Assembly (NCBI RefSeq): GCF_017351175.1
Contig: NZ_JAFMPN010000012.1
Location: 1-64,000, forward strand
Length of the DNA stretch: 64,000 bases
Origin: Desulfovibrio sp. Huiquan2017
GTDB taxonomy: Bacteria; Desulfobacterota; Desulfovibrionia; Desulfovibrionales; Desulfovibrionaceae
Direction of reading: 5' to 3'
Shown piece after piece: positions 1 through 64,000 of this stretch. The notes under the pieces were generated by a model. The model saw only the letters and a program-made list of their open reading frames with translations, searched no databases and was not told where the DNA came from. The first letter of the stretch is position 1. Each line of letters begins with the position of its first letter. The translations under genes were made by a program, and so were the position numbers.

Positions 1-1
1 T

Positions 2-633
2 CACATTATTCAGCGTGGGAACCGACGCCTTCCGACTTTTTCAAGGATGATGAATACATTCACTATTTGAAGAGCATGCGCTTTTGGTGTGACAAGCATG
101 AAGTCGAAATATGGGCATATTGCTTGATGACAAATCGTGTCCATTTAATTGCCACGCCGAAAACCGAGCAGGGCCTGAGTTTGGCTATTGGTGAAGCGCA
201 TAAGCGCTATACTTGCCGAATCAATAAACGTGAAAAATGGACGGGACATCTGTGGCAAGGGAGGTTTTCTTCCTTTGCAATGGATGAAAAGTATCTTGTC
301 GCCGCCGCCCGATATGTAGAGCGAAACCCGGTTAGGGCGGGGATGGTCCCAAAAGCCGCCGACTATCGATGGAGCAGCGTCCGAGCACATTTGACAGGTA
401 AGGACGATGTACTTGTGAAAACGGCTCCATTGCTGTCGTTGGTTGATGATTGAGAGGGGTTTTTGGCAAAGGATACCAGTGATCGCGACCGTGACTTGTT
501 AAGAGGACACGGGCGTACAGGCCGTCCTCTGGGTGGCAATTCGTTCTTCGACAATTTGCAGTCGATATTGGGGAAGGATGTAAGACCCAAAAAGCCTGGC
601 CCAAGAAAGAGAATTAGGGAGGTGTCCCCCTAA
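2..633 (+). pseudogene. Decayed REP-associated tyrosine (Y1) transposase, copy 1
   Basis: Remnant of an IS200/RAYT-type transposase, the family that nicks single-stranded DNA at REP hairpins. The N-terminus typical of the family (HIIQRGNRRLPTF) reads in the frame starting at base 2. At the T-run around 36-41 the similarity moves to the frame of base 1 (FFKDDEYIHYL), so one T appears lost. An in-frame TGA at 451-453 sits where copy 2 has a Trp codon (DDW); the family-like tail (HGRTGRP...VRPKKPGPRK) continues to a TAA at 631-633. The usual NHVH metal motif reads NRVH, so one catalytic His is also lost. The Tyr-bearing helix (RYVERNPVRAG) is kept. The 5' end lies outside the window. Confidence 0.85.
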
Positions 634-634
634 T
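613..634. repeat. Palindrome at the end of the Y1 transposase relic
   Basis: The arms ATTAGGGAGG and CCCCCTAAT are separated by TGT and overlap the transposase stop codon. RAYT genes are usually flanked by REP-like palindromes, so this is probably a REP-type element. It could also act as a weak transcription stop. Confidence 0.5.
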
Positions 635-689
635 CTGATAAAACAACTACTGACGGATTAACAATTAAAGTTCGCAATGGAGGACTATA

Positions 690-932
690 ATGGACGCTTG
701 TGAAGTAAAAACCAGTAAGGATCTTGCACGCTTTATCGAATATTTATCAATTGAATCTAATAACAAAAATTGCGAATGGGAAAACGCAACGTTACCCGAT
801 TTTCTCGATGCGTTGTCTGGATGCGCAGACGCAGTAGAGCAAAGATATATAAATAACGATGTGGATATGTCAAAATTGACACAATGGAGAATTTTTGCTG
901 ACTTATTGGATGCAGCCACAATATATGAGTAG
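690..932 (+). CDS. DUF7660-type small protein
   Basis: 80 residues with a good GGAGG ribosome site just upstream of the ATG. The pattern WENATLPDFLDALSGC followed by QWRIFADLLDAATIYE near the C-terminus resembles the DUF7660 family: short acidic proteins of unknown function, often near toxin or contact-dependent loci. No signal peptide or membrane segment is seen. It stands alone between two transposase relics. The family match is from memory of the pattern. Confidence 0.6.
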   Translation: MDACEVKTSKDLARFIEYLSIESNNKNCEWENATLPDFLDALSGCADAVEQRYINNDVDMSKLTQWRIFADLLDAATIYE

Positions 933-1092
933 TAATTCGCAACTGGATTTTGTGTAATGTTAATTTGATGAGATAAATTTTTGACAGGCCTCGATAAAAC
1001 TGGGCCTTAACTCTCCTCTGCGAATTGTGAGTTAGGGAGGGGCAATTTAGAAGGCTTTTTAACATCATTAATATGTGAAGTGCCCATAGCGG

Positions 1093-1749
1093 ATGCCTGG
1101 AATAGTCCCGTTTATTTCCCTGATAGGTCCCACCATATCATTCGGAGCGGTAATCGCAGACCGCAAGTCTTCTTCCGTGGGGATGATTACCAAGTCTAGA
1201 TTGAATTAATGCGTGAATGGTGCGCGAAACACGCGGTCGAAATCTGGGCATATTGCCTCATGCCGAACTATGTACACCTCATCGCGGTTCCCCAAACCCC
1301 GAAAGGGCTTTTGCGAGCCATTGGGGAAGCGCATAGACGATAGACCCGCCACGTCAATTTCAGGGAGAGGTGGCGAGGTTACCTGTGGCAGGGGCGTTTC
1401 GCGTCCTTCGTCATGGACGAGGGCTATTGCTTGTGCGCCGCCCGGCATATTGAGAATAATCCGGTTAAGGCGAAGCTTTGCCCGAAGCCGGAAGCGTACG
1501 CATACAGCAGCGCGAGAGCCCACCAGTCAGGGGACGCCGAAGTCCTGGACAACACCATGCCGTTGCTTGAGCTGGTCGGGGACTGGAAAGTGTTTCTTTC
1601 GGTGCAAGACGACGAAGGCGAAAATCGTCTCAGGCAGCACGAAAGGACAGGCCGTCCCGCCGAGGATGCCGCTTTCATCAGAACGCTTGAGTTAAAATTG
1701 CAGCGGAAATTGAAGCCCGGAAAGGCCGGAAGGCCAAAGAAAAAAATAG
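1093..1749 (+). pseudogene. Decayed REP-associated tyrosine (Y1) transposase, copy 2
   Basis: Second RAYT relic. Read in one frame it gives HHIIRSGNRR, then a TAG at 1197-1199, then EIWAYCLMPNYVHLIA, then a TAG at 1341-1343, then LWQGRFASFVMDE. The likely start ATG at 1093 (MPGIV) is in a different frame, implying an early frameshift. NHVH has become NYVH, and the Tyr in the NPV helix reads His (ARHIENNPVKA). The C-terminus HERTGRP...GRPKKK is followed by a 7-A run; one extra A carries the frame past the expected TAG at 1747. It is clearly related to copy 1 but inactivated by different lesions. Confidence 0.85.
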
Positions 1750-1784
1750 TATTGTGTCCCCAGATTTCCCAGTTTTATGCGTCC

Positions 1785-2021
1785 TTATGCGCGTATCGCG
1801 TAGTCATAATTGGGGAAGCGGTCTTTCAACAGCTTGCTGCATTCTCCCAGGGTGCATTCCTTGTTGATGCACTCTTCGAAAACAGCAATTTCTTCTCTGG
1901 TCAGTTGGAACCCTTCGATCTCAAGTGAAGCTTTGGCATGCATGAAACGGCGTGTCATGACTTCAACTTTTGTTTTGGGGCATTTGGCCTTCGCGAAGGT
2001 GTATTTCTGGCGACCTTTCAT
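1785..2021 (-). CDS. VbhA-like (Fic-inhibiting) antitoxin, orphan
   Basis: 78 residues. The central part ASLEIEGFQLTREE contains S32-xxx-E36-G37, which fits the S/T-x-x-x-E-G/N inhibitory motif of class I Fic antitoxins such as VbhA. The following helical part (EECINKECTLGECSKLL) matches the three-helix layout of that fold. VbhA normally sits directly upstream of its Fic toxin. Here the downstream side (below 1785 on this strand) holds only the transposase relic, and no HPFxxGNG Fic motif is visible nearby. The start is uncertain: internal ATGs at residues 22 and 27 are possible. Confidence 0.5.
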   Translation of the reverse strand: MKGRQKYTFAKAKCPKTKVEVMTRRFMHAKASLEIEGFQLTREEIAVFEECINKECTLGECSKLLKDRFPNYDYAIRA

Positions 2022-2091
2022 GAATTAAGATTAATCATTCTGGAAGAAAAAAGCCAATATTCCGACTTGGCAAGTCGATGAAGATCAATAG

Positions 2092-2943
2092 CTAAACAAA
2101 TCGGAGAGTGCATCCTACTTCGCTCAGGGCCTCCCAAATGTCATCCAACTGGATCCCAAACGGGGAAAGCTCAATCTCGATTTCTCTTGATGGGAATGTG
2201 CTTTTGAATATGTCGATTCTCTTTTCATCCAGGAGCCGGGCTGAGGCTATTCGAGCTGTCAAATCCACTATAGGCGGCGGGCTTGCGTCGGTGAAGCCGT
2301 CCAATGCATATGCCAGCGAGGACACGTCTCTGAGAAAATGTTCTGTCGGCAGAAGAGGCATTTCCCATTTTCGGAGAGTTAGGTCGACCTCATAGTAGTC
2401 TATATTGGCATAATCGGAATGCCAGAAAAGCCAACCTCTGGCCGGGATGTTTCGCCATGCTGTCAGTATCTGGGACGGCCTTCCTTTCATCGATATCCAT
2501 AGCGGGGGAGCGTCGTAGAAATCAAAGACGAAGGCTTTGCCTTGCCGAGTTTCTTCCGGGGTGAATGCGGCGAATTCCTTGTCTGATATTCCCACGTTGT
2601 GTTTGGCGGGAGATTGAGGAATGCCGGTTGTGTGTACAAGTTGAGAAAATGGAAATAATTTGATCAGGCTGTGGGTGGCAGAGGCGCATGCGCTCCCAGA
2701 CATCCACCGGTGAAGCTGCGAGGTGAAGTTGGGGAGATCGTCTTTTGGGAAGAGCTGTGTGAGAGACGCGAGCGAGCAGGGGGCTTGGGTTGTTCCAGAC
2801 AGGATGTCGTTGATGATTCTGTTCGCACTGGAAGGGGTGATCCTATCGCTGCTTTCTGTTTGCCCTTGCAGTTCAGCAAGAAACGAACTGACCCATGCTC
2901 TTGAACGGAGTTTGTCTATGAAAAGGTTTGCCGGTCTTGCCAT
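2092..2943 (-). CDS. Hypothetical protein, 283 aa
   Basis: Complete ORF whose ATG is preceded by an AGGA-type ribosome site. I do not recognise a family. The N-terminal 90 residues are Ser/Ala-rich and likely helical. The middle contains aromatic stretches (FVFDFYDAPPLWISMKGRP and WRNIPARGWLFWHSDY). No membrane segment, Walker motif or nuclease motif is apparent. It lies 70 bp upstream of the VbhA-like gene on the same strand and could share a transcript. Confidence 0.65.
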   Translation of the reverse strand: MARPANLFIDKLRSRAWVSSFLAELQGQTESSDRITPSSANRIINDILSGTTQAPCSLASLTQLFPKDDLPNFTSQLHRWMSGSACASATHSLIKLFPFSQLVHTTGIPQSPAKHNVGISDKEFAAFTPEETRQGKAFVFDFYDAPPLWISMKGRPSQILTAWRNIPARGWLFWHSDYANIDYYEVDLTLRKWEMPLLPTEHFLRDVSSLAYALDGFTDASPPPIVDLTARIASARLLDEKRIDIFKSTFPSREIEIELSPFGIQLDDIWEALSEVGCTLRFV

Positions 2944-3051
2944 GGCCCTATCCTGAAATGTGATGCCTCTTGTTTAACTGTGCTAGAAATAGCTTCAGCT
3001 TTTTTGTTTTGAGCAACCATTTTGCGTACATCGCTTGTTAGCTTGGGCGGC

Positions 3052-3276
3052 ATGAAAACACATAAAACACAACTCTCTGGTTTGAAGATCCTGAATGTCA
3101 ACGAACTCGCCGACCTTCTCGGTATGACTAGCGCGGCTGTCCGTAGCCATTGGCAACGACGTAACTATGAGTCCATACCCCGTCCGGTTCATTTCGGTCG
3201 CAGGCTTGGTTGGCCAGTCCCGGTCATCGAGGAGTGGCTTCAAAAGAAAATCGAAGCTGACTCGATCTGGCGGTGA
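3052..3276 (+). CDS. AlpA/MerR-type helix-turn-helix excisionase-like protein
   Basis: 74 residues from the ATG at 3052, preceded by GGGCGG. A single winged-helix DNA-binding domain reads LNVNELADLLGMTSAAVRS, then PRPVHFGRRLGWP and VIEEWLQKK, the usual order of AlpA and excisionase (HTH_17) proteins. Such proteins direct recombination or activate phage-like genes in integrated elements. Two tyrosine recombinases of this island are possible partners. Confidence 0.75.
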   Translation: MKTHKTQLSGLKILNVNELADLLGMTSAAVRSHWQRRNYESIPRPVHFGRRLGWPVPVIEEWLQKKIEADSIWR

Positions 3277-3286
3277 GTTGCTTCTG

Positions 3287-3526
3287 CTATTCCGCAAGTT
3301 GAAACAGCTCGCTTGGATTGCAGTTCAGCGCGTCTGCCAAGGTTTTGATGTTGATTGCGCTGACGTTTCTTTCTCCTCGTTCCACTGATCCGACATATGT
3401 ACGGTGAAGCCCGGTGATTTCCGCAAGCTTTTCCTGCGATATGCCTTCCTTCGTTCGCTTTTCTTTGATGGCTTTGCCAAGCCGTTTCAAAAACTGCTTT
3501 TCTTTAGGCGTGTAATTCCCTGCCAT
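3287..3526 (-). CDS. XRE-family regulator resembling restriction-modification controller (C) proteins
   Basis: 79 residues. The HTH reads GISQEKLAEITGLHRTYVGS then VERGERNVSAINIKTLADAL, the pattern of small C proteins that time restriction-enzyme expression. I choose the ATG at 3526 because a GGAGG lies 9 bases upstream, inside a perfect palindrome. A C-box-like repeat lies further upstream, suggesting autoregulation. No methyltransferase or endonuclease adjoins it; the nearest nuclease-like gene is 14 kb away. It may control mobility genes instead. Confidence 0.8.
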   Translation of the reverse strand: MAGNYTPKEKQFLKRLGKAIKEKRTKEGISQEKLAEITGLHRTYVGSVERGERNVSAINIKTLADALNCNPSELFQLAE

Positions 3527-3550
3527 GCAATATTCCTCCGAATATTGCAT
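3525..3550 (-). promoter_or_regulatory. Perfect palindrome covering the ribosome site of the XRE gene
   Basis: Arms of 11 bases (ATGCAATATTC and GAATATTGCAT) flank a 4-base spacer. On the gene strand the GGAGG ribosome site occupies the centre and the start codon lies in the right arm. It could be an operator for the dimeric regulator or an mRNA hairpin hiding the ribosome site. Confidence 0.7.
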
Positions 3551-3558
3551 GAATATTT

Positions 3559-3587
3559 GACTCTTATAAGTCTACAGACTATAAGTA
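3559..3587. promoter_or_regulatory. C-box-like tandem operator
   Basis: Two dyads in tandem, GACTCTTATAAGTC (3559-3572) and GACTATAAGTA (3577-3587), separated by TACA. On the gene strand the layout ACTTATAGTC-TGTA-GACTTATA closely follows the described controller-protein C-box class. It sits between the XRE gene and the divergent gene at 3628, so it may control both. Confidence 0.65.
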
Positions 3588-3627
3588 GCTGTCTGCCCGT
3601 GATGATGCCGCTAACCAGGAGGAAGTA

Positions 3628-3930
3628 ATGAGTAAAAAGAACTTTACGTATGTAAATACAGTCGAGGACGGCAAGTGCCCGTTTTGCGGCGGCTTCGTGC
3701 CTCAAGGCGTTTCCGTCTGCGAAAGTTGCCATGCCGTGCATGGAGAAAAAATAGAAGGCGCAGGCAGCTTCCTGCTTTTACCTGTTTTGGGAGCGGCCCT
3801 ATTCGCTGGGGGAGTGGTGGGTGTTCACTTCAAAAATGGTTTTTGGGGAGTCGTAGCTGGGTTCGCTATATTCATTCCCTGCGCCGTCGGGATTATGAAA
3901 TTTTGTACCTCAAAGGGTTGGTTTCGGTAG
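3628..3930 (+). CDS. Small zinc-ribbon membrane protein
   Basis: 100 residues with an AGGAGG ribosome site. An N-terminal zinc ribbon (CPFCGGFVP...CESC) is followed by two hydrophobic segments (FLLLPVLGAALFAGGVVGV and a second ending before MKFCTSKG). It is divergent from the XRE regulator across the C-box-like operator. Its function is unknown; it is probably an inner-membrane protein. Confidence 0.75.
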   Translation: MSKKNFTYVNTVEDGKCPFCGGFVPQGVSVCESCHAVHGEKIEGAGSFLLLPVLGAALFAGGVVGVHFKNGFWGVVAGFAIFIPCAVGIMKFCTSKGWFR

Positions 3931-3944
3931 TAGACCCTGAGTCC

Positions 3945-4979
3945 TTAGGGTGATTCCGTCGGTCGGTGGTCTCTTGATTTCACCGGCTGAGCCCCTTCAA
4001 CGTGTCGGAGCCCGCGCCGAACTCCCTTTTGTCCTTGCCTCGCCATGCCATAATGCCCTTGAGTGGTGTCTGAGCAGTGGCCGAGCGCGAGGGCGATCAA
4101 TTCCTTGCTTAGCCGAGCTTTTTTCAAGTCTGCGGCTAATTGTTGGCGAAAGCTGTACTGTGATACTTTGTCCGCCCAGTCTTTCCCCAAGCTTTTGATT
4201 ACTGCTCGCCGGAATGATTCACGAAGGGCCCGTTCGCTTGCGGCTGGTCGAAGCTCGATAGCCCCTCCTGATTGCTTCACGATCGTGAATAAGATTTTTT
4301 CCATTGCCGTGGATGACTCAATAGTCATGATTCGGGTATTCTGGCCGTAACCGGTGTTCGTCTTTGAGCCGTGAACGGTAATGATGATTTGGTCGCCCGC
4401 TACCCTGACCTGCACGCCTTTTGAAAACTCGTCCGGCCTGCATCCGGTAACGGCCAAGGTCGCAACAAGCGGTCGGTGCTGTTTCGCGATGGTCGCATAT
4501 ATCCGTTCCTGCCAATCCGGGTAGGTGCGATTGAGCCGTCCAAGATATTGTCGTTTACCTTTGTGGGGCTTCGGGTCGAACGGTACATCATGCGCCGCTT
4601 CGAGGTTGTTGCGGTATCTTGTCCGGGAATAGTCCGCCTTCTGTTCCGCCAGTCTTTCGCAGTCACGGCGGACTATCCTTTTCAGATGAGCGGCTTGATC
4701 GTCGGCGGCAGTTTGGTCGTGTCGGATAAGCGCATGAATCTCTTCGAGGTGCTTTGCGATGCGGGATGCAAGACCATGTTGGTACGCTCCCTTGAGAACA
4801 TAGTACCGGCTTTTGCTGATGGGGTTGGAATTGTGGGCGCGAATTTCGGCATATTCCTGCGGCGTCAGGTCGGAGTCTTCCAGCATGTCGAAGGCGTTTG
4901 CGTAATCCCTTGCCGATCGTTCGGAAAGTTGTTTCGAGGCGATTTTGACCGCGAGTTGTTGGAACTTCTTATGTTGCAT
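3945..4979 (-). CDS. Tyrosine recombinase (phage integrase family)
   Basis: 344 residues. The catalytic C-terminal domain shows Arg181 (TGCRPDEF), Lys206 (GSKTNTG), Arg278 (QYSFRQQLA), His301 (ALGH) and nucleophile Tyr310 (GHYG). The usual box II His is Tyr275, a known variation. The N-terminal part is a helical SAM-like DNA-binding region. A GAGGGG ribosome site precedes the ATG. It lies next to strong inverted repeats and a serine recombinase rather than a tRNA, so it is distinct from the tRNA-linked integrase at 24507. Confidence 0.85.
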   Translation of the reverse strand: MQHKKFQQLAVKIASKQLSERSARDYANAFDMLEDSDLTPQEYAEIRAHNSNPISKSRYYVLKGAYQHGLASRIAKHLEEIHALIRHDQTAADDQAAHLKRIVRRDCERLAEQKADYSRTRYRNNLEAAHDVPFDPKPHKGKRQYLGRLNRTYPDWQERIYATIAKQHRPLVATLAVTGCRPDEFSKGVQVRVAGDQIIITVHGSKTNTGYGQNTRIMTIESSTAMEKILFTIVKQSGGAIELRPAASERALRESFRRAVIKSLGKDWADKVSQYSFRQQLAADLKKARLSKELIALALGHCSDTTQGHYGMARQGQKGVRRGLRHVEGAQPVKSRDHRPTESP

Positions 4980-5020
4980 TTGATGTTCCCCTCACCCCTC
5001 TGCCCGCCGTGGCCGTGCAG

Positions 5021-5037
5021 CTCCCCTCAAAGGGGAG
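5021..5037. repeat. Short GC-rich hairpin
   Basis: CTCCCCT and AGGGGAG with a CAA loop, immediately 5' of the larger inverted repeat. No T-run follows on either strand, so a simple intrinsic terminator is unlikely. Confidence 0.45.
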
Positions 5038-5041
5038 GAGC

Positions 5042-5128
5042 GGCTTATGGTTTTTCCGAAGCGTGAATCACGCCAACTTTTCGCAAGCTCAAACCTGTCA
5101 TGATTCACGCATCGGAAAACCATAAGCC
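5042..5128. repeat. Large inverted repeat between two recombinase genes
   Basis: The left arm at 5042-5070 (29 bases, starting GGCTTATGG and ending GCGTGAATCA) pairs with the right arm at 5101-5128. They differ by one extra T and one mismatch, and about 30 bases separate them. The size and position between the tyrosine and serine recombinases suggest a recombination or binding site; a transcript hairpin is the alternative. Confidence 0.75.
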
Positions 5129-5130
5129 TA

Positions 5131-5165
5131 TATTCGCGGTAGGTCAGTTGAGCCTTCCGCGAATA
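5131..5165. repeat. Second inverted repeat in the recombinase intergenic region
   Basis: Nine-base perfect arms, TATTCGCGG (5131-5139) and CCGCGAATA (5157-5165), separated by 17 bases. A further CGTGATTCA, the inner motif of the larger repeat, occurs just downstream near 5177. The spacing fits two protein-binding half sites. Confidence 0.6.
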
Positions 5166-5206
5166 AATGAACTGCGCGTGATTCATTTGATTCAATTTTA
5201 CATGGG

Positions 5207-5803
5207 TCATCCTTCCCGGCCAATGGCATATACGAGACTTCCGGATATATTGTACTCCTTGGCAAGGCTGGCCACCTTATCTCCTTTATCTAGGCGTTCA
5301 CGGATTTCCTTGCGCTGCTCTTCGCTGATTTTGGCGGGGCGGCCGAGACGGATGCCCTTGTTCTTGGCCTTCAGTACACCTTCATTTCGACGTTCATTGA
5401 GGAGGGTTTGTTCAAAATCGTATATGGATTTGAGCCATCGAAAATTGGCTTCAAAATCCTGGGCGCGTGGGTCAATCCGTAGGTCCTCATCCATGAAGAC
5501 GATAGCCGTGCCTTTGCTTGCGATTCTCTTTACCAAGTCGACTAGCTCTCGGATATTGCGCCCAAGCCGATCCATGGATTTGACGAACAGAATGTCGTCT
5601 GACTGGAGGGAGTTCAGGCATTTTTCCAGGGCAGGGCGAGGTTCGCTGCTTTTGCTTCCAACCTCGTCGACAAACAGGTTTTCGGAAGGAAGGCCTGCGC
5701 GATAATCGCATTTGTCCATCGGGCCAATGCGGGTGTAACTGACTCGTGCTCCCTGCCGTTCAAGCAACGGGTCGTGGCTTTCATAATTCTGTGTCGTATT
5801 CAT
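5207..5803 (-). CDS. Serine recombinase (resolvase/invertase family) lacking the catalytic serine
   Basis: 198 residues with a GAGG-type ribosome site. The resolvase fold is clear: PRPALEKCL, DILFVKSMDRLGRN with both conserved Arg, GTAIVFMDED, and the C-terminal arm GVLKAKNKGIRLGRPAKIS plus a HTH (KVASLAKEYNISGSLVYAI). At the active site, where the family has YARVSTxDQ, this protein reads YTRIGPMDK. The nucleophile is Gly27, codon GGC, one base from AGC. The protein should bind DNA but not cleave, unless it works differently. The stop lies close to the inverted repeats. Confidence 0.85.
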   Translation of the reverse strand: MNTTQNYESHDPLLERQGARVSYTRIGPMDKCDYRAGLPSENLFVDEVGSKSSEPRPALEKCLNSLQSDDILFVKSMDRLGRNIRELVDLVKRIASKGTAIVFMDEDLRIDPRAQDFEANFRWLKSIYDFEQTLLNERRNEGVLKAKNKGIRLGRPAKISEEQRKEIRERLDKGDKVASLAKEYNISGSLVYAIGREG

Positions 5804-5849
5804 TCGGCTGCCTCATGGTTCGTGTAACAGCGCACCGTGGGCGAGGCAA

Positions 5850-6290
5850 TCAATGTGATCGGTTGAATTTTAGTGTTCCATGTCGAAGTGCGCAAAGGGC
5901 GCAGAGGTTGTGTTTGCTTCCCTTTCCGAGAGGGTGCCCGCAGCGTTCGCAGGTTGAAAAGGCTTCTTTTTTTGCCTGAATGAGTATCCATTTGAGTGAG
6001 TTGGGGAGCTTCGGTGCTTTGTGTATCGTATCTTTCATGTCCAGAGTACGGAATTGAACATCGAATCGGCCATTGCCCCAGCTGGAGGAGGGCTCAACAT
6101 GAAAGGCTGTAATCTTTGCCCCCGGATGGTAACGTTTGATTCGGGAAAACATTCTAATGATAATATTTGTCCAGCCTGCGGGAGCGATCGTTGAGATGTG
6201 GCGCGACAGGATATTTTCCCCGTAGGCCTCCACGTATCGAGTTAAAAAGGCGTCAGTCGCATGGCTGTTACTGGTTTGCGGACGTCGCAT
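5850..6290 (-). CDS. Hypothetical protein with C-terminal zinc ribbon
   Basis: 146 residues with a GGAGGG ribosome site. The first 23 bases overlap the end of the coupling-ATPase gene, so the two are co-translated. The C-terminus carries CERCGHPLG and CALCA, likely one zinc site. The rest is not recognised. The overlap suggests an accessory role to the ATPase. Confidence 0.75.
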   Translation of the reverse strand: MRRPQTSNSHATDAFLTRYVEAYGENILSRHISTIAPAGWTNIIIRMFSRIKRYHPGAKITAFHVEPSSSWGNGRFDVQFRTLDMKDTIHKAPKLPNSLKWILIQAKKEAFSTCERCGHPLGKGSKHNLCALCALRHGTLKFNRSH

Positions 6291-8016
6291 ATGTTCCCTC
6301 CAGATGTTCTCGAATGAATTCCTCTACCTGATTTCGTTGGTTCGGCTTACAGTCGATCTCTAGGTATACTCCGGCATCTTCGATTGCCGCCACAGCCTCA
6401 ACAACGACATGGTTTCCGAATTGGTGTTTGAGGTCTCGGAGAGCCTTCATGATTTCGCCGTGTCGTTCGGTATCGTATGCTATTTGCAACTCTTTTAAAT
6501 CGCAGAGTATGTCACTGAATTCTTGGACAAGCGTCATATAATCCGGTCTGGATGCGATTGCGGCGGGAACAGAGGAGCGCGCGAGTGTTGCATCCAGTAT
6601 ATCCATGTCTGCCAGTGGAGATAGATGTGGGGTGAGGGGCGATTTTACCTTTTCTATTATTGCAAGCCGCGACTGGCATAGTTGAAATGCCTTTTGGAAT
6701 CGGAGCGTTCGCACCCTTTGTTTTCGGGTAGCCAAATCGAAACGTGTGACCAGGGCTTCACAGGAATCGAGCTGCGCCAAGGTCTTTTCCAGTCCACAGA
6801 AGTGTCGGAAGTAGCTGTCGGCAGCAGGGTCATCATTTTGCAGAATAATTTTGGTGCTGCAGTTGGCAACGAGCGCGTTGACCTGATCCCGCAAGAGGTT
6901 GTTTGCATAGAGGCCGGAGAGTGTTTGGGTCGCGACGATATTGACGCAACCAAACTCTCTGGCCTTTGAGAACCAGGAGAAATCGTCGAACGGGTTGTTC
7001 GGGGAAACATTGATGACATCCTGGTATTCGTCCGCCATGAAGAAGCATTTTTCTTGCTGTCTGCAATCATCCAGAGTGCGGTATACGTCACTGTAGTATC
7101 TTTCTTTGATGTGGCGCGCGAGTAATCTGGCCGCGTGTCCGTGCGTGTTTTTGAAACGAAGAAGAATGATTTTCCCCGCCTTGAGTAGTTCTCGGTAATT
7201 CAGTCGAAGGGCTGCCGTGTGGCATGACAAGCTGGAAACTAAGGAGTCATCGGAAGTGATGGCTGCTAGTATTTGGCGCGGACCTCGGAGTTGGTAATCG
7301 AGTTGTTCGTGATAACTCTTTATTTTTGTCTCTGTGAGAATGTGGAAGGCCGTTGACCGAATTCGGGTGACAAATGAACGGTGGGCATAATTGTCGCGCG
7401 TGTATACATGTGATAGAAAGAAATCGAACACCTTTTTCGAAAAGTCATAATCATTAATGCACCTGTCAAGCAGCGCAAAGCTGGGAACGAATCGTTCGTC
7501 ATAGGGACGAATGAAACGCAGGAGCATGACCAAATCGGCAAGTAGTCTGACTCCCTTGTGCAACCAGTCTACGTTGGAGCTGTGCTCCAAGCCGGTAAGG
7601 ATCAGGGATTCTAAGGCGTTTTGAGTTTCTTCTAGTGAAAGCCCATCGAGCAAATTGATGGGCGTGGCAGTCGGATGTGTCCCGATTTCTATTATGTCGT
7701 CTTCTCTGCCTGTCGCCTTGGCGAGCTTCCGAATTTGGGCCGTAAAGTTGTTTTTGACGTCCACAATCAGCCCGGATCGGCCCTCTTTCATAAGTGCATA
7801 AGCCATCGGGAGCATGAAAGAAGTGGTCTTTCCGCGCCCCACACCTCCAATGACGAGAACGCCATGGGTGCCTTCGTCAAAGGAGATGCTGTCACCCTCA
7901 TCGAATTCATAGAGAAGAGAGCCCGTTCCGTTCCCCTTGGCAAAGTCGTTCTTGAGGCCAGAAATAACTCGAATTTTTTCCCGGTTCTTTTCTCGGAAAG
8001 CCTGAGATGTGTCCAT
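6268..8016 (-). CDS. TraG/VirD4-like conjugative coupling ATPase
   Basis: 582 residues with a GGAG ribosome site. Walker A is GGVGRGKTT (residues 57-65), followed by GRSGLIVDVKNNF as in TraG/TraD proteins. Walker B is CFFMADEYQDV, and REFGCVNIVATQTLSG is the segment that marks the TraM-recognition region of type IV coupling proteins. No obvious N-terminal transmembrane helices are seen, so it may be a soluble coupling protein of a mobilizable island. No relaxase or VirB-type genes lie in the window. Confidence 0.8.
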   Translation of the reverse strand: MDTSQAFREKNREKIRVISGLKNDFAKGNGTGSLLYEFDEGDSISFDEGTHGVLVIGGVGRGKTTSFMLPMAYALMKEGRSGLIVDVKNNFTAQIRKLAKATGREDDIIEIGTHPTATPINLLDGLSLEETQNALESLILTGLEHSSNVDWLHKGVRLLADLVMLLRFIRPYDERFVPSFALLDRCINDYDFSKKVFDFFLSHVYTRDNYAHRSFVTRIRSTAFHILTETKIKSYHEQLDYQLRGPRQILAAITSDDSLVSSLSCHTAALRLNYRELLKAGKIILLRFKNTHGHAARLLARHIKERYYSDVYRTLDDCRQQEKCFFMADEYQDVINVSPNNPFDDFSWFSKAREFGCVNIVATQTLSGLYANNLLRDQVNALVANCSTKIILQNDDPAADSYFRHFCGLEKTLAQLDSCEALVTRFDLATRKQRVRTLRFQKAFQLCQSRLAIIEKVKSPLTPHLSPLADMDILDATLARSSVPAAIASRPDYMTLVQEFSDILCDLKELQIAYDTERHGEIMKALRDLKHQFGNHVVVEAVAAIEDAGVYLEIDCKPNQRNQVEEFIREHLEGTYATSANQ

Positions 8017-8310
8017 ATCGTTCTCCGTAGCAATTGTTATAAAAATCTTTTAATAATTTTTATAAAAACGGTCAACAATAAATTCATCCATAACCTTCAC
8101 GGTTATTAGGCGAGGCCCATACGAGTTTATTATCTGCGTGAGTAGGGCAGTTCTTTTCTGACCCCTTCTCCATTAAAGGGGGGTAAAGTCCCCCATCTTA
8201 GGACTAGCTAGTAGCAGAGACTTCCCGCCGATTGGAGATGTCCCCGTTTTAGGTCCGGGCTTGTGAGGTCGGAGTGGCAAACGGAGTAGTGCTAGGACTC
8301 GGAGTGATGC
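8017..8310. other. Intergenic region, no gene seen
   Basis: AT-rich near 8040-8090, where the coupling-ATPase promoter probably lies. A GGGGG-TAAAGT-CCCCC hairpin near 8176-8192 may be a REP-type element related to the transposase relics or a transcription stop for the operon ending at 8311. Confidence 0.4.
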
Positions 8311-10500
8311 TTAACCACGTAGGTGGGACAACGAGTCGATAGCCCCTTCAACATCTAAAATGCCAACGCTGCAGTTCGCATCGAGCAGACCGCCATCAAG
8401 AAGGTAGTCGAATTTTTCTTTGCTTTTCCCTTTCAGGGCATGGATCAAGACCATTGGGTCTGGAGGGGGGCTTCTCAGGATGCTGTTAATCGCTTCGCTG
8501 AAGGTTGCTGGCGGCATCTTATGGGTCGTGAACACCGGACCAACGTAGTCTACAGAAAGCCCCGACTTGAGCAGCATAAGGAAGATCGTGAAGCAGATTC
8601 GATCCCCTTTCCAGACAACAAAATTCGTATCGGCACCTTTGGACAACAAGCTTTGATGCTTAAGGTCGGTTTCCGCGTATGTCTTTCTCGCCTGTGCCAG
8701 CAGTTCTTGTCCTTGTTTGTTCAAAAATCGGGGGGGTGCTGTAGCCTCAAGACAATTTCGCATTTCTTCGCGCACTCGGTCATGCACGAACGATCCGCCG
8801 CCACCGTCGAATTTGGGGAGTTCGCCGCCTGTTGCGGGAGACACCATCACCTGTTTTCTCTCATCATCATACGATTTGATGATCCAGCGCCGCCCGGCAA
8901 ATATCAAAAATGAATCGGGGACGATCGGGTATACCGTGGTCAAGGTCCCCAGCGTCTTTCCATCGGTTACGATGCTTACCTCCTCCGGGGAGGTGAATGC
9001 GGCGTAAAAGGTGTAATGCTCGACGATGCGTTCACCTTTCTCGCCTAGAAGCAATGTCCCGTCCCCGGCTTGTAGCAGAATGTCCTTCGCTCCGAGTACG
9101 GTCAGCAGGTGCTTGAAGACGTCTGTGTCTATATGGCCGAAGGGACCGGTACCGCACAGTGCGTTCCATGCGGCGGCGGGGTTCATCCCTCCATGTTGGG
9201 ATATAGATGACAGAAGTTGCTGGATGAACGTTGAAAGATGAAGCCGGTTTGGAAGCGGCGGTTCGTTCCAGCCTTTTGCCAAAAGCTGGATCATGGCCAC
9301 GGCCTGGACTGTCCGTAAGCGAAGCTTGTGAAAGAGCGGCAATTCGGCATCCCACTCGGCTTCCCGGACATAAGAGCGGAGTATCGCCGGGTCGCCTTCC
9401 TTTCTCCCGGAACGCCCTATGCGCTGGCAGAGGCTGGCGACCGAAGGGGGAGGGCCTATTTGGGCGACGCTTTTCACGCTTCCAATATCTATCCCAAGCT
9501 CCAAGGTGTTCGTGCAGACGACTGATGTGGGGAGGCGATGCTTTTTCAGGCGTTCTTCCGCTTCCTCTCGGATTTCCTTTGAGAGACTGCCATGGTGCGG
9601 GAAGAATTCATTGGGTACCCGCGCAGCTTCGCTGGTTCTGCGGAGCATGTCGGACAAGAGTTCGACGTTCTGTCTGCTATTGGCGAAAACGAGGTTGTTG
9701 CTGCCTCTGAGCGTCGTGAAGAGGTGGCTGCCGATCGCCTGCCACACGCTTTCCCCGTTATGATCCGGGCCAACGGATTTGGTTTCGACATACCCCCGGA
9801 CTTGAACCTTCAGTTCCCTGCCTCCTGTTTTTGATTCAATAATGTCGCAGGGCAGAGAGCCGTCATGCCGCAGGAAATTCGTGGCCATGGACATGTCGCC
9901 CAAGGTTGCGCTCAGCCCGATGCGGGGTATTTTTCTTCCTGCCGCGATCTCCACCCGATGCATGAGGCTTTGCAATTGCATTCCCCGCTCGGTTCCTATG
10001 AACGCGTGCAGTTCGTCCACCACGATTCTTCTCAGTGAGCGAAATGCCTTTCGTATCTCTGCATGACGCCTGATGAACAGAGCTTCAAGTGATTCTGGTG
10101 TAATGAGTAGGATGCTTGACGGCGTACTCAGCGCCTTGCCTTTCTGGGATGCGGAAATGTCGCCGTGCCAAGCAAAGACCGGCACATCCGTATCGCGGGT
10201 GACGCCTTCCATCCGCTGGAACTGGTCGTTGATCAGCGCCTTGAGGGGGATGATGCCGAGTATGCCGACTCCCTCAGGTTCAGTTCTCAAGACATCACTT
10301 ATCGCGGGAAGAAAGGCCGCCTCGGTTTTTCCTCCTGCGGTCGAGGCGGAAATGATGACATCCCGATTGCCGTCGAGGATGGAGCCTATTGCCTGCTCCT
10401 GGATATCCCGGAGGCTGGTCCAGCCCTGTTGCCATATCCATCTCTGAATGGATGGGTGAAGGAGTGTGAAGCCCCTAGATTCTGAATGTTGTGAGCTCAT
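8311..10500 (-). CDS. sngC: DEAD/DEAH-box SF2 helicase, Shango SngC-like
   Basis: 729 residues from the ATG at 10500, which has GGGTG upstream and overlaps the ATPase gene by 26 bases; an upstream start at 10533 is possible. The N-terminal helicase core shows SASTAGGKTEA (Walker A), VVDELHAF (DExH), LSATLG (motif III), then TNTLELGIDIG and QRIGRSGRKEG (motifs V and VI). This is the Lhr/Hrq1-like layout used by several antiphage helicases. The last 300 residues are unassigned. It is the final gene of the operon. Shango is defined by TerB, ATPase and helicase genes, which match this trio. Confidence 0.8.
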   Translation of the reverse strand: MSSQHSESRGFTLLHPSIQRWIWQQGWTSLRDIQEQAIGSILDGNRDVIISASTAGGKTEAAFLPAISDVLRTEPEGVGILGIIPLKALINDQFQRMEGVTRDTDVPVFAWHGDISASQKGKALSTPSSILLITPESLEALFIRRHAEIRKAFRSLRRIVVDELHAFIGTERGMQLQSLMHRVEIAAGRKIPRIGLSATLGDMSMATNFLRHDGSLPCDIIESKTGGRELKVQVRGYVETKSVGPDHNGESVWQAIGSHLFTTLRGSNNLVFANSRQNVELLSDMLRRTSEAARVPNEFFPHHGSLSKEIREEAEERLKKHRLPTSVVCTNTLELGIDIGSVKSVAQIGPPPSVASLCQRIGRSGRKEGDPAILRSYVREAEWDAELPLFHKLRLRTVQAVAMIQLLAKGWNEPPLPNRLHLSTFIQQLLSSISQHGGMNPAAAWNALCGTGPFGHIDTDVFKHLLTVLGAKDILLQAGDGTLLLGEKGERIVEHYTFYAAFTSPEEVSIVTDGKTLGTLTTVYPIVPDSFLIFAGRRWIIKSYDDERKQVMVSPATGGELPKFDGGGGSFVHDRVREEMRNCLEATAPPRFLNKQGQELLAQARKTYAETDLKHQSLLSKGADTNFVVWKGDRICFTIFLMLLKSGLSVDYVGPVFTTHKMPPATFSEAINSILRSPPPDPMVLIHALKGKSKEKFDYLLDGGLLDANCSVGILDVEGAIDSLSHLRG

Positions 10501-11782
10501 CGTCACCCGAGGTGTCCTCGATCGATTCCGCACCGCCGTTGTCCTTGGCTATGCAAACGGTGTGCAACAGTTCCTGCCAGGAAGCCCCGGGGTTTTGCTC
10601 GAGAATTGCCAGCAGGTCGAGGAAGGCCTTGATGGTGTTGCGGGGAGTTCGAAAGTAGTCTTGGCCGATGGTGTTGTTGCAATGCTCAAGAAATTTCGTC
10701 AAGGCGTCATCCGGCAAGGCGTAAGCTTCTTCACTACCGCTTGCGAAAACATGGCGCAGCCGCTCCAGAAGTACATACATATCCTCCGGCGTAAGGTTTG
10801 CCAGATTGATGACAGGGCCGCTCATATCTACATAGTGGCCCGAAGCGAAGGTGTTCAGGGCGAGCCGTGATTGAAGGGCTTCATAACTGAACAACCCTCG
10901 CCTGGTGTCCAGAAGGAAATCAGGCGTGCCTCCCATGAGGAAGGCAAGACCTTCGCAATTGGCTTGCAGGCAATCGTTCAGTATCCGTAGCAGTTGTTCG
11001 TAGTTGTTCTTGCGGCTGACGGAGTTGCTGATTTTGTAGAGGTTGACCATTTCGTCTATACAGACAAGCAAACCTCCGTATCCGGCAAGTCGTACGAATT
11101 GGGACAGGATTTTCAAGTGGTCGTACATTGATGCGTCATCGACAAAGGTCCTGACGCCGAGGGCGGCCCGGGCGTCGGTCTTTGTCGTGAATTCTCCTCG
11201 TAGCCAACGGATCGCATTCCCCTTGGCCGCCTCGTCTCCCGAGTCATGGCCTTCCCAATACGCATTGATGACGTCGGCAAAATCATAGCCGCCGACCAGT
11301 TCCGTCAAACTTTGAAGACGGGAGTGAATGACTTCGCTGGGCTGTAGTCCGTTTGTCTTGGACTCCTGAATTGCCGTTGAAATGAATTTTTCAACGACCG
11401 AGGGCAGGGCTCCCCCTTCGGCCTTTGCGCGTGTGGCAAGATTCCTGACGAGCTCTCGGTAGAGAGATTGAGTTTGACCGGTGGATGAGTATAGTCGACG
11501 TTCCGGGGTCATGTCCGCGTGAACCGTTACCAGCTTTTTCTCTAAAGCCACGGTCCGCACCAGGTTCATGAAAAAGGTTTTTCCCGACCCATATTCGCCG
11601 ATCACCATCCGAAAGGAGGATCCGCCGTCGGCAACCGTATCGATGTCTTGCAGCAGGCTTTTCACTTCCAAGGCTCGGCCGACCTGCACATGTTGAAGGC
11701 CGATTCGAGGGACGACGCCGGATCGAAGGGATTTGATTATCGCATCGCGCTCTTTGGGGCGGAGTTTTTTTGTGTCGCTCAT
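10475..11782 (-). CDS. sngB: BrxD/DUF2791-type ATPase, Shango SngB-like
   Basis: 435 residues. Walker A is GEYGSGKTFF and Walker B is GLLVCIDEMVNL; RALEVKSLLQDID and FLMGGTPDFLLD are typical of the BREX-associated P-loop family (DUF2791). The start codon overlaps the TerB gene stop by 4 bases and the helicase begins inside its 3' end, so the three are translationally coupled. It probably acts as a regulatory or loading ATPase for the helicase on phage DNA; that role is inferred from family and context. Confidence 0.85.
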   Translation of the reverse strand: MSDTKKLRPKERDAIIKSLRSGVVPRIGLQHVQVGRALEVKSLLQDIDTVADGGSSFRMVIGEYGSGKTFFMNLVRTVALEKKLVTVHADMTPERRLYSSTGQTQSLYRELVRNLATRAKAEGGALPSVVEKFISTAIQESKTNGLQPSEVIHSRLQSLTELVGGYDFADVINAYWEGHDSGDEAAKGNAIRWLRGEFTTKTDARAALGVRTFVDDASMYDHLKILSQFVRLAGYGGLLVCIDEMVNLYKISNSVSRKNNYEQLLRILNDCLQANCEGLAFLMGGTPDFLLDTRRGLFSYEALQSRLALNTFASGHYVDMSGPVINLANLTPEDMYVLLERLRHVFASGSEEAYALPDDALTKFLEHCNNTIGQDYFRTPRNTIKAFLDLLAILEQNPGASWQELLHTVCIAKDNGGAESIEDTSGDDELTTFRI

Positions 11783-14007
11783 GCCAGCATCTCCTCAAGG
11801 ACTTCTCGGTTCACTTCTATGTTCTCTTCATCAAAAAGCACTTCGTCATCGAAATTATCAAGCGCAGCATCATTCAATGATTCCAACACGCCGGAGGGCA
11901 TCAAGCCGAATTTTTCAGCCAAAGCGTTGAAGCTGTCCTTGTCCCAGGAGTCCTGTTCGCCGAGTTCGACAAGGATGTCTTTGTACGGTGCGCCAAGCCC
12001 ATAGAAATCAGGGGCTTTTTCTGCTTCGGGTTCCGGTTCCGCGACATCATCCGTGAAAACGTCTTCCAGCAGTTCGGCGACCTCCTTCGTCTGTTCACGC
12101 TTGAGACGCAGACGGTCGGCATCAAGCTTGACGTCGGCTTCGGGACTTGCGCCTGGAGCAGGCGGGATGGAATAGCCGGTCTTGCCGGTGTCCGCATCTT
12201 TTACGGTAACAGGTTGGCTGTCGCCGTTGGCGAGGAAACGGTGGATGTGGGTCTGGACATCCTTCGGCTCCATTCCCATGGTTTTGTATATCTTCTCCAG
12301 AATCGTTATTTCCTTGGGGTGAATGACTCCATCCGCTCCGGCCACACTGATCAGGAAATCGGCCACTTTTTCGCGTTGCGCCGCACTGAGCCCGGCCAAT
12401 TTTGCCTTCATGCCGGCCATGCTCGGCGGACGGGCAATGATCCATTCGAAAAAGGCGGTGAGCCGCAAGGTCTCTGTCGGGCTCAAACCCAAGGATGAAG
12501 CCAGATGAGAATTCAGGGCCGAACGCTCTTCTGGCGAGACGTCTCCATCTGCGGCCGCGACCAGTCCCGTCAGATGTACGAGGGCAATGGCCTGATGATA
12601 GCCTGTGCCGGGAGCCTCCTCTGTACCTTCCGGCAATTTGAAAAGGATGATCTCATCTCCGGCTGCGGGAGTGCGGCCTCCACGCCGGGGATCGGGCTCC
12701 ATTCCAATCCCCAATGCGCCAAGAATGTTGGCCGTTTGGCTGGCTTCCGCCTTGGTGAGCTTGCCGGAGGTCTTGGTCGGCCACATTTCGATCAGTGCGT
12801 TGACCTGGGCGGTCCCCATGTCCTTGCCAGCCAACGCGCTGTTGCAATACTGCCGGAGGGCGTCCAGCTCTGCGGATTTGCGTTTCATGGCGATGGAACC
12901 GGGCAGGAGGGCGATGCCCGCAATTCCTTTTGCGGCTTCGGGGTCCTTGCCCATAAGGCGGCTGTAAGCCTCCAGTTCCGACATGCTTTGGTCCACAAGT
13001 TTCCAGAGATTGCCGAGAGGACGTTTGAGGCCACTTGGGTCCGGAATGTCAACATCAGAGCTGAATCCTCGAAGGGATGAACTGGCGGGATGATATTCAA
13101 GTCTGATCTTTTTCTTGTTGGGGGGAACGACCATCCCTTCGCCGAATTTTTCCTGGTAAAGAGTCTTGAAGAGGAAAGCGAATTCGTGCGGACAACGCTT
13201 TGCCGGTACCCGCAATCTGGTTTCCGGGTCTCTGAGTACCCATTCCAGAGCCAGATTCCAAGGTATCGGTTTCCCCTCGGCAACGTTTCTGCCAAGTTCT
13301 ATTGTGAAGCTTGGCGGATATATTCCCCTGGCGATTTTGTTGGGATTGATTTCCGATTTGTGGGTGCCGTCTCCGATCAGAACACTGACAAGCCCCAAAA
13401 AGTTTTCGGAGTATTGCCTGAACGAGCGGTTGTCGCCGTAGATTGCAAGAAGCTCACTCGCCTCGTCGCGTATCCGGAGCAATTCTTCATTCCCCGGCTT
13501 GCTGTGCAACACCCGTCTTTCAAGACCATAAAAGAACAGGAAGACATAACCTATATACGCACCTTCGACCCGACGCCCTTTGGCAAGCCAGTCGATGTAC
13601 GCAGCACGTGCTTCTGGTGAGATCCGACTGTACGAAGGCCAGTAGGACATTCCGAAATTTTCCGTGCACGATCTGTCGGAGCTTCTGGGCAGTTCGGGGT
13701 TGATGAGGGCCGGATCGGCGCCGTAGCCGTTCAGTGTGCCAAGTCCAGTGCCAACGTAGAGCATTCCGCCTTTGATGGTGTGTCCGTATATCTCGACAGA
13801 CTGGCCCGGAGGAATCCAGCATTGCTCGTCGGATTGTGTCGCTTTAAAATTGTAATCATCATAATCGTCATCGGAATAGGTGACTCGGACTTCGATGCTG
13901 CTGGTGAATTCTTCGAGCTGTTGCTCGGCCTTCTTCTTGGCGGATGCCTTTTTGATGAAGTGGACTATGAGCCAGATTATCAAGACTGCAACGATGGCAT
14001 TTCCCAT
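11779..14007 (-). CDS. sngA: Membrane-anchored TerB-domain protein, Shango SngA-like
   Basis: 742 residues. An N-terminal transmembrane helix (AIVAVLIIWLIVHFI) is followed by a basic stretch. A TerB-N-like region contains WIPPGQSVEIYG and YVGTGLG. A central TerB fold (about residues 460-600) contains HLTGLVAAADGDVSPEE and ISVAGADGVIHPKEI, the two acidic metal-type motifs. An acidic C-terminal region fits TerB-C. In Shango the TerB protein is the first of three genes, as here. The membrane anchor suggests the complex assembles at the inner membrane. Confidence 0.8.
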   Translation of the reverse strand: MGNAIVAVLIIWLIVHFIKKASAKKKAEQQLEEFTSSIEVRVTYSDDDYDDYNFKATQSDEQCWIPPGQSVEIYGHTIKGGMLYVGTGLGTLNGYGADPALINPELPRSSDRSCTENFGMSYWPSYSRISPEARAAYIDWLAKGRRVEGAYIGYVFLFFYGLERRVLHSKPGNEELLRIRDEASELLAIYGDNRSFRQYSENFLGLVSVLIGDGTHKSEINPNKIARGIYPPSFTIELGRNVAEGKPIPWNLALEWVLRDPETRLRVPAKRCPHEFAFLFKTLYQEKFGEGMVVPPNKKKIRLEYHPASSSLRGFSSDVDIPDPSGLKRPLGNLWKLVDQSMSELEAYSRLMGKDPEAAKGIAGIALLPGSIAMKRKSAELDALRQYCNSALAGKDMGTAQVNALIEMWPTKTSGKLTKAEASQTANILGALGIGMEPDPRRGGRTPAAGDEIILFKLPEGTEEAPGTGYHQAIALVHLTGLVAAADGDVSPEERSALNSHLASSLGLSPTETLRLTAFFEWIIARPPSMAGMKAKLAGLSAAQREKVADFLISVAGADGVIHPKEITILEKIYKTMGMEPKDVQTHIHRFLANGDSQPVTVKDADTGKTGYSIPPAPGASPEADVKLDADRLRLKREQTKEVAELLEDVFTDDVAEPEPEAEKAPDFYGLGAPYKDILVELGEQDSWDKDSFNALAEKFGLMPSGVLESLNDAALDNFDDEVLFDEENIEVNREVLEEMLA

Positions 14008-14083
14008 GATGAAATCCTTATGAGATTGAAAAGTTTCGGCTTATGCTAATTCGGCATTACCATTTTTTCAATATAAGAGTTCG

Positions 14084-17000
14084 CTATGGTGATTTTTCTC
14101 CGAGTAGAGCTCCAAGCATTATCTCGGGTGTGGTTGTTTTGAATTCTCTTTGAGCTATGGGAAAGTACTTCATTTTCGCCCATAATTCCTTGTCCCCAAC
14201 GATAAAGCAGCGCTTTTTCGCACGAGTAATCGCGACATTGAGCAGATTGGGCTTTGACGAGGCCCATTGGGCTGCTCCGATCTTGGTGTCCCCGTCTGCG
14301 CCGAGGACCATAATGACGCAATCCTCTTCCTTGCCTTGGAAGGTGTGGACGGTCCCTATCCTCTCTTTGCACCAGTCGTGAAGCGTACGGTTGGGGGGCA
14401 CGACAGTCGCGCCGTAATTAGTCCAATCCTTTGTCAGCTTTTTCTGCAGCTCATTCTTTACGGCTTTAAAGGGCGATATGACATAGACCGCAGGGAGTTC
14501 TCCATAACGAATGAACGTGTCTATGATGAGTCGAACAACGAATTCAATTTGACCTGGAACAATCTGCTGTTTGCTGGTTGTTCCAGGGATGTGCACCCAA
14601 GAGCTTGCCACCGGCAAAGGGGGCTGATTGGGGGTAGATTTATGGGGAAGGCCGAATATCATTTTGCCTTCATATGCGATGTCGTTTGAAACGGAAAACA
14701 TAGGGTCTATGCACCGTCTGTGCACCCGCAAAGGGCTCCCGATCCATGTTTCGGTTTCCCCTGAGCCGGACGATGTGTAGGCTCCGTATTTGTTGCACGC
14801 ATCGGCTAGGTTTTGAGCCGAAACCGCATTCGGCGCGAAGCCGCCTTCTTTCGTATATGGTGAGAGTGCCGAAATTGGTCGTATCAAGTTGGCAGGGACC
14901 GTGAAGACCGGTTCGATTTGGAGCGGATCACCGACAACAACGGCATTTTGTGTCCGCCACAAGGCGCCAACTGCCGCTTGAGGAACGGCTTGACCGGCCT
15001 CGTCAATGAATAGCCAGCCAAGAGAATTGGAGCCGACGTCCTTGAATTGGTTCGCATAAGAAGCAAAGGTGGTCGAAACTACCGGCACGATCATAAAGAG
15101 GCTTTGCCAAATTGTGAGGGCATCGGATTCCTCAAGGCGGGCATGCCCTTTGAGATAGGTGCTGATAGCCATGATGTTGCCGCCGAAGCCTGCACCGCCG
15201 TTGGCCTTGTTTCTGCCGACGTCGGCAAGCCATGCTTCGTGCAGCGCGAGTGCCGCACCAAAGAGTTCCGTCCGGAGTGTTGAGAGCCGTTTGTCGTTCC
15301 AGAGTCCTCGTAATTGGAATGTGTCGGATTCGAGTTCGTCTGGGGTCCTGGGCACGTCGATGTCACTGAACTGTTGTTTGAGTCCGGCGAGTTTTGCCGT
15401 CTTATCATTCCATTCGTGACGTCGCATATTGAGCCGATTCGAGGCTTCCTCCCATTGGACGTTTATCTCCGTTTCTTGGTCGTGGAGTAGACCTAATTGG
15501 CTATCTACGGCGGTAATGTCCGCCTCCAGGCTTTTTCGCATCGACTTGAGGACACGTGCTTTGGATATGTATTCCCTGGCGGATGGACGTCGCAAAAGGC
15601 GGCTGAACCAACTGGGTTTCCGTTGATCGAGGATATGCCTGTCCTTTTCTGTCTGGAGAATGGCATGTCGGATTTCAGAGGCCTTTTGGCTGGTGTTCGC
15701 TATTTCTCTTTTGATATTTGCAGCTTCTTGCCTGCAAAGCTCAACCTTATGTAGCTCTGCACCAGTGTAAGTTGTTTCTGTTTGTTCAGCCAGTTCCTCC
15801 GTTGAATCGGCAAAGAACGCTCGCTTTTCAAGTTCCTCTTCCACTCGCTTCTGTTTGGACAGGAAGGCCGCTCTGGCCGCATCAACATTGGGCCCGTCGT
15901 AACGTTTTATCCAGTCGTAGATGGTCAGCAGGCCGAGCTCGTGAGCCGGGAGAGGGTTCCTGGGGTCTGGATAAAACGCAAAACCGTTGTTGAATTGTCT
16001 TCTGTTGTTGGCGTTCCCCAAGGCACAAGCTATGAGCCCCCATTGCGATTCATTTTCAGGAAGAGGCGTGAAGTGGTTCCCTTTGTTTCGGGTGGCGATT
16101 TTTTGGGCTGTAGGCTGGATATAGGTCCATTGCCGCCAACAGTCTCCCAGTGACGCCTGCTTGGGAAGCTCTCTGGATATGTTGTTGACTGCGGCGTTGT
16201 TTGACGAAGCGACGATCATTTCGAAACCGGCGAGCTCCGGTTTAAGGGCGCGGGTCCAAATCCCGTCCCCCAAAGGAATTTGTTTTTTGCCGTCAAAAGC
16301 GCATCCGGCTGTTTGGTAGGACGCCAGGATTTTGGCCCTCCGGACAATGTTTTCTGCGACAACGTCACGCAGCAAAGTTGTTTTGCCGGTCCCCGGAGGG
16401 CCGTTTACCGAAAAAATGCCGGATTCCTCATTGGCCTCAAAGGCCATGTTGATGGCGAACTGCTGCATAAGGCTCATCAAATGTTCCGGGGTGTCGAACC
16501 AATGCCCATGATTGAATAGCTTGGGGTGTAGCTTTTGCCGCAGCAACTGCCTGCCGTTGTTCGAGTATACGTCGATCCTTTCCGTTGGATTGCGCGGCGT
16601 GAGGAACTCGAACAATGAGCGAGATATCCTGCCCGCCTCGACGTCCTGTATTGCTCGCTCTATGTCTTGGATGAAAAAACTGTTGAGGATGTCTATCTCG
16701 GGTTCAACCGGGCTATTGGCATCTTGTCCATCGTCTCCGTCATTTCTTTCTGACCTTCGGTATGCCTCCTGCCACTGTATTAACCCAAGGGCCTTTTCAT
16801 CTTTCGGTGTGAATTGGGCCCATTCATACAGAAGGTTGCGCAGTCCGGTAACATCCTCTGCTGTCAGCGGGAGCGGAGTGTCTGCCTGACCTCGTTGGGT
16901 TGCGAAGTTTTGAAGCATTTTGACCAACCGCCCTTGAGCCAATGAGAATTCCCTGGCGTTCAGCCCCGGTAGTCCAGAGCTTTGAACCGTTCCCAATGCC

Positions 17001-17545
17001 CATGGTAAAGTCGAAATCGAGATTTCATCGAAAAGAGGTTCCTTGTGCTCGTTGAGTTTAATCTTTGCAAAGCAAGTGGCCCCCTCTAAACTCCCTCGTG
17101 CCTCATTTTCGTATTCATCAGTTTGCGTTGGCTTCAGGATACGATTGCTGATCAAAGAAATCTCTTCTTTGTCAAACACGCCAAGGAATAAACCGTACCT
17201 GGGAGCCTTGTCTGCTGCGCACTCCGGAAAGGGGAACATCTCCGATTCGGCATGGAGCGAATTTTCGAGTAGCCAGTTTACTTGTTTATAACGGTGCGTG
17301 TCTTTGACAACGCTTCCATCAAGATCAAACGGGATGAAGAATTCAACTTTATGCCATGAATTGAGGATGGCGAGGAGACGTTCTTTATCGGATTCAGTCA
17401 GGGTGATGCTGCTGTCTTTTTTCATTTCAAAACCTTGGGATCGATCTTGGAGGGGGGTATTTGTCGAGGAGAATTCTGCGGTAGCGTCTTTTCGTCTAAA
17501 AGCTTTAGCCTCACCCAAAACCAACAGAGGCAGGAGTGTGGGCAT
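14084..17545 (-). CDS. Large SF1 (UPF1/Dna2-like) helicase with coiled coil
   Basis: 1153 residues from ATG 17545, or 1113 from ATG 17425, which has AAGG just upstream. Walker A is VNGPPGTGKTTLLRD near residue 390. Later motifs include IDEAGQAVPQAA, VVGDPLQIEPVF, GTVHTFQGKEED and LLNVAITRAKKRCFIVGD, the full UPF1-like SF1 set. A long charged helical insert of about 200 residues (LCRQEAANIKREIANTSQK and onward) lies between the motifs and probably forms a coiled coil. It is the first gene of the operon, 76 bp before the TerB gene. Canonical Shango lacks it, so it may be an added effector. Confidence 0.85.
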   Translation of the reverse strand: MPTLLPLLVLGEAKAFRRKDATAEFSSTNTPLQDRSQGFEMKKDSSITLTESDKERLLAILNSWHKVEFFIPFDLDGSVVKDTHRYKQVNWLLENSLHAESEMFPFPECAADKAPRYGLFLGVFDKEEISLISNRILKPTQTDEYENEARGSLEGATCFAKIKLNEHKEPLFDEISISTLPWALGTVQSSGLPGLNAREFSLAQGRLVKMLQNFATQRGQADTPLPLTAEDVTGLRNLLYEWAQFTPKDEKALGLIQWQEAYRRSERNDGDDGQDANSPVEPEIDILNSFFIQDIERAIQDVEAGRISRSLFEFLTPRNPTERIDVYSNNGRQLLRQKLHPKLFNHGHWFDTPEHLMSLMQQFAINMAFEANEESGIFSVNGPPGTGKTTLLRDVVAENIVRRAKILASYQTAGCAFDGKKQIPLGDGIWTRALKPELAGFEMIVASSNNAAVNNISRELPKQASLGDCWRQWTYIQPTAQKIATRNKGNHFTPLPENESQWGLIACALGNANNRRQFNNGFAFYPDPRNPLPAHELGLLTIYDWIKRYDGPNVDAARAAFLSKQKRVEEELEKRAFFADSTEELAEQTETTYTGAELHKVELCRQEAANIKREIANTSQKASEIRHAILQTEKDRHILDQRKPSWFSRLLRRPSAREYISKARVLKSMRKSLEADITAVDSQLGLLHDQETEINVQWEEASNRLNMRRHEWNDKTAKLAGLKQQFSDIDVPRTPDELESDTFQLRGLWNDKRLSTLRTELFGAALALHEAWLADVGRNKANGGAGFGGNIMAISTYLKGHARLEESDALTIWQSLFMIVPVVSTTFASYANQFKDVGSNSLGWLFIDEAGQAVPQAAVGALWRTQNAVVVGDPLQIEPVFTVPANLIRPISALSPYTKEGGFAPNAVSAQNLADACNKYGAYTSSGSGETETWIGSPLRVHRRCIDPMFSVSNDIAYEGKMIFGLPHKSTPNQPPLPVASSWVHIPGTTSKQQIVPGQIEFVVRLIIDTFIRYGELPAVYVISPFKAVKNELQKKLTKDWTNYGATVVPPNRTLHDWCKERIGTVHTFQGKEEDCVIMVLGADGDTKIGAAQWASSKPNLLNVAITRAKKRCFIVGDKELWAKMKYFPIAQREFKTTTPEIMLGALLGEKSP

Positions 17546-17738
17546 GAAAATCGACTTTCCACCATTTGCTGCCAGGGAATGATGTCATGTAATTATTCCT
17601 TGATTTGCTGATCGGTTGAATATGTGAACAAATACCTTGTCCTGGATTGTTTGTGAAGGGTGTTGAAGTCGTTAAAGATGTATGCTCTTTTAGTAAAAGC
17701 GTTACGCAGCAGTCGTTTGATTTGTTTCTGGAGGCGAT

Positions 17739-18470
17739 ATGAACCGATTGGATATGTGCCTAGAGGTCTTGCAGGCCGTGAAAAAGAAAATGCACGTTAG
17801 GGATATCGCCGGGGCTTTGGCCACTCGTTACCCAGCTGAATTCGGCACGGAAGATACAGAAACGCTTGCCCGAAAAGTTAGTCAATCCATCAGCAATCAC
17901 ATTCGCAGTGCCGGGCGTAACTCCAAGATCAGTAAAGTTCCCAATGGCCGAGGCGGGCATCTCTCAGGCATGTTCAGAGCCAAACAAAAGCGGAAGAAAA
18001 CCACCCTAGCTAAGCCTCCGCAGGTTTCGAACGGATATACCGGCAAGGCTGGCGAGTACGGCTTGTTGAGTGAGCTTCTTTTTATGGGTTACAATGCTTC
18101 GATCATGACAGTTGATGAGGGAATCGATGTCGTCGCATCTAGAGATAATAAGTATTTTCATATTCAGGTTAAAACGGCAAACAGCAATCCTCAAGGGAAA
18201 TTCCAGTTCACCATCTCTGCAAAAAGCTATAAATCTTATGATGCGTCTACGACGTTCTACGTCCTCATTACCCACCATTTCATATGCAACGCATGGAGAA
18301 GCGACTATATAGTATTTCAAAGTGGAGATATCACAAAACTTATTGCAACTGGTGTTGTCGCAGCCGGTAAGCAGCATTCGTTTTTGGTTTTGTATGAGGG
18401 CAACAGGTGTTTATTAAATAACGGTAATGATATAACATATCATTTGAACAATTTTGATCCCATGAAATAG
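17739..18470 (+). CDS. HARE-HTH plus PD-(D/E)XK nuclease-like protein
   Basis: 243 residues with a GGAGG ribosome site. Residues 1-65 resemble the HARE-HTH domain (MHVRDIAGALATRYP...LARKVSQSISNHI), which links chromatin-like or modified-DNA recognition to nucleases. After a basic linker, residues 100-215 form a restriction-endonuclease-like core: Glu106 (GKAGEYG), Asp130 (DEGIDVVA) and Gln143-Lys145 (HIQVKTA). It is divergent from the SF1 helicase across 193 bp. It may belong to the defence module or be an independent defence gene. Confidence 0.7.
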   Translation: MNRLDMCLEVLQAVKKKMHVRDIAGALATRYPAEFGTEDTETLARKVSQSISNHIRSAGRNSKISKVPNGRGGHLSGMFRAKQKRKKTTLAKPPQVSNGYTGKAGEYGLLSELLFMGYNASIMTVDEGIDVVASRDNKYFHIQVKTANSNPQGKFQFTISAKSYKSYDASTTFYVLITHHFICNAWRSDYIVFQSGDITKLIATGVVAAGKQHSFLVLYEGNRCLLNNGNDITYHLNNFDPMK

Positions 18471-18517
18471 TTGTGTGTGGAGCTTGTTGGCATAATCCCA
18501 ATCCGTTTTGAGATTTC

Positions 18518-18546
18518 TTGACTTAACGGTTGGCAGACTCTAAAAA
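18518..18546 (+). promoter_or_regulatory. Candidate promoter of the E1/peptide operon
   Basis: TTGACT at 18518-18523 and TAAAAA at 18541-18546 with a 17-base spacer, 56 bases before the peptide start. The -10 match is weak (4 of 6). A small dyad CAGAC/GTCTG overlaps the -10 region. Confidence 0.4.
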
Positions 18547-18601
18547 TTGTCTGTAGAAAATGAAATCTCGGGAATGACAATTTAACCGATAGAGGACTGA
18601 T

Positions 18602-18814
18602 ATGCAGAAGAAGAATGATGAGCACATGGAGAAGTTTGGGTTTGCCGTTGTTTCCGACGAAGACGGCATGGACAGCGTCGCCTACACGGCTTCCTGTTCC
18701 GGCAGTCGTTCCGATTGCTGCACCAGAACCTGCTCTGCGGATGCCAACTTCGCGGAGAGCGCTGAGGCTTGGGAACAGTATCTGGCAGTCAAGGGCGGAC
18801 AGGTTCAGTACTAG
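18602..18814 (+). CDS. Cys-containing 70-residue peptide, putative modified-peptide precursor
   Basis: AGAGGA lies 5 bases before the ATG. The first 25 residues are charged and leader-like. The middle holds Cys32, Cys39, Cys40 and Cys44 with many Ser and Thr (SCSGSRSDCCTRTCSAD). The end is AEAWEQYLAVKGGQVQY. There is no signal peptide, membrane segment or recognised domain. It is directly followed by two RRE-bearing E1-like enzymes, the classical order for a ribosomally synthesised, post-translationally modified peptide. Alternatively it could be a protein-conjugation tag. Neither is proven by sequence. Confidence 0.65.
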   Translation: MQKKNDEHMEKFGFAVVSDEDGMDSVAYTASCSGSRSDCCTRTCSADANFAESAEAWEQYLAVKGGQVQY

Positions 18815-18828
18815 CAGGCGAAATCGTA

Positions 18829-19953
18829 ATGACGCATATTTTGGAAGCCTCCGCCCCGGAACTTCGAGACGGGGTGGAGGTTTTTCTTTATCCTGAGAAG
18901 GAAGGGATCTGCCAGGTCCTCTTCCTTTTTTTGTCCAACAGACGGCGTTTGCGCATTGAGTGCAAACCGGCCTTTGCGACTCTGCTCAAGGAATTATCCA
19001 AGCCGCTGCCATTAACGGATTCCCTGAACCATTCCGGGCTGGTCATGGACGAAGAAACCGAGGCCTTTCTCTCCTTTCTTGAGACTGAAGGAATCGTCAC
19101 CTTGTCCGACCCGCTCGCAACGGACCTGCTTCCCGTCGAGTATGTGGAGCAATACAAGCGCCAGTTGTATTTCTTGCTGGATATCCTCAAGTCGCCGCAA
19201 AAGGCTCATGAAGTCCAAAAGCGGATTTTTGACGCGCACATAACCGTTTTCGGCCTCGGCGCCGTGGGCAGCGGCATCCTGCAACAGCTCTGCATGATGG
19301 GCTTTAGGCGATTTACCCTCATCGACTGCGCCGATGTCGAGGAGAACGACATAGCCCGGACGCCGTACCGGATTGCCACACAGGTGGGAATCCCCAAGAC
19401 GGAGGCTGCCAAGGCGTTGGCGGCGGATTTCGCCTTTGATCCCGAAGTCGAGTTGCATAATGTCACCCTCAGGACGGATACCGACCTCGACGAGTTGGTC
19501 CAGGGAACGACGCTCATCATCAACACCACCGATCAACCCTACGTCGGCTACACCAACATCAAGCTTTCGCGGTATTCCCTGCAGCACGACATACCCGTGC
19601 TGGCTGCCGGTGGATTCGATGCCCATCTCGCATCTCTGGGGGAGTTGCTGATCCCCCATGTGACGCCGTGCGCGGATTGCTATGCCACGTTTTTTCATGA
19701 GAGCCTGAAGGATTGGAAGCCGATCCCCCACCCGGTCAAGGAGCGCGAAGGCTGGTTCGGCGGGTTGGGCAGCCTGTCCACGTTCAGCGCCTCCACGGCA
19801 GTGCTGGATATCCTGGGCTACTTCATGAACCCGGAAGACCGAAAGGCGGCTCCCGGCGGGCGGGGCGAATTTCTTTTTCATGATTACAGTCTCGATACCT
19901 TTGTCGTTGAAAGGGACAAGGAGTGCCAGTTCTGCGGGGAGGGGCGGAAATGA
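18829..19953 (+). CDS. ThiF/E1-like adenylating enzyme 1 with RRE-like N-terminus
   Basis: 374 residues from ATG 18829, chosen because it lies 14 bases after the peptide stop; the longer ORF would overlap the peptide gene. Residues 1-90 resemble a winged-helix recognition element. The E1 domain shows GLGAVG (142-147), Asp166 (TLIDCADVEENDIAR), Arg177, Lys190 and Asp235 (NTTDQP). Zinc ligands are C281/C284 (CADC) and C366/C369 (CQFC). The family activates a carboxylate as acyl-AMP. No classical catalytic Cys loop is evident, which favours MccB-like or cyclodehydratase-partner chemistry over a full ubiquitin E1. Confidence 0.85.
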   Translation: MTHILEASAPELRDGVEVFLYPEKEGICQVLFLFLSNRRRLRIECKPAFATLLKELSKPLPLTDSLNHSGLVMDEETEAFLSFLETEGIVTLSDPLATDLLPVEYVEQYKRQLYFLLDILKSPQKAHEVQKRIFDAHITVFGLGAVGSGILQQLCMMGFRRFTLIDCADVEENDIARTPYRIATQVGIPKTEAAKALAADFAFDPEVELHNVTLRTDTDLDELVQGTTLIINTTDQPYVGYTNIKLSRYSLQHDIPVLAAGGFDAHLASLGELLIPHVTPCADCYATFFHESLKDWKPIPHPVKEREGWFGGLGSLSTFSASTAVLDILGYFMNPEDRKAAPGGRGEFLFHDYSLDTFVVERDKECQFCGEGRK

Positions 19954-21065
19954 GTCGATACAGCGATGAGCGCTTCCGCCTCCGCCCATCGGTTTCGTTC
20001 GTGCCCATGCCGCAGGAGGGGACCTACCAGTTCTTTGTTTCGGACATCAGGCAGAGTTTCAACCTGGCCTTTGCCGATGAGGATTACGTCACGATCCTTT
20101 CCAACCTGGATGGGCGTCTGCCGTATGCCAAGCTGGCGGAAGCCTATGCCCTCACTGACCGGCAGAGCGTCGGTTTGGAACGGCTTTTCGAGGTCCTGAT
20201 TGAACGGTGTGCCGTGGAGGATGCGCGAGTTGTGGCGTCGCGCGAAACCGACCCGTTTCGGCGGGTCAAGACGTTCATCGGCTCCTATGTCCCGTATTAC
20301 GATGTGGAATCCGTCTGGCAGCGGATAGCCGAAAGCCATGCGGTCGTGATCGGGGCCGGAGGCGTGGGGAGTTGGGTCGTCTCCCTGCTGGCCCAGATGG
20401 GTATCAGGCATTTCACGCTGCTCGACGACGACGTGGTCAAGCCGCACAACCTGAACCGCTCCCTGTTCACCAAGGGGGATGTGGGCAGCCTCAAGACCTT
20501 GGCCCTGGAAAAGATGCTCAACTCGCGACGGGAGGGGTATTACACGGTCCGGACCATTCAAGAGAAGCTGAAAAGTTCGGAGCGGCTGATCGCGTTGTTG
20601 AAGGGCGACATGCAGCCGCAGACGGTTCTGATCAATTGCGCGGATTTTCCTTCGGTGGCCCACACCTCGGCAATTATCAACGAGGCGGCCTTTGCGCTCG
20701 ACCTGCCCTACATCATTGCCGGCGGCTACAACATGCACCTCAGCCTGGTGGGGCCGACGATCATCCCAGGCAAGACGCCGTGCTTCCATTGCATCTCGCA
20801 CGGCATGGACCAGCTCAAGGTGGCCGAGATCGAGGGGGCGGAGCGCATCGTCAAGGAGCACCGCAACCTCGGCAATCTGGCCCCCCTGGCGGCGCTCTCC
20901 GCCTCCTTTGTGGCCAACGAGTGCCTGAAGCTGTTGCTCGGATTGCCGAATCTGCAGCCGACCATGACCAGCAAGCGCGGCGAGTTCAATTTTTTCACAA
21001 AGAAGTTGGTGCTGGAAGAGTATGGCGTGTGGAATGAGTGTCCGTATTGCAGTGGGAGTAGCTGA
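19950..21065 (+). CDS. ThiF/E1-like adenylating enzyme 2 with RRE-like N-terminus
   Basis: 371 residues. The ATG at 19950 overlaps the previous stop (ATGA) and has GGAGGGG upstream. Residues 8-95 (FRLRPSVSFVPMP...YVTILSNLDGRLPYAKLAEA...) look like a PqqD-type winged helix. The E1 core has GAGGVG (135-140), LLDDDVVKPHNLNRS with Arg170, Lys182 and Asp232 (NCADFPS); zinc ligands are C278/C281 and C364/C367. It is clearly divergent from enzyme 1, so the pair probably act as a heterodimer or in successive steps rather than being a recent duplication. Confidence 0.85.
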   Translation: MSRYSDERFRLRPSVSFVPMPQEGTYQFFVSDIRQSFNLAFADEDYVTILSNLDGRLPYAKLAEAYALTDRQSVGLERLFEVLIERCAVEDARVVASRETDPFRRVKTFIGSYVPYYDVESVWQRIAESHAVVIGAGGVGSWVVSLLAQMGIRHFTLLDDDVVKPHNLNRSLFTKGDVGSLKTLALEKMLNSRREGYYTVRTIQEKLKSSERLIALLKGDMQPQTVLINCADFPSVAHTSAIINEAAFALDLPYIIAGGYNMHLSLVGPTIIPGKTPCFHCISHGMDQLKVAEIEGAERIVKEHRNLGNLAPLAALSASFVANECLKLLLGLPNLQPTMTSKRGEFNFFTKKLVLEEYGVWNECPYCSGSS

Positions 21066-22219
21066 TGGGACGTTATGCAAAATTATTGCTTGGAGTGACA
21101 GGTGGTTTCTTGGTGTCAGCCTTTGTTTTTTTTATGGCTCGCCAAATTGATTTTGTTTTTCTTAAAGCGTTTGAGCCTTCAATCAACGAACTCGTCCAGA
21201 AGGAGTATCTTAACAATTTTAGTGGATATCGTGATTTCGTGACAGTTGTGACGGGATTACTTGCACTTATAGTGGGGGCAATAGGCATAGGTGCATTTAT
21301 TTCATTTCGGAGATTTAAAGAAGAAGAGGAAAAGGTTACAGAACGAAGAAAACAGTTAGAAATGTTTCTTTTGATTGAGGAAGCCAGAAACATTATGGAA
21401 TATGAATGGGGATTTCTTTCTGCTATCAAATTATACGACAAGGCTGAGGATAAGTATGATGGTCATTATCTTCTTTATTCGTTGAGAGGGGCTGCATATT
21501 ATATCGCCGCGAGAAAAAACCTTAGGTTGGCAACAGGAAAGGAAGATTTGTTTTTTAATAAAGCAAAGCGAGACTTTCGAAGTGCCCTGAAAAAGAATAA
21601 AAAATCAATGCTCGCACAGTATGGATTGGGTGAGGTTCTGTTTCAAGAAGCTTTAAGCAAACGACCTACCATAGAGGGATTATCTTTTGATTGGGATAAG
21701 GTAAACACTTTTGATTCAGTAGATAATGATTCAGATATACTCAAAGAAGTAAGAAACACTTTGCAACTAAAGGTTGGCGGGGACTATTCAGGGGCAAATA
21801 GGAAGACGGTTGAAAAATCTATTTTACTCATCAAAGATGCCATTTTTAATGGATATGACTCTGTAGTTGGAAATCACACGTTAGGAACGATGTATGAATC
21901 GTTAGATGATATCACTAATGCTTATAAATGCTATAAAAAAGCTTATGGTAATGGATATATAGCAGCTGGGTATCAATACTGTTATCTATGGTTAAGGAAG
22001 AACTGTTCTACTGGTTGTACACAGGTTGAAAATGAGATAGTTGAGATATTAGAAGACGTTAGTATGGATGATGATGATTTCAGCAAAGCTGCATATGCCT
22101 TGCTTTGGTTTGTCTTTCTGAACGATGACAACAAGTTTAATGAGGCAAAAAGAGTTTTTAGTGAAACTGATAAGCATACTATAGAAAATTTGTTTTGTAT
22201 AACTAGTAAAATATCCTGA
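21065..22219 (+). CDS. AT-rich membrane protein with TPR/Sel1-like repeats
   Basis: 384 residues; the start overlaps the previous stop by one base (TGATG). Two N-terminal membrane segments (LLLGVTGGFLVSAFVFFMA and VVTGLLALIVGAIGIGAFI) are followed by a helical repeat region with TPR-like units (LGTMYESLDDITNAYKCYKK). The DNA is strikingly AT-rich compared with the GC-rich genes on both sides, and codon choice differs, suggesting later insertion into the operon. It could be a cargo, export or immunity protein. Confidence 0.8.
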   Translation: MGRYAKLLLGVTGGFLVSAFVFFMARQIDFVFLKAFEPSINELVQKEYLNNFSGYRDFVTVVTGLLALIVGAIGIGAFISFRRFKEEEEKVTERRKQLEMFLLIEEARNIMEYEWGFLSAIKLYDKAEDKYDGHYLLYSLRGAAYYIAARKNLRLATGKEDLFFNKAKRDFRSALKKNKKSMLAQYGLGEVLFQEALSKRPTIEGLSFDWDKVNTFDSVDNDSDILKEVRNTLQLKVGGDYSGANRKTVEKSILLIKDAIFNGYDSVVGNHTLGTMYESLDDITNAYKCYKKAYGNGYIAAGYQYCYLWLRKNCSTGCTQVENEIVEILEDVSMDDDDFSKAAYALLWFVFLNDDNKFNEAKRVFSETDKHTIENLFCITSKIS

Positions 22220-22226
22220 ACTGGCC

Positions 22227-24398
22227 ATGCTCACCCTCCGCAGCATAGAAACCAACAACCTCAAGTCGGTTGACGTTTCCATCCCGTACGGACAAATAAC
22301 CGCCGTTGTCGGCGGGAGCGGGGCGGGCAAGACTTCGCTGGCGTTCCATACGCTCTATGCGCTCTGCAAGAACGAACTCGATACCATTTCCGGCATCCCG
22401 GCCAGCCACCGGCCCAAGGTCCGGGATTATGCCAACCTGCTCCCGGCCATCGGCCTGAAGCAGAAGAACGCCAACGTCAATCCCCGGTCGAGCGTCTTCA
22501 CCTATCTCGGGCTCGACAAGTTGTTCCTGCCCCTGTTCCTGCAGGCCAATCCGGACATCAAACGGAACATCCTGGCCCAGAACAATCCGGCTAACCATTG
22601 CCCGGCCTGCGAGGGGCTCGGCGTGGTCTACAGGCCCGATCCAGCCCGGATCGTCGATCTACACAAGCCACTTGCGGACAAGCCCTTCCTCTCCTGGAAC
22701 AACTTCCTCTCCAATCATTATTATCCTTTGCTGGAAGCCTTCTGCGGCGCGCGTAGCATCGACATGGGCAAGTCCCTTTCCCAGTTGCCGTCACAACAGC
22801 AGGAATTGCTGCTTCATGGGGCCGACGATAAGCAATTTCAGGTCAAGTACAAGCAAAAGAACCGCTACCGGCAGAAATGGTTTCCTTTTGTGGGCGCTAT
22901 CCGGGAGATTCAGGAATGCTGCGACAACTTGCAAGTGCCGGGAAATCGGCAAAAGGCCAAGTCGTACATCTCCGAACAGGTCTGCCCGAAGTGTCATGGG
23001 GCCAGGTTTGCGGAGTATCTTTCAGAGTACACGCTCAACGGCATGACGATCCACGACATCCTCTTGTCGAGCTTTGATGCGCTATTCCCTTTCATTCAAT
23101 CCATCCCGGCCCGTGAATTTGCCGTAAACAAGCTGACGGCCTTGGTCGCCAATGTGGTCAGGAACAACCTGGGCTACCTCGCCCTGATGCGTTCGATACC
23201 GTCCCTCTCCGGGGGTGAGTTCCAGCGGCTGCAACTGGCCTCGGTGCTCAGCTCGGACTTCACGAACCTGCTCTACGTGATCGACGAGGTCTCCTCCTCG
23301 CTACACGTCGCGGAATACCCGGATGTCATTTCCCAACTCAAGGCGTTGAGGGAGCGCAATTCCACCCTGGTCATGGTCGAACACGAACTGGAATTCATCG
23401 AGAAGGCCGACAACCTGATAGCTCTTGAGGACGGCAGGGTGATCGACTCAACGGATTGGCTTCAGCGACAGCGGGAGGTCTCCGTTGACCGCATTAAAGT
23501 CGAGCCGCGAGGCGCTATGGAATTCACCGTTCACGACGTCCACAATATACGCCACCTCGATGTCACCATCCCAATGGGCTGCCTGATCGGCTGCTGCGGT
23601 GTGTCCGGCTCCGGCAAGTCCTCGTTTGCCGAGGCAATATCGGGCAGGAGTGGCGTTGAATACATCAGCCAGGGAACGATCCAGGGGAACAGCAATTCAA
23701 CGGTGGCGACCTACCTCAAGCTCATGCAGCCGATTGATTCGTTTCTGTGCAAGGCCCTGGGTGCTCCATTGAAGACGTTCCTGTTCAACAACAGCGCCAG
23801 TCAATGCCCGGTCTGCGAGGGCAAGGGATATGTGGAGCAGGAAGCCTCATTCGGCCATGCGTTTCGTTCTGTCTGCGAAGCCTGCGAGGGCAGGCGCTAC
23901 AGCCCGGAAGTACTTGCGTACCGATTCAATTCGCTTTCCGTTCACGACATCCTGACGATGACGGTCGCGGACTTGTCGGCGGCTGGGGTGTTCGCGGAAA
24001 GCAGGAAGATCGCCGCCAAATTGGAGGACATGATCAGCATCGGATTGGGGCACCTGAGCCTCTTCAGGGCCACCAGCGAACTTTCGGGCGGGGAGGCGCA
24101 GCGGATCAAGCTCCTGTCCCGAGTGAAGGCCAATCTCAAGAATACCTTCCTCATCATCGACGAGCCTGCCAACGGCCTGGAGCGTCACGATACAAAGCGT
24201 CTGATCGGATTCCTGGACAGATTGCTCACCAAGGCAAAGGGGATCATGGTCATCGAGCACAACCTGTTCTTGCTGAAAAGCATGGACTACATTTTGGAGT
24301 TCGGCCCTCGCGGCGGCGACAATGGCGGCGACATTATTTTTCAGGGCCGCATTGAGGATATGGACGGTTCGGAGTCTGTCCTCAAGATTTTTGTTTAG
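22227..24398 (+). CDS. Short UvrA-like tandem ABC ATPase
   Basis: 723 residues against about 940 for UvrA. Two ABC modules: Walker A GGSGAGKTS (29-37) and GVSGSGKSS (458-466), each with an LSGGE signature and Walker B (LLYVIDEVSS, FLIIDEPANGL). Zinc pairs are C125/C128 with C253/C256, and CPVC with CEAC in the second half. The UvrB-binding and insertion region between Walker A and the first zinc pair is missing, as in the class of UvrA-like proteins that protect antibiotic producers (DrrC type). The gene starts 7 bases after the TPR gene. It is likely a DNA-lesion sensor or self-resistance factor; that role is inferred. Confidence 0.85.
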   Translation: MLTLRSIETNNLKSVDVSIPYGQITAVVGGSGAGKTSLAFHTLYALCKNELDTISGIPASHRPKVRDYANLLPAIGLKQKNANVNPRSSVFTYLGLDKLFLPLFLQANPDIKRNILAQNNPANHCPACEGLGVVYRPDPARIVDLHKPLADKPFLSWNNFLSNHYYPLLEAFCGARSIDMGKSLSQLPSQQQELLLHGADDKQFQVKYKQKNRYRQKWFPFVGAIREIQECCDNLQVPGNRQKAKSYISEQVCPKCHGARFAEYLSEYTLNGMTIHDILLSSFDALFPFIQSIPAREFAVNKLTALVANVVRNNLGYLALMRSIPSLSGGEFQRLQLASVLSSDFTNLLYVIDEVSSSLHVAEYPDVISQLKALRERNSTLVMVEHELEFIEKADNLIALEDGRVIDSTDWLQRQREVSVDRIKVEPRGAMEFTVHDVHNIRHLDVTIPMGCLIGCCGVSGSGKSSFAEAISGRSGVEYISQGTIQGNSNSTVATYLKLMQPIDSFLCKALGAPLKTFLFNNSASQCPVCEGKGYVEQEASFGHAFRSVCEACEGRRYSPEVLAYRFNSLSVHDILTMTVADLSAAGVFAESRKIAAKLEDMISIGLGHLSLFRATSELSGGEAQRIKLLSRVKANLKNTFLIIDEPANGLERHDTKRLIGFLDRLLTKAKGIMVIEHNLFLLKSMDYILEFGPRGGDNGGDIIFQGRIEDMDGSESVLKIFV

Positions 24399-24506
24399 AC
24401 GTTAATATCGGTGGGGCGCATTAAAGGTTCAAGCCGCGTCAGTATGAGTTGCTCCGGGGCTTTTCATGTCCGCTTTCTAGAGTAGCATGCGAGAGTCTCT
24501 GGCTTT

Positions 24507-25514
24507 CTACCGTGATCTTCCGGCGAGTCTCTCCGCCAATCGATCCGCCCTTAAATGGGTATACCTCTTTAGCATCTGCAAATTCTTGTGCCCGGTGATT
24601 TCCGCGATTTCCAGCAAGTCCAGGTCCGTATTTTCAAACAGCCTCGATGTCGCCTCGTGCCTAAGGTCATGAAAGGTTAAATCCTTAATTTCGGCCTCAG
24701 CCCTTGCTCGGCGCATTGCAATCGTGATCGCATTTTCACTCATGCCGAAGACCGACCCTGAGAGCTGTCGAGGTATGCTTTTTAAGATTGCAATGGCTTT
24801 CGGAGAGAGGGGGACAGTCCGTTCAGATTTGTTTTTCGTATTTTGCAAGTATGCGGTTTTGCGCTTTAGGTCGACATGGTCCCATCCTAGATTGGCTATT
24901 TCCGAGCGGCGCATTGCCGTTTCAATAGCGAATTGAACCACTGGCTTAAAGCTTTTACCGCAAGCATTGATCAGCCTCTCTTCTTCGCCCTTTTCTTCTC
25001 CATTTGCGGCAGGCTGAAGACGCCTAGTTCTTCCTCCGCTTAGCTTTGGCTTCCTTGCCCTTTTTATGGGGTTGCCTAGGCTTTCCATTCCCCATTCGAT
25101 TGCGGCCACTTCAAACACCCTTGAGATAGTTGCCAAGTCGAGACGAATGGTATTGGGCTTGACGCCATCTCCTTCACGCTCCTTGATGAAGTCGGAGATG
25201 TCCTTCGTGCGGATAGCGGCCATGGTTTTGTTGGCGATGTCCCGTTTTTGGATCGCCTTCGCTCTGCGTGTTTCGTTGGCTATCATTTTGAGGCGTGGGA
25301 TGTATTCCTCAATGAATCGGTCAAGCGCCTCTTTGAGCGTTGTGCTCTCAGCCTCTTTGCGTGAGACAAAGTTGCCTCGATTCATTTCCGATTCGATGTC
25401 TTGAATCCAAGCATCGGCGTCGGCTTTGTACTTGAAAGATTTGCTTTGTGTAGCCTGACCTTTCTTGCGGATACGGACTTCCCACTTCTGGCCTCGTTTT
25501 CGGATGGTCGCCAT
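24507..25514 (-). CDS. Tyrosine integrase of the tRNA-Thr-associated island
   Basis: 335 residues from ATG 25514 with AGGAGC upstream. The N-terminal Arm/SAM-like region reads KRGQKWEVRIRKKG. The catalytic set is complete: Arg in TAMRRSEIANLGW, Lys in NTKNKSERTVPL, FHDLRHEATSRL, EITGHKNLQ and nucleophile Tyr in LKRYTHLRA. It lies about 100 bp from the 3' end of tRNA-Thr, the classic place for an integrase using that tRNA as attachment site. Confidence 0.92.
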   Translation of the reverse strand: MATIRKRGQKWEVRIRKKGQATQSKSFKYKADADAWIQDIESEMNRGNFVSRKEAESTTLKEALDRFIEEYIPRLKMIANETRRAKAIQKRDIANKTMAAIRTKDISDFIKEREGDGVKPNTIRLDLATISRVFEVAAIEWGMESLGNPIKRARKPKLSGGRTRRLQPAANGEEKGEEERLINACGKSFKPVVQFAIETAMRRSEIANLGWDHVDLKRKTAYLQNTKNKSERTVPLSPKAIAILKSIPRQLSGSVFGMSENAITIAMRRARAEAEIKDLTFHDLRHEATSRLFENTDLDLLEIAEITGHKNLQMLKRYTHLRADRLAERLAGRSR

Positions 25515-25573
25515 GGTTGCTCCTTTTCTTGATTTCACTGGAGCAAAATTGGAGCATCCTGTCAAATGGGCAC

Positions 25574-25603
25574 AAAAAAAGGGTCTAGCAACTTGCTAAA
25601 CCC
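25574..25603 (-). terminator. Intrinsic terminator after tRNA-Thr
   Basis: An 11-bp stem (GGGTTTAGCAA pairing with TTGCTAGACCC on the minus strand, one mismatch) is followed by a run of seven T. It lies between the tRNA and the integrase start, so the tRNA transcript probably ends here. Confidence 0.8.
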
Positions 25604-25613
25604 TTGATTTCGC

Positions 25614-25689
<76 letters not shown>

Positions 25690-25837
25690 GAAACGGGAGT
25701 CGATTTTTATACTAGGTGGCGTGGGTGGTCAAGGTAAAAGAGTGGTTAAGACAGGGGGAGAGTAGGGGGGCGGCGAGAGGGAGGTTGGAATAAGGGGGTG
25801 GCTTTTCCTGGGGAGGTTGGTATTGTGGGTGGCCTAG

Positions 25838-28800
25838 GTGTTTATTCAGCGAATCAACAGGCTGTCGGGCATTAGGGAGAGTTGGCGGGTGAGAAAGGGA
25901 AGGACCATCGGCAGGGCCGGGTTGCTGGGCATGGTGGCTGTTTCCTGGATTTCCATCCTGGTTATTGGTGGGGTTTGGCTGTACTCCATGCATGCCGATT
26001 TTCAGGCCGACACGGTCCGGCTTCGCGAGGACCGCTACGGCGAGCGTCGCGATCTGGTCAAGAGCGAGGTGGAGGAGGCCCTGGGGCTGATCGCGCGGCT
26101 CCGGCGGTCCGCCGGCGCGGCTTTGGAACGTAGGCTCGAAGCCCGGATACGCGACATCAGAGCCTTGAACGAAGTCCTCGGGCGCGATCTGGCCAAAGGG
26201 ACCGCCCCCGCCATGCTGCGCATCGCCACGATGCGGCTCATGGCCGCCTTGGATCGCAGTGAGGCCCGGCTTTACGCCGTCCGCGGCGACACCCTCTATC
26301 TTTTCTCTCCATTTCCCAAGTGGGTCGATAGCGAGGACGCCCTGTCCCAGTTGGAGGCCGAGCTCACGGGCATGACCAACGGGCAACGCAGGCTGACCCT
26401 CAAGGTGCCCGACGGACTGAATCAGTACACCTTGCTGGTCAAGGTCAACGAGTTCGAGGCCCAGGGACTGCGCGTGGTGGTCGGGGCCTGCCTCGAAATG
26501 GCCGAGGAGGCGATCAAGGAGACCGCCCTGCGGGAACTGGGGGAGATTCGCTACGCCCGGAACGAAACCTTGTTCGGCGGGACGCTGGAGGGCGAATCCA
26601 TCCTCGGCCCGGCGCACGGCCGGAACATGTGGTCCATCACCGACGCCAACGACGTGAAGATCGTCCAGGAGCTCATTGCGGCTGCCAAGCGCGGCGGGGG
26701 GTTCGTGACCTACGTCATGCCGCCCCTGAGTGGCCAGCGCAACGCACTCAAGGTCAGCTACGCCCAACTCGTGCCGGACTGGGGCTGGTATATCGGCACC
26801 GGGGTCTTCGTGGACGACATCGAGGGCGTCATTGATCTCAAGCGCAAACAGCTCGAACAGCACATCCAGGACCGCGTCCTGCTTATCCTGTCCGGCATGG
26901 CCGCGCTCAGCCTGCTGGCCCTGTATCTGTCCCGCCGTCTGTCCCGGAACATCGAGAATAATGTGGCCTCCTTCACCCAGGTCTGGAAGCGGGCCACGTC
27001 GGGCAAGGGGGAGATTGACCTGGCTTCCCTGGACTACGCGGAATTCAAGTCGCTGGCCGAAGCCGCCAATCGCATGGTCGGCGAATGGCAGGCGGCGCAG
27101 GAGGCCCTGTCCGAGAGCCTGGAGCGGTTCAGCTCGTTGGTCTCGAATATTCCGGGCGTTATCTACCACAGCGACTTCAAGAACGGCTGGGTGAACCAGT
27201 TCGTCAGCGAGACGGCCTTGGACGTGACCGGATACCCCGCCTCGGAGTTCGTGGCGGGCGGTGGGCGATCCTTTCAGTCCATCATCCATCCCGAGGACCG
27301 GGATTGGGTGGCCCGCTCCCTGCGCGAGGGACAGGAGCACCGCCAGACCTTTCTGGCGGACTACCGGATCATCCGCCGGGACGGCGAAGTCCGTTGGCTG
27401 TCCGAGCGCGGGCGCATCCTTCCTGGTGAGCAGGGCGCGCCGGACCGCATCGACGGCGTGATCTTTGATGTGACTGACAGGAAGCATGCCGAGGAGGAGT
27501 ATTACAACCATATCCATTTTCTTGAGACCTTGGACCGTATCGACCGGGCCATGCATGCAGGGACTTCCACTCAACGGATGCTTGAGAATACGCTGGAGGC
27601 TATCCGGGTGGCCTTCGGGGCCGATCGGGCCTGGCTGCTCCTGCCGTGCGATCCCGAGGCGGAGGCGTTTCGGGGGGTGGTGCATCAGACGTCCTCGGCG
27701 TTTCCCTTTGAAGGGGAAGTGACTCTGCTTTCGGATGAGAATCTTCGTCGGGACATGGGGATGCTGTTGGAAAGTTCCGTGCCTTTGGCCTTCGATCCCT
27801 CCACCGGGCGGACGATTTCCCAAAACGTCATGGATCGATTTCACGTCAAGTCGCAGCTCCTGTTCGCCATCCGGCCGCGGGTCGGCCAGGCGTGGGTCCT
27901 GGGGCTGCATCAATGCCGGGAAGCGCGCGTCTGGACCACTGAGGAAGTACGCCTGTTCACCGAGGCGGGCCGTCGTCTGGCCGACGGATTGAACGTGGCG
28001 CTGATTTTCGACGAACTGAGCGAGAGCGAGGAACGGTTCCGGACTTTTTCCGAACAGACCATGCTCGGCCTGTGCGTCCTGCAGGAGGACAAGGTCATCT
28101 TCATCAACCAGGCCGCGGCGGACATCATCGAGTCCTCGGTGGAAGACATCATGGCCTTGCCGCCCGGCGGGTTTACCCGCTATCTGCATCCGGACGACAG
28201 CAGTTTCGTCCTGGATCAGGCCCGGCGCAAGCAGGCCGGGGAGGACGGCGTGGTCTCGGCCTACACCTGGCGCGCGGTGACCAGCACGGGCCGGGTCAAG
28301 TGGGTGGAGATCCACTCCCGGACCACCAAAGTCAACGGCAAGTCCGCCGATTTGGTTTCCTTGGTGGACATCACCACTTCGAAACGCGCCGAGGAGGACC
28401 TGGAGGCGATCATCGCCGAGCGCACCTCGGCCCTGGCTCTCAAGGCTGAAGAGTTGAAGCGGGCCAACGCCGAATTGACCCGGCTCGACGACCTCAAATC
28501 CTCTTTTCTGACCACCGCGTCCCACGCCATGCGCACGCCGCTGACCTCGGTGCTCGGCTACGGCACTCTGGCGCGCAAGGAATTGGACAGGGTCTTGGCC
28601 GGTTCGGGCAACGGCGAGAGCCTGCGTCGGGCCCTGGACAACCTGGATGTCCTGGCGGACGAGGGACGGCGGCTGAATCTGCTAGTGGACCAGTTCATGG
28701 AGCTGGCCGACATGGAGGCGGGCGACGATCTGCGAACCGAGAAGGCCTATCCCGTGGCCGGGAGCATCCGGCGGGCCGTGGAGGACGCCCGGGTCGAGTG

Positions 28801-29245
28801 TCGGCACAAGGGCTGCCTTGAGGTGACCTTGGAGATGGAAGAGAACCTGCCGGACCTCAACGTCTTGCCGGAACACCTGGAGCGGGTCCTGGGCCACCTG
28901 CTGGGGAACGCCTGCAATTTCACCCGCGACGGCAGGATCTCCGTGCGCGCGGCCAGCCTGGACGGCAAGGGGCTGGAACTGACCGTGGCCGACACGGGCA
29001 AAGGCATCCCCGAGGGGGAACTCGAAGCCATCTTCAAGCCGTTTCATCAAGTGGAGACCGGCGACACGCTGGTGGACGAAATCAAGGGTGCGGGACTCGG
29101 CCTGGCCCTGTGCCGGATGGTCGTGGAGAAATTGGGCGGCCGGGTTTGGGCCCGGTCCAAGTCGGGCGGGGGGACGGTCTTTCACGTGACCCTGCCCGGC
29201 GGCCGGAAGGGCTCGGTCGAATCTCGGGACCGGGTTGGATCGTAG
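25838..29245 (+). CDS. Membrane hybrid-sensing histidine kinase (Cache-HAMP-PAS-GAF-PAS-HisKA)
   Basis: 1135 residues from a GTG start; an ATG at 25931 is an alternative. Membrane helix at about 32-50, periplasmic Cache-type region to about 340 (WGWYIGTGVFVDDIE is the typical end), second helix (LLILSGMAALSLLALYLS), HAMP linker, PAS (NIPGVIYHSDFKNGW), GAF at about 560-725, and a second PAS. The kinase core has the phospho-His in TTASHAMRTPLTS (about residue 897), N-box NACNF, DTGKGIPE and GAGLGLAL. There is no receiver domain and no adjacent regulator. Confidence 0.9.
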   Translation: MFIQRINRLSGIRESWRVRKGRTIGRAGLLGMVAVSWISILVIGGVWLYSMHADFQADTVRLREDRYGERRDLVKSEVEEALGLIARLRRSAGAALERRLEARIRDIRALNEVLGRDLAKGTAPAMLRIATMRLMAALDRSEARLYAVRGDTLYLFSPFPKWVDSEDALSQLEAELTGMTNGQRRLTLKVPDGLNQYTLLVKVNEFEAQGLRVVVGACLEMAEEAIKETALRELGEIRYARNETLFGGTLEGESILGPAHGRNMWSITDANDVKIVQELIAAAKRGGGFVTYVMPPLSGQRNALKVSYAQLVPDWGWYIGTGVFVDDIEGVIDLKRKQLEQHIQDRVLLILSGMAALSLLALYLSRRLSRNIENNVASFTQVWKRATSGKGEIDLASLDYAEFKSLAEAANRMVGEWQAAQEALSESLERFSSLVSNIPGVIYHSDFKNGWVNQFVSETALDVTGYPASEFVAGGGRSFQSIIHPEDRDWVARSLREGQEHRQTFLADYRIIRRDGEVRWLSERGRILPGEQGAPDRIDGVIFDVTDRKHAEEEYYNHIHFLETLDRIDRAMHAGTSTQRMLENTLEAIRVAFGADRAWLLLPCDPEAEAFRGVVHQTSSAFPFEGEVTLLSDENLRRDMGMLLESSVPLAFDPSTGRTISQNVMDRFHVKSQLLFAIRPRVGQAWVLGLHQCREARVWTTEEVRLFTEAGRRLADGLNVALIFDELSESEERFRTFSEQTMLGLCVLQEDKVIFINQAAADIIESSVEDIMALPPGGFTRYLHPDDSSFVLDQARRKQAGEDGVVSAYTWRAVTSTGRVKWVEIHSRTTKVNGKSADLVSLVDITTSKRAEEDLEAIIAERTSALALKAEELKRANAELTRLDDLKSSFLTTASHAMRTPLTSVLGYGTLARKELDRVLAGSGNGESLRRALDNLDVLADEGRRLNLLVDQFMELADMEAGDDLRTEKAYPVAGSIRRAVEDARVECRHKGCLEVTLEMEENLPDLNVLPEHLERVLGHLLGNACNFTRDGRISVRAASLDGKGLELTVADTGKGIPEGELEAIFKPFHQVETGDTLVDEIKGAGLGLALCRMVVEKLGGRVWARSKSGGGTVFHVTLPGGRKGSVESRDRVGS

Positions 29246-29252
29246 GCCCGGG

Positions 29253-29627
29253 TCAGGAGGCCATGAGCTGTTTCAGGGCCTCCTCTTCGTTGTCGAAGAC
29301 GAGGTAGGCGGTGCTCCGGTTGGCCGCGATGGTCTCATACTGGCGGTGTTGGGCCAAATGGGCCGGCGTGCAGACTTCCACCAAGCGCAGACCATCCAGT
29401 TGAAAATCCTGTTTGGCGGCGTAGTCGGCGAGTTCGACAAGGTCGTGATAGTCCAGGTGGAAGTGGGCCTGGGTGTAGTCGAGGAGTATCCGGCGCAACC
29501 CGAGCCGTTTGGACTCGGCGCGGTATTGGGCTGAAAAACGGATGACATCGTCGATGGAACGGATGTCACCGGCCACGTTTACCCTGAGGTGGCCTGCGCA
29601 GGCCGTGATAGATACGTTGGTAGGCAT
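29253..29627 (-). CDS. STAS/SpoIIAA-like small protein A
   Basis: 124 residues from ATG 29627 with AAGGAAA upstream. The alpha/beta pattern resembles SpoIIAA/STAS-like proteins. Its C-terminal half (DYHDLVELADYA, then a Thr/Asn-Arg-Ser segment and NEEEALKQLM) aligns well with the protein at 32875, so the two are paralogs. It is convergent with the kinase gene. Confidence 0.7.
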   Translation of the reverse strand: MPTNVSITACAGHLRVNVAGDIRSIDDVIRFSAQYRAESKRLGLRRILLDYTQAHFHLDYHDLVELADYAAKQDFQLDGLRLVEVCTPAHLAQHRQYETIAANRSTAYLVFDNEEEALKQLMAS

Positions 29628-29740
29628 GACTGTTTCCTTATCCGGAGGATCTATACTCGCCTCGAGAATGCGATGCAAGAAGTGAGGACATGGACAACGG
29701 TTTTGTGCTACGCCGGAAAAAAACAAATCGGGGCAACTCC

Positions 29741-30466
29741 ATGCAGTACACCATCACCTATATTTACCACAGCGCCTTTGTCCTGCGCACAGACAGGCGG
29801 ACCTATCTCTTCGACTATCCCGAAAATGAACATCTGCCGAACGGGGCGGACGGTCTGGTCCGGGACCTCGTGGCCGGGACCGATCTGGCCGTGTTCATCT
29901 CCCACGGCCACGCCGACCATTGCAACGGGGACCTCGCTTCCGTAACCCGCACGGCCCGTCAGGTGCGCTACGTGCTCTCCGACGATGTGGCGGAGCTTCG
30001 GCCCGAGGCCGTGCCCGGCAATGGGCAGGTGCTCCTGGCCGAGCCGGACGAGACCTACGGTTTCGGCGGTATGATCGTCGAGACCCTGATGTCCAACGAT
30101 CTGGGCGTGGCCTTCCTTGTGGAGGACAAGTGTTTCCGCTTCTATTACGGCGGCGACCTGGCCGAATGGACCTGGCCGGGCGCGGCCCGGGCCGAAGCGG
30201 ATTTCACCCGGAAGTTCTTTCAGGGGAACATGGAGCATGCCCGCGCCTTCAAGCCGCAGGTGGCCTTCGCCAATGTGGACCCCCGGCTCGACAATCTGGC
30301 CGGGGGCGTGGAAGCATGCCGGATTATCGGTGCGCCCGTGTTCGTACCCATGCACACCTTCGGTGAGACCGCGATCCTGGACGGGTTCGCCCGGACCGTG
30401 GAACCGGAGCCGTCCACGGTGTTCCGCTATGCCGCCATGGGAGACTCGGAGGTATTCTCTTTTTAG
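29741..30466 (+). CDS. Metallo-beta-lactamase-fold hydrolase
   Basis: 241 residues from ATG 29741 (GGGGC upstream). The zinc motif is FISHGHADHCNGD (HxHxDH). Further ligand candidates are Asp in FYYGGDLAEW and His in VPMHTFGE. The order and length fit UlaG/YtnP-type soluble MBL proteins. The substrate is unknown. Confidence 0.8.
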   Translation: MQYTITYIYHSAFVLRTDRRTYLFDYPENEHLPNGADGLVRDLVAGTDLAVFISHGHADHCNGDLASVTRTARQVRYVLSDDVAELRPEAVPGNGQVLLAEPDETYGFGGMIVETLMSNDLGVAFLVEDKCFRFYYGGDLAEWTWPGAARAEADFTRKFFQGNMEHARAFKPQVAFANVDPRLDNLAGGVEACRIIGAPVFVPMHTFGETAILDGFARTVEPEPSTVFRYAAMGDSEVFSF

Positions 30467-30535
30467 TTTACAACTGTTTATTCAGGCTGTTAAAGAGTTG
30501 GAGCCCTTGAACCCGTCAACGTCACCGGGAGCGTC

Positions 30536-32827
30536 ATGTCTACACGAACCCTGTTTTCGGCCCTGGCTCTCTGCCTGTTTTGCCATATTCTCGGGGCCAC
30601 TGCGGTTTTTGGCGCTTCTCCGATGGCTGTGATGACCGGCGGCTCCGGCGGGGGCAAGGCCAAGAAGGTCGAAGCGGTCATTCCCCCCGGCGCCACCCCG
30701 GGCCAGCTCAACGAGATTCTGGCCTCCATGAGCGACGAACAGGTGCGCCGCCTGCTTATCGAGGAATTACGCAAGAACGCCGTCCCCCCGGCCCATGAGC
30801 AAGAGCCCGGCGGCGTGGCCGGGGCCATCGTCCGGGCCAAGCGTGTTGTCCAGAAGGTGCGGGAACGGTTCGCCTACCTCTTTTCCGGTGCGGCCCAGGC
30901 CCCGCGGATCCTGCCCGAGGCCTTCCGCAAATCCCTGACCGGCGAGGGCGTGCACCCGCCCGGAGAACTCGGCCTTGGCCTGTTCGCGGTCACGGTCCTG
31001 TGGTTCCTGTCGCGCTGGCTCGTGACCCGTCGTGCGGCGGGCCTGCGCAAGCGCATCGAAGATGTGGCCCCGGCTGCGCCCCTGACGGTCAAGGTAGGGC
31101 GGCTCCTGGCCCGGGCCTGCTTCGACCTGTTTGCCGTGGCCTGCATGGCTCTGATCACCCTGATCCCCTATCTGCTGATCTTCAACGAGCCCGCCACGGG
31201 CCGACCGGTCATCTTCGTCTGGTTGGCGGCCATGCTCGTCGTGGAGCTGGTCCGATTGGCGGCGCGGTTTGTCCTGGCCCCTGACATGGGGGCCATCCGC
31301 TTTTTGCCGTTGAGCGATGAAACCGCCCGGTATCTGTTCAAGTGGATCGTGCGCATTGCCTGGGTGGTGGCTCTGGGTATTCTGGCCAGCTCCCTGGTGG
31401 AGATGGCCAGGGGCAGCGAATTGGCCTATTTGCTCATTGTGGCCGTCACCGGTTTCATCGTGGCCGCCATGGTCAGCCTGCTCGCCCTGTGGAACAAGCG
31501 GCCCGTGGCCGAGGCCATCCGGCGGGCCGTGCCGTTGAACTCCCTGCGCTTTCAGTTGGCCGGATCGTGGCAGGCTGGCGTCATTATCTACGCCCTGGGC
31601 TTCTGGCTTTTCTGGGTAGTCGGGCTGCTCGTCTTCGGCCGCCATGCCATGCTCGCCGGGGTCTACACCCTGCTTCTTGTACCGGGCTACCTGCTGGTGG
31701 ACTGGGGTTGCCAGCGGCTGGTCAGCTTTGCCGCCGGGTTGGCGGACGCACCCATGGGGGATTCGGACGAGGAGGCCGTGGTGCAGGGCGTGCCCAACAT
31801 CGGCCGGTTCCAGCATTTTCTTTCCGTGGGCTTCCGCGTTCTGGTCCTGGCCGGGGCCGCCTTCCTGCTGCTTCGGATCTGGGGCATTGACCTGGCCTTC
31901 GGGCAGGCCACGGTGGGCGCGGGGTTCGATATCCTGCTGACCCTGATCCTGGCCTATATTTTTTGGGTATTCATTTCGAACTATATCGAGAAGCGGCTCA
32001 AGGCCAAGGATGACCCCATCGAGGCGCACGGCGAAGGCGAGGGCGGTGGCGGACCTGGCGGCGACCGGTTCTCGACCCTGCTGCAGTTGGTCAAGAAGTT
32101 CATCTTCGTGGCCCTGTCGGTGATCACCGTGCTGGTCGTGCTCTCGTCGTTGGGCGTGGACATCGGTCCGCTCATCGCGGGTGCGTCGGTTTTCGGCATC
32201 GCCATCGGCTTCGGGGCCCAGACCCTGGTCAAGGACATCATCTCCGGCATCTTCTTTCTTATGGACGACGCCTTCCGGGTGGGAGACTACATCGTCGTGG
32301 GCAACGCCACGGGCACGGTCGAGGAGATATCGGTCCGTTCCTTCAAATTGCGGCATCATCTGGGGGCACTGTACACCATCCCCTTCGGGTCCATAAAAGA
32401 GGTCCAGAACATGACCCGGGACTGGTCGGTCATGAAGTTGCAGTACCTGGTGCCCTTCGATACGGACATCCATGAGATCAAAAAGATCATCAAGCGGATC
32501 AACAAGGAGATCCGGGCTGTTCCGGAGCTCAACGAATTCATGCTTTCGGACATCAAGAGCCAGGGCGTCAAGGCCATGGAGCAGTACGGCATGCGTATGC
32601 GGGTCAAGTTCATGACCAAGCCCGGCGGGCAGTTCACCCTACGCAAGCTGGTCCTGGCAAAGATGCGCAAGTACTTCGCCGAGGCGGGCATCGAATTCGC
32701 CAAGCCGCGCGTATCCGTGCATATCCCCGAGCGGGAGCGCTTGACCCCCGAGGAGGAGGCCCATGCGGCGGCGGCCGCATCCCAAGTCGTGGAAGAGGGC
32801 ATGTCGACAAAAAAGAAGAAACATTAA
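30536..32827 (+). CDS. MscS-family mechanosensitive channel, large
   Basis: 763 residues. A signal-peptide-like start (LFSALALCLFCHILGATAVFGA) precedes a periplasmic helical region and about 9-10 membrane segments. The pore-lining and beta domain near 540-620 reads GASVFGIAIGFGAQTLVKDIISGIF then FRVGDYIVVG and GTVEEISVRSF, diagnostic of MscS. The C-terminus is the alpha/beta cytoplasmic domain with a Lys-rich tail. The extended N-terminus resembles MscK/YbdG-like family members. It protects against hypo-osmotic shock. Confidence 0.9.
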   Translation: MSTRTLFSALALCLFCHILGATAVFGASPMAVMTGGSGGGKAKKVEAVIPPGATPGQLNEILASMSDEQVRRLLIEELRKNAVPPAHEQEPGGVAGAIVRAKRVVQKVRERFAYLFSGAAQAPRILPEAFRKSLTGEGVHPPGELGLGLFAVTVLWFLSRWLVTRRAAGLRKRIEDVAPAAPLTVKVGRLLARACFDLFAVACMALITLIPYLLIFNEPATGRPVIFVWLAAMLVVELVRLAARFVLAPDMGAIRFLPLSDETARYLFKWIVRIAWVVALGILASSLVEMARGSELAYLLIVAVTGFIVAAMVSLLALWNKRPVAEAIRRAVPLNSLRFQLAGSWQAGVIIYALGFWLFWVVGLLVFGRHAMLAGVYTLLLVPGYLLVDWGCQRLVSFAAGLADAPMGDSDEEAVVQGVPNIGRFQHFLSVGFRVLVLAGAAFLLLRIWGIDLAFGQATVGAGFDILLTLILAYIFWVFISNYIEKRLKAKDDPIEAHGEGEGGGGPGGDRFSTLLQLVKKFIFVALSVITVLVVLSSLGVDIGPLIAGASVFGIAIGFGAQTLVKDIISGIFFLMDDAFRVGDYIVVGNATGTVEEISVRSFKLRHHLGALYTIPFGSIKEVQNMTRDWSVMKLQYLVPFDTDIHEIKKIIKRINKEIRAVPELNEFMLSDIKSQGVKAMEQYGMRMRVKFMTKPGGQFTLRKLVLAKMRKYFAEAGIEFAKPRVSVHIPERERLTPEEEAHAAAAASQVVEEGMSTKKKKH

Positions 32828-32874
32828 CAGGGGCAGACCGGTGCGATTGTTCCGGCCCCGCCGCGGGGGGCGCC

Positions 32875-33246
32875 ATGTCGTTCGAACTGTTGTTCGAGAT
32901 TCGTAACGGCTACATCGTCGGTGTGGTCACCGGGGTGATCGCCACCCCGGAGGATCTGCTGCGCAAGGTCCGCACCATGATCCACAAAGCGCTGGACAGC
33001 AACGTGACCCGCTTTCTCATGGACGAGCGCGGCGCGGAATTGCGGCTGGAGTCCCATGACATTATCGAGGTGGCCAACCAACTGGACGAACGGAACATCC
33101 AGACGTTGGGCGGGCGTTCCGCCTGCCTGTGCGATCCCCGGTTCGTGGAGTGCTACAAGGCCTGCGAAACCGTGTATGGCAACCGTTCCCTGAGTTACCG
33201 GGTATTCGAACGCGAAGAGGATGCCGTGGCTTGGCTCATGCGCTGA
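32875..33246 (+). CDS. STAS/SpoIIAA-like small protein B
   Basis: 123 residues with GGGGG upstream. Paralog of the protein at 29253: shared pattern SHDIIEVANQL, a segment containing CETVYGNRSLSYRVF, and EEDAVAWLM. No transmembrane segment or enzyme motif is present. It lies between the MscS channel and the synthetase gene. Confidence 0.7.
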   Translation: MSFELLFEIRNGYIVGVVTGVIATPEDLLRKVRTMIHKALDSNVTRFLMDERGAELRLESHDIIEVANQLDERNIQTLGGRSACLCDPRFVECYKACETVYGNRSLSYRVFEREEDAVAWLMR

Positions 33247-33322
33247 TCACGCCTTTTCTTGCGGCCACTTTCGGGTTAGGGTGGCCCATTGCCAATCACC
33301 ACCCCGACCAGGAGCCCATCCT

Positions 33323-35428
33323 TTGACTCTCAAGGACAATCTGCACGCTTTTTTCAACCCCGGCGCCGTGGCCGTCATCGGGGCTTCCTCCACTCCCGGC
33401 AAGGTCGGCCACACCGTTGTGGCGAACATGCTCTCGGCCGGCTATACCGGCAAGCTTTTGCCTGTGAATCCCAAGGGCGGCGAAATCGAGGGGCTGCCGG
33501 TGGTCCCGGACATCGGCGACTTGCCGCGCGGCCTGGATTTGGCCGTCATTGCGGTCCCGCCCCGGTTCGTCGTCGAGGCCGTGCGCCAGCTCGGAGAGAT
33601 CGGGGCCAAGTCGGCCATCGTCATCACCGCCGGATTCAAGGAAGCGGGCAAGGAAGGCTACGATCTCGAGCAGGAGCTCAAGGCGGTCTGCGAGAAGTAT
33701 CGCATCAGCCTGCTCGGTCCCAATTGCTTGGGCATGATCAACGGCGCGGCCGGGGTCAACGCCTCGTTTGCGGCGGGCCTGCCCGGGCTTGGTTCCATCG
33801 CCTTCTTTTCCCAGTCCGGTGCCCTGTGCGTGGCCATCCTGGACTGGGCCCTTGGCGCGAACATCGGCTTTTCAAAATTCGTGTCCCTGGGCAACAAGGC
33901 GGTCCTGGACGAAGCGGACATGCTCGATTATCTCAACCGGGACGAGGCCACCAAAGTCATCCTCGGCTACATTGAAAACGTGGAGCACGGCGAGGCCTTT
34001 CTCAAGGAGGCCCGGCGGGCCAGCCTGAACAAGCCGGTGATCATGATCAAGGCGGGCACCACGGCGGCCGGGGCCAAGGCGGCCAGCTCCCATACCGGGG
34101 CCATCGCCGGATCGGACCAGAGCTACACGGCGGCCTTTCACCAGTCGGGGGTCATCCGGGTGGGCGACGTGGCCACCCTGTTCAACCTGGCCCAGGCCTT
34201 TTCCTCCCAACCCCTGCCCAAGGGGCCGAATCTTGCCGTGGTCACCAACGCGGGCGGCCCCGGCATCCTGGCCGCGGACGCGGCGGACCGCTCCCGGCTG
34301 TCCATGGCCGAGCTTTCCCCCCGGACCATCGAGAAACTGCAAGGTTTCCTTCCCAGCTACGCGGCCTTCTACAACCCTGTGGACATCGTGGCCGACGCCG
34401 ACGCCAAGCGGTACCGGCAGACCCTGGATGTCGTCGGCGAGGACCCCATGGTCCATTCCATCCTCGTCCTGCTCACGCCCACGGCTTCGGTGGAGATCGA
34501 CAAGGCCGCCGAGGCGGTCATCCGTACGGCCCGCAAGTGGGCCAAGCCGGTCTTTGCCTGTTTCATGGGCAAAACCAAGGTGGCCGGAGCCCGTAAGATG
34601 CTCATGGAGGCGGGCGTGCCGTGTTATGCCTTCCCTGAGCCTGCGGTCCATTCCATCGAGACCATGTATCAGTATTATTTGTGGAAGCATCGTCCCGAGC
34701 CCGAGTACGCCGAGGTCGAGCGGGACATGACGGCGGTGCGGCGGGTCATCGACGACCACCTGCGCCGCCGACAGGCCGAGGTGGTGGAATTCGAGGCCCG
34801 ACATATCCTTCAGGCCTATGGGCTGCCCACTCCCCAAACCAGGCTGGCGCGCACCTCGGACGAGGCTGTGGCTGCCGCCGAGGAGATCGGCTATCCCGTG
34901 GTCCTCAAGATTGCCTCGCCGAACATTTCGCACAAGACCGACGTGGGCGGAGTCAAGGTCAATCTGCGAAGCGCCCGCGAGGTCCTGGATACCTTCAAGG
35001 AGATCACGGCCCGGGCACAGCGCATGCGCCGCGACGCCTACATAGCGGGCTGCCTGGTCCAGGAAATGGCCCCTCCGGGCGTGCGGGAAGTGATCATCGG
35101 GTTCAAGCGGGACGAGCAGTTCGGGCCCATGCTCATGTTCGGGCTGGGCGGGGTGTACGTGGAGATCCTGAAGGACATTTCCTTCAAGCTCGCGCCCCTG
35201 TCCAAGCAGGACGCCTTCGAGATCGTGCGCGAGATCAAATCCTACATGCTGCTCAAGGGACTCAAGGGCGACAAGCCCGTGAATTTCGCCGCGCTGGAGC
35301 GGATCATCATGGTCATGTCCAAGCTGGCCATGGACCTGCCCGAGGTGCTTGAGGCCGAATTCAATCCGGTCCTGGTCAACAACGAGCGGGCCATGGTGGC
35401 CGACGTGCGCATGACCCTGAGCGTGTAG
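33323..35428 (+). CDS. ADP-forming acetyl/acyl-CoA synthetase family protein
   Basis: 701 residues from a TTG start at 33323, preceded at good spacing by AGGAG. CoA-binding domain AVAVIGASSTPGKVGH; succinyl-CoA-ligase-like domains with SQSGALCVAILDW and SSHTGAIAGSD (phospho-His region); C-terminal ATP-grasp with GYPVVLKIASPNISHKTDVGG and EMAPPGVREVIIG. It interconverts acyl-CoA plus ADP and phosphate with acid plus ATP. A fused GNAT domain, as in protein acetyltransferases, is absent. Confidence 0.88.
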   Translation: MTLKDNLHAFFNPGAVAVIGASSTPGKVGHTVVANMLSAGYTGKLLPVNPKGGEIEGLPVVPDIGDLPRGLDLAVIAVPPRFVVEAVRQLGEIGAKSAIVITAGFKEAGKEGYDLEQELKAVCEKYRISLLGPNCLGMINGAAGVNASFAAGLPGLGSIAFFSQSGALCVAILDWALGANIGFSKFVSLGNKAVLDEADMLDYLNRDEATKVILGYIENVEHGEAFLKEARRASLNKPVIMIKAGTTAAGAKAASSHTGAIAGSDQSYTAAFHQSGVIRVGDVATLFNLAQAFSSQPLPKGPNLAVVTNAGGPGILAADAADRSRLSMAELSPRTIEKLQGFLPSYAAFYNPVDIVADADAKRYRQTLDVVGEDPMVHSILVLLTPTASVEIDKAAEAVIRTARKWAKPVFACFMGKTKVAGARKMLMEAGVPCYAFPEPAVHSIETMYQYYLWKHRPEPEYAEVERDMTAVRRVIDDHLRRRQAEVVEFEARHILQAYGLPTPQTRLARTSDEAVAAAEEIGYPVVLKIASPNISHKTDVGGVKVNLRSAREVLDTFKEITARAQRMRRDAYIAGCLVQEMAPPGVREVIIGFKRDEQFGPMLMFGLGGVYVEILKDISFKLAPLSKQDAFEIVREIKSYMLLKGLKGDKPVNFAALERIIMVMSKLAMDLPEVLEAEFNPVLVNNERAMVADVRMTLSV

Positions 35429-35434
35429 GCTTTC

Positions 35435-35632
35435 CTATTTCTTCCTCAACTTGGTGACGGACTCGCCACCGATGCCCCAGTTGTCCGTGTCCACCTCGTC
35501 GATGATGACGAAGGTGGTCTTGGGGTTTTTGCCGAGCACGTCGGCCAGCAGGTCGGTCACACCTTGAATCAGCCGCTGTTTCTGTTCCGTGGTTGCGCCT
35601 TCGTTGGTGATGCGGATGTTCACGAACGGCAT
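35435..35632 (-). CDS. 4-oxalocrotonate tautomerase family protein
   Basis: 65 residues; the initiator Met is followed by the catalytic Pro1 (MPFVNIRI), and length and fold match 4-OT subunits that form hexamers. GVTDLLADVLGKNP and FVIIDEVDTDNWGIGG are family-typical. The substrate is unknown. It lies 3 bases beyond the kinase gene stop. Confidence 0.85.
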   Translation of the reverse strand: MPFVNIRITNEGATTEQKQRLIQGVTDLLADVLGKNPKTTFVIIDEVDTDNWGIGGESVTKLRKK

Positions 35633-35635
35633 GGT

Positions 35636-37054
35636 TTACTCCTCGGCTCTGGTTCGGGGTTGCAGAGGCAGGGCCACGGTCACGGTGGTGCCGTGTTCCA
35701 TGGACAAGTCCAGGTCGATGCGCCCGCCCATGACCTCGACCATGAGCCGGGCTGAATAGGTCCCGAGTCCTGTGCCGGTACGCTTTCCTGCCGTGGCGTA
35801 TTTTTCGAAGAATTTGGCGCGCATGGACTCGGGCACGGGGGCGGGGTTGTGCACGGCGGCGAAAAATTCCCCGTCGGCGCGCAGGGATATGGAGACCGTG
35901 TCGCCGGGGCCGGACGCCTCAATGGCGTTTTTGAGCAGATTGGCCAGGATCGCATAGAGCAGATTGACCTCGGTGGAGATGGTCAGGGCGTCTTCCGGGC
36001 GCAGGGGACGTCCTCCGAAGGCGGTCTCCACGGCAACGCCCTTGGAGCGGGCCAGCTCGGACAGATCCTCCGTCAGTCGGCGGCACACGAACAGGACATC
36101 CACGTCGGCGGGCGTGTATTCATAGACGCCGGTCTCCATCCGGTAGAGGTCCAGGGACCGGCTGATCAGGTCCATGCCGGTGTTGGCGACCCGGCGCATG
36201 TCGTCGAGCATCTCCCGTTGTTCCGGGTCCAGGGTGGTGAAATTTTCCAGGTAGGTGATGCCGTTGAGCACCCCCAGCAGCGGGGTTTTGATGTCGTGGC
36301 GGGTGATTTGCTCCACGTCCTCGCGTAATTTTGCGGCTTGGCGCCGCGAGTGTTCCTTGGCGACTTCCTGGCGGATCAGGAGCAGGACCACGCCAAGCAG
36401 GGCGAAGCAGATGACGAAGGAGCCCACCGTGGCGTAGAGGTTGAAGCGCTCCAGTTGATGCATGGGCTCGGTCACGTCGAAGACCAGCTCAAAGGCCCCC
36501 ATGAAGTTGTCGCCACGCATGACCGGTGCAAAAGCCGCCACGGTGTCTATGGCCGAGGGCCGTCCCTGGACAGGGTCGCTGCGCAGGATGTCGAGATGGG
36601 CGTATTGCCTGCCCTTGGCGATATGGTCCGTGAAGACCGGCTTGGTTTCCTTCGTGCCGATTTCGGCCGTGTCCGTGGAATAGAGGATTCGGCCGTCCGG
36701 GGCGAACACGCGGACCGCGAGCAGGCCGAAGTCCGTTTCCAGCCGGTAGACGTCGGCCAGGAACCGGGGAGTGTCGAGGATCGTTGGGCCCAGGGGGGTG
36801 TGTTTGATGGACGGAGGGATGGTCAATGCGGTAAGCCGCCGGGCCCCATCCTCGAAGGTGTCGACCATGATCCTGGTATAGCCGGGATAGATGACCAGGG
36901 CGTTGACCAAGGGCAGGCCCACGGCGCAGAGCATGGCCAGGATCAGGATGCCGAGCAGCGGGTAGCTACGAGGCATCCGGTGTCGGGCGAAGATCTGGTG
37001 AAGCAACCCATTGGGGATACGGGCAGTCTGGTCGTGTTTTTCGTCTGCGGCCAT
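35636..37054 (-). CDS. Membrane sensor histidine kinase
   Basis: 472 residues. Helices near 33-53 and 208-226 flank a periplasmic sensor region (LETDFGLLAVRVFAPDGRI). Phospho-His lies in QITRHDIKTPLLG; the ATP-binding domain has NLLKNAIEASG and GTGLGTYSARLMVEVMGG. DIKTP in place of ELRTP resembles CitA/HPK-type kinases. No response regulator is adjacent. Confidence 0.88.
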   Translation of the reverse strand: MAADEKHDQTARIPNGLLHQIFARHRMPRSYPLLGILILAMLCAVGLPLVNALVIYPGYTRIMVDTFEDGARRLTALTIPPSIKHTPLGPTILDTPRFLADVYRLETDFGLLAVRVFAPDGRILYSTDTAEIGTKETKPVFTDHIAKGRQYAHLDILRSDPVQGRPSAIDTVAAFAPVMRGDNFMGAFELVFDVTEPMHQLERFNLYATVGSFVICFALLGVVLLLIRQEVAKEHSRRQAAKLREDVEQITRHDIKTPLLGVLNGITYLENFTTLDPEQREMLDDMRRVANTGMDLISRSLDLYRMETGVYEYTPADVDVLFVCRRLTEDLSELARSKGVAVETAFGGRPLRPEDALTISTEVNLLYAILANLLKNAIEASGPGDTVSISLRADGEFFAAVHNPAPVPESMRAKFFEKYATAGKRTGTGLGTYSARLMVEVMGGRIDLDLSMEHGTTVTVALPLQPRTRAEE

Positions 37055-37384
37055 GTGCGGGAATCTCCTGAGGGAGGGAATGAAGCGTGGCGTGTTCTCG
37101 GAGGAAACATAACAGATGGCGGGAATCTGACAAGTTAATTTGAACGCCCTTTCACGCTGGCCGCCAAGCTCGGTTTCGGTCTGTTGCCTTGTTTGCTTTA
37201 TCTTATATTCTATATGCAGGATGACTGTCTAGACCCAATGCGGACCGAGGGGGCCCGCCCGCCGGGATCGAAGATGCGGCGCACGGCCCGGACCGGGGAA
37301 AAGATCTTCCCGGCCGGGCCGTGTGGATATATGGGGCGTTGCGGTCCCGGGACCGTGTCGATGGTGGGGGCGCCGCGTGACCGT
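37055..37384. other. Intergenic region with strong hairpin
   Basis: No gene is supported. A long hairpin at 37282-37323 (outer arms CACGGCCCGG and CCGGGCCGTG, inner GGGAA/TTCCC) lies just beyond the hslU stop on the minus strand. It probably ends or stabilises that transcript, although no clear T-run follows. Confidence 0.55.
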
Positions 37385-38770
37385 CTACAGGATGTAGCGC
37401 GACAGGTCGCGGTCCTCGACGACCTCGCCGAGTTGGGCCACGACGTAGTCGCGGTCGATGACCACCTTGTTGCCGGATTTGTCCGGGGCTTCGAAGGAAA
37501 GGTCGGCCAGGATCTTCTCCATGATGGTGTAGAGCCGACGTGCGCCGATGTTCTCGGTTTCCTCGTTGATCTTCTCGGCCATAGCGGAGATCTCCTCCAG
37601 CGCTTCGCGGGTGTAGTCCACCTCCACGCCTTCGGTCTTGAGCAGGGCCTTGTACTGCACGGTCAGGGCGTTTTTGGGCTCGGTCAGGATCTGGTAAAAC
37701 TCCTCCTTGTGCAGGGAGGCCAGCTCTTCGCGCAGGGGGAAGCGGCCCTGGAGTTCGGGGATGAGGTCCGACGGCTTGGCGAAATGGAAGGCGCCTGCCG
37801 CGATGAACAGGATGTGGTCGGTCTTGACCATGCCGTACTTGGTGTTGACCACGCTGCCCTCGACGATGGGCAAAAGGTCGCGCTGGACGCCTTCGCGCGA
37901 TACGTCTGCCGAGCCGCCGCCCGCCTGGTCGTGGCGCGAAGCGATCTTGTCCATCTCGTCGATGAACAGGATGCCTTGCTGCTCCACGCGTTCCCGGGCC
38001 AATTCGTTGACCGCGTCGGGGTCGATGAGCTTGTCGGCTTCCTCGTCGATGAGCAGTTGATAGGCGTCCTTGATCTTCATCTTGCGGGCCTTGCGTTTGC
38101 CCGGGAACATGTTGGAGAAGGCGTTTTGCAGGTTGGATCCCATCTCCTCCATGCCGGGGATGGCCATGATCTCGACGCTGGCGCCGCTTTGGACCGTGAC
38201 CTGCATCTCCACTTCGCGTTCGTCCAATTGGCCCGCGCGGAACATCTGGCGGAACTTCTCGCGGGTATCGTCATCCTTGGGCGGCTCAATCTTTTCCACT
38301 TCGCCATCCTGCCCGCCCTGGAAAAAGCCCATGGGCCCGGAGGACTGCGGTTTTTTGCCCGGCAGGAGCAGGTCCAGCAGACGTTCTTCGGCGTTTTTCT
38401 CGGCTTTGATGCGGACCTTTTCGGTCTCTTCCTTGCGGACCATGTTCACGCCGATCTCCATGAGGTCGCGGATCATGGATTCCACGTCGCGGCCCACGTA
38501 GCCCACTTCGGTGAACTTGGTGGCCTCCACCTTGAAGAACGGGCAGTTGGTCAGTCGGGCCAGCCGCCGGGCGATCTCGGTCTTGCCCACGCCCGTGGGG
38601 CCCATCAGGATGATGTTCTTGGGCGCTATTTCGTCGCGCAGCTCCGGGTCGAGCTGCTGCCTGCGCCAGCGGTTGCGCATGGCGATGGCCACCATGCGTT
38701 TGGCCGCGTTCTGGCCGATGATGTATTTGTCCAGTTCCGATACGATTTCTCTGGGGGTCAGATTGCTCAT
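37385..38770 (-). CDS. hslU: HslU, ATPase subunit of the HslUV protease
   Basis: 461 residues, close to the usual 440-460. Walker A is [14 protein letters not shown], Walker B is [11 protein letters not shown], and the sensor region is [15 protein letters not shown]. The C-terminal tail (DRDLSRYIL) is the part that inserts into HslV pockets. The I-domain lies between the Walker motifs. It is downstream of hslV, separated by 221 bp containing a palindrome. Confidence 0.97.
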
Positions 38771-38787
38771 GTGAATGCCTCCGGCGG

Positions 38788-38817
38788 CTTAAGAGCCTTT
38801 TGAAAAAGGTTCTTAAG
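38788..38817. repeat. Extragenic palindrome between hslV and hslU
   Basis: 14-base arms CTTAAGAGCCTTTT and AAAAGGTTCTTAAG with a 2-base loop and one G-T pair. It is followed by TCTCCAAAACTTTTT, an extragenic form I associate with Desulfovibrio-group genomes. It may end part of the hslV transcript or be a dispersed repeat. Confidence 0.55.
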
Positions 38818-38991
38818 AATCTCCAAAACTTTTTGTCGCACGCCTGTCGGCGTGGGAATGTTCTCGATTACATGGCGCGTCCTTCCGGGTACGCACCTTC
38901 CACGCCGCCATTTTTTTTTGCGTATCTCGTCCCTACCAGGCGGCGTGGCGCCAAAAAGCTTTGAAGGGAGAGCGCGCGTCTGCGTCTTGAA

Positions 38992-39531
<540 letters not shown>

Positions 39532-39540
39532 GGATTCTCC

Positions 39541-40089
39541 TTACAGGATGTCTTCGGCGATGCGCGACCATGTGTGGAAGGCCGCCTCGCTGTACAGGAC
39601 CATGACCGCCTCGCCAACCAGCTCCGTTTCGAGCCCCTGCCTCAGGGCAGCGAGCGCAATGCGCGCCGCGTCCTCGACCGGGTAGCCGTAGACGCCGCAG
39701 GAGATGGCCGGGAAGGCCAGGGTCTTTATGTCGTGTTGGTGGGCGAGCGCCATGCTGTTCCGGTAGGCGTTGCCGAGCAATTCGGGCTCGCGGTTTGCGC
39801 CGCCGCGCCAGATGGGCCCGACGGTGTGGATGATATGGCGTGCGGACAGGCCGAAACCGGGCGTGATGACCGCCTCGCCCGGGGGCAGGGAACCAATCTC
39901 GCGGATGATCTCCCGGCAGGCCGCCTGGAGGAGGTCGATGCCTGCGGCGCGGTGGATGGCCCCGTCCACGCCGCCGCCTCCGGCGAGTCTGGAGTTGGCC
40001 GCGTTGACGATGGCGTCCACGGACAGCCGGGTTATGTCGCCCTTGTGGACGGTGATTCGCCCGGGGCCTGCGCTCCATGATTTCTGCAT
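39541..40089 (-). CDS. Macrodomain ADP-ribose hydrolase
   Basis: 182 residues. Signature segments are GDITRLSVDAIVNAANS, GGGGVDGAIHRAAG, ITPGFGLSARHIIHTVGP and FPAISCGVYGYP, the MacroD/YmdB set. It probably removes ADP-ribose or cleaves O-acetyl-ADP-ribose. It lies 9 bp upstream of hslV on the same strand, so the three genes may be co-transcribed. Confidence 0.93.
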   Translation of the reverse strand: MQKSWSAGPGRITVHKGDITRLSVDAIVNAANSRLAGGGGVDGAIHRAAGIDLLQAACREIIREIGSLPPGEAVITPGFGLSARHIIHTVGPIWRGGANREPELLGNAYRNSMALAHQHDIKTLAFPAISCGVYGYPVEDAARIALAALRQGLETELVGEAVMVLYSEAAFHTWSRIAEDIL

Positions 40090-40183
40090 GACGCTTTGGA
40101 AGGTAAGGCCTCTGGGCGGATTGGCAAGGGGGACGGCGTTTGAAAACCTTTCGGCAGCCGTTTGTTCGTGCTACATATGGATA

Positions 40184-41383
40184 ATGACCAAGACCGAAAC
40201 CATACTCCTGGTGGACGACCAGCCCGAGAACATCAGCATCATGATCGAGGCGCTGTCTTCCCGATACACCCTGTTGGCGGCCACCGACGGGGCCACGGCC
40301 CTGGAACGCGCGGCGGGCGAACCCAGGCCGGATCTTATCCTTTTGGATGTGATGATGCCGGGCATGAGCGGCCATGAGGTCTGCCGCAAGCTCAAGCACG
40401 ACCCGGCCACCCGGGATATCCCGGTCATCTTCGTGACCTCGCTGGACGCGCCGGATGACGAGGCCCGGGGATTGGGCATCGGGGCCTCGGACTACATCGC
40501 CAAGCCCATCAGCCCGCCCGTGGTCCAGGCCAGGGTGCGGGCGCATCTCGATCTCAAGCGGGCCCGAGAGCAATTGCTGCATCAGAACGAAGCCCTGGAG
40601 GAGCGGGTCAGAGAACGGACCGCCGAGGTGATCCGGGCCCAGCGGGAGCGGGTGGAGAGCCTCAAGCATTTCGCCGACGCCATGGCGCATCAGATCCGCA
40701 ACCCGGTCATGGCCATCGGCGGCATCGCCGGGCTGCTCATGCGCAAGGCCCCGGAGGGCAGCCCCTTGTCTTCCTATGCCGAGGCCGTGCGCGAGGACAG
40801 CCTGCGCCTGGAGAGTCTGGTGGGGGTGATCAGCGAGTACGTTTCCCTGTCCGCCGGGGAATTTCGCCAGGCCGAGGCGGCCGAGCTCATGGGAGCGGCC
40901 CTTAAGGGCGCGCAAGGGCTTGCGGCGTCAATGGGGCGGGAGCTTCTGGTGGATAGCGATTTGCAATCCGGCCGGGTCCAAGTGGATGAGCGCATCGTGG
41001 TCAAGGCCCTGAACGAAATCGTGGTCAACGCCCTGGAGTTCGCCCTGGAGGACCGTGTGCGACTGACCATCCGGGGCGGGCCGGGCCAGTTCGGCGAGGA
41101 ACTGGCCGAGGCCGGGCTGACCGGTCCGGGGCGCATCCGTTACGGCATCCGCATCGAAGATGACGGGCCCGGCATCGACAAGGCGGTCCTGCCGTATGTG
41201 ACCGATCCCTTTTTCTCCACCAAGGCGCAGGGCGCGGGCATGGGATTGACCAAGGTCAAGCGGGTTGTCTGCGACGAGCAAGGCGGCACTTTGCTGATCC
41301 TGTCGCCCGCGGGGGCGGGCGGCGCAGCGCGGCCCGGGACGGCGGTCATCTTGGACCTGCCCCTTGCCCGGGAGAAGGGCTAA
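40184..41383 (+). CDS. Response-regulator receiver fused to histidine kinase
   Basis: 399 residues from ATG 40184. Receiver domain at 1-125: LLVDDQPENI, phospho-Asp in LILLDVMMPGMSG, VTSLDAPDD and DYIAKPISP. A coiled linker (LEERVRERTAEVIRAQ) leads to the kinase, with His in ADAMAHQIRNPVMAIGG and ATP site EIVVNALEFAL, DDGPGID and GAGMGLTKV. It ends 4 bases into the convergent channel gene. There is no sensor domain, so input must come from another kinase. Confidence 0.9.
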   Translation: MTKTETILLVDDQPENISIMIEALSSRYTLLAATDGATALERAAGEPRPDLILLDVMMPGMSGHEVCRKLKHDPATRDIPVIFVTSLDAPDDEARGLGIGASDYIAKPISPPVVQARVRAHLDLKRAREQLLHQNEALEERVRERTAEVIRAQRERVESLKHFADAMAHQIRNPVMAIGGIAGLLMRKAPEGSPLSSYAEAVREDSLRLESLVGVISEYVSLSAGEFRQAEAAELMGAALKGAQGLAASMGRELLVDSDLQSGRVQVDERIVVKALNEIVVNALEFALEDRVRLTIRGGPGQFGEELAEAGLTGPGRIRYGIRIEDDGPGIDKAVLPYVTDPFFSTKAQGAGMGLTKVKRVVCDEQGGTLLILSPAGAGGAARPGTAVILDLPLAREKG

Positions 41384-43272
41384 CGCGTCTTGGCGGGGCT
41401 CTGCAATTCCGCGGCGAGGGCGGCCTCTTCCTTGCTCTCGCCCTTCACTTCGGCGATGGCTTCGGCGTAGGCCAGGAACACGTCGTCGCGGTTGATCAGT
41501 CCGAGGATGTCCGAGGTGTCGGTCTCGGAGACCACCGGAATCTGGCCGTAGTCCGTGTTCACGAAGCGGAGCAGGGCCTGGTACAGGTCGTAGTCCGGGC
41601 GCACGTAGACCGGCCGGGACATGAGGTCGCGGACCACTACCAGCTCGTGCAGATCCTCCTCGAACATCCAATTGCGCACGTTGTGGATGGAGACCATGCC
41701 CACGTAAGTGCCGTCCTGGCTGCGTACCGGGAAGTAGAATTGGTCCGAGTGGGCGATGATGTCGGTCAGCGCTTTCAGGGTCGTTCCCTCTTCCAGGACG
41801 ATGACGTCGCCCGGGTTGTAGAAGTCCGACACGTGCATCTGTTCGAGGACATTGATGGTCGCGTCCTCGGCGTGGGCCGGGGAATCGAATTTGTTTTCCA
41901 CCTGGTGCTCGTAGAGCGAGTAGCCGCGGCCGAGCACAATGCACAGGGCCGAGGCGAGCATGAGCGGGGCGAGCAGGCCGTAACCCTGGGTCAGTTCGGT
42001 GACCATGATCAGCGGGCCGATGGGGGCGTTGGCCACGCCCGCGAAGAAGGCTGCCATGCCGACCAGGATGTACGCGCCGGGCTGAGTGACGATGTTCGGG
42101 AAGAAGTGGTGGCCGAATTTGCCCACCAGGCCGCCGGACATGCCGCCCACGAACAGGGCGGGCGCGAACATGCCGCCGGACATGCCCGAGCCGATGGTCA
42201 CCGAGGTGGCCACGGTCTTGCCGATGATGATGTAGCACATGCCCAGGGCCGGAATTTGGCCGAGGATGGCCAGCTCCAGCCAGCCGTAGCCGCCGGACAG
42301 GATGCCGCCGGTGACCATGCCGTGGGTGGCGGTGTAGGGGTAGAGGATGCCGAGCAGGCCCATGGTCAGGCCGCCCAATCCCATGGACCAGACCAGGCCG
42401 ATCTTCTCCTTGAGCGGGAAGAAAATATGATATTTTATGGTGTAGAAGGTCTTCACGTACAGCCAGCCCACTGCGGCGCAGACAAGGGCGAGCAGGGCAT
42501 AGAATATCAGCTCCCGGGGGTCGTGAAAGCTGAAGCGCGGAATGCCGAAGATGGGCTCCGTGCCGTAAAAGAAAGTGAAGATGGAGTAGGAGACCACCGA
42601 ACTCATGACCGAAGGCAGGATGGCCTCGGACTCGAAGTCCTCGCGGTAGATGACTTCGACCGCGGTCAGGGCGCCGCCGAGCGGAGCGCGGAAGATGGCA
42701 CCCAGGCCGCCCGCCGCACCGGCCAGCAGGAGCATGCGCCGCTCCTTGGCGGACATGTTCAGGATCTTGGCCAGCCAGGCGCCGATGCCCGCGCCCATCT
42801 GGGTGATGGGGCCCTCGCGTCCGGCGGAGCCGCCCGAGGCGATGGTCAGGACCGAGCACAGCCCCTTGATGATGGCCACCCGGGCCTTGATGATGCCGCC
42901 GCTGTTGTGGAAGGCGTTGATGGTCGCGTCGGTGCCGTCGGTGCCGCCGTTGATGGTCTCGGGGATGAAGGTCTTGACCAGCCAGCCGGTGAGCAGGGCC
43001 GTGCCCGTGGTGAAGGCCGGGATGATCCATGGCCGGTACTGTCCGGCGGGGCCTTCGAAGATGCCCTCGCCCGCCGGGTCCGGAGAGACGATGCCGGCCA
43101 ACTGGTGCTGGATGAGGAACTTGCCGCTCTCCACCAGCCAGAAGAAGCCCACGGCCACCAGACCGGACAGGGCACCGACGACCACGCCGATGACCAACCA
43201 GCGGAAGGAGGTCACGGTGCGGTAGGATTTGACGAAATCTTTCCAGTAACTGATCAGACGGGTAAACGGCAT
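41380..43272 (-). CDS. ClC-family chloride channel/antiporter with CBS pair
   Basis: 630 residues from ATG 43272; a start at 43296 overlapping ribF is possible. Selectivity motifs are SGGSAGREGPITQMGA, GMSGGMFAPALFVGGM and NAPIGPLIMVTELT. About 10 or more membrane helices fill residues 25-450. Two CBS domains follow (IAHSDQFYFPVRSQDGTYVGMV and RDLMSRPVYV), with an acidic helical tail. The gating Glu is in GREGP. CBS domains usually sense nucleotides. Confidence 0.93.
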   Translation of the reverse strand: MPFTRLISYWKDFVKSYRTVTSFRWLVIGVVVGALSGLVAVGFFWLVESGKFLIQHQLAGIVSPDPAGEGIFEGPAGQYRPWIIPAFTTGTALLTGWLVKTFIPETINGGTDGTDATINAFHNSGGIIKARVAIIKGLCSVLTIASGGSAGREGPITQMGAGIGAWLAKILNMSAKERRMLLLAGAAGGLGAIFRAPLGGALTAVEVIYREDFESEAILPSVMSSVVSYSIFTFFYGTEPIFGIPRFSFHDPRELIFYALLALVCAAVGWLYVKTFYTIKYHIFFPLKEKIGLVWSMGLGGLTMGLLGILYPYTATHGMVTGGILSGGYGWLELAILGQIPALGMCYIIIGKTVATSVTIGSGMSGGMFAPALFVGGMSGGLVGKFGHHFFPNIVTQPGAYILVGMAAFFAGVANAPIGPLIMVTELTQGYGLLAPLMLASALCIVLGRGYSLYEHQVENKFDSPAHAEDATINVLEQMHVSDFYNPGDVIVLEEGTTLKALTDIIAHSDQFYFPVRSQDGTYVGMVSIHNVRNWMFEEDLHELVVVRDLMSRPVYVRPDYDLYQALLRFVNTDYGQIPVVSETDTSDILGLINRDDVFLAYAEAIAEVKGESKEEAALAAELQSPAKTR

Positions 43273-43277
43273 GGGAC

Positions 43278-44261
43278 TCAGCGGACCTCCGCGCATCGGC
43301 CGAAGTTGGGGTGAGTCAATTTGATGGCCGCTTCGGGCTGGGCGAGGATGCGGCGGCCCAGTTCCACGTCCCTGGCGATGCGGTCCTTGAGTTCATCCAG
43401 GCTGTTGAATTTCTTTTCATCGCGGATGCGCTGCACGAAATGGACCCGGATTTCGTCTCCGTAAATATCGCCGGAAAAGTCGAGCAGGTGAGCCTCCACC
43501 GACAGGGCGTCGTTGCCGAAGGTCGGGTTCTTGCCAATGTTGGCCACACCCTCGTAGACGGCTTCGCCCGCCTCGGCCCAGATGGCGTAGACCCCGGGCT
43601 TGGGGAAGAGTTCGTCCACCAGCTTGAGGTTGGCCGTGGGGAAGCCGAGGAGCTTACCGCCCCGATTCATCCCGTGCACCACCTCGCCCTTGACCTGGTA
43701 GAACCGGCCGAGCAGGGGGCGTACCGCCCAGACGTGCCCCGCCTGGACGAGGTCGCGGATGCGGGTGGAGGAGACGACGGCGTTGTCGATGGTCACCGGG
43801 TCGAGCCGGTCCACGGTGAAGCCGTACTTTTCGCCCAGCGCGCACAGGGTTTCGAAATTCCCGGCCCGTCCCTTGCCCAGGTGGTAGTCGTAGCCGATGA
43901 TCATGTCCTTCACGTTCAGCCCGTCCACCAGGTAGGTCTTGACGAATTGTTCGGGCGAGAGCCGGGCCATGTCCATGGTAAATTCGAGCAGCAGGCAGAC
44001 CTGTGGGCCGAATTGGGAGATGATTTCCAGCTTCTGTTCGGTCAGGGTGATGAACGGCGGGGTGCGGTCGTTACGCAGCACCCGCAGTGGATGGGGATCG
44101 AAGGTCACGACAACGCTGACGAGATCCCGGGCCTTGGCCCGTTCGCAGGCCAGCTCGATGAGTTTTTGATGACCTTTGTGGACTCCGTCGAAATTGCCGA
44201 TGGTCACGCATGACCCGGCAATGACGTCCCGGATGTCCTGTATGGTCCTTGCGACGATCAT
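43278..44261 (-). CDS. ribF: Bifunctional riboflavin kinase/FAD synthetase
   Basis: 327 residues. The N-terminal FAD synthetase has VTIGNFDGVHKGHQKLIE and SSTRIRDLVQAG. The C-terminal riboflavin kinase has GEVVHGMNRGGKLLGFPTANL and NIGKNPTFG, then VHFVQRIRDEKKF. It converts riboflavin to FMN and FAD. It lies upstream of the channel gene with 5 bases between them. Confidence 0.97.
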   Translation of the reverse strand: MIVARTIQDIRDVIAGSCVTIGNFDGVHKGHQKLIELACERAKARDLVSVVVTFDPHPLRVLRNDRTPPFITLTEQKLEIISQFGPQVCLLLEFTMDMARLSPEQFVKTYLVDGLNVKDMIIGYDYHLGKGRAGNFETLCALGEKYGFTVDRLDPVTIDNAVVSSTRIRDLVQAGHVWAVRPLLGRFYQVKGEVVHGMNRGGKLLGFPTANLKLVDELFPKPGVYAIWAEAGEAVYEGVANIGKNPTFGNDALSVEAHLLDFSGDIYGDEIRVHFVQRIRDEKKFNSLDELKDRIARDVELGRRILAQPEAAIKLTHPNFGRCAEVR

Positions 44262-44328
44262 TGATTAGGGTGTTCCTGTTTGAAAAAAATGCAACCTACG
44301 CCAAAAGCCCCCGGTACACAAGGGCGGG

Positions 44329-45783
44329 CTATTTTCCGATTTCGGCGCGGGCCTTGATGATATCGTCCAGCTCCTTGAGCTGGTCCTTCTGCTCCTGGGT
44401 CTGGGCCACTTCCCGGGCCCGCTGCATGTGATCCCGGGCCTTGTCGAGGCGCATGGAGTAGACCCCGGCGTAGGCCAGGTGCAGGTTGCCCCCGAAGGTG
44501 TCGCCGGATTCGCCCAGGATCATGCCCAGGTGATGGTGGACTTCCCAGTCCTCGGGCACCAGTTCGTTGACCTTGCGCATGTTCTTCGCGGCCTCGGCGT
44601 ATTGCTTGGCTTCGGCCTGGAGCCGGGCCAGGTAGAACAGGGCCATGGCATCGCCCGTGTCCATGATGGCCGCCTTCTGCAGCAGCCCCACGGCGCGGTC
44701 GGGCTGTCCTATCTTGAAGTAGAAAATGCCCGCTTCGCGGACCACCAGAGGGTCGTTCTTGGCCAGGGACAACGCCTTTTCGAAGGCCGTTTGGGCCTCG
44801 TCGATGCGCTTCAGGCGTTCCAAGGTGATGCCTCGCCCCACCCAATCCATGGGCGTGTATTCGCTCTGCTTCTTGTCGTCCCAGTAGGCCAAGGCCGTGC
44901 TGGCCGGGGACATGCGCGAGCGGATGAGCACCTGGACGCGGTTGAGCCGGGCGTTGTCGTCCTTGCGTTCGAGAAACGCCTTGGGCATGCGCGCGATGCG
45001 GTCGTTGAGATAGGTGATGCGATCCTCCGTGCCGGGGTGGGTGGACAGGTAGCTCGGCATGTTCGAGCTGTTGTCGTACCACTTGTTCTTGAGCATGATC
45101 TCGAAGGTCTGGGGCATGCCTTCGGGATTGTACCCGGCCTTGACCAGGGAGTTGAGCCCTACGTGGTCCGCCTCGCGCTCGTCTTCTTGGGAATAGTGCA
45201 GCATGGCCGCCGTGGCCGCTCCCTGGGAGCCGAACATCAGGGCCTGGCCCGCCTGGGCCGCGTTGCCGCCGCCTGCGGCCACCCCGAGCAGCACCCCGGC
45301 CAGCATGCCCGCCGTGGAAAGCAGGGTGACCTTCTTCTGTTTCTCGATGCGGCTGACCACGTGCCGCTGGGAAACGTGCGCCAATTCGTGGGCGATGACC
45401 CCGGCCAGTTGCGATTCGGTGGTTACCGACTGGATCAGGCCGGTGAATATGTAGATGTATCCGCCCGGGATGGCGAAGGCGTTGATCAGCGGATTGGCGA
45501 TGACCGCGCTCTTGACGTGGAACGGCATGGGCCGTTTGCCCGTGACCACCCGAGCCACCACTTCGGCCACGTACTTGGTGATGTACGTGTCGCCGACCAT
45601 GTTTTGCCGGGCGCGGATGATCTGGTCGAAATCGTGGCCCATCTTGTTCTCGTCCCGCAAGGTCATCTTGTCGCCGAACAGGTCGGCGCGGGCGGTCGCG
45701 GCCGGGGCCAGCACCAGCATCAGGGCGGCCAGAATTGCCGGGAATATGCCGAGTGGAGTACGCATGCGGAACATACTAACCAT
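44329..45783 (-). CDS. Periplasmic M48 metalloprotease with TPR repeats (BepA-like)
   Basis: 484 residues from ATG 45783; ATG 45774 is also plausible. Signal peptide (ILAALMLVLAPAATARA). Zinc motif VIAHELAHVSQRH and third ligand in EDEREADHVGLN. C-terminal TPR units (TPMDWVGRGITLERLKRI, LVVREAGIFYFKIGQPDRAV). The composition matches BepA/YfgC, which supports outer-membrane protein assembly and quality control. Confidence 0.9.
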   Translation of the reverse strand: MVSMFRMRTPLGIFPAILAALMLVLAPAATARADLFGDKMTLRDENKMGHDFDQIIRARQNMVGDTYITKYVAEVVARVVTGKRPMPFHVKSAVIANPLINAFAIPGGYIYIFTGLIQSVTTESQLAGVIAHELAHVSQRHVVSRIEKQKKVTLLSTAGMLAGVLLGVAAGGGNAAQAGQALMFGSQGAATAAMLHYSQEDEREADHVGLNSLVKAGYNPEGMPQTFEIMLKNKWYDNSSNMPSYLSTHPGTEDRITYLNDRIARMPKAFLERKDDNARLNRVQVLIRSRMSPASTALAYWDDKKQSEYTPMDWVGRGITLERLKRIDEAQTAFEKALSLAKNDPLVVREAGIFYFKIGQPDRAVGLLQKAAIMDTGDAMALFYLARLQAEAKQYAEAAKNMRKVNELVPEDWEVHHHLGMILGESGDTFGGNLHLAYAGVYSMRLDKARDHMQRAREVAQTQEQKDQLKELDDIIKARAEIGK

Positions 45784-45820
45784 ATCCGGGCCCAAAGCAA
45801 CCTTCGGCCAACGGTTGCAC

Positions 45821-45857
45821 AAAAAAAAGACCCCGCCGATCCAACGGCGAGGTCTTC
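45821..45857 (-). terminator. Intrinsic terminator of rho
   Basis: On the minus strand the stem GAAGACCTCGCCG pairs with CGGCGGGGTCTT around a short loop and is followed by eight T. It lies 48 bases past the rho stop. Confidence 0.85.
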
Positions 45858-45905
45858 GGGATGGCTGTTCCCTCGGGCTATGCGGGATCGCAACGCCCGG
45901 CGGGG

Positions 45906-47264
45906 CTATTTGCTCATCGAGTCCAGGAACTCGCGATTGTTCTTGGTGCCCTTCATCTTGCCGCGCAGAAACTCCATGGAGTCTATGGAGTTCATGGGGG
46001 AGAGGAGCTTGCGCAGGATCCACACGCGGTTGAGCACGTCTTCTTCCATGAGCAGCTCTTCCTTGCGGGTGCCGGAACGGTTGATGTCGATGGCGGGGTA
46101 GATGCGTTTGTCGGAAAGGTGGCGGTCGAGATAGAGCTCCATGTTGCCGGTGCCCTTGAATTCTTCGAAGATGACTTCATCCATGCGGGAGCCGGTGTCG
46201 ATGAGCGCGGTGGATATGATGGTCAGGGAGCCGCCCTCCTCGATGTTGCGGGCCGCGCCGAAGAACCGTTTGGGCCGTTGCAGGGCGTTGGCGTCGATAC
46301 CGCCGGAGAGCACGCGCCCCGAGGACGGGGTCACGGCGTTGTAGGCCCGGCCGAGGCGGGTGATGGAGTCGAGGAGAATAACCACGTCGCGCTTGCGTTC
46401 CACCAGCCGCTTGGCCTTTTCGATGACCATTTCGGCCACCTGTACGTGGCGGGTCGGCGGCTCGTCGAAGGTGGAGGAAACCACCTCGGCCTTGACCGTG
46501 CGCTGCATGTCGGTCACTTCCTCGGGCCGCTCGTCGATCAAGAGGACGATGAGGTCCACCTCGGGGTGGTTGGCGTTGATGGAGTTGGCGATGGTCTGGA
46601 GCATGATGGTCTTGCCGGTACGGGGCGGGGCCACGATCACGCCGCGCTGGCCCTTGCCGATGGGGGCGAGCAGGTCGATGATTCGGGCGGAGTAGTTGGA
46701 CGCACCGTTTTCGAGCTTGAGCTGCTCCTCGGGGTAGAGAGGCGTGAGGTTGTCGAACAGGACCAGGTTCTTGGAGTGCTGCGGATCTTCGAAGCCGATT
46801 TCGGACACGCGCAACAGAGCGAAATATCGTTCCCCCTCCTTGGGCGGCCGGATCTGGCCCGAGACCACGTCACCCTTGCGCAGACCGAAACGACGGATCT
46901 GGGACGGGGATACGTAGATGTCGTCGGGCCCGGCCATGTAGCTGTACATGGGGGAGCGCAGGAAGCCGAAGCCGTCGGGCAGGATTTCCAGGACGCCTTC
47001 GCCGAATATCTGGCCATTTTGGGATGCGCATTGTTGCAGCAGGGCGAAGATGAGCTCCTGCTTGCGCATGGTGGACGGGTTTTCCACCTCGAAGGACATG
47101 GCCAGGTCGGTCAGGTCCTGCATGGATTTTTGCTTGAGTTCGGTGAGGTTCAGGCTGCCGCCGTTGCCGTTGGTCTCCGGCGCGGCCTTGACGGCCTTTT
47201 TGCGGGTGGTTTTTTTGGCGGGGCCTTTGGCTTTGCTTTCGGTGTCAGTCTTTTTGGTGACCAT
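45906..47264 (-). CDS. rho: Transcription termination factor Rho
   Basis: 452 residues from ATG 47264. The longer ORF is rejected because the added part is low-complexity and a Lys/Thr-rich start after MVTKK is normal. N-terminal helical domain, cold-shock RNA-binding domain ([17 protein letters not shown]), Walker [12 protein letters not shown], Walker [18 protein letters not shown] and the Q/R loops ([19 protein letters not shown]) are all present. Confidence 0.97.
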
Positions 47265-47551
47265 GTTGGGAAATTCTTGTTGAGGTTTTTGTAAGTATGT
47301 CAAATTGGGCGATGGGATATGATGGCGATGAAGCGGTGTTTGGACCGCGGCGGGCGTCGGACTCGGGATGTCGCGGATGAACCTTTCCGGCCGGACGGTT
47401 CGGGTGTGAGGAAACGGGAGCATACCTCTCGTTGAAGTTGCGCTAACAGCCTCGGGACGTCTTAAAAACCAAGTGGGAGTGGGATAATCTGAATGCCGCA
47501 AGGCGGCACAAGGAGGCAGTTACCTGAAACCGAGGGCCTTGACAAGCCCTG
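47265..47551. other. Intergenic region between carD and rho
   Basis: No gene seen. It probably holds the rho promoter and leader and the end of the carD transcript. Several short dyads are present (GCCGCAAGGCGGC near 47493), but none is a clear terminator. Confidence 0.4.
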
Positions 47552-48067
47552 CTAGTCGTTTTTCTCCTGCGCGGCGATGACATCGGCGAACATCTCGTTG
47601 ATGTCGTCCTTGATGGCCTCCTGATCGCGGCCCAGGGAATAGGCCAGCTCCATGGAGACCAGCCCCATGGCCTGTTCCAGCAGACGGCGCTCACCGAAGG
47701 ACAATTCCTTGTCCTTGCCGATGAGGAAGAGCTCCTTGAGCACGTAGGCCACATCGGCCAGATCGCCGCTCTTGAGCTTTTCGGAATATTCACGGTAGCG
47801 CCGGTTCCAGTTCTGGCCGGTGTAGCCGGTGAATCCGGTACGGTCCTTGAGGGATTCGAAGATGGCCTGTCCAACTTCGGCCGGACAGACGCAACGGAGA
47901 CCCACGTTCTCGGCATTAGCCACGGGGACCATGAGGGTAACGTTGTTGCTCAAGATCCGGACTATGTAAAAATCGGCCTTGACGCCGCCGATCTCCTGGG
48001 ATTCGATACGCTCCACGCGCCCTACGCCCTGGGAGGGATACACAACCAATTCATCGACCTTGAACAC
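47552..48067 (-). CDS. CarD/CdnL-family transcription factor
   Basis: 171 residues. The N-terminal RNA-polymerase-interacting domain begins MFKVDELVVYPSQGVGRVE and the C-terminal part is helical (GDLADVAYVLKELFLIGKDKELS, family typical). It stabilises open promoter complexes, often at rRNA promoters. Confidence 0.93.
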   Translation of the reverse strand: MFKVDELVVYPSQGVGRVERIESQEIGGVKADFYIVRILSNNVTLMVPVANAENVGLRCVCPAEVGQAIFESLKDRTGFTGYTGQNWNRRYREYSEKLKSGDLADVAYVLKELFLIGKDKELSFGERRLLEQAMGLVSMELAYSLGRDQEAIKDDINEMFADVIAAQEKND

Positions 48068-48149
48068 GGGAACCTCAACTCTTGAAAAGACTACATTTTT
48101 ATATGCGACAGAAAGACATTATACTGAAAAGGCCGAGAAGAGTCCACGA

Positions 48150-48767
48150 TTACTCCGATTCTTCTTCCGGGATGGAAAATGAGTTGACGTGCTGCTGGGC
48201 AAAGCCCATGCCACGCCGGAAAAAAATGTCCAATCCCTTGGCCGCATGCCCGATGATTTGGGGCAGGAGTGACGCCGATTGCGGGTCGAACGGCTCCAGG
48301 ACCCAGTCGGTGATGGGCTTGTACGCATCGCCCGGTCGGCCGATGCCCAGCCGCAACCGGCAGAAGTCGGGAGTGCCGAGGCGCTCCTGGATGGACTTGA
48401 GCCCGTTGTGCCCGTTGTCGCTGCCGCCCCGCTTGAATTTCATCCGGCCCACGGGCAGGTCCAGTTCGTCGTGGACGACCACCAAATCGGCGGGCTCGAT
48501 GCCATGGCGCCCGCAGATGCGGCCCACGGCCTTGCCGGACAGGTTCATGTAGGTCAGCGGCTTGACCAGGAGGCGGAAGGCCCCGGCGAACTTGCATTGC
48601 CACAAGTCGTAGTCGCCGGATTCCTCGATCTTCTCCAGCCGCATGGACTTGCGTCCGTCCGCCATGTGCAGGAGATGGTCCACGAACATGAACCCGATGT
48701 TGTGCCGGGTGTTCGCGTATTCGGGACCGGGGTTGCCCAGCCCCACTATGGCGCCTTTAAAATCCAT
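48150..48767 (-). CDS. pth: Peptidyl-tRNA hydrolase
   Basis: 205 residues from ATG 48767; a GTG-type start at 48797 is less likely. GLGNPGPEYANTRHNIGF contains the catalytic His, with VKPLTYMNLSG and VVHDELDLPVGRMKFKRGGS. It recycles peptidyl-tRNA. It is downstream of the L25 gene, as is common. Confidence 0.96.
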   Translation of the reverse strand: MDFKGAIVGLGNPGPEYANTRHNIGFMFVDHLLHMADGRKSMRLEKIEESGDYDLWQCKFAGAFRLLVKPLTYMNLSGKAVGRICGRHGIEPADLVVVHDELDLPVGRMKFKRGGSDNGHNGLKSIQERLGTPDFCRLRLGIGRPGDAYKPITDWVLEPFDPQSASLLPQIIGHAAKGLDIFFRRGMGFAQQHVNSFSIPEEESE

Positions 48768-48900
48768 GGATCGAATCCGTTCTCCGCACGGCGACAACGT
48801 GCCGTGAAGAGGAGTCTATCAGTCTCTGCTCCGGGAAGCAAAAAAAATCCCGGAGCACGACATCGCGCTCCGGGATGTGGTATCTTGTGAATGGGCGGGG

Positions 48901-49536
48901 CTATTCGGCCTCGGTCTCTTCGGCGGCTTCTTCAGCGGCCTCGGCAGACTCTTCACCCTCTTCACCCTCTTCCTGCATGGCGGCGATGGACAGGACGGCG
49001 AAGTTTTCGTCGAAGACCGGGCTGACGCCCTCGGGGAAGGCGACGTCCTCGATGTGGACGTGGTCCATGATGTCCAGGTCGGTGACATCGATGACGATGG
49101 ACTCGGGGATGTCCATGGGCTTGCAGATGACCTCGATGTGTTCGCGGTACTGTTCCAGCACGCCACCGAGTTTGACGCCCTTGGAGGAGCCGACGATTTC
49201 GAACGGGACGGCGACCTTGAGTTCCTTGGTCAGGTCCACGCCGAAGAAGTCCACATGCTCGGGCACGCCCTTGACCGGCTCGTTGCGCACGCGCCACAGC
49301 AGGGCGGGCATGGTTTCGGACTTGCCGCTGCGTTCCAGGACCAGCTCGAAGACTTGGGAGTTGCCCACGGCCGCGTAAGCCTTCTGCAGGGGAACCATCT
49401 CCACCTTGACCGGGATGTTGGCGCCCTTGGCGTCGTAGTAGATGCCCGGGACCATGCCGGTGGTGCGGAGGCGGCGGTTGGGGCCTTTGCCCAGCTCGGT
49501 CCGTTCCTGGACATTGAGTTTCAGCAGTTCTGCCAT
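48901..49536 (-). CDS. rplY: 50S ribosomal protein L25/general stress protein Ctc
   Basis: 211 residues: N-terminal 5S-rRNA-binding L25 domain (LNVQERTELGKGPNRRLRT, VPGIYYDAKGANIPV), then the CTC/TL5 C-terminal beta domain (VDLTKELKVAVPFEIVG), and an acidic Glu/Ala tail. The long CTC form is usual outside gammaproteobacteria. Confidence 0.95.
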   Translation of the reverse strand: MAELLKLNVQERTELGKGPNRRLRTTGMVPGIYYDAKGANIPVKVEMVPLQKAYAAVGNSQVFELVLERSGKSETMPALLWRVRNEPVKGVPEHVDFFGVDLTKELKVAVPFEIVGSSKGVKLGGVLEQYREHIEVICKPMDIPESIVIDVTDLDIMDHVHIEDVAFPEGVSPVFDENFAVLSIAAMQEEGEEGEESAEAAEEAAEETEAE

Positions 49537-49622
49537 GATAGTTGCTCCTTGTTACGCCCTGGCCGTCCACTATGGACGGACGCTCGCGCTTTAAATGGTT
49601 GCGGCCGGATGCGGCCCGTATC

Positions 49623-50561
<939 letters not shown>

Positions 50562-50592
50562 AACTATCCTCTATGCAGTCGTGGTTAAATTC

Positions 50593-50667
50593 TGGCTGGG
50601 GCGGGAGGACTCGAACCCCCGAATGTCAGGACCAAAACCTGATGTCTTACCACTTGACGACGCCCCA
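50593..50667 (-). tRNA. tRNA-Gln(UUG)
   Basis: 75 nt including encoded CCA. The acceptor pairs TGGGGCG with CGCCCCA. The anticodon loop TTTTGGT is closed by TCAGG/CCTGA, giving anticodon TTG. The T arm is GGGTTCGAGTCC. Confidence 0.95.
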
Positions 50668-50993
50668 GCAAAAAATGTCGATAAACGGCCGGTTGCTACG
50701 CGGGAATCAGACCCTCGCGCGGCGTGATACGCGGCGGTGCTGTTTCCCGCTTGCGCCCTGCGCTCGGCCGCTTCGCGACTCCTTTCGCCCCGCTCCGCAT
50801 TGGGAGCGCCGTCTTGATCGCATGCGGTGCATGCGGTCCAGCCGGTTGCGGGCGTATCGGTCCGCGCGGCCTGCGCCTGTTTCGACCATCGACTTGCATC
50901 CCTTTCGGGGTGTCGCTTTCGGGAGGTGTCCCCTGCACGGCGGCGGGGGCGGCGACGTCGGTCTGGTCCGGCCTTTATCCGGTTTCGTGCCCG
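50668..50993. other. Intergenic region, no gene supported
   Basis: GC-rich stretch between ispE and tRNA-Gln. Short ORFs exist in several frames, but none has a ribosome site together with plausible codon use. It probably holds the tRNA-Gln/prs promoter and the ispE 3' end. Confidence 0.5.
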
Positions 50994-51860
50994 CTAGGGG
51001 CAGTCCACCTGAAAAATTTCAATTCCCTGCTTTTCGAGAGCCCGAGCTGCGGACGCGGCTGAATCCCTGTCCCGATATATGCCGAACAGGGAGGCTCCCG
51101 AGCCGCTCATGGCGGCGTGTTCGGCCCCGTGGGAGAGGAGCGTTTGCTTGATATCCAGCAGGGATGGATGCTCCTCAAAAACGACTTCCTCAAAGGCGTT
51201 CGTCATTTCCCGGGGCGAAACGGGAGATGGATTCTTAGTACCCCCCCTTTTTGATGTCAAGGATTCATAGGAGGGGACCGCGCCGTATTTTTCATCCCAG
51301 GCGCGGAAGGCCCAAGCCGTGTCCACATGAATCGCCGGGCAGGCCAGGAGCAATGTGGCTCCGGACAGATCCACTTCGGCCGGGCTCAGCGCCTCGCCGA
51401 TGCCGCCCGCCCAAGCCGGGCCGTCCTGGAGAAAGAAAGGCACATCCGCGCCGAGTTGCGCGGCCAGTTTGATCATGTCCGCCATGGGCAGCGCCTTGTC
51501 GTCGGCCTCGCCGTTGAGCCACTTGAGCAGGGCGGCCGCATCCGAACTGCCGCCCCCCAGGCCCCCGCCCATGGGAATACGCTTGGTCAGGGCGACGAAG
51601 ATGCCGGGCTTGAATCCCGAGACCTCGCCGAAGGCCTTCCAGGCTTTATAGAGGATATTGGAGGTGGTCTCCAGTTCCGGCCGTTCGGGGCAGCGGATGT
51701 AGAAATCGTCATCCGGGCCGGGCAGGACCTCAATGACGTCGCAGGGCACGGGCACCGGGTAGAAGAGGGTGCGCAATTCATGGTAGCCGTCGTCCCGCAG
51801 GCCGAGGATTTCCAGGTGCAGATTGATTTTGGCTGGGGCGAGGAGGGTGGCTGCTGGCAT
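50994..51860 (-). CDS. ispE: 4-diphosphocytidyl-2-C-methyl-D-erythritol kinase
   Basis: 288 residues. GHMP kinase motifs: APAKINLHLEILGLRDDGYHE at the start, RIPMGGGLGGGSSDAAA (ATP loop) and AAMSGSGASLFG near the C-terminus. It carries out the fourth step of the MEP isoprenoid pathway. Confidence 0.96.
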   Translation of the reverse strand: MPAATLLAPAKINLHLEILGLRDDGYHELRTLFYPVPVPCDVIEVLPGPDDDFYIRCPERPELETTSNILYKAWKAFGEVSGFKPGIFVALTKRIPMGGGLGGGSSDAAALLKWLNGEADDKALPMADMIKLAAQLGADVPFFLQDGPAWAGGIGEALSPAEVDLSGATLLLACPAIHVDTAWAFRAWDEKYGAVPSYESLTSKRGGTKNPSPVSPREMTNAFEEVVFEEHPSLLDIKQTLLSHGAEHAAMSGSGASLFGIYRDRDSAASAARALEKQGIEIFQVDCP

Positions 51861-51864
51861 GACT

Positions 51865-51900
51865 AAAAAAAAGGGGGGCTCCCGAAAGAGCCCCCCGTTT
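51865..51900 (-). terminator. Intrinsic terminator of the Do-type protease gene
   Basis: On the minus strand the stem GGGGGGCTC pairs with GAGCCCCCC around a short loop and is followed by eight T. It lies just past the protease stop and before ispE. Confidence 0.88.
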
Positions 51901-51909
51901 GATCTGTGG

Positions 51910-53325
51910 TTATTTGTCCAGGGGCAGGGCCACGAAGCTGTTGCGTCCCTGGCGCTTGACCAGGAGCATGACCGCGCCGCGCTTTTCGGCGCTCTTGATC
52001 ACGGTCTTGAGGTCGCCTACGGAGTTCACATCCTTCTGGTTGGCCTGAAGGACGACATCGCCCTGGCGGATTCCTTCTTCGCCGGCGGGTGTATTGGGAT
52101 CGACGTTGACCACGAGCAGTCCCTGGGTCTTGTCCAGACCGAGGGCCTGGGCTTCCTGGTCGGTCAGCGGCTTAAGCGCCATACCGAGCACTGTGGCGGC
52201 CTGGCCCTGATCCTGGTGGTTCGGGGCCATGGCGGCCAGGGACTTCTCATTGCGCTGGCCCAGGGTGACGGTGCGGGTCACCTTTTCGCCGTTGCGCCAG
52301 AGCACGAGGTTGGCCTGCTCGCCGGGGGCGAGGCCCGCGATCTTCTTGAGCAGATCGTTATTGTCGTCGATCTTCTTGCCGTTGACCTCAAGGATCACAT
52401 CGCCCTGCTTGACGCCGCCCTTATCGGCCGGAGCTCCCTTGCCCACGGTGGCGATCAGCGCGCCCACGGGTTCAGGCAGCCCCAGGGCCTTGGCCTGGGT
52501 CTCGCTGACCTGCTGGATGGTCACGCCAAGCCAGCCGCGCTGGGGGGCCTTGCCTTCCTTGAGCAGGGCAATGACCTTGGCGGCCTGGGTGGACGGGATG
52601 GCAAAGCCGATGTTTTCAGCGGCCGCGTTGATGGCGGTGTTGATGCCGATGACCTCGCCGTCCATGTCCAGGAGGGGGCCGCCGGAGTTGCCGGGGTTGA
52701 TGGACGCGTCGGTCTGAAGGAAATTATCAAAGGGACCCGCACCGATGATGCGGTGCTTGGCCGAGATGATGCCCGCGGTGACCGTGTTGTCCAGGCCGAA
52801 GGGGTTGCCGATGGCCAGGACCCATTCGCCCACCTTGATGTCGTCGGAGTCGCCGAACTTCAGGGTCGGCAAGGAGTGGTCAGGCTTGATCTTGATGACG
52901 GCCAAGTCGGTTTCCTGGTCGGCGCCCACGACTTCGGCCGGGTATTCCTTTTTGTCGTCCTGGAAGCGTACGGTCACCTTGTCTGCGCCGTTGATGACGT
53001 GGTTGTTGGTGACGATGAGTCCGTCGGGCGAGATGACGAACCCGGAGCCTTGGCCGAGCATCTTGCGCGGCTGCTGTCCCTGCGGGCCGAAGAATTGGTC
53101 GAACCTCTTGAAAAACTCGTAGAACGGATGCCCTTCGGGGACCTGCTGCCGGAATTGCTCCATGGACGGAGCCTGTGTGGTTTTTTCCGTGGAGATGAAA
53201 ACCACGGCCTTGCCCGCCTTGGCGGCCAGCTCGGTGAACACGGGCAGGTCGCGTGCCTGCGCCATAACCGGGACAGCCAGCACAAGAGTCAGGACAAGAG
53301 TGAGAAGTTGAGCCTTACGATTCAT
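51910..53325 (-). CDS. DegP/HtrA (Do family) periplasmic serine protease
   Basis: 471 residues. Signal peptide (LLTLVLTLVLAVPVMAQA). Catalytic triad: His in VTNNHVINGADK, Asp in ETDLAVIKI and Ser in NPGNSGGPLLDM. Two PDZ domains follow (GWLGVTIQQV and onward; LGMALKPLTDQEAQ). It degrades or chaperones misfolded envelope proteins; it resembles DegP/MucD, not DegS, because of the two PDZ domains. Confidence 0.95.
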   Translation of the reverse strand: MNRKAQLLTLVLTLVLAVPVMAQARDLPVFTELAAKAGKAVVFISTEKTTQAPSMEQFRQQVPEGHPFYEFFKRFDQFFGPQGQQPRKMLGQGSGFVISPDGLIVTNNHVINGADKVTVRFQDDKKEYPAEVVGADQETDLAVIKIKPDHSLPTLKFGDSDDIKVGEWVLAIGNPFGLDNTVTAGIISAKHRIIGAGPFDNFLQTDASINPGNSGGPLLDMDGEVIGINTAINAAAENIGFAIPSTQAAKVIALLKEGKAPQRGWLGVTIQQVSETQAKALGLPEPVGALIATVGKGAPADKGGVKQGDVILEVNGKKIDDNNDLLKKIAGLAPGEQANLVLWRNGEKVTRTVTLGQRNEKSLAAMAPNHQDQGQAATVLGMALKPLTDQEAQALGLDKTQGLLVVNVDPNTPAGEEGIRQGDVVLQANQKDVNSVGDLKTVIKSAEKRGAVMLLVKRQGRNSFVALPLDK

Positions 53326-53548
53326 TTAATGCCTCCATACAAGGATGCGGAAAACAGGATGGCGGCTCGCACCGCCTTTCACCGTATATAGCCTTTTTTT
53401 TTCAGTTGTAAATAGTGTGCCCCTATTTGCACATGCATTTCTCCGGAGCCGGGCCTGCCGCCGTCCGCGCTCCCCCCCGTCGCGACGAACCCCTTGCCTT
53501 TTCACCCGTCGTCGGCTAGGAACGACTTCCCGGTACTTGCCGGAATAG

Positions 53549-53625
53549 GCCCCCATAGCTCAGGTGGATAGAGCACAGGATTCCTAATCCTGGTGCCGCG
53601 TGTTCGAATCGCGCTGGGGGCACCA
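53549..53625 (+). tRNA. tRNA-Arg(CCU)
   Basis: 77 nt including encoded CCA. The acceptor pairs GCCCCCA with TGGGGGC. The loop TTCCTAA in a CAGGA/TCCTG stem gives anticodon CCT. The T arm is TGTTCGAATCG. Confidence 0.94.
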
Positions 53626-53638
53626 AGCATATGAAAAA

Positions 53639-53666
53639 CCCGCTTTCCTTGGAGAGCGGGTTTTTT
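53639..53666 (+). terminator. Intrinsic terminator after tRNA-Arg
   Basis: CCCGCTTTCC pairs with GGAGAGCGGG and is followed by TTTTTT, 13 bases after the tRNA. Confidence 0.88.
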
Positions 53667-53768
53667 GTTTTGTGTATCCGACCCATTCGCAGGATGGAGG
53701 ATTGGGATCGCTCCGCCTCGGCTGACCGGGAAGGGGCTGTCGGGGCGCGTTGCACTTTCGGTGCGGGG

Positions 53769-56723
53769 TTATTCGATACAGGTGTTTTCGTCGGCTGGGA
53801 CCGTGGGAAGGGTGAAGGTGAAGGTGCTGCCCCGGCCCAGGGTGGATTCCACGCAGATGGCGCCGCCGTAGTGCTCGACGATCTCCTTGCAGATGGCCAG
53901 GCCCAGGCCGGTGCCCTGTTCCTCGCTGCGCACGGTGTCGCCCAGGCGGGATTTGTGGAATTTTTCGAAGATGTAGTTGAGTTCGTCCTCGGGAATGCCC
54001 GAGCCGGTGTCGCCCACGGACACGGTCAGCGATTCGGCCTGCTCCCGCAGAGACACCGTGACGCGCCCCTGGCGGGTGAATTTGTAGGCATTGTTCAGCA
54101 GATTGATGAGCACCTGCTTGATCTTGTCCGGGTCGGCCTGGACGCGCCGGGCGGTTTCGGGCAGGACCGTGACCAATTGCACTCCCCTGGAGGAGTTGAA
54201 GCCGCCCGCCGCCGAGGCCACGGCTTCGCGGATCACCTGGGCCGGGTTCAGAAGGTCGTCATTCCAGCAGGCCTTGCCCGATTCAATGCGGTTGATGTCC
54301 AGGAAATCGTTGATCAGCCGGGTCAGCCGTTCGCCTTCGGTGTCGATGATCCCGAGGTTGGATTGGATGCGCTGCCCCTTGGCCGACAGTGTCTCGCCTT
54401 GAGCCAGGGGCAGGAAGTGTCGGGAGAAGTCCTTGGCGCAGAGCTTGGCGAAGCCCCGGATGGAGGTCAGTGGCGTGCGCAGTTCGTGGGACACCGACGA
54501 AACCATGGACGACTTGATTTCGTCCAGGGTCATGAGCCGCCGGTTGGCCTCCTCAAGCTCGACCTTGCGGGCCTCGATTTCAGCGGTGCGCTGCTCGACC
54601 TTGTCTTCCAGCTCCTCGTTGAGCCGGGTCAGGGCTTCCTCGATGGTCTTGCGTTCGATAGCCATGGCCACCTGCTCGGATACGGCGGTCAGGAAGAAAG
54701 CCGCTTCGGCGGAATACTGCCGGGGATTGGCGTAGTCCTGAACGGCCATGGCGCCGACCACGCGCTCTCCCTGTCGGAGCGGCACGCCCAGCCAGGCTGC
54801 GGGCGGTGTGCCGATGACGCCGATGGAGGCCAGCCGTTCCTCGATGCCTGGGTCGGCCTGGGAGAGGTGAAGGGGCGCGGCTGTCCGAAAGACGTGGATG
54901 GTCAGGCTACTCTGGCTCGGATCGCTGATGTTGGGGATGTCGAAATAGTCGTCCTTCTCGTCCTGGAAGTAGACGAAGCGGAGCATGTCCTCCTTCTCGT
55001 TCACCATGGCGATGAAGAAGTTCCTGGCCTCGATGACCTCCCCGATGATGGCGTGGATGGTCTGGTACAGGTCCTGGAGGTTGCGGGTGGTGTTGACCGC
55101 CGTGGAGATGGCGTACAGGGCGTGGGTGGTGCGTTCATTGAGCTTGCGGGCGGTGATGTCCTGCAGGAACCCCTCGAAGTAGGCCTCGTCGTTCTCGGCA
55201 TTGCGCACCAGCCGGGTGTTGCCCGCAAGCCAGATGGGGCTGCCGTCCTTGCGGCGGCAGTGGTATTCGTGATTGGCCACTTCGCCTCGGGTGTAGATGC
55301 CTTCGATGAAGGCCTTGCGGTCGCCGGGATTCAGGAGCACCTCCGTGCCGATGTCCCCGACGTGGCTGATCAGATCCTTGGGGGAGTCGTAGCCAAGCAT
55401 CCGGGCCAGGGCCGGGTTGACGTTCAGGAACCGGCCTTCCGGGGAGGCTTGGAAGATGCCGCTGCTGGCGTGTTCGATCATCAGCCGGAAGCGTTCCTCG
55501 CTCTCGCGCAGGGCGTCCTCGGCCTGCTTGCGCTGGGTGATGTCCGAGTGCGTGCCGGAAAGGCGGTATATCCTGCCGTTTTCATCCCGGGAGCTGGCCC
55601 CTCGGCCAAGGATCCAGCGGACGGAGCCATCCTTGTGGATCTGGCGGAACTCCACCTGAAATTGTTCGATCTTGCCCGCAATGCACTCTTTATTGGCGGC
55701 CATGGCCCGCTCCCGGTCGTCCGGATGAACACATTTCAGCCAAGAATCCACGGTGTTGGGAAATTCCTCTTCGGACTGGTAGCCCAGGATTTCCCGGTAG
55801 CGGGGGGAATAAAAGCATTCATTGCTGTCCAAGTACCAGTCCCAGAGGCCGTCGTTGGCGCCCCGGGTCATGAGTTGGTAGCGCTCCTCGCTCTTGCGCA
55901 GGGCGCGCAGGGCCTCGTCGCGCTCAGTCACGTCGATGAGGGAACAGACCCGGTCGGCGGTGCCGGGGACATTGCGGACGAACAGGTGGATGCGCCTGCG
56001 CTCGTTGTCGCGGGTCAGGAAGGTGAATTCGTAGTCGCTGGGCGGGATGTCGGTTTTCTTGATGCGGCGTTCCTGGAACAGGAGCAGCCGGTCCCGTTCG
56101 TCCGGCGGCACGAATGCCGTCCAGGCCATCTTGCCCTCGATGTCCTCGCGGGCATAGCCGGACATGAGGCAGAACTGCGAATTACAATTCTTGATGAGCG
56201 CGTCCCCGGACAGCAGGACCATGGCGGTGCCCGTGGTCTCGAACAGGGTGCGGTAGTGGCTTTCGCTGGAGCGCAGGGCGTTCTCCACCTGGCGGATTTC
56301 GGATACGTCGATGGCCACGCCGCGCAGGCCCACGATTTCTCCGTTCCGTCTCGCGGGTTGGGTGTAGGCCTTGATCGGCAGGATGGAGCCGTCCGCGCAC
56401 ACGGCCTTGTATTCCTCGTGCTCGAAATTCTCGCGGCTCAGGACGCGGGCGAAGTTGCGGCGGGCTCGGTGGATGGAGTCCGGGGAGATGATCGCGGACA
56501 GGGAAAGGCCCGCCTGGATGTCCGCCACGCTGTACCCGAAGGTCTTCAAGGCGTGCTTGTTGACGAAACGGAAGGTCTCGTTCAGGTCGAATTCGAAGAT
56601 GAACAGGGGGAATTCGTCGGCGATGGGCAGCCACGCCTCGTTGCGCACGGTGTCGAGCCGCACGCGAAGCGTATCGAGCTCCGCGATAAGCTCTGATTTG
56701 GACTTACGTTCGTCGCCTTTCAT
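53769..56723 (-). CDS. Multi-PAS/GAF histidine kinase
   Basis: 984 residues from ATG 56723 with GGAG upstream. About four PAS/PAC units lie in residues 30-515 (for example WIPLG-like turns with GLWDWYLDSNECFYSPR and GIFQASPEGRFLNVNPA), then a GAF domain at about 530-690 (WLGVPLRQGERVVGAMAVQDY) and a coiled linker. Phospho-His lies in VSSVSHELRTPLTSIRG. The ATP site has NLLNNAYKFTR, DTGSGIPED and EQGTGLGLAI. There are no membrane helices, so it is cytoplasmic. No partner regulator is adjacent. Confidence 0.92.
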   Translation of the reverse strand: MKGDERKSKSELIAELDTLRVRLDTVRNEAWLPIADEFPLFIFEFDLNETFRFVNKHALKTFGYSVADIQAGLSLSAIISPDSIHRARRNFARVLSRENFEHEEYKAVCADGSILPIKAYTQPARRNGEIVGLRGVAIDVSEIRQVENALRSSESHYRTLFETTGTAMVLLSGDALIKNCNSQFCLMSGYAREDIEGKMAWTAFVPPDERDRLLLFQERRIKKTDIPPSDYEFTFLTRDNERRRIHLFVRNVPGTADRVCSLIDVTERDEALRALRKSEERYQLMTRGANDGLWDWYLDSNECFYSPRYREILGYQSEEEFPNTVDSWLKCVHPDDRERAMAANKECIAGKIEQFQVEFRQIHKDGSVRWILGRGASSRDENGRIYRLSGTHSDITQRKQAEDALRESEERFRLMIEHASSGIFQASPEGRFLNVNPALARMLGYDSPKDLISHVGDIGTEVLLNPGDRKAFIEGIYTRGEVANHEYHCRRKDGSPIWLAGNTRLVRNAENDEAYFEGFLQDITARKLNERTTHALYAISTAVNTTRNLQDLYQTIHAIIGEVIEARNFFIAMVNEKEDMLRFVYFQDEKDDYFDIPNISDPSQSSLTIHVFRTAAPLHLSQADPGIEERLASIGVIGTPPAAWLGVPLRQGERVVGAMAVQDYANPRQYSAEAAFFLTAVSEQVAMAIERKTIEEALTRLNEELEDKVEQRTAEIEARKVELEEANRRLMTLDEIKSSMVSSVSHELRTPLTSIRGFAKLCAKDFSRHFLPLAQGETLSAKGQRIQSNLGIIDTEGERLTRLINDFLDINRIESGKACWNDDLLNPAQVIREAVASAAGGFNSSRGVQLVTVLPETARRVQADPDKIKQVLINLLNNAYKFTRQGRVTVSLREQAESLTVSVGDTGSGIPEDELNYIFEKFHKSRLGDTVRSEEQGTGLGLAICKEIVEHYGGAICVESTLGRGSTFTFTLPTVPADENTCIE

Positions 56724-56831
56724 GCGTTCTCCTGCGGGCCCGGTAAGTCTAGCGGGGAGACCGGAAAGAAGCAACGACAAAACGTCCCCCCGCCAGAGGA
56801 AAGCGGTTGCGCCTTCGCGCTGGACGGCCGG

Positions 56832-58487
56832 TTAACGAACCGGCTTGGGCTTGTGGCGCTGCGTGCGGGGCGGCTTGCCCGAGGGCTTCCATCCCTTTTT
56901 GGGGAAGCTGCGGCCCGGGGGCTTGCGCCGTGACTCGTCCCGGCTCACCAGGGGCGCGCTCTCATGGCTGTTGACCCGTTCCATGACGCGGTCGGCCTCG
57001 GCGGCCGGGAGCGTGAAAGTGGTCCTGTCGCCCTGGACGCGGACGTGCTGGATGGCCCACTGCTTGATGTGCGCAGCCGAGGCGATGAAGTCCACGAAAC
57101 GCTTGGGGTTCATGCCGTGGGAACGGCCCAGGGCGCAGATCATGTCGGCCCGTCCCTGTCCGCCGGGGCCCACGGGGTCGATGCGGCGGTAGCCGGACTC
57201 GACCAGTTCCTCGCCGAAAGCGTTGCGCAGCAGAGCGGCGACTACCGCCTCGGCGGGCCGGTCGCGGAGCAATTCGCCGGCCATGGCCAGGTAGGCACTG
57301 TGGCCGTCCGCTTCCAGGATGGCTTCGAGTTCGGCCGCCACCTTGCGCTTCTTGGTATGGATGACGTCCTCGATGCGTGGCAGCGGTTCCTTGGCGATGT
57401 CGATGCCGCTGCTCTTGCTGATGTACATCAACTTGCGGAATTCGCTCGGCGCGATCAGGGTGATGGCCACGCCCTCCTTGCCCGCGCGGCCCGTGCGTCC
57501 GGTGCGGTGCACGAAAGTCTGCGGATCCTGGGGCAGGGCGAAGTTGACCACATGGGTCAGGTCCGGCACGTCGATGCCGCGTGCGGCCACGTCCGTGGCC
57601 ACCAGGATGGTCGATTTGCGGTCGCGGAAGCCGTGCAGGATCTTTTCGCGTTGGGCCTGGTTCAGGTCGCCGTGGATGGGCTCGGCGGGGTAGCCGCGCT
57701 GGCCGAGCCGGGCGGCCACATGGTCGGCGTCGGCCTTGGTGCGCACGAAGACCAGGCCGTAGAAGTCCTGACGGGCGTCGATGACCCGGCACAGGGCCTC
57801 GAAGCGGTCCGAGTCGGCCATCTCGTGGAAGACATGGCGGGTCAGGGGCGCGTCCGAGACCTCGGGCTTGACCGTGAGCACGTCGAAGTCGCCCATGAAT
57901 TCCTTGGCGATGCCCATGACCTCGCGGGCCATGGTGGCCGAGAACATGAGGGTGCGTCGGTCTTTGTTGGCCGAGGCCAGGATGGCCCGCACGTCGTCAA
58001 CGAAACCCATGTTGCACATCTCGTCTGCTTCGTCGAGGATGAAATAGGTCAGCTCGTCGATGCGCAGGCTGCCGCGCTCCAGGTGATCCATGATCCGGCC
58101 TGGCGTGCCCACGACCACATCCACGCCGCGCTTCAGGGCCTTGAGCTGCATGTGAATGGCCTGGCCGCCGTATACCGGCAGTACGCGGATGCGCTTGTTC
58201 CCCTTGAGGGAGTCGATTTCCTCGGCCACCTGGATGGCCAGTTCGCGGGTGGGGGCCAGAATGAGCGATTGCACGTGGTGCGCCCCTTCCTGGGCCGCCT
58301 CGATGACGGGCAGGCCGAAGGCGGCGGTCTTGCCCGTGCCGGTCTGGGCCTGGCCCACGATGTCCCTTTGGCCGGAGAGCAGCCTGGGAATGGTCAGGGC
58401 CTGTATGGGGGTGGGAGCGGTGAACCCTTTTGCCGTGAGGGCGTCCAGGGTGGACCCGGAAAGCCCCAGTTCCTGGAAACTGGTCAT
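56832..58487 (-). CDS. DEAD-box RNA helicase (DeaD/CsdA-like)
   Basis: 551 residues from ATG 58487 (AAAGG upstream). Q motif (TAPTPIQALTIP), AQTGTGKTAAF, PTRELAIQ, FILDEADEM, SATMAREV, DVAARGIDVP and HRTGRTGRAGKEG are present. The C-terminal part at about 440-510 resembles the RRM-like DbpA/CsdA domain (FVDFIASAAHIKQWAIQHVRV), then a basic tail. It probably acts in ribosome assembly or cold adaptation. Confidence 0.95.
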   Translation of the reverse strand: MTSFQELGLSGSTLDALTAKGFTAPTPIQALTIPRLLSGQRDIVGQAQTGTGKTAAFGLPVIEAAQEGAHHVQSLILAPTRELAIQVAEEIDSLKGNKRIRVLPVYGGQAIHMQLKALKRGVDVVVGTPGRIMDHLERGSLRIDELTYFILDEADEMCNMGFVDDVRAILASANKDRRTLMFSATMAREVMGIAKEFMGDFDVLTVKPEVSDAPLTRHVFHEMADSDRFEALCRVIDARQDFYGLVFVRTKADADHVAARLGQRGYPAEPIHGDLNQAQREKILHGFRDRKSTILVATDVAARGIDVPDLTHVVNFALPQDPQTFVHRTGRTGRAGKEGVAITLIAPSEFRKLMYISKSSGIDIAKEPLPRIEDVIHTKKRKVAAELEAILEADGHSAYLAMAGELLRDRPAEAVVAALLRNAFGEELVESGYRRIDPVGPGGQGRADMICALGRSHGMNPKRFVDFIASAAHIKQWAIQHVRVQGDRTTFTLPAAEADRVMERVNSHESAPLVSRDESRRKPPGRSFPKKGWKPSGKPPRTQRHKPKPVR

Positions 58488-58591
58488 GATGTGCCTTTGG
58501 TAAAACGTGAAAAACGGGTTTGTCGGACGGCGCACCACATGGCGACACCGCGCGGCCGGAGGTCTCGAAGGGGGAGAGGGAGAGGGGAGTC

Positions 58592-58645
58592 CGGGGGAAG
58601 GGGAAGGGGGGAGAGCGGTTTGCCTCCTCCATTCCCCTTCCCCCG
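58592..58645. repeat. Long GC-rich inverted repeat between infA and the helicase gene
   Basis: Perfect 14-base arms, CGGGGGAAGGGGAA (58592-58605) and TTCCCCTTCCCCCG (58632-58645). It lies just past the infA stop on the minus strand and could end or attenuate transcription. Confidence 0.65.
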
Positions 58646-58659
58646 GCCGCCGGGAGCGG

Positions 58660-58878
58660 CTACCTGGGACGGAAGGTGATGCGGCCCCGGGTGAGATCGT
58701 AGGGGGAAAGTTCGACGGTCACGGTGTCGCCGGGCATGACGCGGATGCGGAATTTGCGCATTTTGCCGGAGATGTGTGCGAGCACGGTGTGGCCGTTTTC
58801 GAGTTCAACGCGAAACATTGCGTTGGGCAGGGCTTCTTCAACCTTGCCCTGGACGACGATTCCTTCTTCTTTTGCCAT
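58660..58878 (-). CDS. infA: Translation initiation factor IF-1
   Basis: 72 residues, standard length. The S1/OB fold has [20 protein letters not shown] then [17 protein letters not shown] and the C-terminal RITFRPR. It binds the 30S A site. Confidence 0.97.
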
Positions 58879-58910
58879 ATACTTCTTTACCTCTTGTTGT
58901 GGGCGACGGG

Positions 58911-58938
58911 AAAAGCCCGCCCCGGAGCGGGGCGGGCT
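58911..58938 (-). terminator. Intrinsic terminator after the RRM gene
   Basis: On the minus strand GCCCGCCCCG pairs with CGGGGCGGGC and is followed by TTTT. It separates the RRM gene from infA. Confidence 0.75.
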
Positions 58939-58969
58939 GGCTCATGTCTTCTTGCGACGGGCGGCCGCG

Positions 58970-59233
58970 CTACCAGCGCGGGCGCTCGGGACGCGGACGG
59001 GCTTCGTTGACTTTGATGTTGCGGCCGCCGAAATCGGAGCCGTCCAGGCTCTCGATAGCCGCCAGGGCTCCCTGGTCTTCCATTTCGACGAAGCCGAAGC
59101 CGCGGGGACGGCCGGTTTCGCGGTCGTTGATCAGTTTGACGGAAATGACCTCTCCAAAGGTCTCAAACGCGGCGCGTACATCCTCTTCCGTGGCGCTCCA
59201 GGGCAAATTGCCCACATAGATATTCTTAGCCAT
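58970..59233 (-). CDS. RRM-type RNA-binding protein
   Basis: 87 residues from ATG 59233. A single RRM: RNP2 is KNIYVGNLPW and RNP1 is RGFGFVEM, with a basic tail (RPRPERPRW). Such small proteins are common in deltaproteobacteria and cyanobacteria and are often cold-regulated. About 240 bp of leader upstream holds a GC-rich hairpin near 59300-59330, consistent with post-transcriptional control. Confidence 0.93.
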   Translation of the reverse strand: MAKNIYVGNLPWSATEEDVRAAFETFGEVISVKLINDRETGRPRGFGFVEMEDQGALAAIESLDGSDFGGRNIKVNEARPRPERPRW

Positions 59234-59470
59234 TACGTAGCAAACTCCGAAAAATAGTGAAACAAAACGGCGCATTGCGCCTGATGAAATCACTTCTGGA
59301 GCCCCGCTGCGCGCGGCCTTGCGGGGCTTGAAGCCATTTCATCCGTTGTCGGTACGGGCCGGTCGAAACCGGCTGCATCCCCGTGGACACCACCGACGGC
59401 TGTAGTAGAGCCCCTTACGTGGGAGGAAGGTCATCCGTCAAGAAAAAAATGATTTGGGCAGGAATCTCTC

Positions 59471-59770
59471 CTAGATAATGGATTCCATGTCCGAAAAGAT
59501 TTTGCTCGGGTCGCACAGCCCGGGCCGTTCTTCGGCCATGACGTCCATGGCGGCGAAAAATTCGTCCCAACCCGCGATCTCGGCCACCTTCTTTTTGTCT
59601 ATGAATATCTTGAAGATGGTTCCACGCGGGCATTTGGTCAGGTTCAGTTCGAGTACGCCTTCGGCGGTCATCTCGGTCCAGTAGGCGGACCAGGAGGTCC
59701 GGTCGCCCTCGGTTTTCTTGTACTTCTCGAAATAGGCTTCGAAGATCCGTTGAATGTCGGCGCGTTCCAT
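59471..59770 (-). CDS. Hypothetical protein, 99 aa
   Basis: Start at ATG 59770 with GAGGAT upstream, 4 bases past the sialidase-like gene stop, so the two are probably co-translated. The sequence is helical with an FxKYKK segment and LNLTKCPRGTIFKIFID; the last part is acidic. I do not recognise the family. Confidence 0.7.
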   Translation of the reverse strand: MERADIQRIFEAYFEKYKKTEGDRTSWSAYWTEMTAEGVLELNLTKCPRGTIFKIFIDKKKVAEIAGWDEFFAAMDVMAEERPGLCDPSKIFSDMESII

Positions 59771-59774
59771 GTGT

Positions 59775-61319
59775 TTATCCTCGTTTGAAGTCATTCGCGG
59801 AAAATCGGGTTCCGGCCACGAAGGCGGTCATGAGCGGCTCGTAGCCGGATTCTTGGGCCGCGCCGTGATGGTAGGCGCAGAAAAAACTTCCGTCGGCAAG
59901 CCGCGTCCAGCCGGAATAGCCGAAATCCGGGGCCGCCGCGTGGCGGTCGTTGCGCAGCTCCAGGATGTGCTCCCGGACCCAGGCGTCCGGCAATCCGTCT
60001 TTGGCGGTCCAGTTCCAAGCGTACACCCGGTCATAGGCAGGTTCAAGGACATTGAGGGAAATTCGTTTCCAGGTGCAGTCCACGGCGTTGTCCTCAAAGG
60101 GGTAGGGCGCGCCGAACAGGACCGGCCGGGTCTCGGCGTGGTCGGGGGCCACCGCCACCACGGCCCGCCGTTTTCCGTTGACGAAGACCGCGACTTCGCC
60201 CGCCGCGTATTCGAAGCGCAAGCGGTTGAACCTGCCGCGTCGCAGGGGGACGGCCAGTTCGGGGGCGGCGTCCGGGACCATGCGATCCGGGGTCAGACGC
60301 CACCAGCAGCCCACGCGGATGGCGCAGCCGTTGGGTCCGGCCTCGTCCACCCGGAGCTCGGCCTCCAGGGTCAGGACGGCGGAGCGCGGGTCGGTCATGG
60401 GCCGCAAGGCATAGCGGACCACGGATTCGCCGCCCGCGCCGTTGCGCACGCGCATGCCTTGGGCGGTGAACTCGGGGTTGGCCGGATCGACGGCCCGGCC
60501 ATGGACCTTGAAGTCCGAGGCCAGTTCTTCGGGCGAGCCCATCCAGGCGCAGGTCCCCCCGTCCGGGCCGGTGTTGCGGTAGGTGACGAGCAGTCGCTCG
60601 TCGTCGAGCAGCCCCATGGTCGGGCGGTGGCCCATGAGTGCGGTGGGGGCGGGGCGCGACCAGGTGGCTCCGCCGTCGTCGCTGTGGACCAGGTACATGG
60701 GTTCGAATACGAAGCTGTTTTCGCGTAGCAAAGCCAGGATGCGTCCCGAGGGAAGCCGGGTCATGGAGGCCTCGCACAAGACCAGATTGCGCTCGGCGGC
60801 CATGACCGACAACCTCGTCCAGGTCCTCCCCCGGTCCGTGGACCGGTAGACCACCTGCTCGGAGGGCGGCTGGCGAATGGCCGGGTGCTCCTCGCCGCCT
60901 AGGTGCCGGTGCCCGGCGGTCAGCCAGCTCCCGTCGTCCCGGACCAGGATGCGGTCGAGCATGTCGTGGGCCAGTCCCCCGGCCTCGAAGGGGCGCCAGG
61001 TGCGCCCGTGGTCATGGCTTTCGAAGAAGACGCGCGAGCTGTCGGACAGGACGATGACGCCGTCCGGGAACAATTTCAGGCGCGGGCTGTGGCTGCGCGG
61101 GGAGTCCGGGTACACGGGCGCGGACCAGGTCCGGCCGTTGTCACGGCAGGTCTTGACGACCAGCACGCGGCGGGTGGGCCGCACATGCCGGTCCGCCTCG
61201 TTGTAAGCCGCGATCAGCGTGCCGTCATGAGCCCGGATCACATCTGGAAAGGCGAGGTACTCGTCCACCCGGCGGTCGATGACCACATGGCGGTCCGATT
61301 GCGCCGACAGACTGGGCAT
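59775..61319 (-). CDS. Sialidase-fold (BNR/Asp-box) protein
   Basis: 514 residues from ATG 61319 with GGGAG upstream; the longer ORF runs into the ligase gene and is rejected. Four Asp-box repeats are visible: CRDNGRTW, SHDHGRTW, STDRGRTW and SDDGGATW, giving a six-bladed propeller. A concanavalin-like insert is possible in the last 200 residues (FNRLRFEYAAGEVAVFVNGK). No signal peptide, so it is probably cytoplasmic. The substrate is unknown; sialidase activity is not established. Confidence 0.78.
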   Translation of the reverse strand: MPSLSAQSDRHVVIDRRVDEYLAFPDVIRAHDGTLIAAYNEADRHVRPTRRVLVVKTCRDNGRTWSAPVYPDSPRSHSPRLKLFPDGVIVLSDSSRVFFESHDHGRTWRPFEAGGLAHDMLDRILVRDDGSWLTAGHRHLGGEEHPAIRQPPSEQVVYRSTDRGRTWTRLSVMAAERNLVLCEASMTRLPSGRILALLRENSFVFEPMYLVHSDDGGATWSRPAPTALMGHRPTMGLLDDERLLVTYRNTGPDGGTCAWMGSPEELASDFKVHGRAVDPANPEFTAQGMRVRNGAGGESVVRYALRPMTDPRSAVLTLEAELRVDEAGPNGCAIRVGCWWRLTPDRMVPDAAPELAVPLRRGRFNRLRFEYAAGEVAVFVNGKRRAVVAVAPDHAETRPVLFGAPYPFEDNAVDCTWKRISLNVLEPAYDRVYAWNWTAKDGLPDAWVREHILELRNDRHAAAPDFGYSGWTRLADGSFFCAYHHGAAQESGYEPLMTAFVAGTRFSANDFKRG

Positions 61320-61332
61320 GCGGGGCTCCCGG

Positions 61333-62622
61333 TTACTCTTCGGCGCGCGAGTCTTCGACCCGCCTGGTCTTGGAGAAGCTGCGCGGCAGCTCGCCCGGGC
61401 CAAGGATGGACACTTCGCCGCGCACCAGGATGTTCTTGCGGATCTCGTCGGCCAGGGCCCGGGCCAGGTCGTCGTCGCACCCGACCGTTTCGCCCGGGGC
61501 GCGCTCCACATGCACGGCCATGTGGTCCAGGCCGTCCTTGCGGCTGAGGAAGATCTTGTACTCGGCGGACAGCTCCTTGAAATGTTCGAGCACGGAGCCG
61601 ATCTGCCCGGGGTAGATGTTCACGCCCCGGAAGATGAACATGTCGTCGGACCGGCCCAGGATCTTGTCCACGCGCGGCAGGGTCACTCCGCAGGCGCATT
61701 GGCCGGGGATTAAACGGGTCAGGTCGTGGGTGCGGTAGCGGATGAGCGGCGAGGCCTCCTTCCTGAGGGAGGTGACGACCATTTCGCCCACCTCGCCGGG
61801 GGCCACCGGCTCCAGGGTCTCGGGGTTGATGATCTCGGTGATGAACATGTCCGCCCAGTAGTGGATGCCGTCGTGGGCGTCGCATTCCAGTCCGGTGCCC
61901 GGGCCGTACAGCTCGGTCATGCCGATGATGTCGTAGCTGTCCTCAAGGCCCAGGGCCTCTTCGAACTGGCGGCGCATCTTGGGGGTATGGGTCTCGGACC
62001 CGAATATGGCTTTCTTCAGGTGGATCTTGTCGGCCAAGCCCTGCTTTTGAACTTCCTCGCCCATGAGCAGGGCCATGGAGGCCGTGGAGCATATGCAGGT
62101 GGGCTTGAGGTCGGTGAGCATCTGAAGCTGGATTTCCAGCAGGCCCGGCCCCACGGGCAGGGCCATGGCCCCGAACCGTTCGCAGCCGAGCTGGAAGCCC
62201 GCTCCCGCAGTCCACAATCCATAGCCCACACAGATCTGGACCCGGTCCTCCTCGGTCAGCCCGGCCATTTCGTAGCAGCGGGCGAACATATCCTTCCAGA
62301 CGTCGATGTCGTTCTGGGTGTAGGCCAGGATCTTGCGTTTGCCCGTGGTTCCGCTGGAGCCGTGGATGCGGACCACGTCCTTCTCTGGCACGGACAACAA
62401 CGGCATGGGGTAGCCGTCCTTGAGGTCTTCGGCCGAGGTGAAGGGGAGCCGTCGCAGGTCGTCCAGGGATTTGACGTCGCCGGGCTCCACGCCTTTTTCC
62501 TTCAGCCGGGCGTGGTAGAACGGGCTGTTGGCATAGACGTGGCCGAGGGTCCATTTAAGACCTTTGAGCTGGATGTCGGCGATCTCTTCCTCGGTCAAGT
62601 GCGGTATGAAACGATGATCCAT
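61333..62622 (-). CDS. Phenylacetate-CoA ligase family protein
   Basis: 429 residues, typical of PaaK. ATP motif IHGSSGTTGKRKILAYT, then MTELYGPGTGLECD and RSDDMFIFRGVNIYPGQI. It forms an aryl-CoA via acyl-AMP. In sulfate reducers these serve aromatic amino-acid degradation or indolepyruvate pathways. It lies 13 bp upstream of the sialidase-fold gene. Confidence 0.93.
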   Translation of the reverse strand: MDHRFIPHLTEEEIADIQLKGLKWTLGHVYANSPFYHARLKEKGVEPGDVKSLDDLRRLPFTSAEDLKDGYPMPLLSVPEKDVVRIHGSSGTTGKRKILAYTQNDIDVWKDMFARCYEMAGLTEEDRVQICVGYGLWTAGAGFQLGCERFGAMALPVGPGLLEIQLQMLTDLKPTCICSTASMALLMGEEVQKQGLADKIHLKKAIFGSETHTPKMRRQFEEALGLEDSYDIIGMTELYGPGTGLECDAHDGIHYWADMFITEIINPETLEPVAPGEVGEMVVTSLRKEASPLIRYRTHDLTRLIPGQCACGVTLPRVDKILGRSDDMFIFRGVNIYPGQIGSVLEHFKELSAEYKIFLSRKDGLDHMAVHVERAPGETVGCDDDLARALADEIRKNILVRGEVSILGPGELPRSFSKTRRVEDSRAEE

Positions 62623-62754
62623 GTGGGGCTCCCTGTGATGCGTGTGCGGCGGCGCGATCCTTGTGCCGGAAGGGGAAATCCGGTAGCGTCCGAATGGTTG
62701 CGCCAGCGGTATTCATGCAGCAAATGCCGCGAATCTTCAAGCCCCAAGGACGAT

Positions 62755-63537
62755 ATGGACACCATCCCCATCTGGGCCTTCTATTTCGCCGCCGCCGTGG
62801 TCGGACTCGAACTCGGCGGCCTGGCCACCATCTTCATCCAGCGCTGGATCGACGAGGAGCCCATCTGCAAACCGGGCGGCTCCAAATGCCCTGCGTGCAA
62901 CGCGCGCCTGAGCTGGCGGGACACCATCCCGCTGATCAGCTTCCTCCTGTTGCGGGGCCGTTGCCGCCACTGCGGCGAACCCATCGGCCCGCAATACATG
63001 CTGGTGGAGCTCTCCTGCCTGGCCTGGTCCCTGGCCTCGGCCTACACCTATGGCCTGTCGCCGGAATGGGGTGTGTATCTGGTTCTCGGGATCATGCTCA
63101 TCACGGGCAGTTTCATTGACTTCGAGACCTTCCTGCTGCCCGACCGCATCACCTTGGGCGGCACGGCCATGGCCTTGGCGGCCAGCTTTGTGCTCCGCAC
63201 CGGGCCCACCTGGCAGGACGCCTTCCTGGGCGCGGCCGTGGGCGCGGGCCTGTTCTGGGCGGTGCAGCAACTCTACCGGCTGTGGCGCAAGCGGGAGGGG
63301 TTGGGCACGGGCGACGTCAAGCTCATGGCCATGATCGGGGCCATGACCGGCCTGGCCGGGTTGCCCCCGACCATCCTGGTGGGCAGTCTTACCGGGGCCT
63401 TGGGGGCCCTCTATTACATGATTCGTCCCGGCAAGGGCGGCATCCGGGGCCGCGTGCCCTACGGCCCGTTTCTCAGCCTCGGCTGCATGCTCTACCTGCT
63501 CTACGGTCCGCAGATTCTGCATTGGTGGCGCTTCTAG
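62755..63537 (+). CDS. Prepilin peptidase (A24 family)
   Basis: 260 residues from ATG 62755 with AAGGA upstream. The N-terminal zinc-type methyltransferase region has CPACNARLSWRDTIPLISF and CRHCGEPI. The aspartic sites are in GSFIDFETFLLPD and GTGDVKLMAMIG. About 7-8 membrane helices. It cleaves and N-methylates type IV pilin or pseudopilin leaders. Confidence 0.95.
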   Translation: MDTIPIWAFYFAAAVVGLELGGLATIFIQRWIDEEPICKPGGSKCPACNARLSWRDTIPLISFLLLRGRCRHCGEPIGPQYMLVELSCLAWSLASAYTYGLSPEWGVYLVLGIMLITGSFIDFETFLLPDRITLGGTAMALAASFVLRTGPTWQDAFLGAAVGAGLFWAVQQLYRLWRKREGLGTGDVKLMAMIGAMTGLAGLPPTILVGSLTGALGALYYMIRPGKGGIRGRVPYGPFLSLGCMLYLLYGPQILHWWRF

Positions 63538-63567
63538 CCCCCCCGTCTTTTTTTCGATTCCATACGG

Positions 63568-63597
63568 AAAAGACCGCCCCTGGCGGTTCGGGCGGTC
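63568..63597 (-). terminator. Intrinsic terminator of the BON-domain gene
   Basis: Stem GACCGCCC/GGGCGGTC with T-run on the minus strand. It is also placed to slow plus-strand transcription from the prepilin peptidase gene. Confidence 0.7.
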
Positions 63598-63639
63598 CTG
63601 TGCAACGGGCCGCCGATTGCGCCTGGAGGTTGGGGAGGG

Positions 63640-64000
63640 TTACCGGCCCCGATCGGGGTTGGTGACGGCCAATACCGGGTGCGTTTCCGGCTTGGTCCGT
63701 TTTTCGACCTTGGGCCTGATTTTCTTGGGCGCGGGCCTGGTCTTGGGTGGCGGGGGGATGTCCCTGGGCGGCTCGGGCGCGAGCTGGGCGGTCATGACCC
63801 GGGGCTCTGGTCCGGCGTTTTCCTGGTGATAGAGATAGGAGATTACCCGGTTCACCCCGTCCATGCTCATGGCGTGGGCCACGATGCGGTCGCGTTCCGC
63901 CTTGTCGCGGATGACACCCAAAAGAATGATGTCGCCCTGGACGATCTGGACTTCCACGGGCGTGCTGGTGACGTCGAGGTCGGCCACGAGCTGCGTGCGC
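63640..64000 (-). CDS. BON-domain periplasmic protein (partial, 5' end off window)
   Basis: The reading frame is open to the window edge and lacks its start. The visible part contains a BON-domain end (VEVQIVQGDIILLGVIRD, MDGVNRVISYLYH) followed by a Pro/Lys-rich C-terminal tail. BON proteins usually act at the envelope. Confidence 0.8.
   Translation of the reverse strand, partial: RTQLVADLDVTSTPVEVQIVQGDIILLGVIRDKAERDRIVAHAMSMDGVNRVISYLYHQENAGPEPRVMTAQLAPEPPRDIPPPPKTRPAPKKIRPKVEKRTKPETHPVLAVTNPDRGR

Follow-up and report, generated by a model that had tools for sequence, protein, structure and literature searches.

In the 64,000-nucleotide stretch of Desulfovibrio sp. Huiquan2017 DNA analyzed here (the window), a gene for a Cys-rich peptide and genes for two different ThiF/E1-like enzymes, E1a and E1b, form the minimal unit of an operon that is spread over distantly related bacteria, mostly Pseudomonadota. 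The operon may represent an undescribed family of modified peptides that help resist phages. On balance, we favor an E1 (ThiF-like) class of RiPP whose product would act inside the cell, probably against phages, with a UvrA-like protein serving as DNA guard where it is present. The operon and its surroundings in the window have the following features:

17739..18470, + strand, PD-(D/E)XK-nuclease-like gene directly upstream of the operon (weak nuclease-family matches, all subthreshold)
18602..18814, + strand, precursor-like peptide gene (70 amino acids, four Cys)
18829..19953, + strand, E1a, MccB-like ThiF/E1 enzyme (Pfam ThiF, 3e-24)
18844..18892, + strand, terminator-like hairpin (15-bp stem, -28 kcal/mol, T-rich tail)
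19950..21065, + strand, E1b, MccB-like ThiF/E1 enzyme (Pfam ThiF, 3.5e-35)
21065..22219, + strand, TPR-like gene, probable membrane protein (subthreshold Pfam TPR matches)
22227..24398, + strand, short UvrA-like double ABC ATPase (Pfam UvrA_DNA-bind and ABC_tran)
24507..25565, - strand, tyrosine integrase (Phage_integrase, 2.7e-27)
25614-25689, tRNA-Thr, adjoining the integrase

The initial annotation of positions 18602-24398 as a peptide, two E1s, a TPR-like gene, and a UvrA without its UvrB-binding domain was confirmed. E1a and E1b overlap in an ATGA, and E1b and the TPR-like gene share a single base. Its reading of all five genes as one unit was dropped because two of them are optional among loci. 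Homologues of the TPR-like gene were found only in the window's clade, directly after E1b in L010 (31%) and L011 (36%) among the loci compared, and the UvrA-like gene adjoins the operon in 18 of 32 loci and is not adjacent in the other 14. Three features described below were not part of that annotation: the location in defense islands, a difference between the ATP sites of the two E1s, and an attenuator-like hairpin.

The 70-residue peptide had no Pfam match, and the evidence for it as a gene comes from its recurrence. A peptide gene lies upstream of E1a in every one of the 32 loci with a full-length E1a (the window, two plasmids, and 29 genomes), a set found via E1a and not via the peptide, so its presence is not due to chance. 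The initial annotation had named E1 pairs lacking the peptide, or a peptide gene disrupted in close relatives, as outcomes contrary to its reading; instead, the unit of peptide and E1s recurred in every intact locus found, and the single decayed locus (L038) has a truncated E1a together with a degraded peptide. The 28 copies that were aligned are 63 to 75 residues long and all end in Gln-Tyr, and the remaining four (L018, L021, L022, and L025), read by eye, likewise end in QY. Eleven positions are invariant in the alignment (F14, C32, S37, C39, C40, C44, W57, L61, G66, Q69, and Y70). Phe14 lies in the leader; the core follows the pattern C-S-x-x-R-S-x-C-C-T-R-x-C-[ST], in which the Cys residues and second Ser are invariant and the others nearly so; and the tail, A-W-x2-[YF]-L-x4-G-x2-Q-Y, is the very C terminus. 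In all seven pairs chosen for comparison from the larger set of possible pairs, peptide dN was well below dS and also below the dN of E1a. Pairwise distances for E1a and the peptide were correlated (r = 0.86 over 26 loci, inflated by relatedness).

A hairpin directly 3' of the peptide gene (18844..18892), overlapping the start of E1a, is probably an attenuator. Hairpins that have a T-rich tail and reach at least -11 kcal/mol in strength followed the peptide gene in 25/32 loci, E1a in 9/32, and random places in 12/96 (near-copies included). Generic scans of the window region found no excess of terminators (8 versus 7.2 expected) or sigma-70 promoters (5 versus 4.7 expected).

The UvrA-like protein matched TIGR00630 at 3.1e-125, under the curated cutoff. 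Its residues 96 to 111 cover residues 124 to 280 of the 2r6f UvrA; the UvrB-binding domain is missing, and the ABC modules and zinc fingers are retained, with the Walker A and signature motifs and the Cys pairs unchanged among all three aligned proteins. The gene is the single match in the window genome at E 1e-70, and across the 20 genomes or records searched, a full-length short UvrA was located only at the operon. None was found among the scored candidates in the genomes of L014, L015, L017, L018, and L026, and absence is uncertain in L011, L013, and L020 because their contigs end shortly past the operon. Some plasmids likewise encode a short UvrA protein but lack a nearby annotated E1 gene. 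Because UvrA is not adjacent in 14 loci, it is not essential to the system, a UvrA-guarded toxin in every case was ruled out, and DNA targeting cannot cover the whole family. The initial proposal had been an E1-modified peptide that targets DNA or is guarded by a lesion sensor. Its modified-peptide part is supported by the co-occurrence of the genes, the invariant core and C terminus, the MccB-like E1s, and the precursor-like layout, and its DNA-targeting part does not extend family-wide.

Where UvrA is present, it could instead be a sensor: on recognizing DNA that is damaged or comes from an invader, it would cause the peptide product to be released or activated. In one Pectobacterium (L030), E1b and UvrA are fused in frame, which points to a direct connection of UvrA with the enzyme, and the defense setting of the operon would also fit. 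We regard this role as doubtful, since the 14 loci without an adjacent UvrA would need another trigger and since the known short UvrA-like proteins, in the part of the literature available to us, function in self-resistance (PMC10413001).

The integrase and tRNA-Thr probably mark the right end of an island bearing the operon; in 2-kb steps, G+C is 0.48-0.55 left of the integrase versus 0.60-0.68 right of it. A Shango system lies on the same island. The PD-(D/E)XK-nuclease-like gene has a 62% identical copy upstream of the L011 peptide and was unmatched in the remaining loci compared, making it a possible companion of the operon. The TPR-like gene, with two hydrophobic N-terminal stretches seen by eye, is probably a clade-specific accessory encoding a membrane protein. 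In L020, L026, and L027, members of a neighboring cluster resemble two-component signaling proteins.

Within ~9 kb, at least 10 of 20 operon loci, a set that includes near-copies from Rhodobacterales and Pseudomonas and so lacks independence, had strong matches to anti-phage genes, versus 1 of 16 random regions (L040-L055, out of 20 retrieved) drawn from only 7 genomes (one-sided Fisher p = 0.005), a control that cannot tell defense from any other island cargo. The count, a lower bound drawn from 25 of 53 families, used a threshold of E 1e-60 and only proteins of at least 400 amino acids, and covered L005, L010, L014-L018, L022-L024, L026-L030, L032, L035-L037, and L039. The window, L004, L011-L013, L019-L021, L025, L031, L033, L034, and L038 were left outside it as short contigs or near-copies, or in the case of L004 merely on size; annotation of this Moraxella locus lists insertion sequences and toxin-antitoxin genes and no defense gene. 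The bare E 1e-60 threshold gives at least 11 of 20 loci, L027 included. The L027 match, to MzaA (7.1e-77), was discarded because it covers one end of a protein that, judged by eye, is a housekeeping sigma factor, and whose gene adjoins a DnaG-like gene. Lanthipeptide genes also lie beside defense systems, according to the available part of one report (PMC12715929), and the cargo of islands is mixed; the neighborhood is therefore no proof of a defense role.

The system is rare. E1a had no matches in phage records by tblastn, neither E1a nor its alignment matched IMG/VR viral contigs, and a blastn search with a Pantoea copy drew no match from 20,395 records of E. coli. E1a was absent from the other 296 of 297 sampled genomes of the window's phylum and from the other 368 of 369 in the class of an Acinetobacter seed. 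Remoter E1 matches made up 14 of the 16 plasmid-search records, and the four such regions inspected (L006-L009) have one E1 each and no comparable peptide.

It is unlikely that the operon specifies an exported RiPP of the classical bacteriocin or microcin-like kind, with the E1 pair making a secreted toxin, UvrA giving self-immunity, and exporters and proteases being borrowed from the host. Bacteriocin cores usually diversify, and here the core is nearly constant over distant hosts. No exporter or protease recurs near the operon across clades, which argues for an intracellular product; in addition, the proposed immunity gene is not adjacent in 14 of the loci, and the surroundings are rich in defense genes. 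Such a secreted toxin would nonetheless have precedent in microcin C, which is made by MccB, and would fit the two plasmid loci, whose plasmids are typed as mobilizable. UvrA-like self-resistance in clusters for DNA-binding compounds (PMC10413001) and the placement of lanthipeptide genes noted above are compatible with it as well, to the extent that these sources were available.

For both E1 enzymes, the closest solved structure by profile and by fold is MccB. AlphaFold models (mean pLDDT of 84.9 for E1a and 87.4 for E1b) ranked MccB first among solved folds and PaaA next, both above ThiF/MoeB. The models superpose on nearly the whole of MccB at an rmsd of 5.4-7.4 Å, and therefore include its N-terminal peptide-clamp domain, and they also align with nearly the whole of PaaA. 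This modeling bears out the PqqD-like (RRE) N termini claimed for both enzymes; Pfam recognized neither, and the profile matches to MccB cover them only in part, leaving its initial ~57 residues unmatched. Complete ATP-site residues and two CxxC zinc pairs had likewise been attributed to both. In E1b, the ATP-site residues D159, D161, N167, R170, K182, and D232 were kept in 29/29 aligned sequences, and the fourth zinc-ligand Cys was substituted in 8/29. E1a carries both CxxC pairs, but its ATP site is eroded: among 30 aligned sequences, the Arg was kept in 28 and the Lys and Asp in all 30, the second Asp position was Lys in 24, and the Asn position was D, N, or S in 15, 9, and 6. Only E1b thus has a whole ATP site, and these residues suggest a heterodimer of catalytic E1b and partner E1a. 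Pairwise distances for the two enzymes were correlated at r = 0.98 (29 loci, inflated by relatedness). YcaO had no Pfam match among 16 window proteins (1413-25565).

It is quite improbable that the peptide is a conjugation tag, with the E1s activating its C terminus for attachment to protein or DNA as in ubiquitin-like E1 defense systems. PADLOC E1-E2 models do match E1b (best 1e-18) and E1a (2.4e-10), but only in the shared E1 domain, and the invariant QY end and defense setting would be expected of a tag used against phages. E1-E2 conjugation was rejected because partner genes are missing, with no E2, JAB protease, or ubiquitin-fold match among the operon proteins of the window; moreover, the peptide is short, Cys-rich, and without a C-terminal Gly, and Cap2 fell far below RRE-bearing MccB in profile matches to both E1s. 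A metal or redox peptide, whose Cys cluster would bind metal while the E1 pair carried out sulfur-carrier-type activation, would account for the four invariant Cys and for the sulfur-transfer role of ThiF/MoeB relatives but is very improbable, given that neither a sulfurtransferase nor a transporter or regulator for metals recurs near the operon, that the E1 models are nearer to the RRE-bearing MccB and PaaA than to ThiF/MoeB, and that Trp57 and the QY end are as invariant as the Cys.

In the favored reading of an intracellular E1-modified RiPP, the operon would be a minimal system that is mobile, and the 63- to 75-residue precursor would be bound through the RRE domains of both MccB-like E1s. 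E1b would adenylate a peptide carboxylate, with the invariant Tyr at the C terminus as the likeliest site, and E1a, with its degenerate site, would partner E1b in a heterodimer or catalyze a second dedicated step. In ThiF-like RiPP enzymes, adenylation of a carboxylate prepares it for attack by a nucleophile (PMC12150305, in part). Here an invariant nucleophile of the peptide itself would capture the activated carboxylate, the likeliest candidates being one of the four core Cys, giving a thiolactone as with GrcB, or the invariant Trp, as with IndF. The product would work inside the producing cell against phages or other invading DNA, and the UvrA-like ATPase, where present, would act on DNA, either shielding the host chromosome or sensing DNA-bound product. 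DNA intercalators are described as having anti-phage activity in the available part of PMC13250531, and UvrA-like proteins without the UvrB-binding domain as guarding producers of DNA-binding compounds in that of PMC10413001. A more specific version, in which the catalytic and degenerate subunits of a heterodimeric E1 together cyclize the peptide through the Tyr at its C terminus, yielding an anti-phage warhead active on DNA, and UvrA protects host DNA, is offered only tentatively.

The initial view that known RiPP classes do not cover the operon agrees with the available parts of two papers on ThiF-like RiPPs. A search of the open-access literature, with preprints outside its scope, found no description of the peptide motif or of ThiF plus UvrA in a defense island, and a structure-based RRE paper (PMC12710340) mentions neither UvrA nor MccB in its available portion. 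A survey of RRE-bearing ThiF proteins sought precursor genes plus proteases and a transporter (PMC12150305, in part), criteria by which a two-E1, exporter-free class would likely be overlooked. The family provides a readily usable substrate whose reaction site is invariant, and the unequal ATP sites of E1a and E1b bear on how paired bacterial E1s evolve. If the favored reading is true, it would also be a concrete case of modified peptides used intracellularly against phages.

Among known systems, pantocin A (PaaA) shares the RRE and E1 fold and was the second-best fold match after MccB, and PaaA modifies internal Glu residues. Pantocin A differs from the operon in its single E1 and different precursor, as far as the available account goes. 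A 2024 preprint by Shomar et al., cited in PMC13250531, reportedly describes anti-phage lanthipeptides and proposes a RiPP for phage defense; the enzymes and chemistry of the operon differ from those. Microcin C (MccA/MccB) has the same RRE and E1 architecture and a small peptide substrate, but its precursors are mostly 7 residues (PMC6495379, in part) and modified at a C-terminal Asn (PMC12150305, in part), whereas here a Cys-rich peptide of 63-75 residues ends in Gln-Tyr and is paired with two different E1s and no exporter recurring across clades. GrcB thiolactone RiPPs (GRC) similarly combine an RRE-E1 with a Cys-bearing precursor modified near its C terminus (PMC12250964, in part); the operon differs in its two E1s, its mid-peptide Cys cluster, and the absence beside it of a visible radical SAM, stand-alone RRE, or transporter. 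IndF and enterofaecin EnfB also activate a C-terminal carboxylate and have a Trp near the C terminus, but they are single E1s of streptococci and enterococci with transporter genes, and in ind also a peptidase, and UvrA is not described for them in the available parts of the sources. DrrC, Ecm16, and MtrX, like the protein described here, are UvrA proteins without the UvrB-binding domain within biosynthetic operons (PMC10413001, in part); here the operon is instead built around a peptide, occurs mostly in Pseudomonadota, and carries UvrA as an optional member.

Five genes packed almost end to end on the forward strand make up the operon in the window:

18602 to 18814 (+), peptide gene, 70 aa
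18829 to 19953 (+), E1a, first ThiF/E1 gene
19950 to 21065 (+), E1b, second ThiF/E1 gene
21065 to 22219 (+), membrane/TPR-like gene
22227 to 24398 (+), UvrA-like gene, 723 aa

When E1a was used as a protein query against plasmid records, two loci, from Moraxella osloensis and Acinetobacter johnsonii, showed the order peptide, E1a, E1b, and UvrA, with the TPR-like gene absent from both. An E1a alignment run against 84,980 species genomes, an approach unguided by the peptide and ranging over fairly close E1a relatives only, yielded 30 loci, 29 with full-length E1a (by record title, one from a Desulfovibrionaceae MAG and the rest from Pseudomonadota). The operon system is rare: samples of 297 genomes from the phylum of the window and 369 from the class of an Acinetobacter seed each contained one match, the seed itself. 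All 32 loci with full-length E1a (the window, 2 plasmids, and 29 genomes) encoded a peptide ending in Gln-Tyr upstream of E1a, a co-occurrence that the initial annotation had proposed as a check. Invariant positions in 28 aligned copies were F14, C32, S37, C39, C40, C44, W57, L61, G66, Q69, and Y70, which include all four Cys residues. A 13-residue core was identical between the window and the Acinetobacter plasmid, whose E1a enzymes are 28% identical, and dN was lower for the peptide than for E1a in 7 of 7 pairs (chosen pairs, dS of at least 0.4). Pairwise distances for E1a correlated with those for E1b (r = 0.98, 29 loci) and the peptide (r = 0.86, 26 loci), both values being inflated by relatedness. 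In a single decayed locus from an uncultured Helicobacter (L038, 2261 to 3259), E1a was truncated and the peptide lacked the last core Cys and the QY end. Judged by its conservation, the peptide is a real, precursor-like gene product.

In E1 family profiles, MccB was the best solved structure for both E1a (1.3e-34) and E1b (8.6e-47), followed by PaaA for E1a and by MoeB and ThiF for E1b. AlphaFold models (mean pLDDT, 84.9 for E1a and 87.4 for E1b) also had MccB as their top Foldseek match, covering approximately its full length (TM, 0.60 to 0.70 by query length; rmsd, 5.4 to 7.4 Å), with PaaA next. Because of these matches, the N-terminal peptide-clamp (RRE) domain predicted for both enzymes was accepted. 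The claim that both have complete ATP-site residues held for E1b, with D159, D161, N167, R170, K182, and D232 kept in 29 of 29 copies, but failed for E1a: D166, K190, and D235 were kept in 30 of 30 copies and R177 in 28, yet Lys occupied the second Asp position in 24 of 30, and the residue at the Asn position varied among D, N, and S. Heterodimeric eukaryotic E1s combine one full and one degenerate site, an arrangement that E1b and E1a may share.

Of the proposed five-gene layout, the peptide, E1a, and E1b were kept, and the remaining genes were optional. Among the loci compared, TPR-like homologues occurred only in L010 and L011, the closest relatives of the window. A short UvrA adjoined the operon in 18 of 32 loci, with divergent orientation in the four from Pseudomonas, and the other 14 had no adjacent copy. 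L011 also has a nuclease-like gene upstream of the peptide, with 62% identity to that of the window. The UvrA-like protein of the window lacks the UvrB-binding domain, having 14 residues at that place compared to about 155 in UvrA of 2r6f. Among the scored candidates listed for 20 genomes or records searched, full-length short UvrA was found only at the operon, and none was found in those of L014, L015, L017, L018, and L026. In an E1a tree, midpoint rooted for drawing only and subject to long-branch warnings, 15 of 16 rows in one clade had UvrA compared to 1 of 14 in the other, a pattern needing three changes. The window is that sole exception, so its UvrA would be either ancestral and retained or regained. 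E1b and UvrA are fused in frame in a Pectobacterium locus (L030, 10085 to 13375), where the joint carries a short duplication; its near relative L031 has them as two overlapping genes.

Within 95 bases of its end, the peptide gene was followed in 25 of 32 loci by a hairpin (−11 kcal/mol or lower) leading into a T-rich stretch, compared to 9 of 32 loci for E1a and 12 of 96 random places (near-copies counted). Hairpin sequence varied between clades while position was constant, and Pseudomonas loci were without a strong hairpin. A generic scan of the window region found no excess of terminator-like sites. Partial termination yielding more precursor than enzyme is a frequent RiPP operon layout, and the hairpin fits such a role, which would leave precursor in excess. 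In the window, the hairpin and the first E1a codons overlap, and coding constraint may therefore contribute to its conservation in L010 and L011.

G+C is 0.48 to 0.55 left of the operon and 0.60 to 0.68 right of it, which puts the operon at one edge of an island with lower G+C:

8311 to 10533 (−), SngC, Shango anti-phage system
10475 to 11782 (−), SngB, Shango
11779 to 14007 (−), SngA, Shango
14084 to 17545 (−), large helicase (AAA_11/AAA_12), MkoC match (PADLOC, 5.1e-69), separating the Shango genes from the operon
24507 to 25565, tyrosine integrase adjoining tRNA-Thr
25614 to 25689, tRNA-Thr

The Shango genes (PADLOC, 2.9e-85 to 2.1e-261), in the same island, end about 4.6 kb left of the operon; adjoining them is a TrwB-like ATPase (6268 to 8016, −; Pfam, 1.4e-07). 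At a PADLOC E value of 1e-60, for proteins of at least 400 aa within about 9 kb, at least 10 of 20 loci had a defense gene.

Defense genes near the operon
L005 (Acinetobacter plasmid): BREX (annotation and PADLOC)
L010: type I R-M (PADLOC)
L014: type I R-M (PADLOC)
L018: type III methyltransferase; smaller genes include a CBASS cyclase and NucC (1586 to 3057)
L022: CBASS, cyclase and SAVED-HNH (12741 to 15662)
L028: Mokosh/PDC-S37 (PADLOC)
L029: TmtA (PADLOC)
L030: RADAR (PADLOC)
L036: Gabija (PADLOC)
L039: PDC-S37/Hhe (PADLOC)

The CBASS genes lie near alphaproteobacterial operon copies. An eleventh locus, L027, was dropped because its match was a likely housekeeping sigma factor. Among 16 random 19-kb control regions, drawn from 7 genomes belonging to the same set, one had a defense gene, a Shango system (L040, 506 to 6327, from the Pectobacterium aroidearum genome of L035). 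A one-sided Fisher test of 10/20 versus 1/16 gave P = 0.005, for nonindependent loci and a control representing random genome rather than other island cargo. In L028, a frame at 18219 to 19097 is related to the L005 BrxL gene and lies beside Mokosh-like and Hhe-like helicases. Noncore neighbor families in at least two clades were transposases and recombinases, genes read by eye as integrases, a BrxL relative, a type I methyltransferase, and an Hhe-like helicase, plus one two-component signaling cluster (by eye); no exporter or protease was among them. Bacteriocin (lanthipeptide) genes are reported to have the same kind of defense neighborhood (PMC12715929), so the gene setting points to a defense role without proving it.

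An anti-phage role is the bold part of our proposal. In MccB, PaaA, GrcB, EnfB, and IndF, a carboxylate is adenylated and then attacked by a nucleophile, according to portions of PMC12150305 and PMC12250964. The invariant C-terminal Tyr would be the natural activation site, with the four Cys residues and Trp57 as natural nucleophiles. Passages in PMC10413001 describe short UvrA-like proteins that have no UvrB-binding domain and shield producers of DNA-binding compounds, and passages in PMC13250531 describe phages blocked by intercalators. Together, these findings suggest a DNA-active peptide that would act intracellularly and, in one branch, be guarded by UvrA; this last step is the weakest because the other branch is without an adjacent UvrA.

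Literature text searches returned no description of the peptide/two-E1 system. The survey in the IndF paper, in the text available, sought proteases and a transporter, and the operon class found here is without either. The accessible parts of that paper (PMC12150305) and of the review PMC12250964 describe no two-E1, exporter-free class and none with UvrA, and on these grounds we call the operon a new class among E1 RiPPs.
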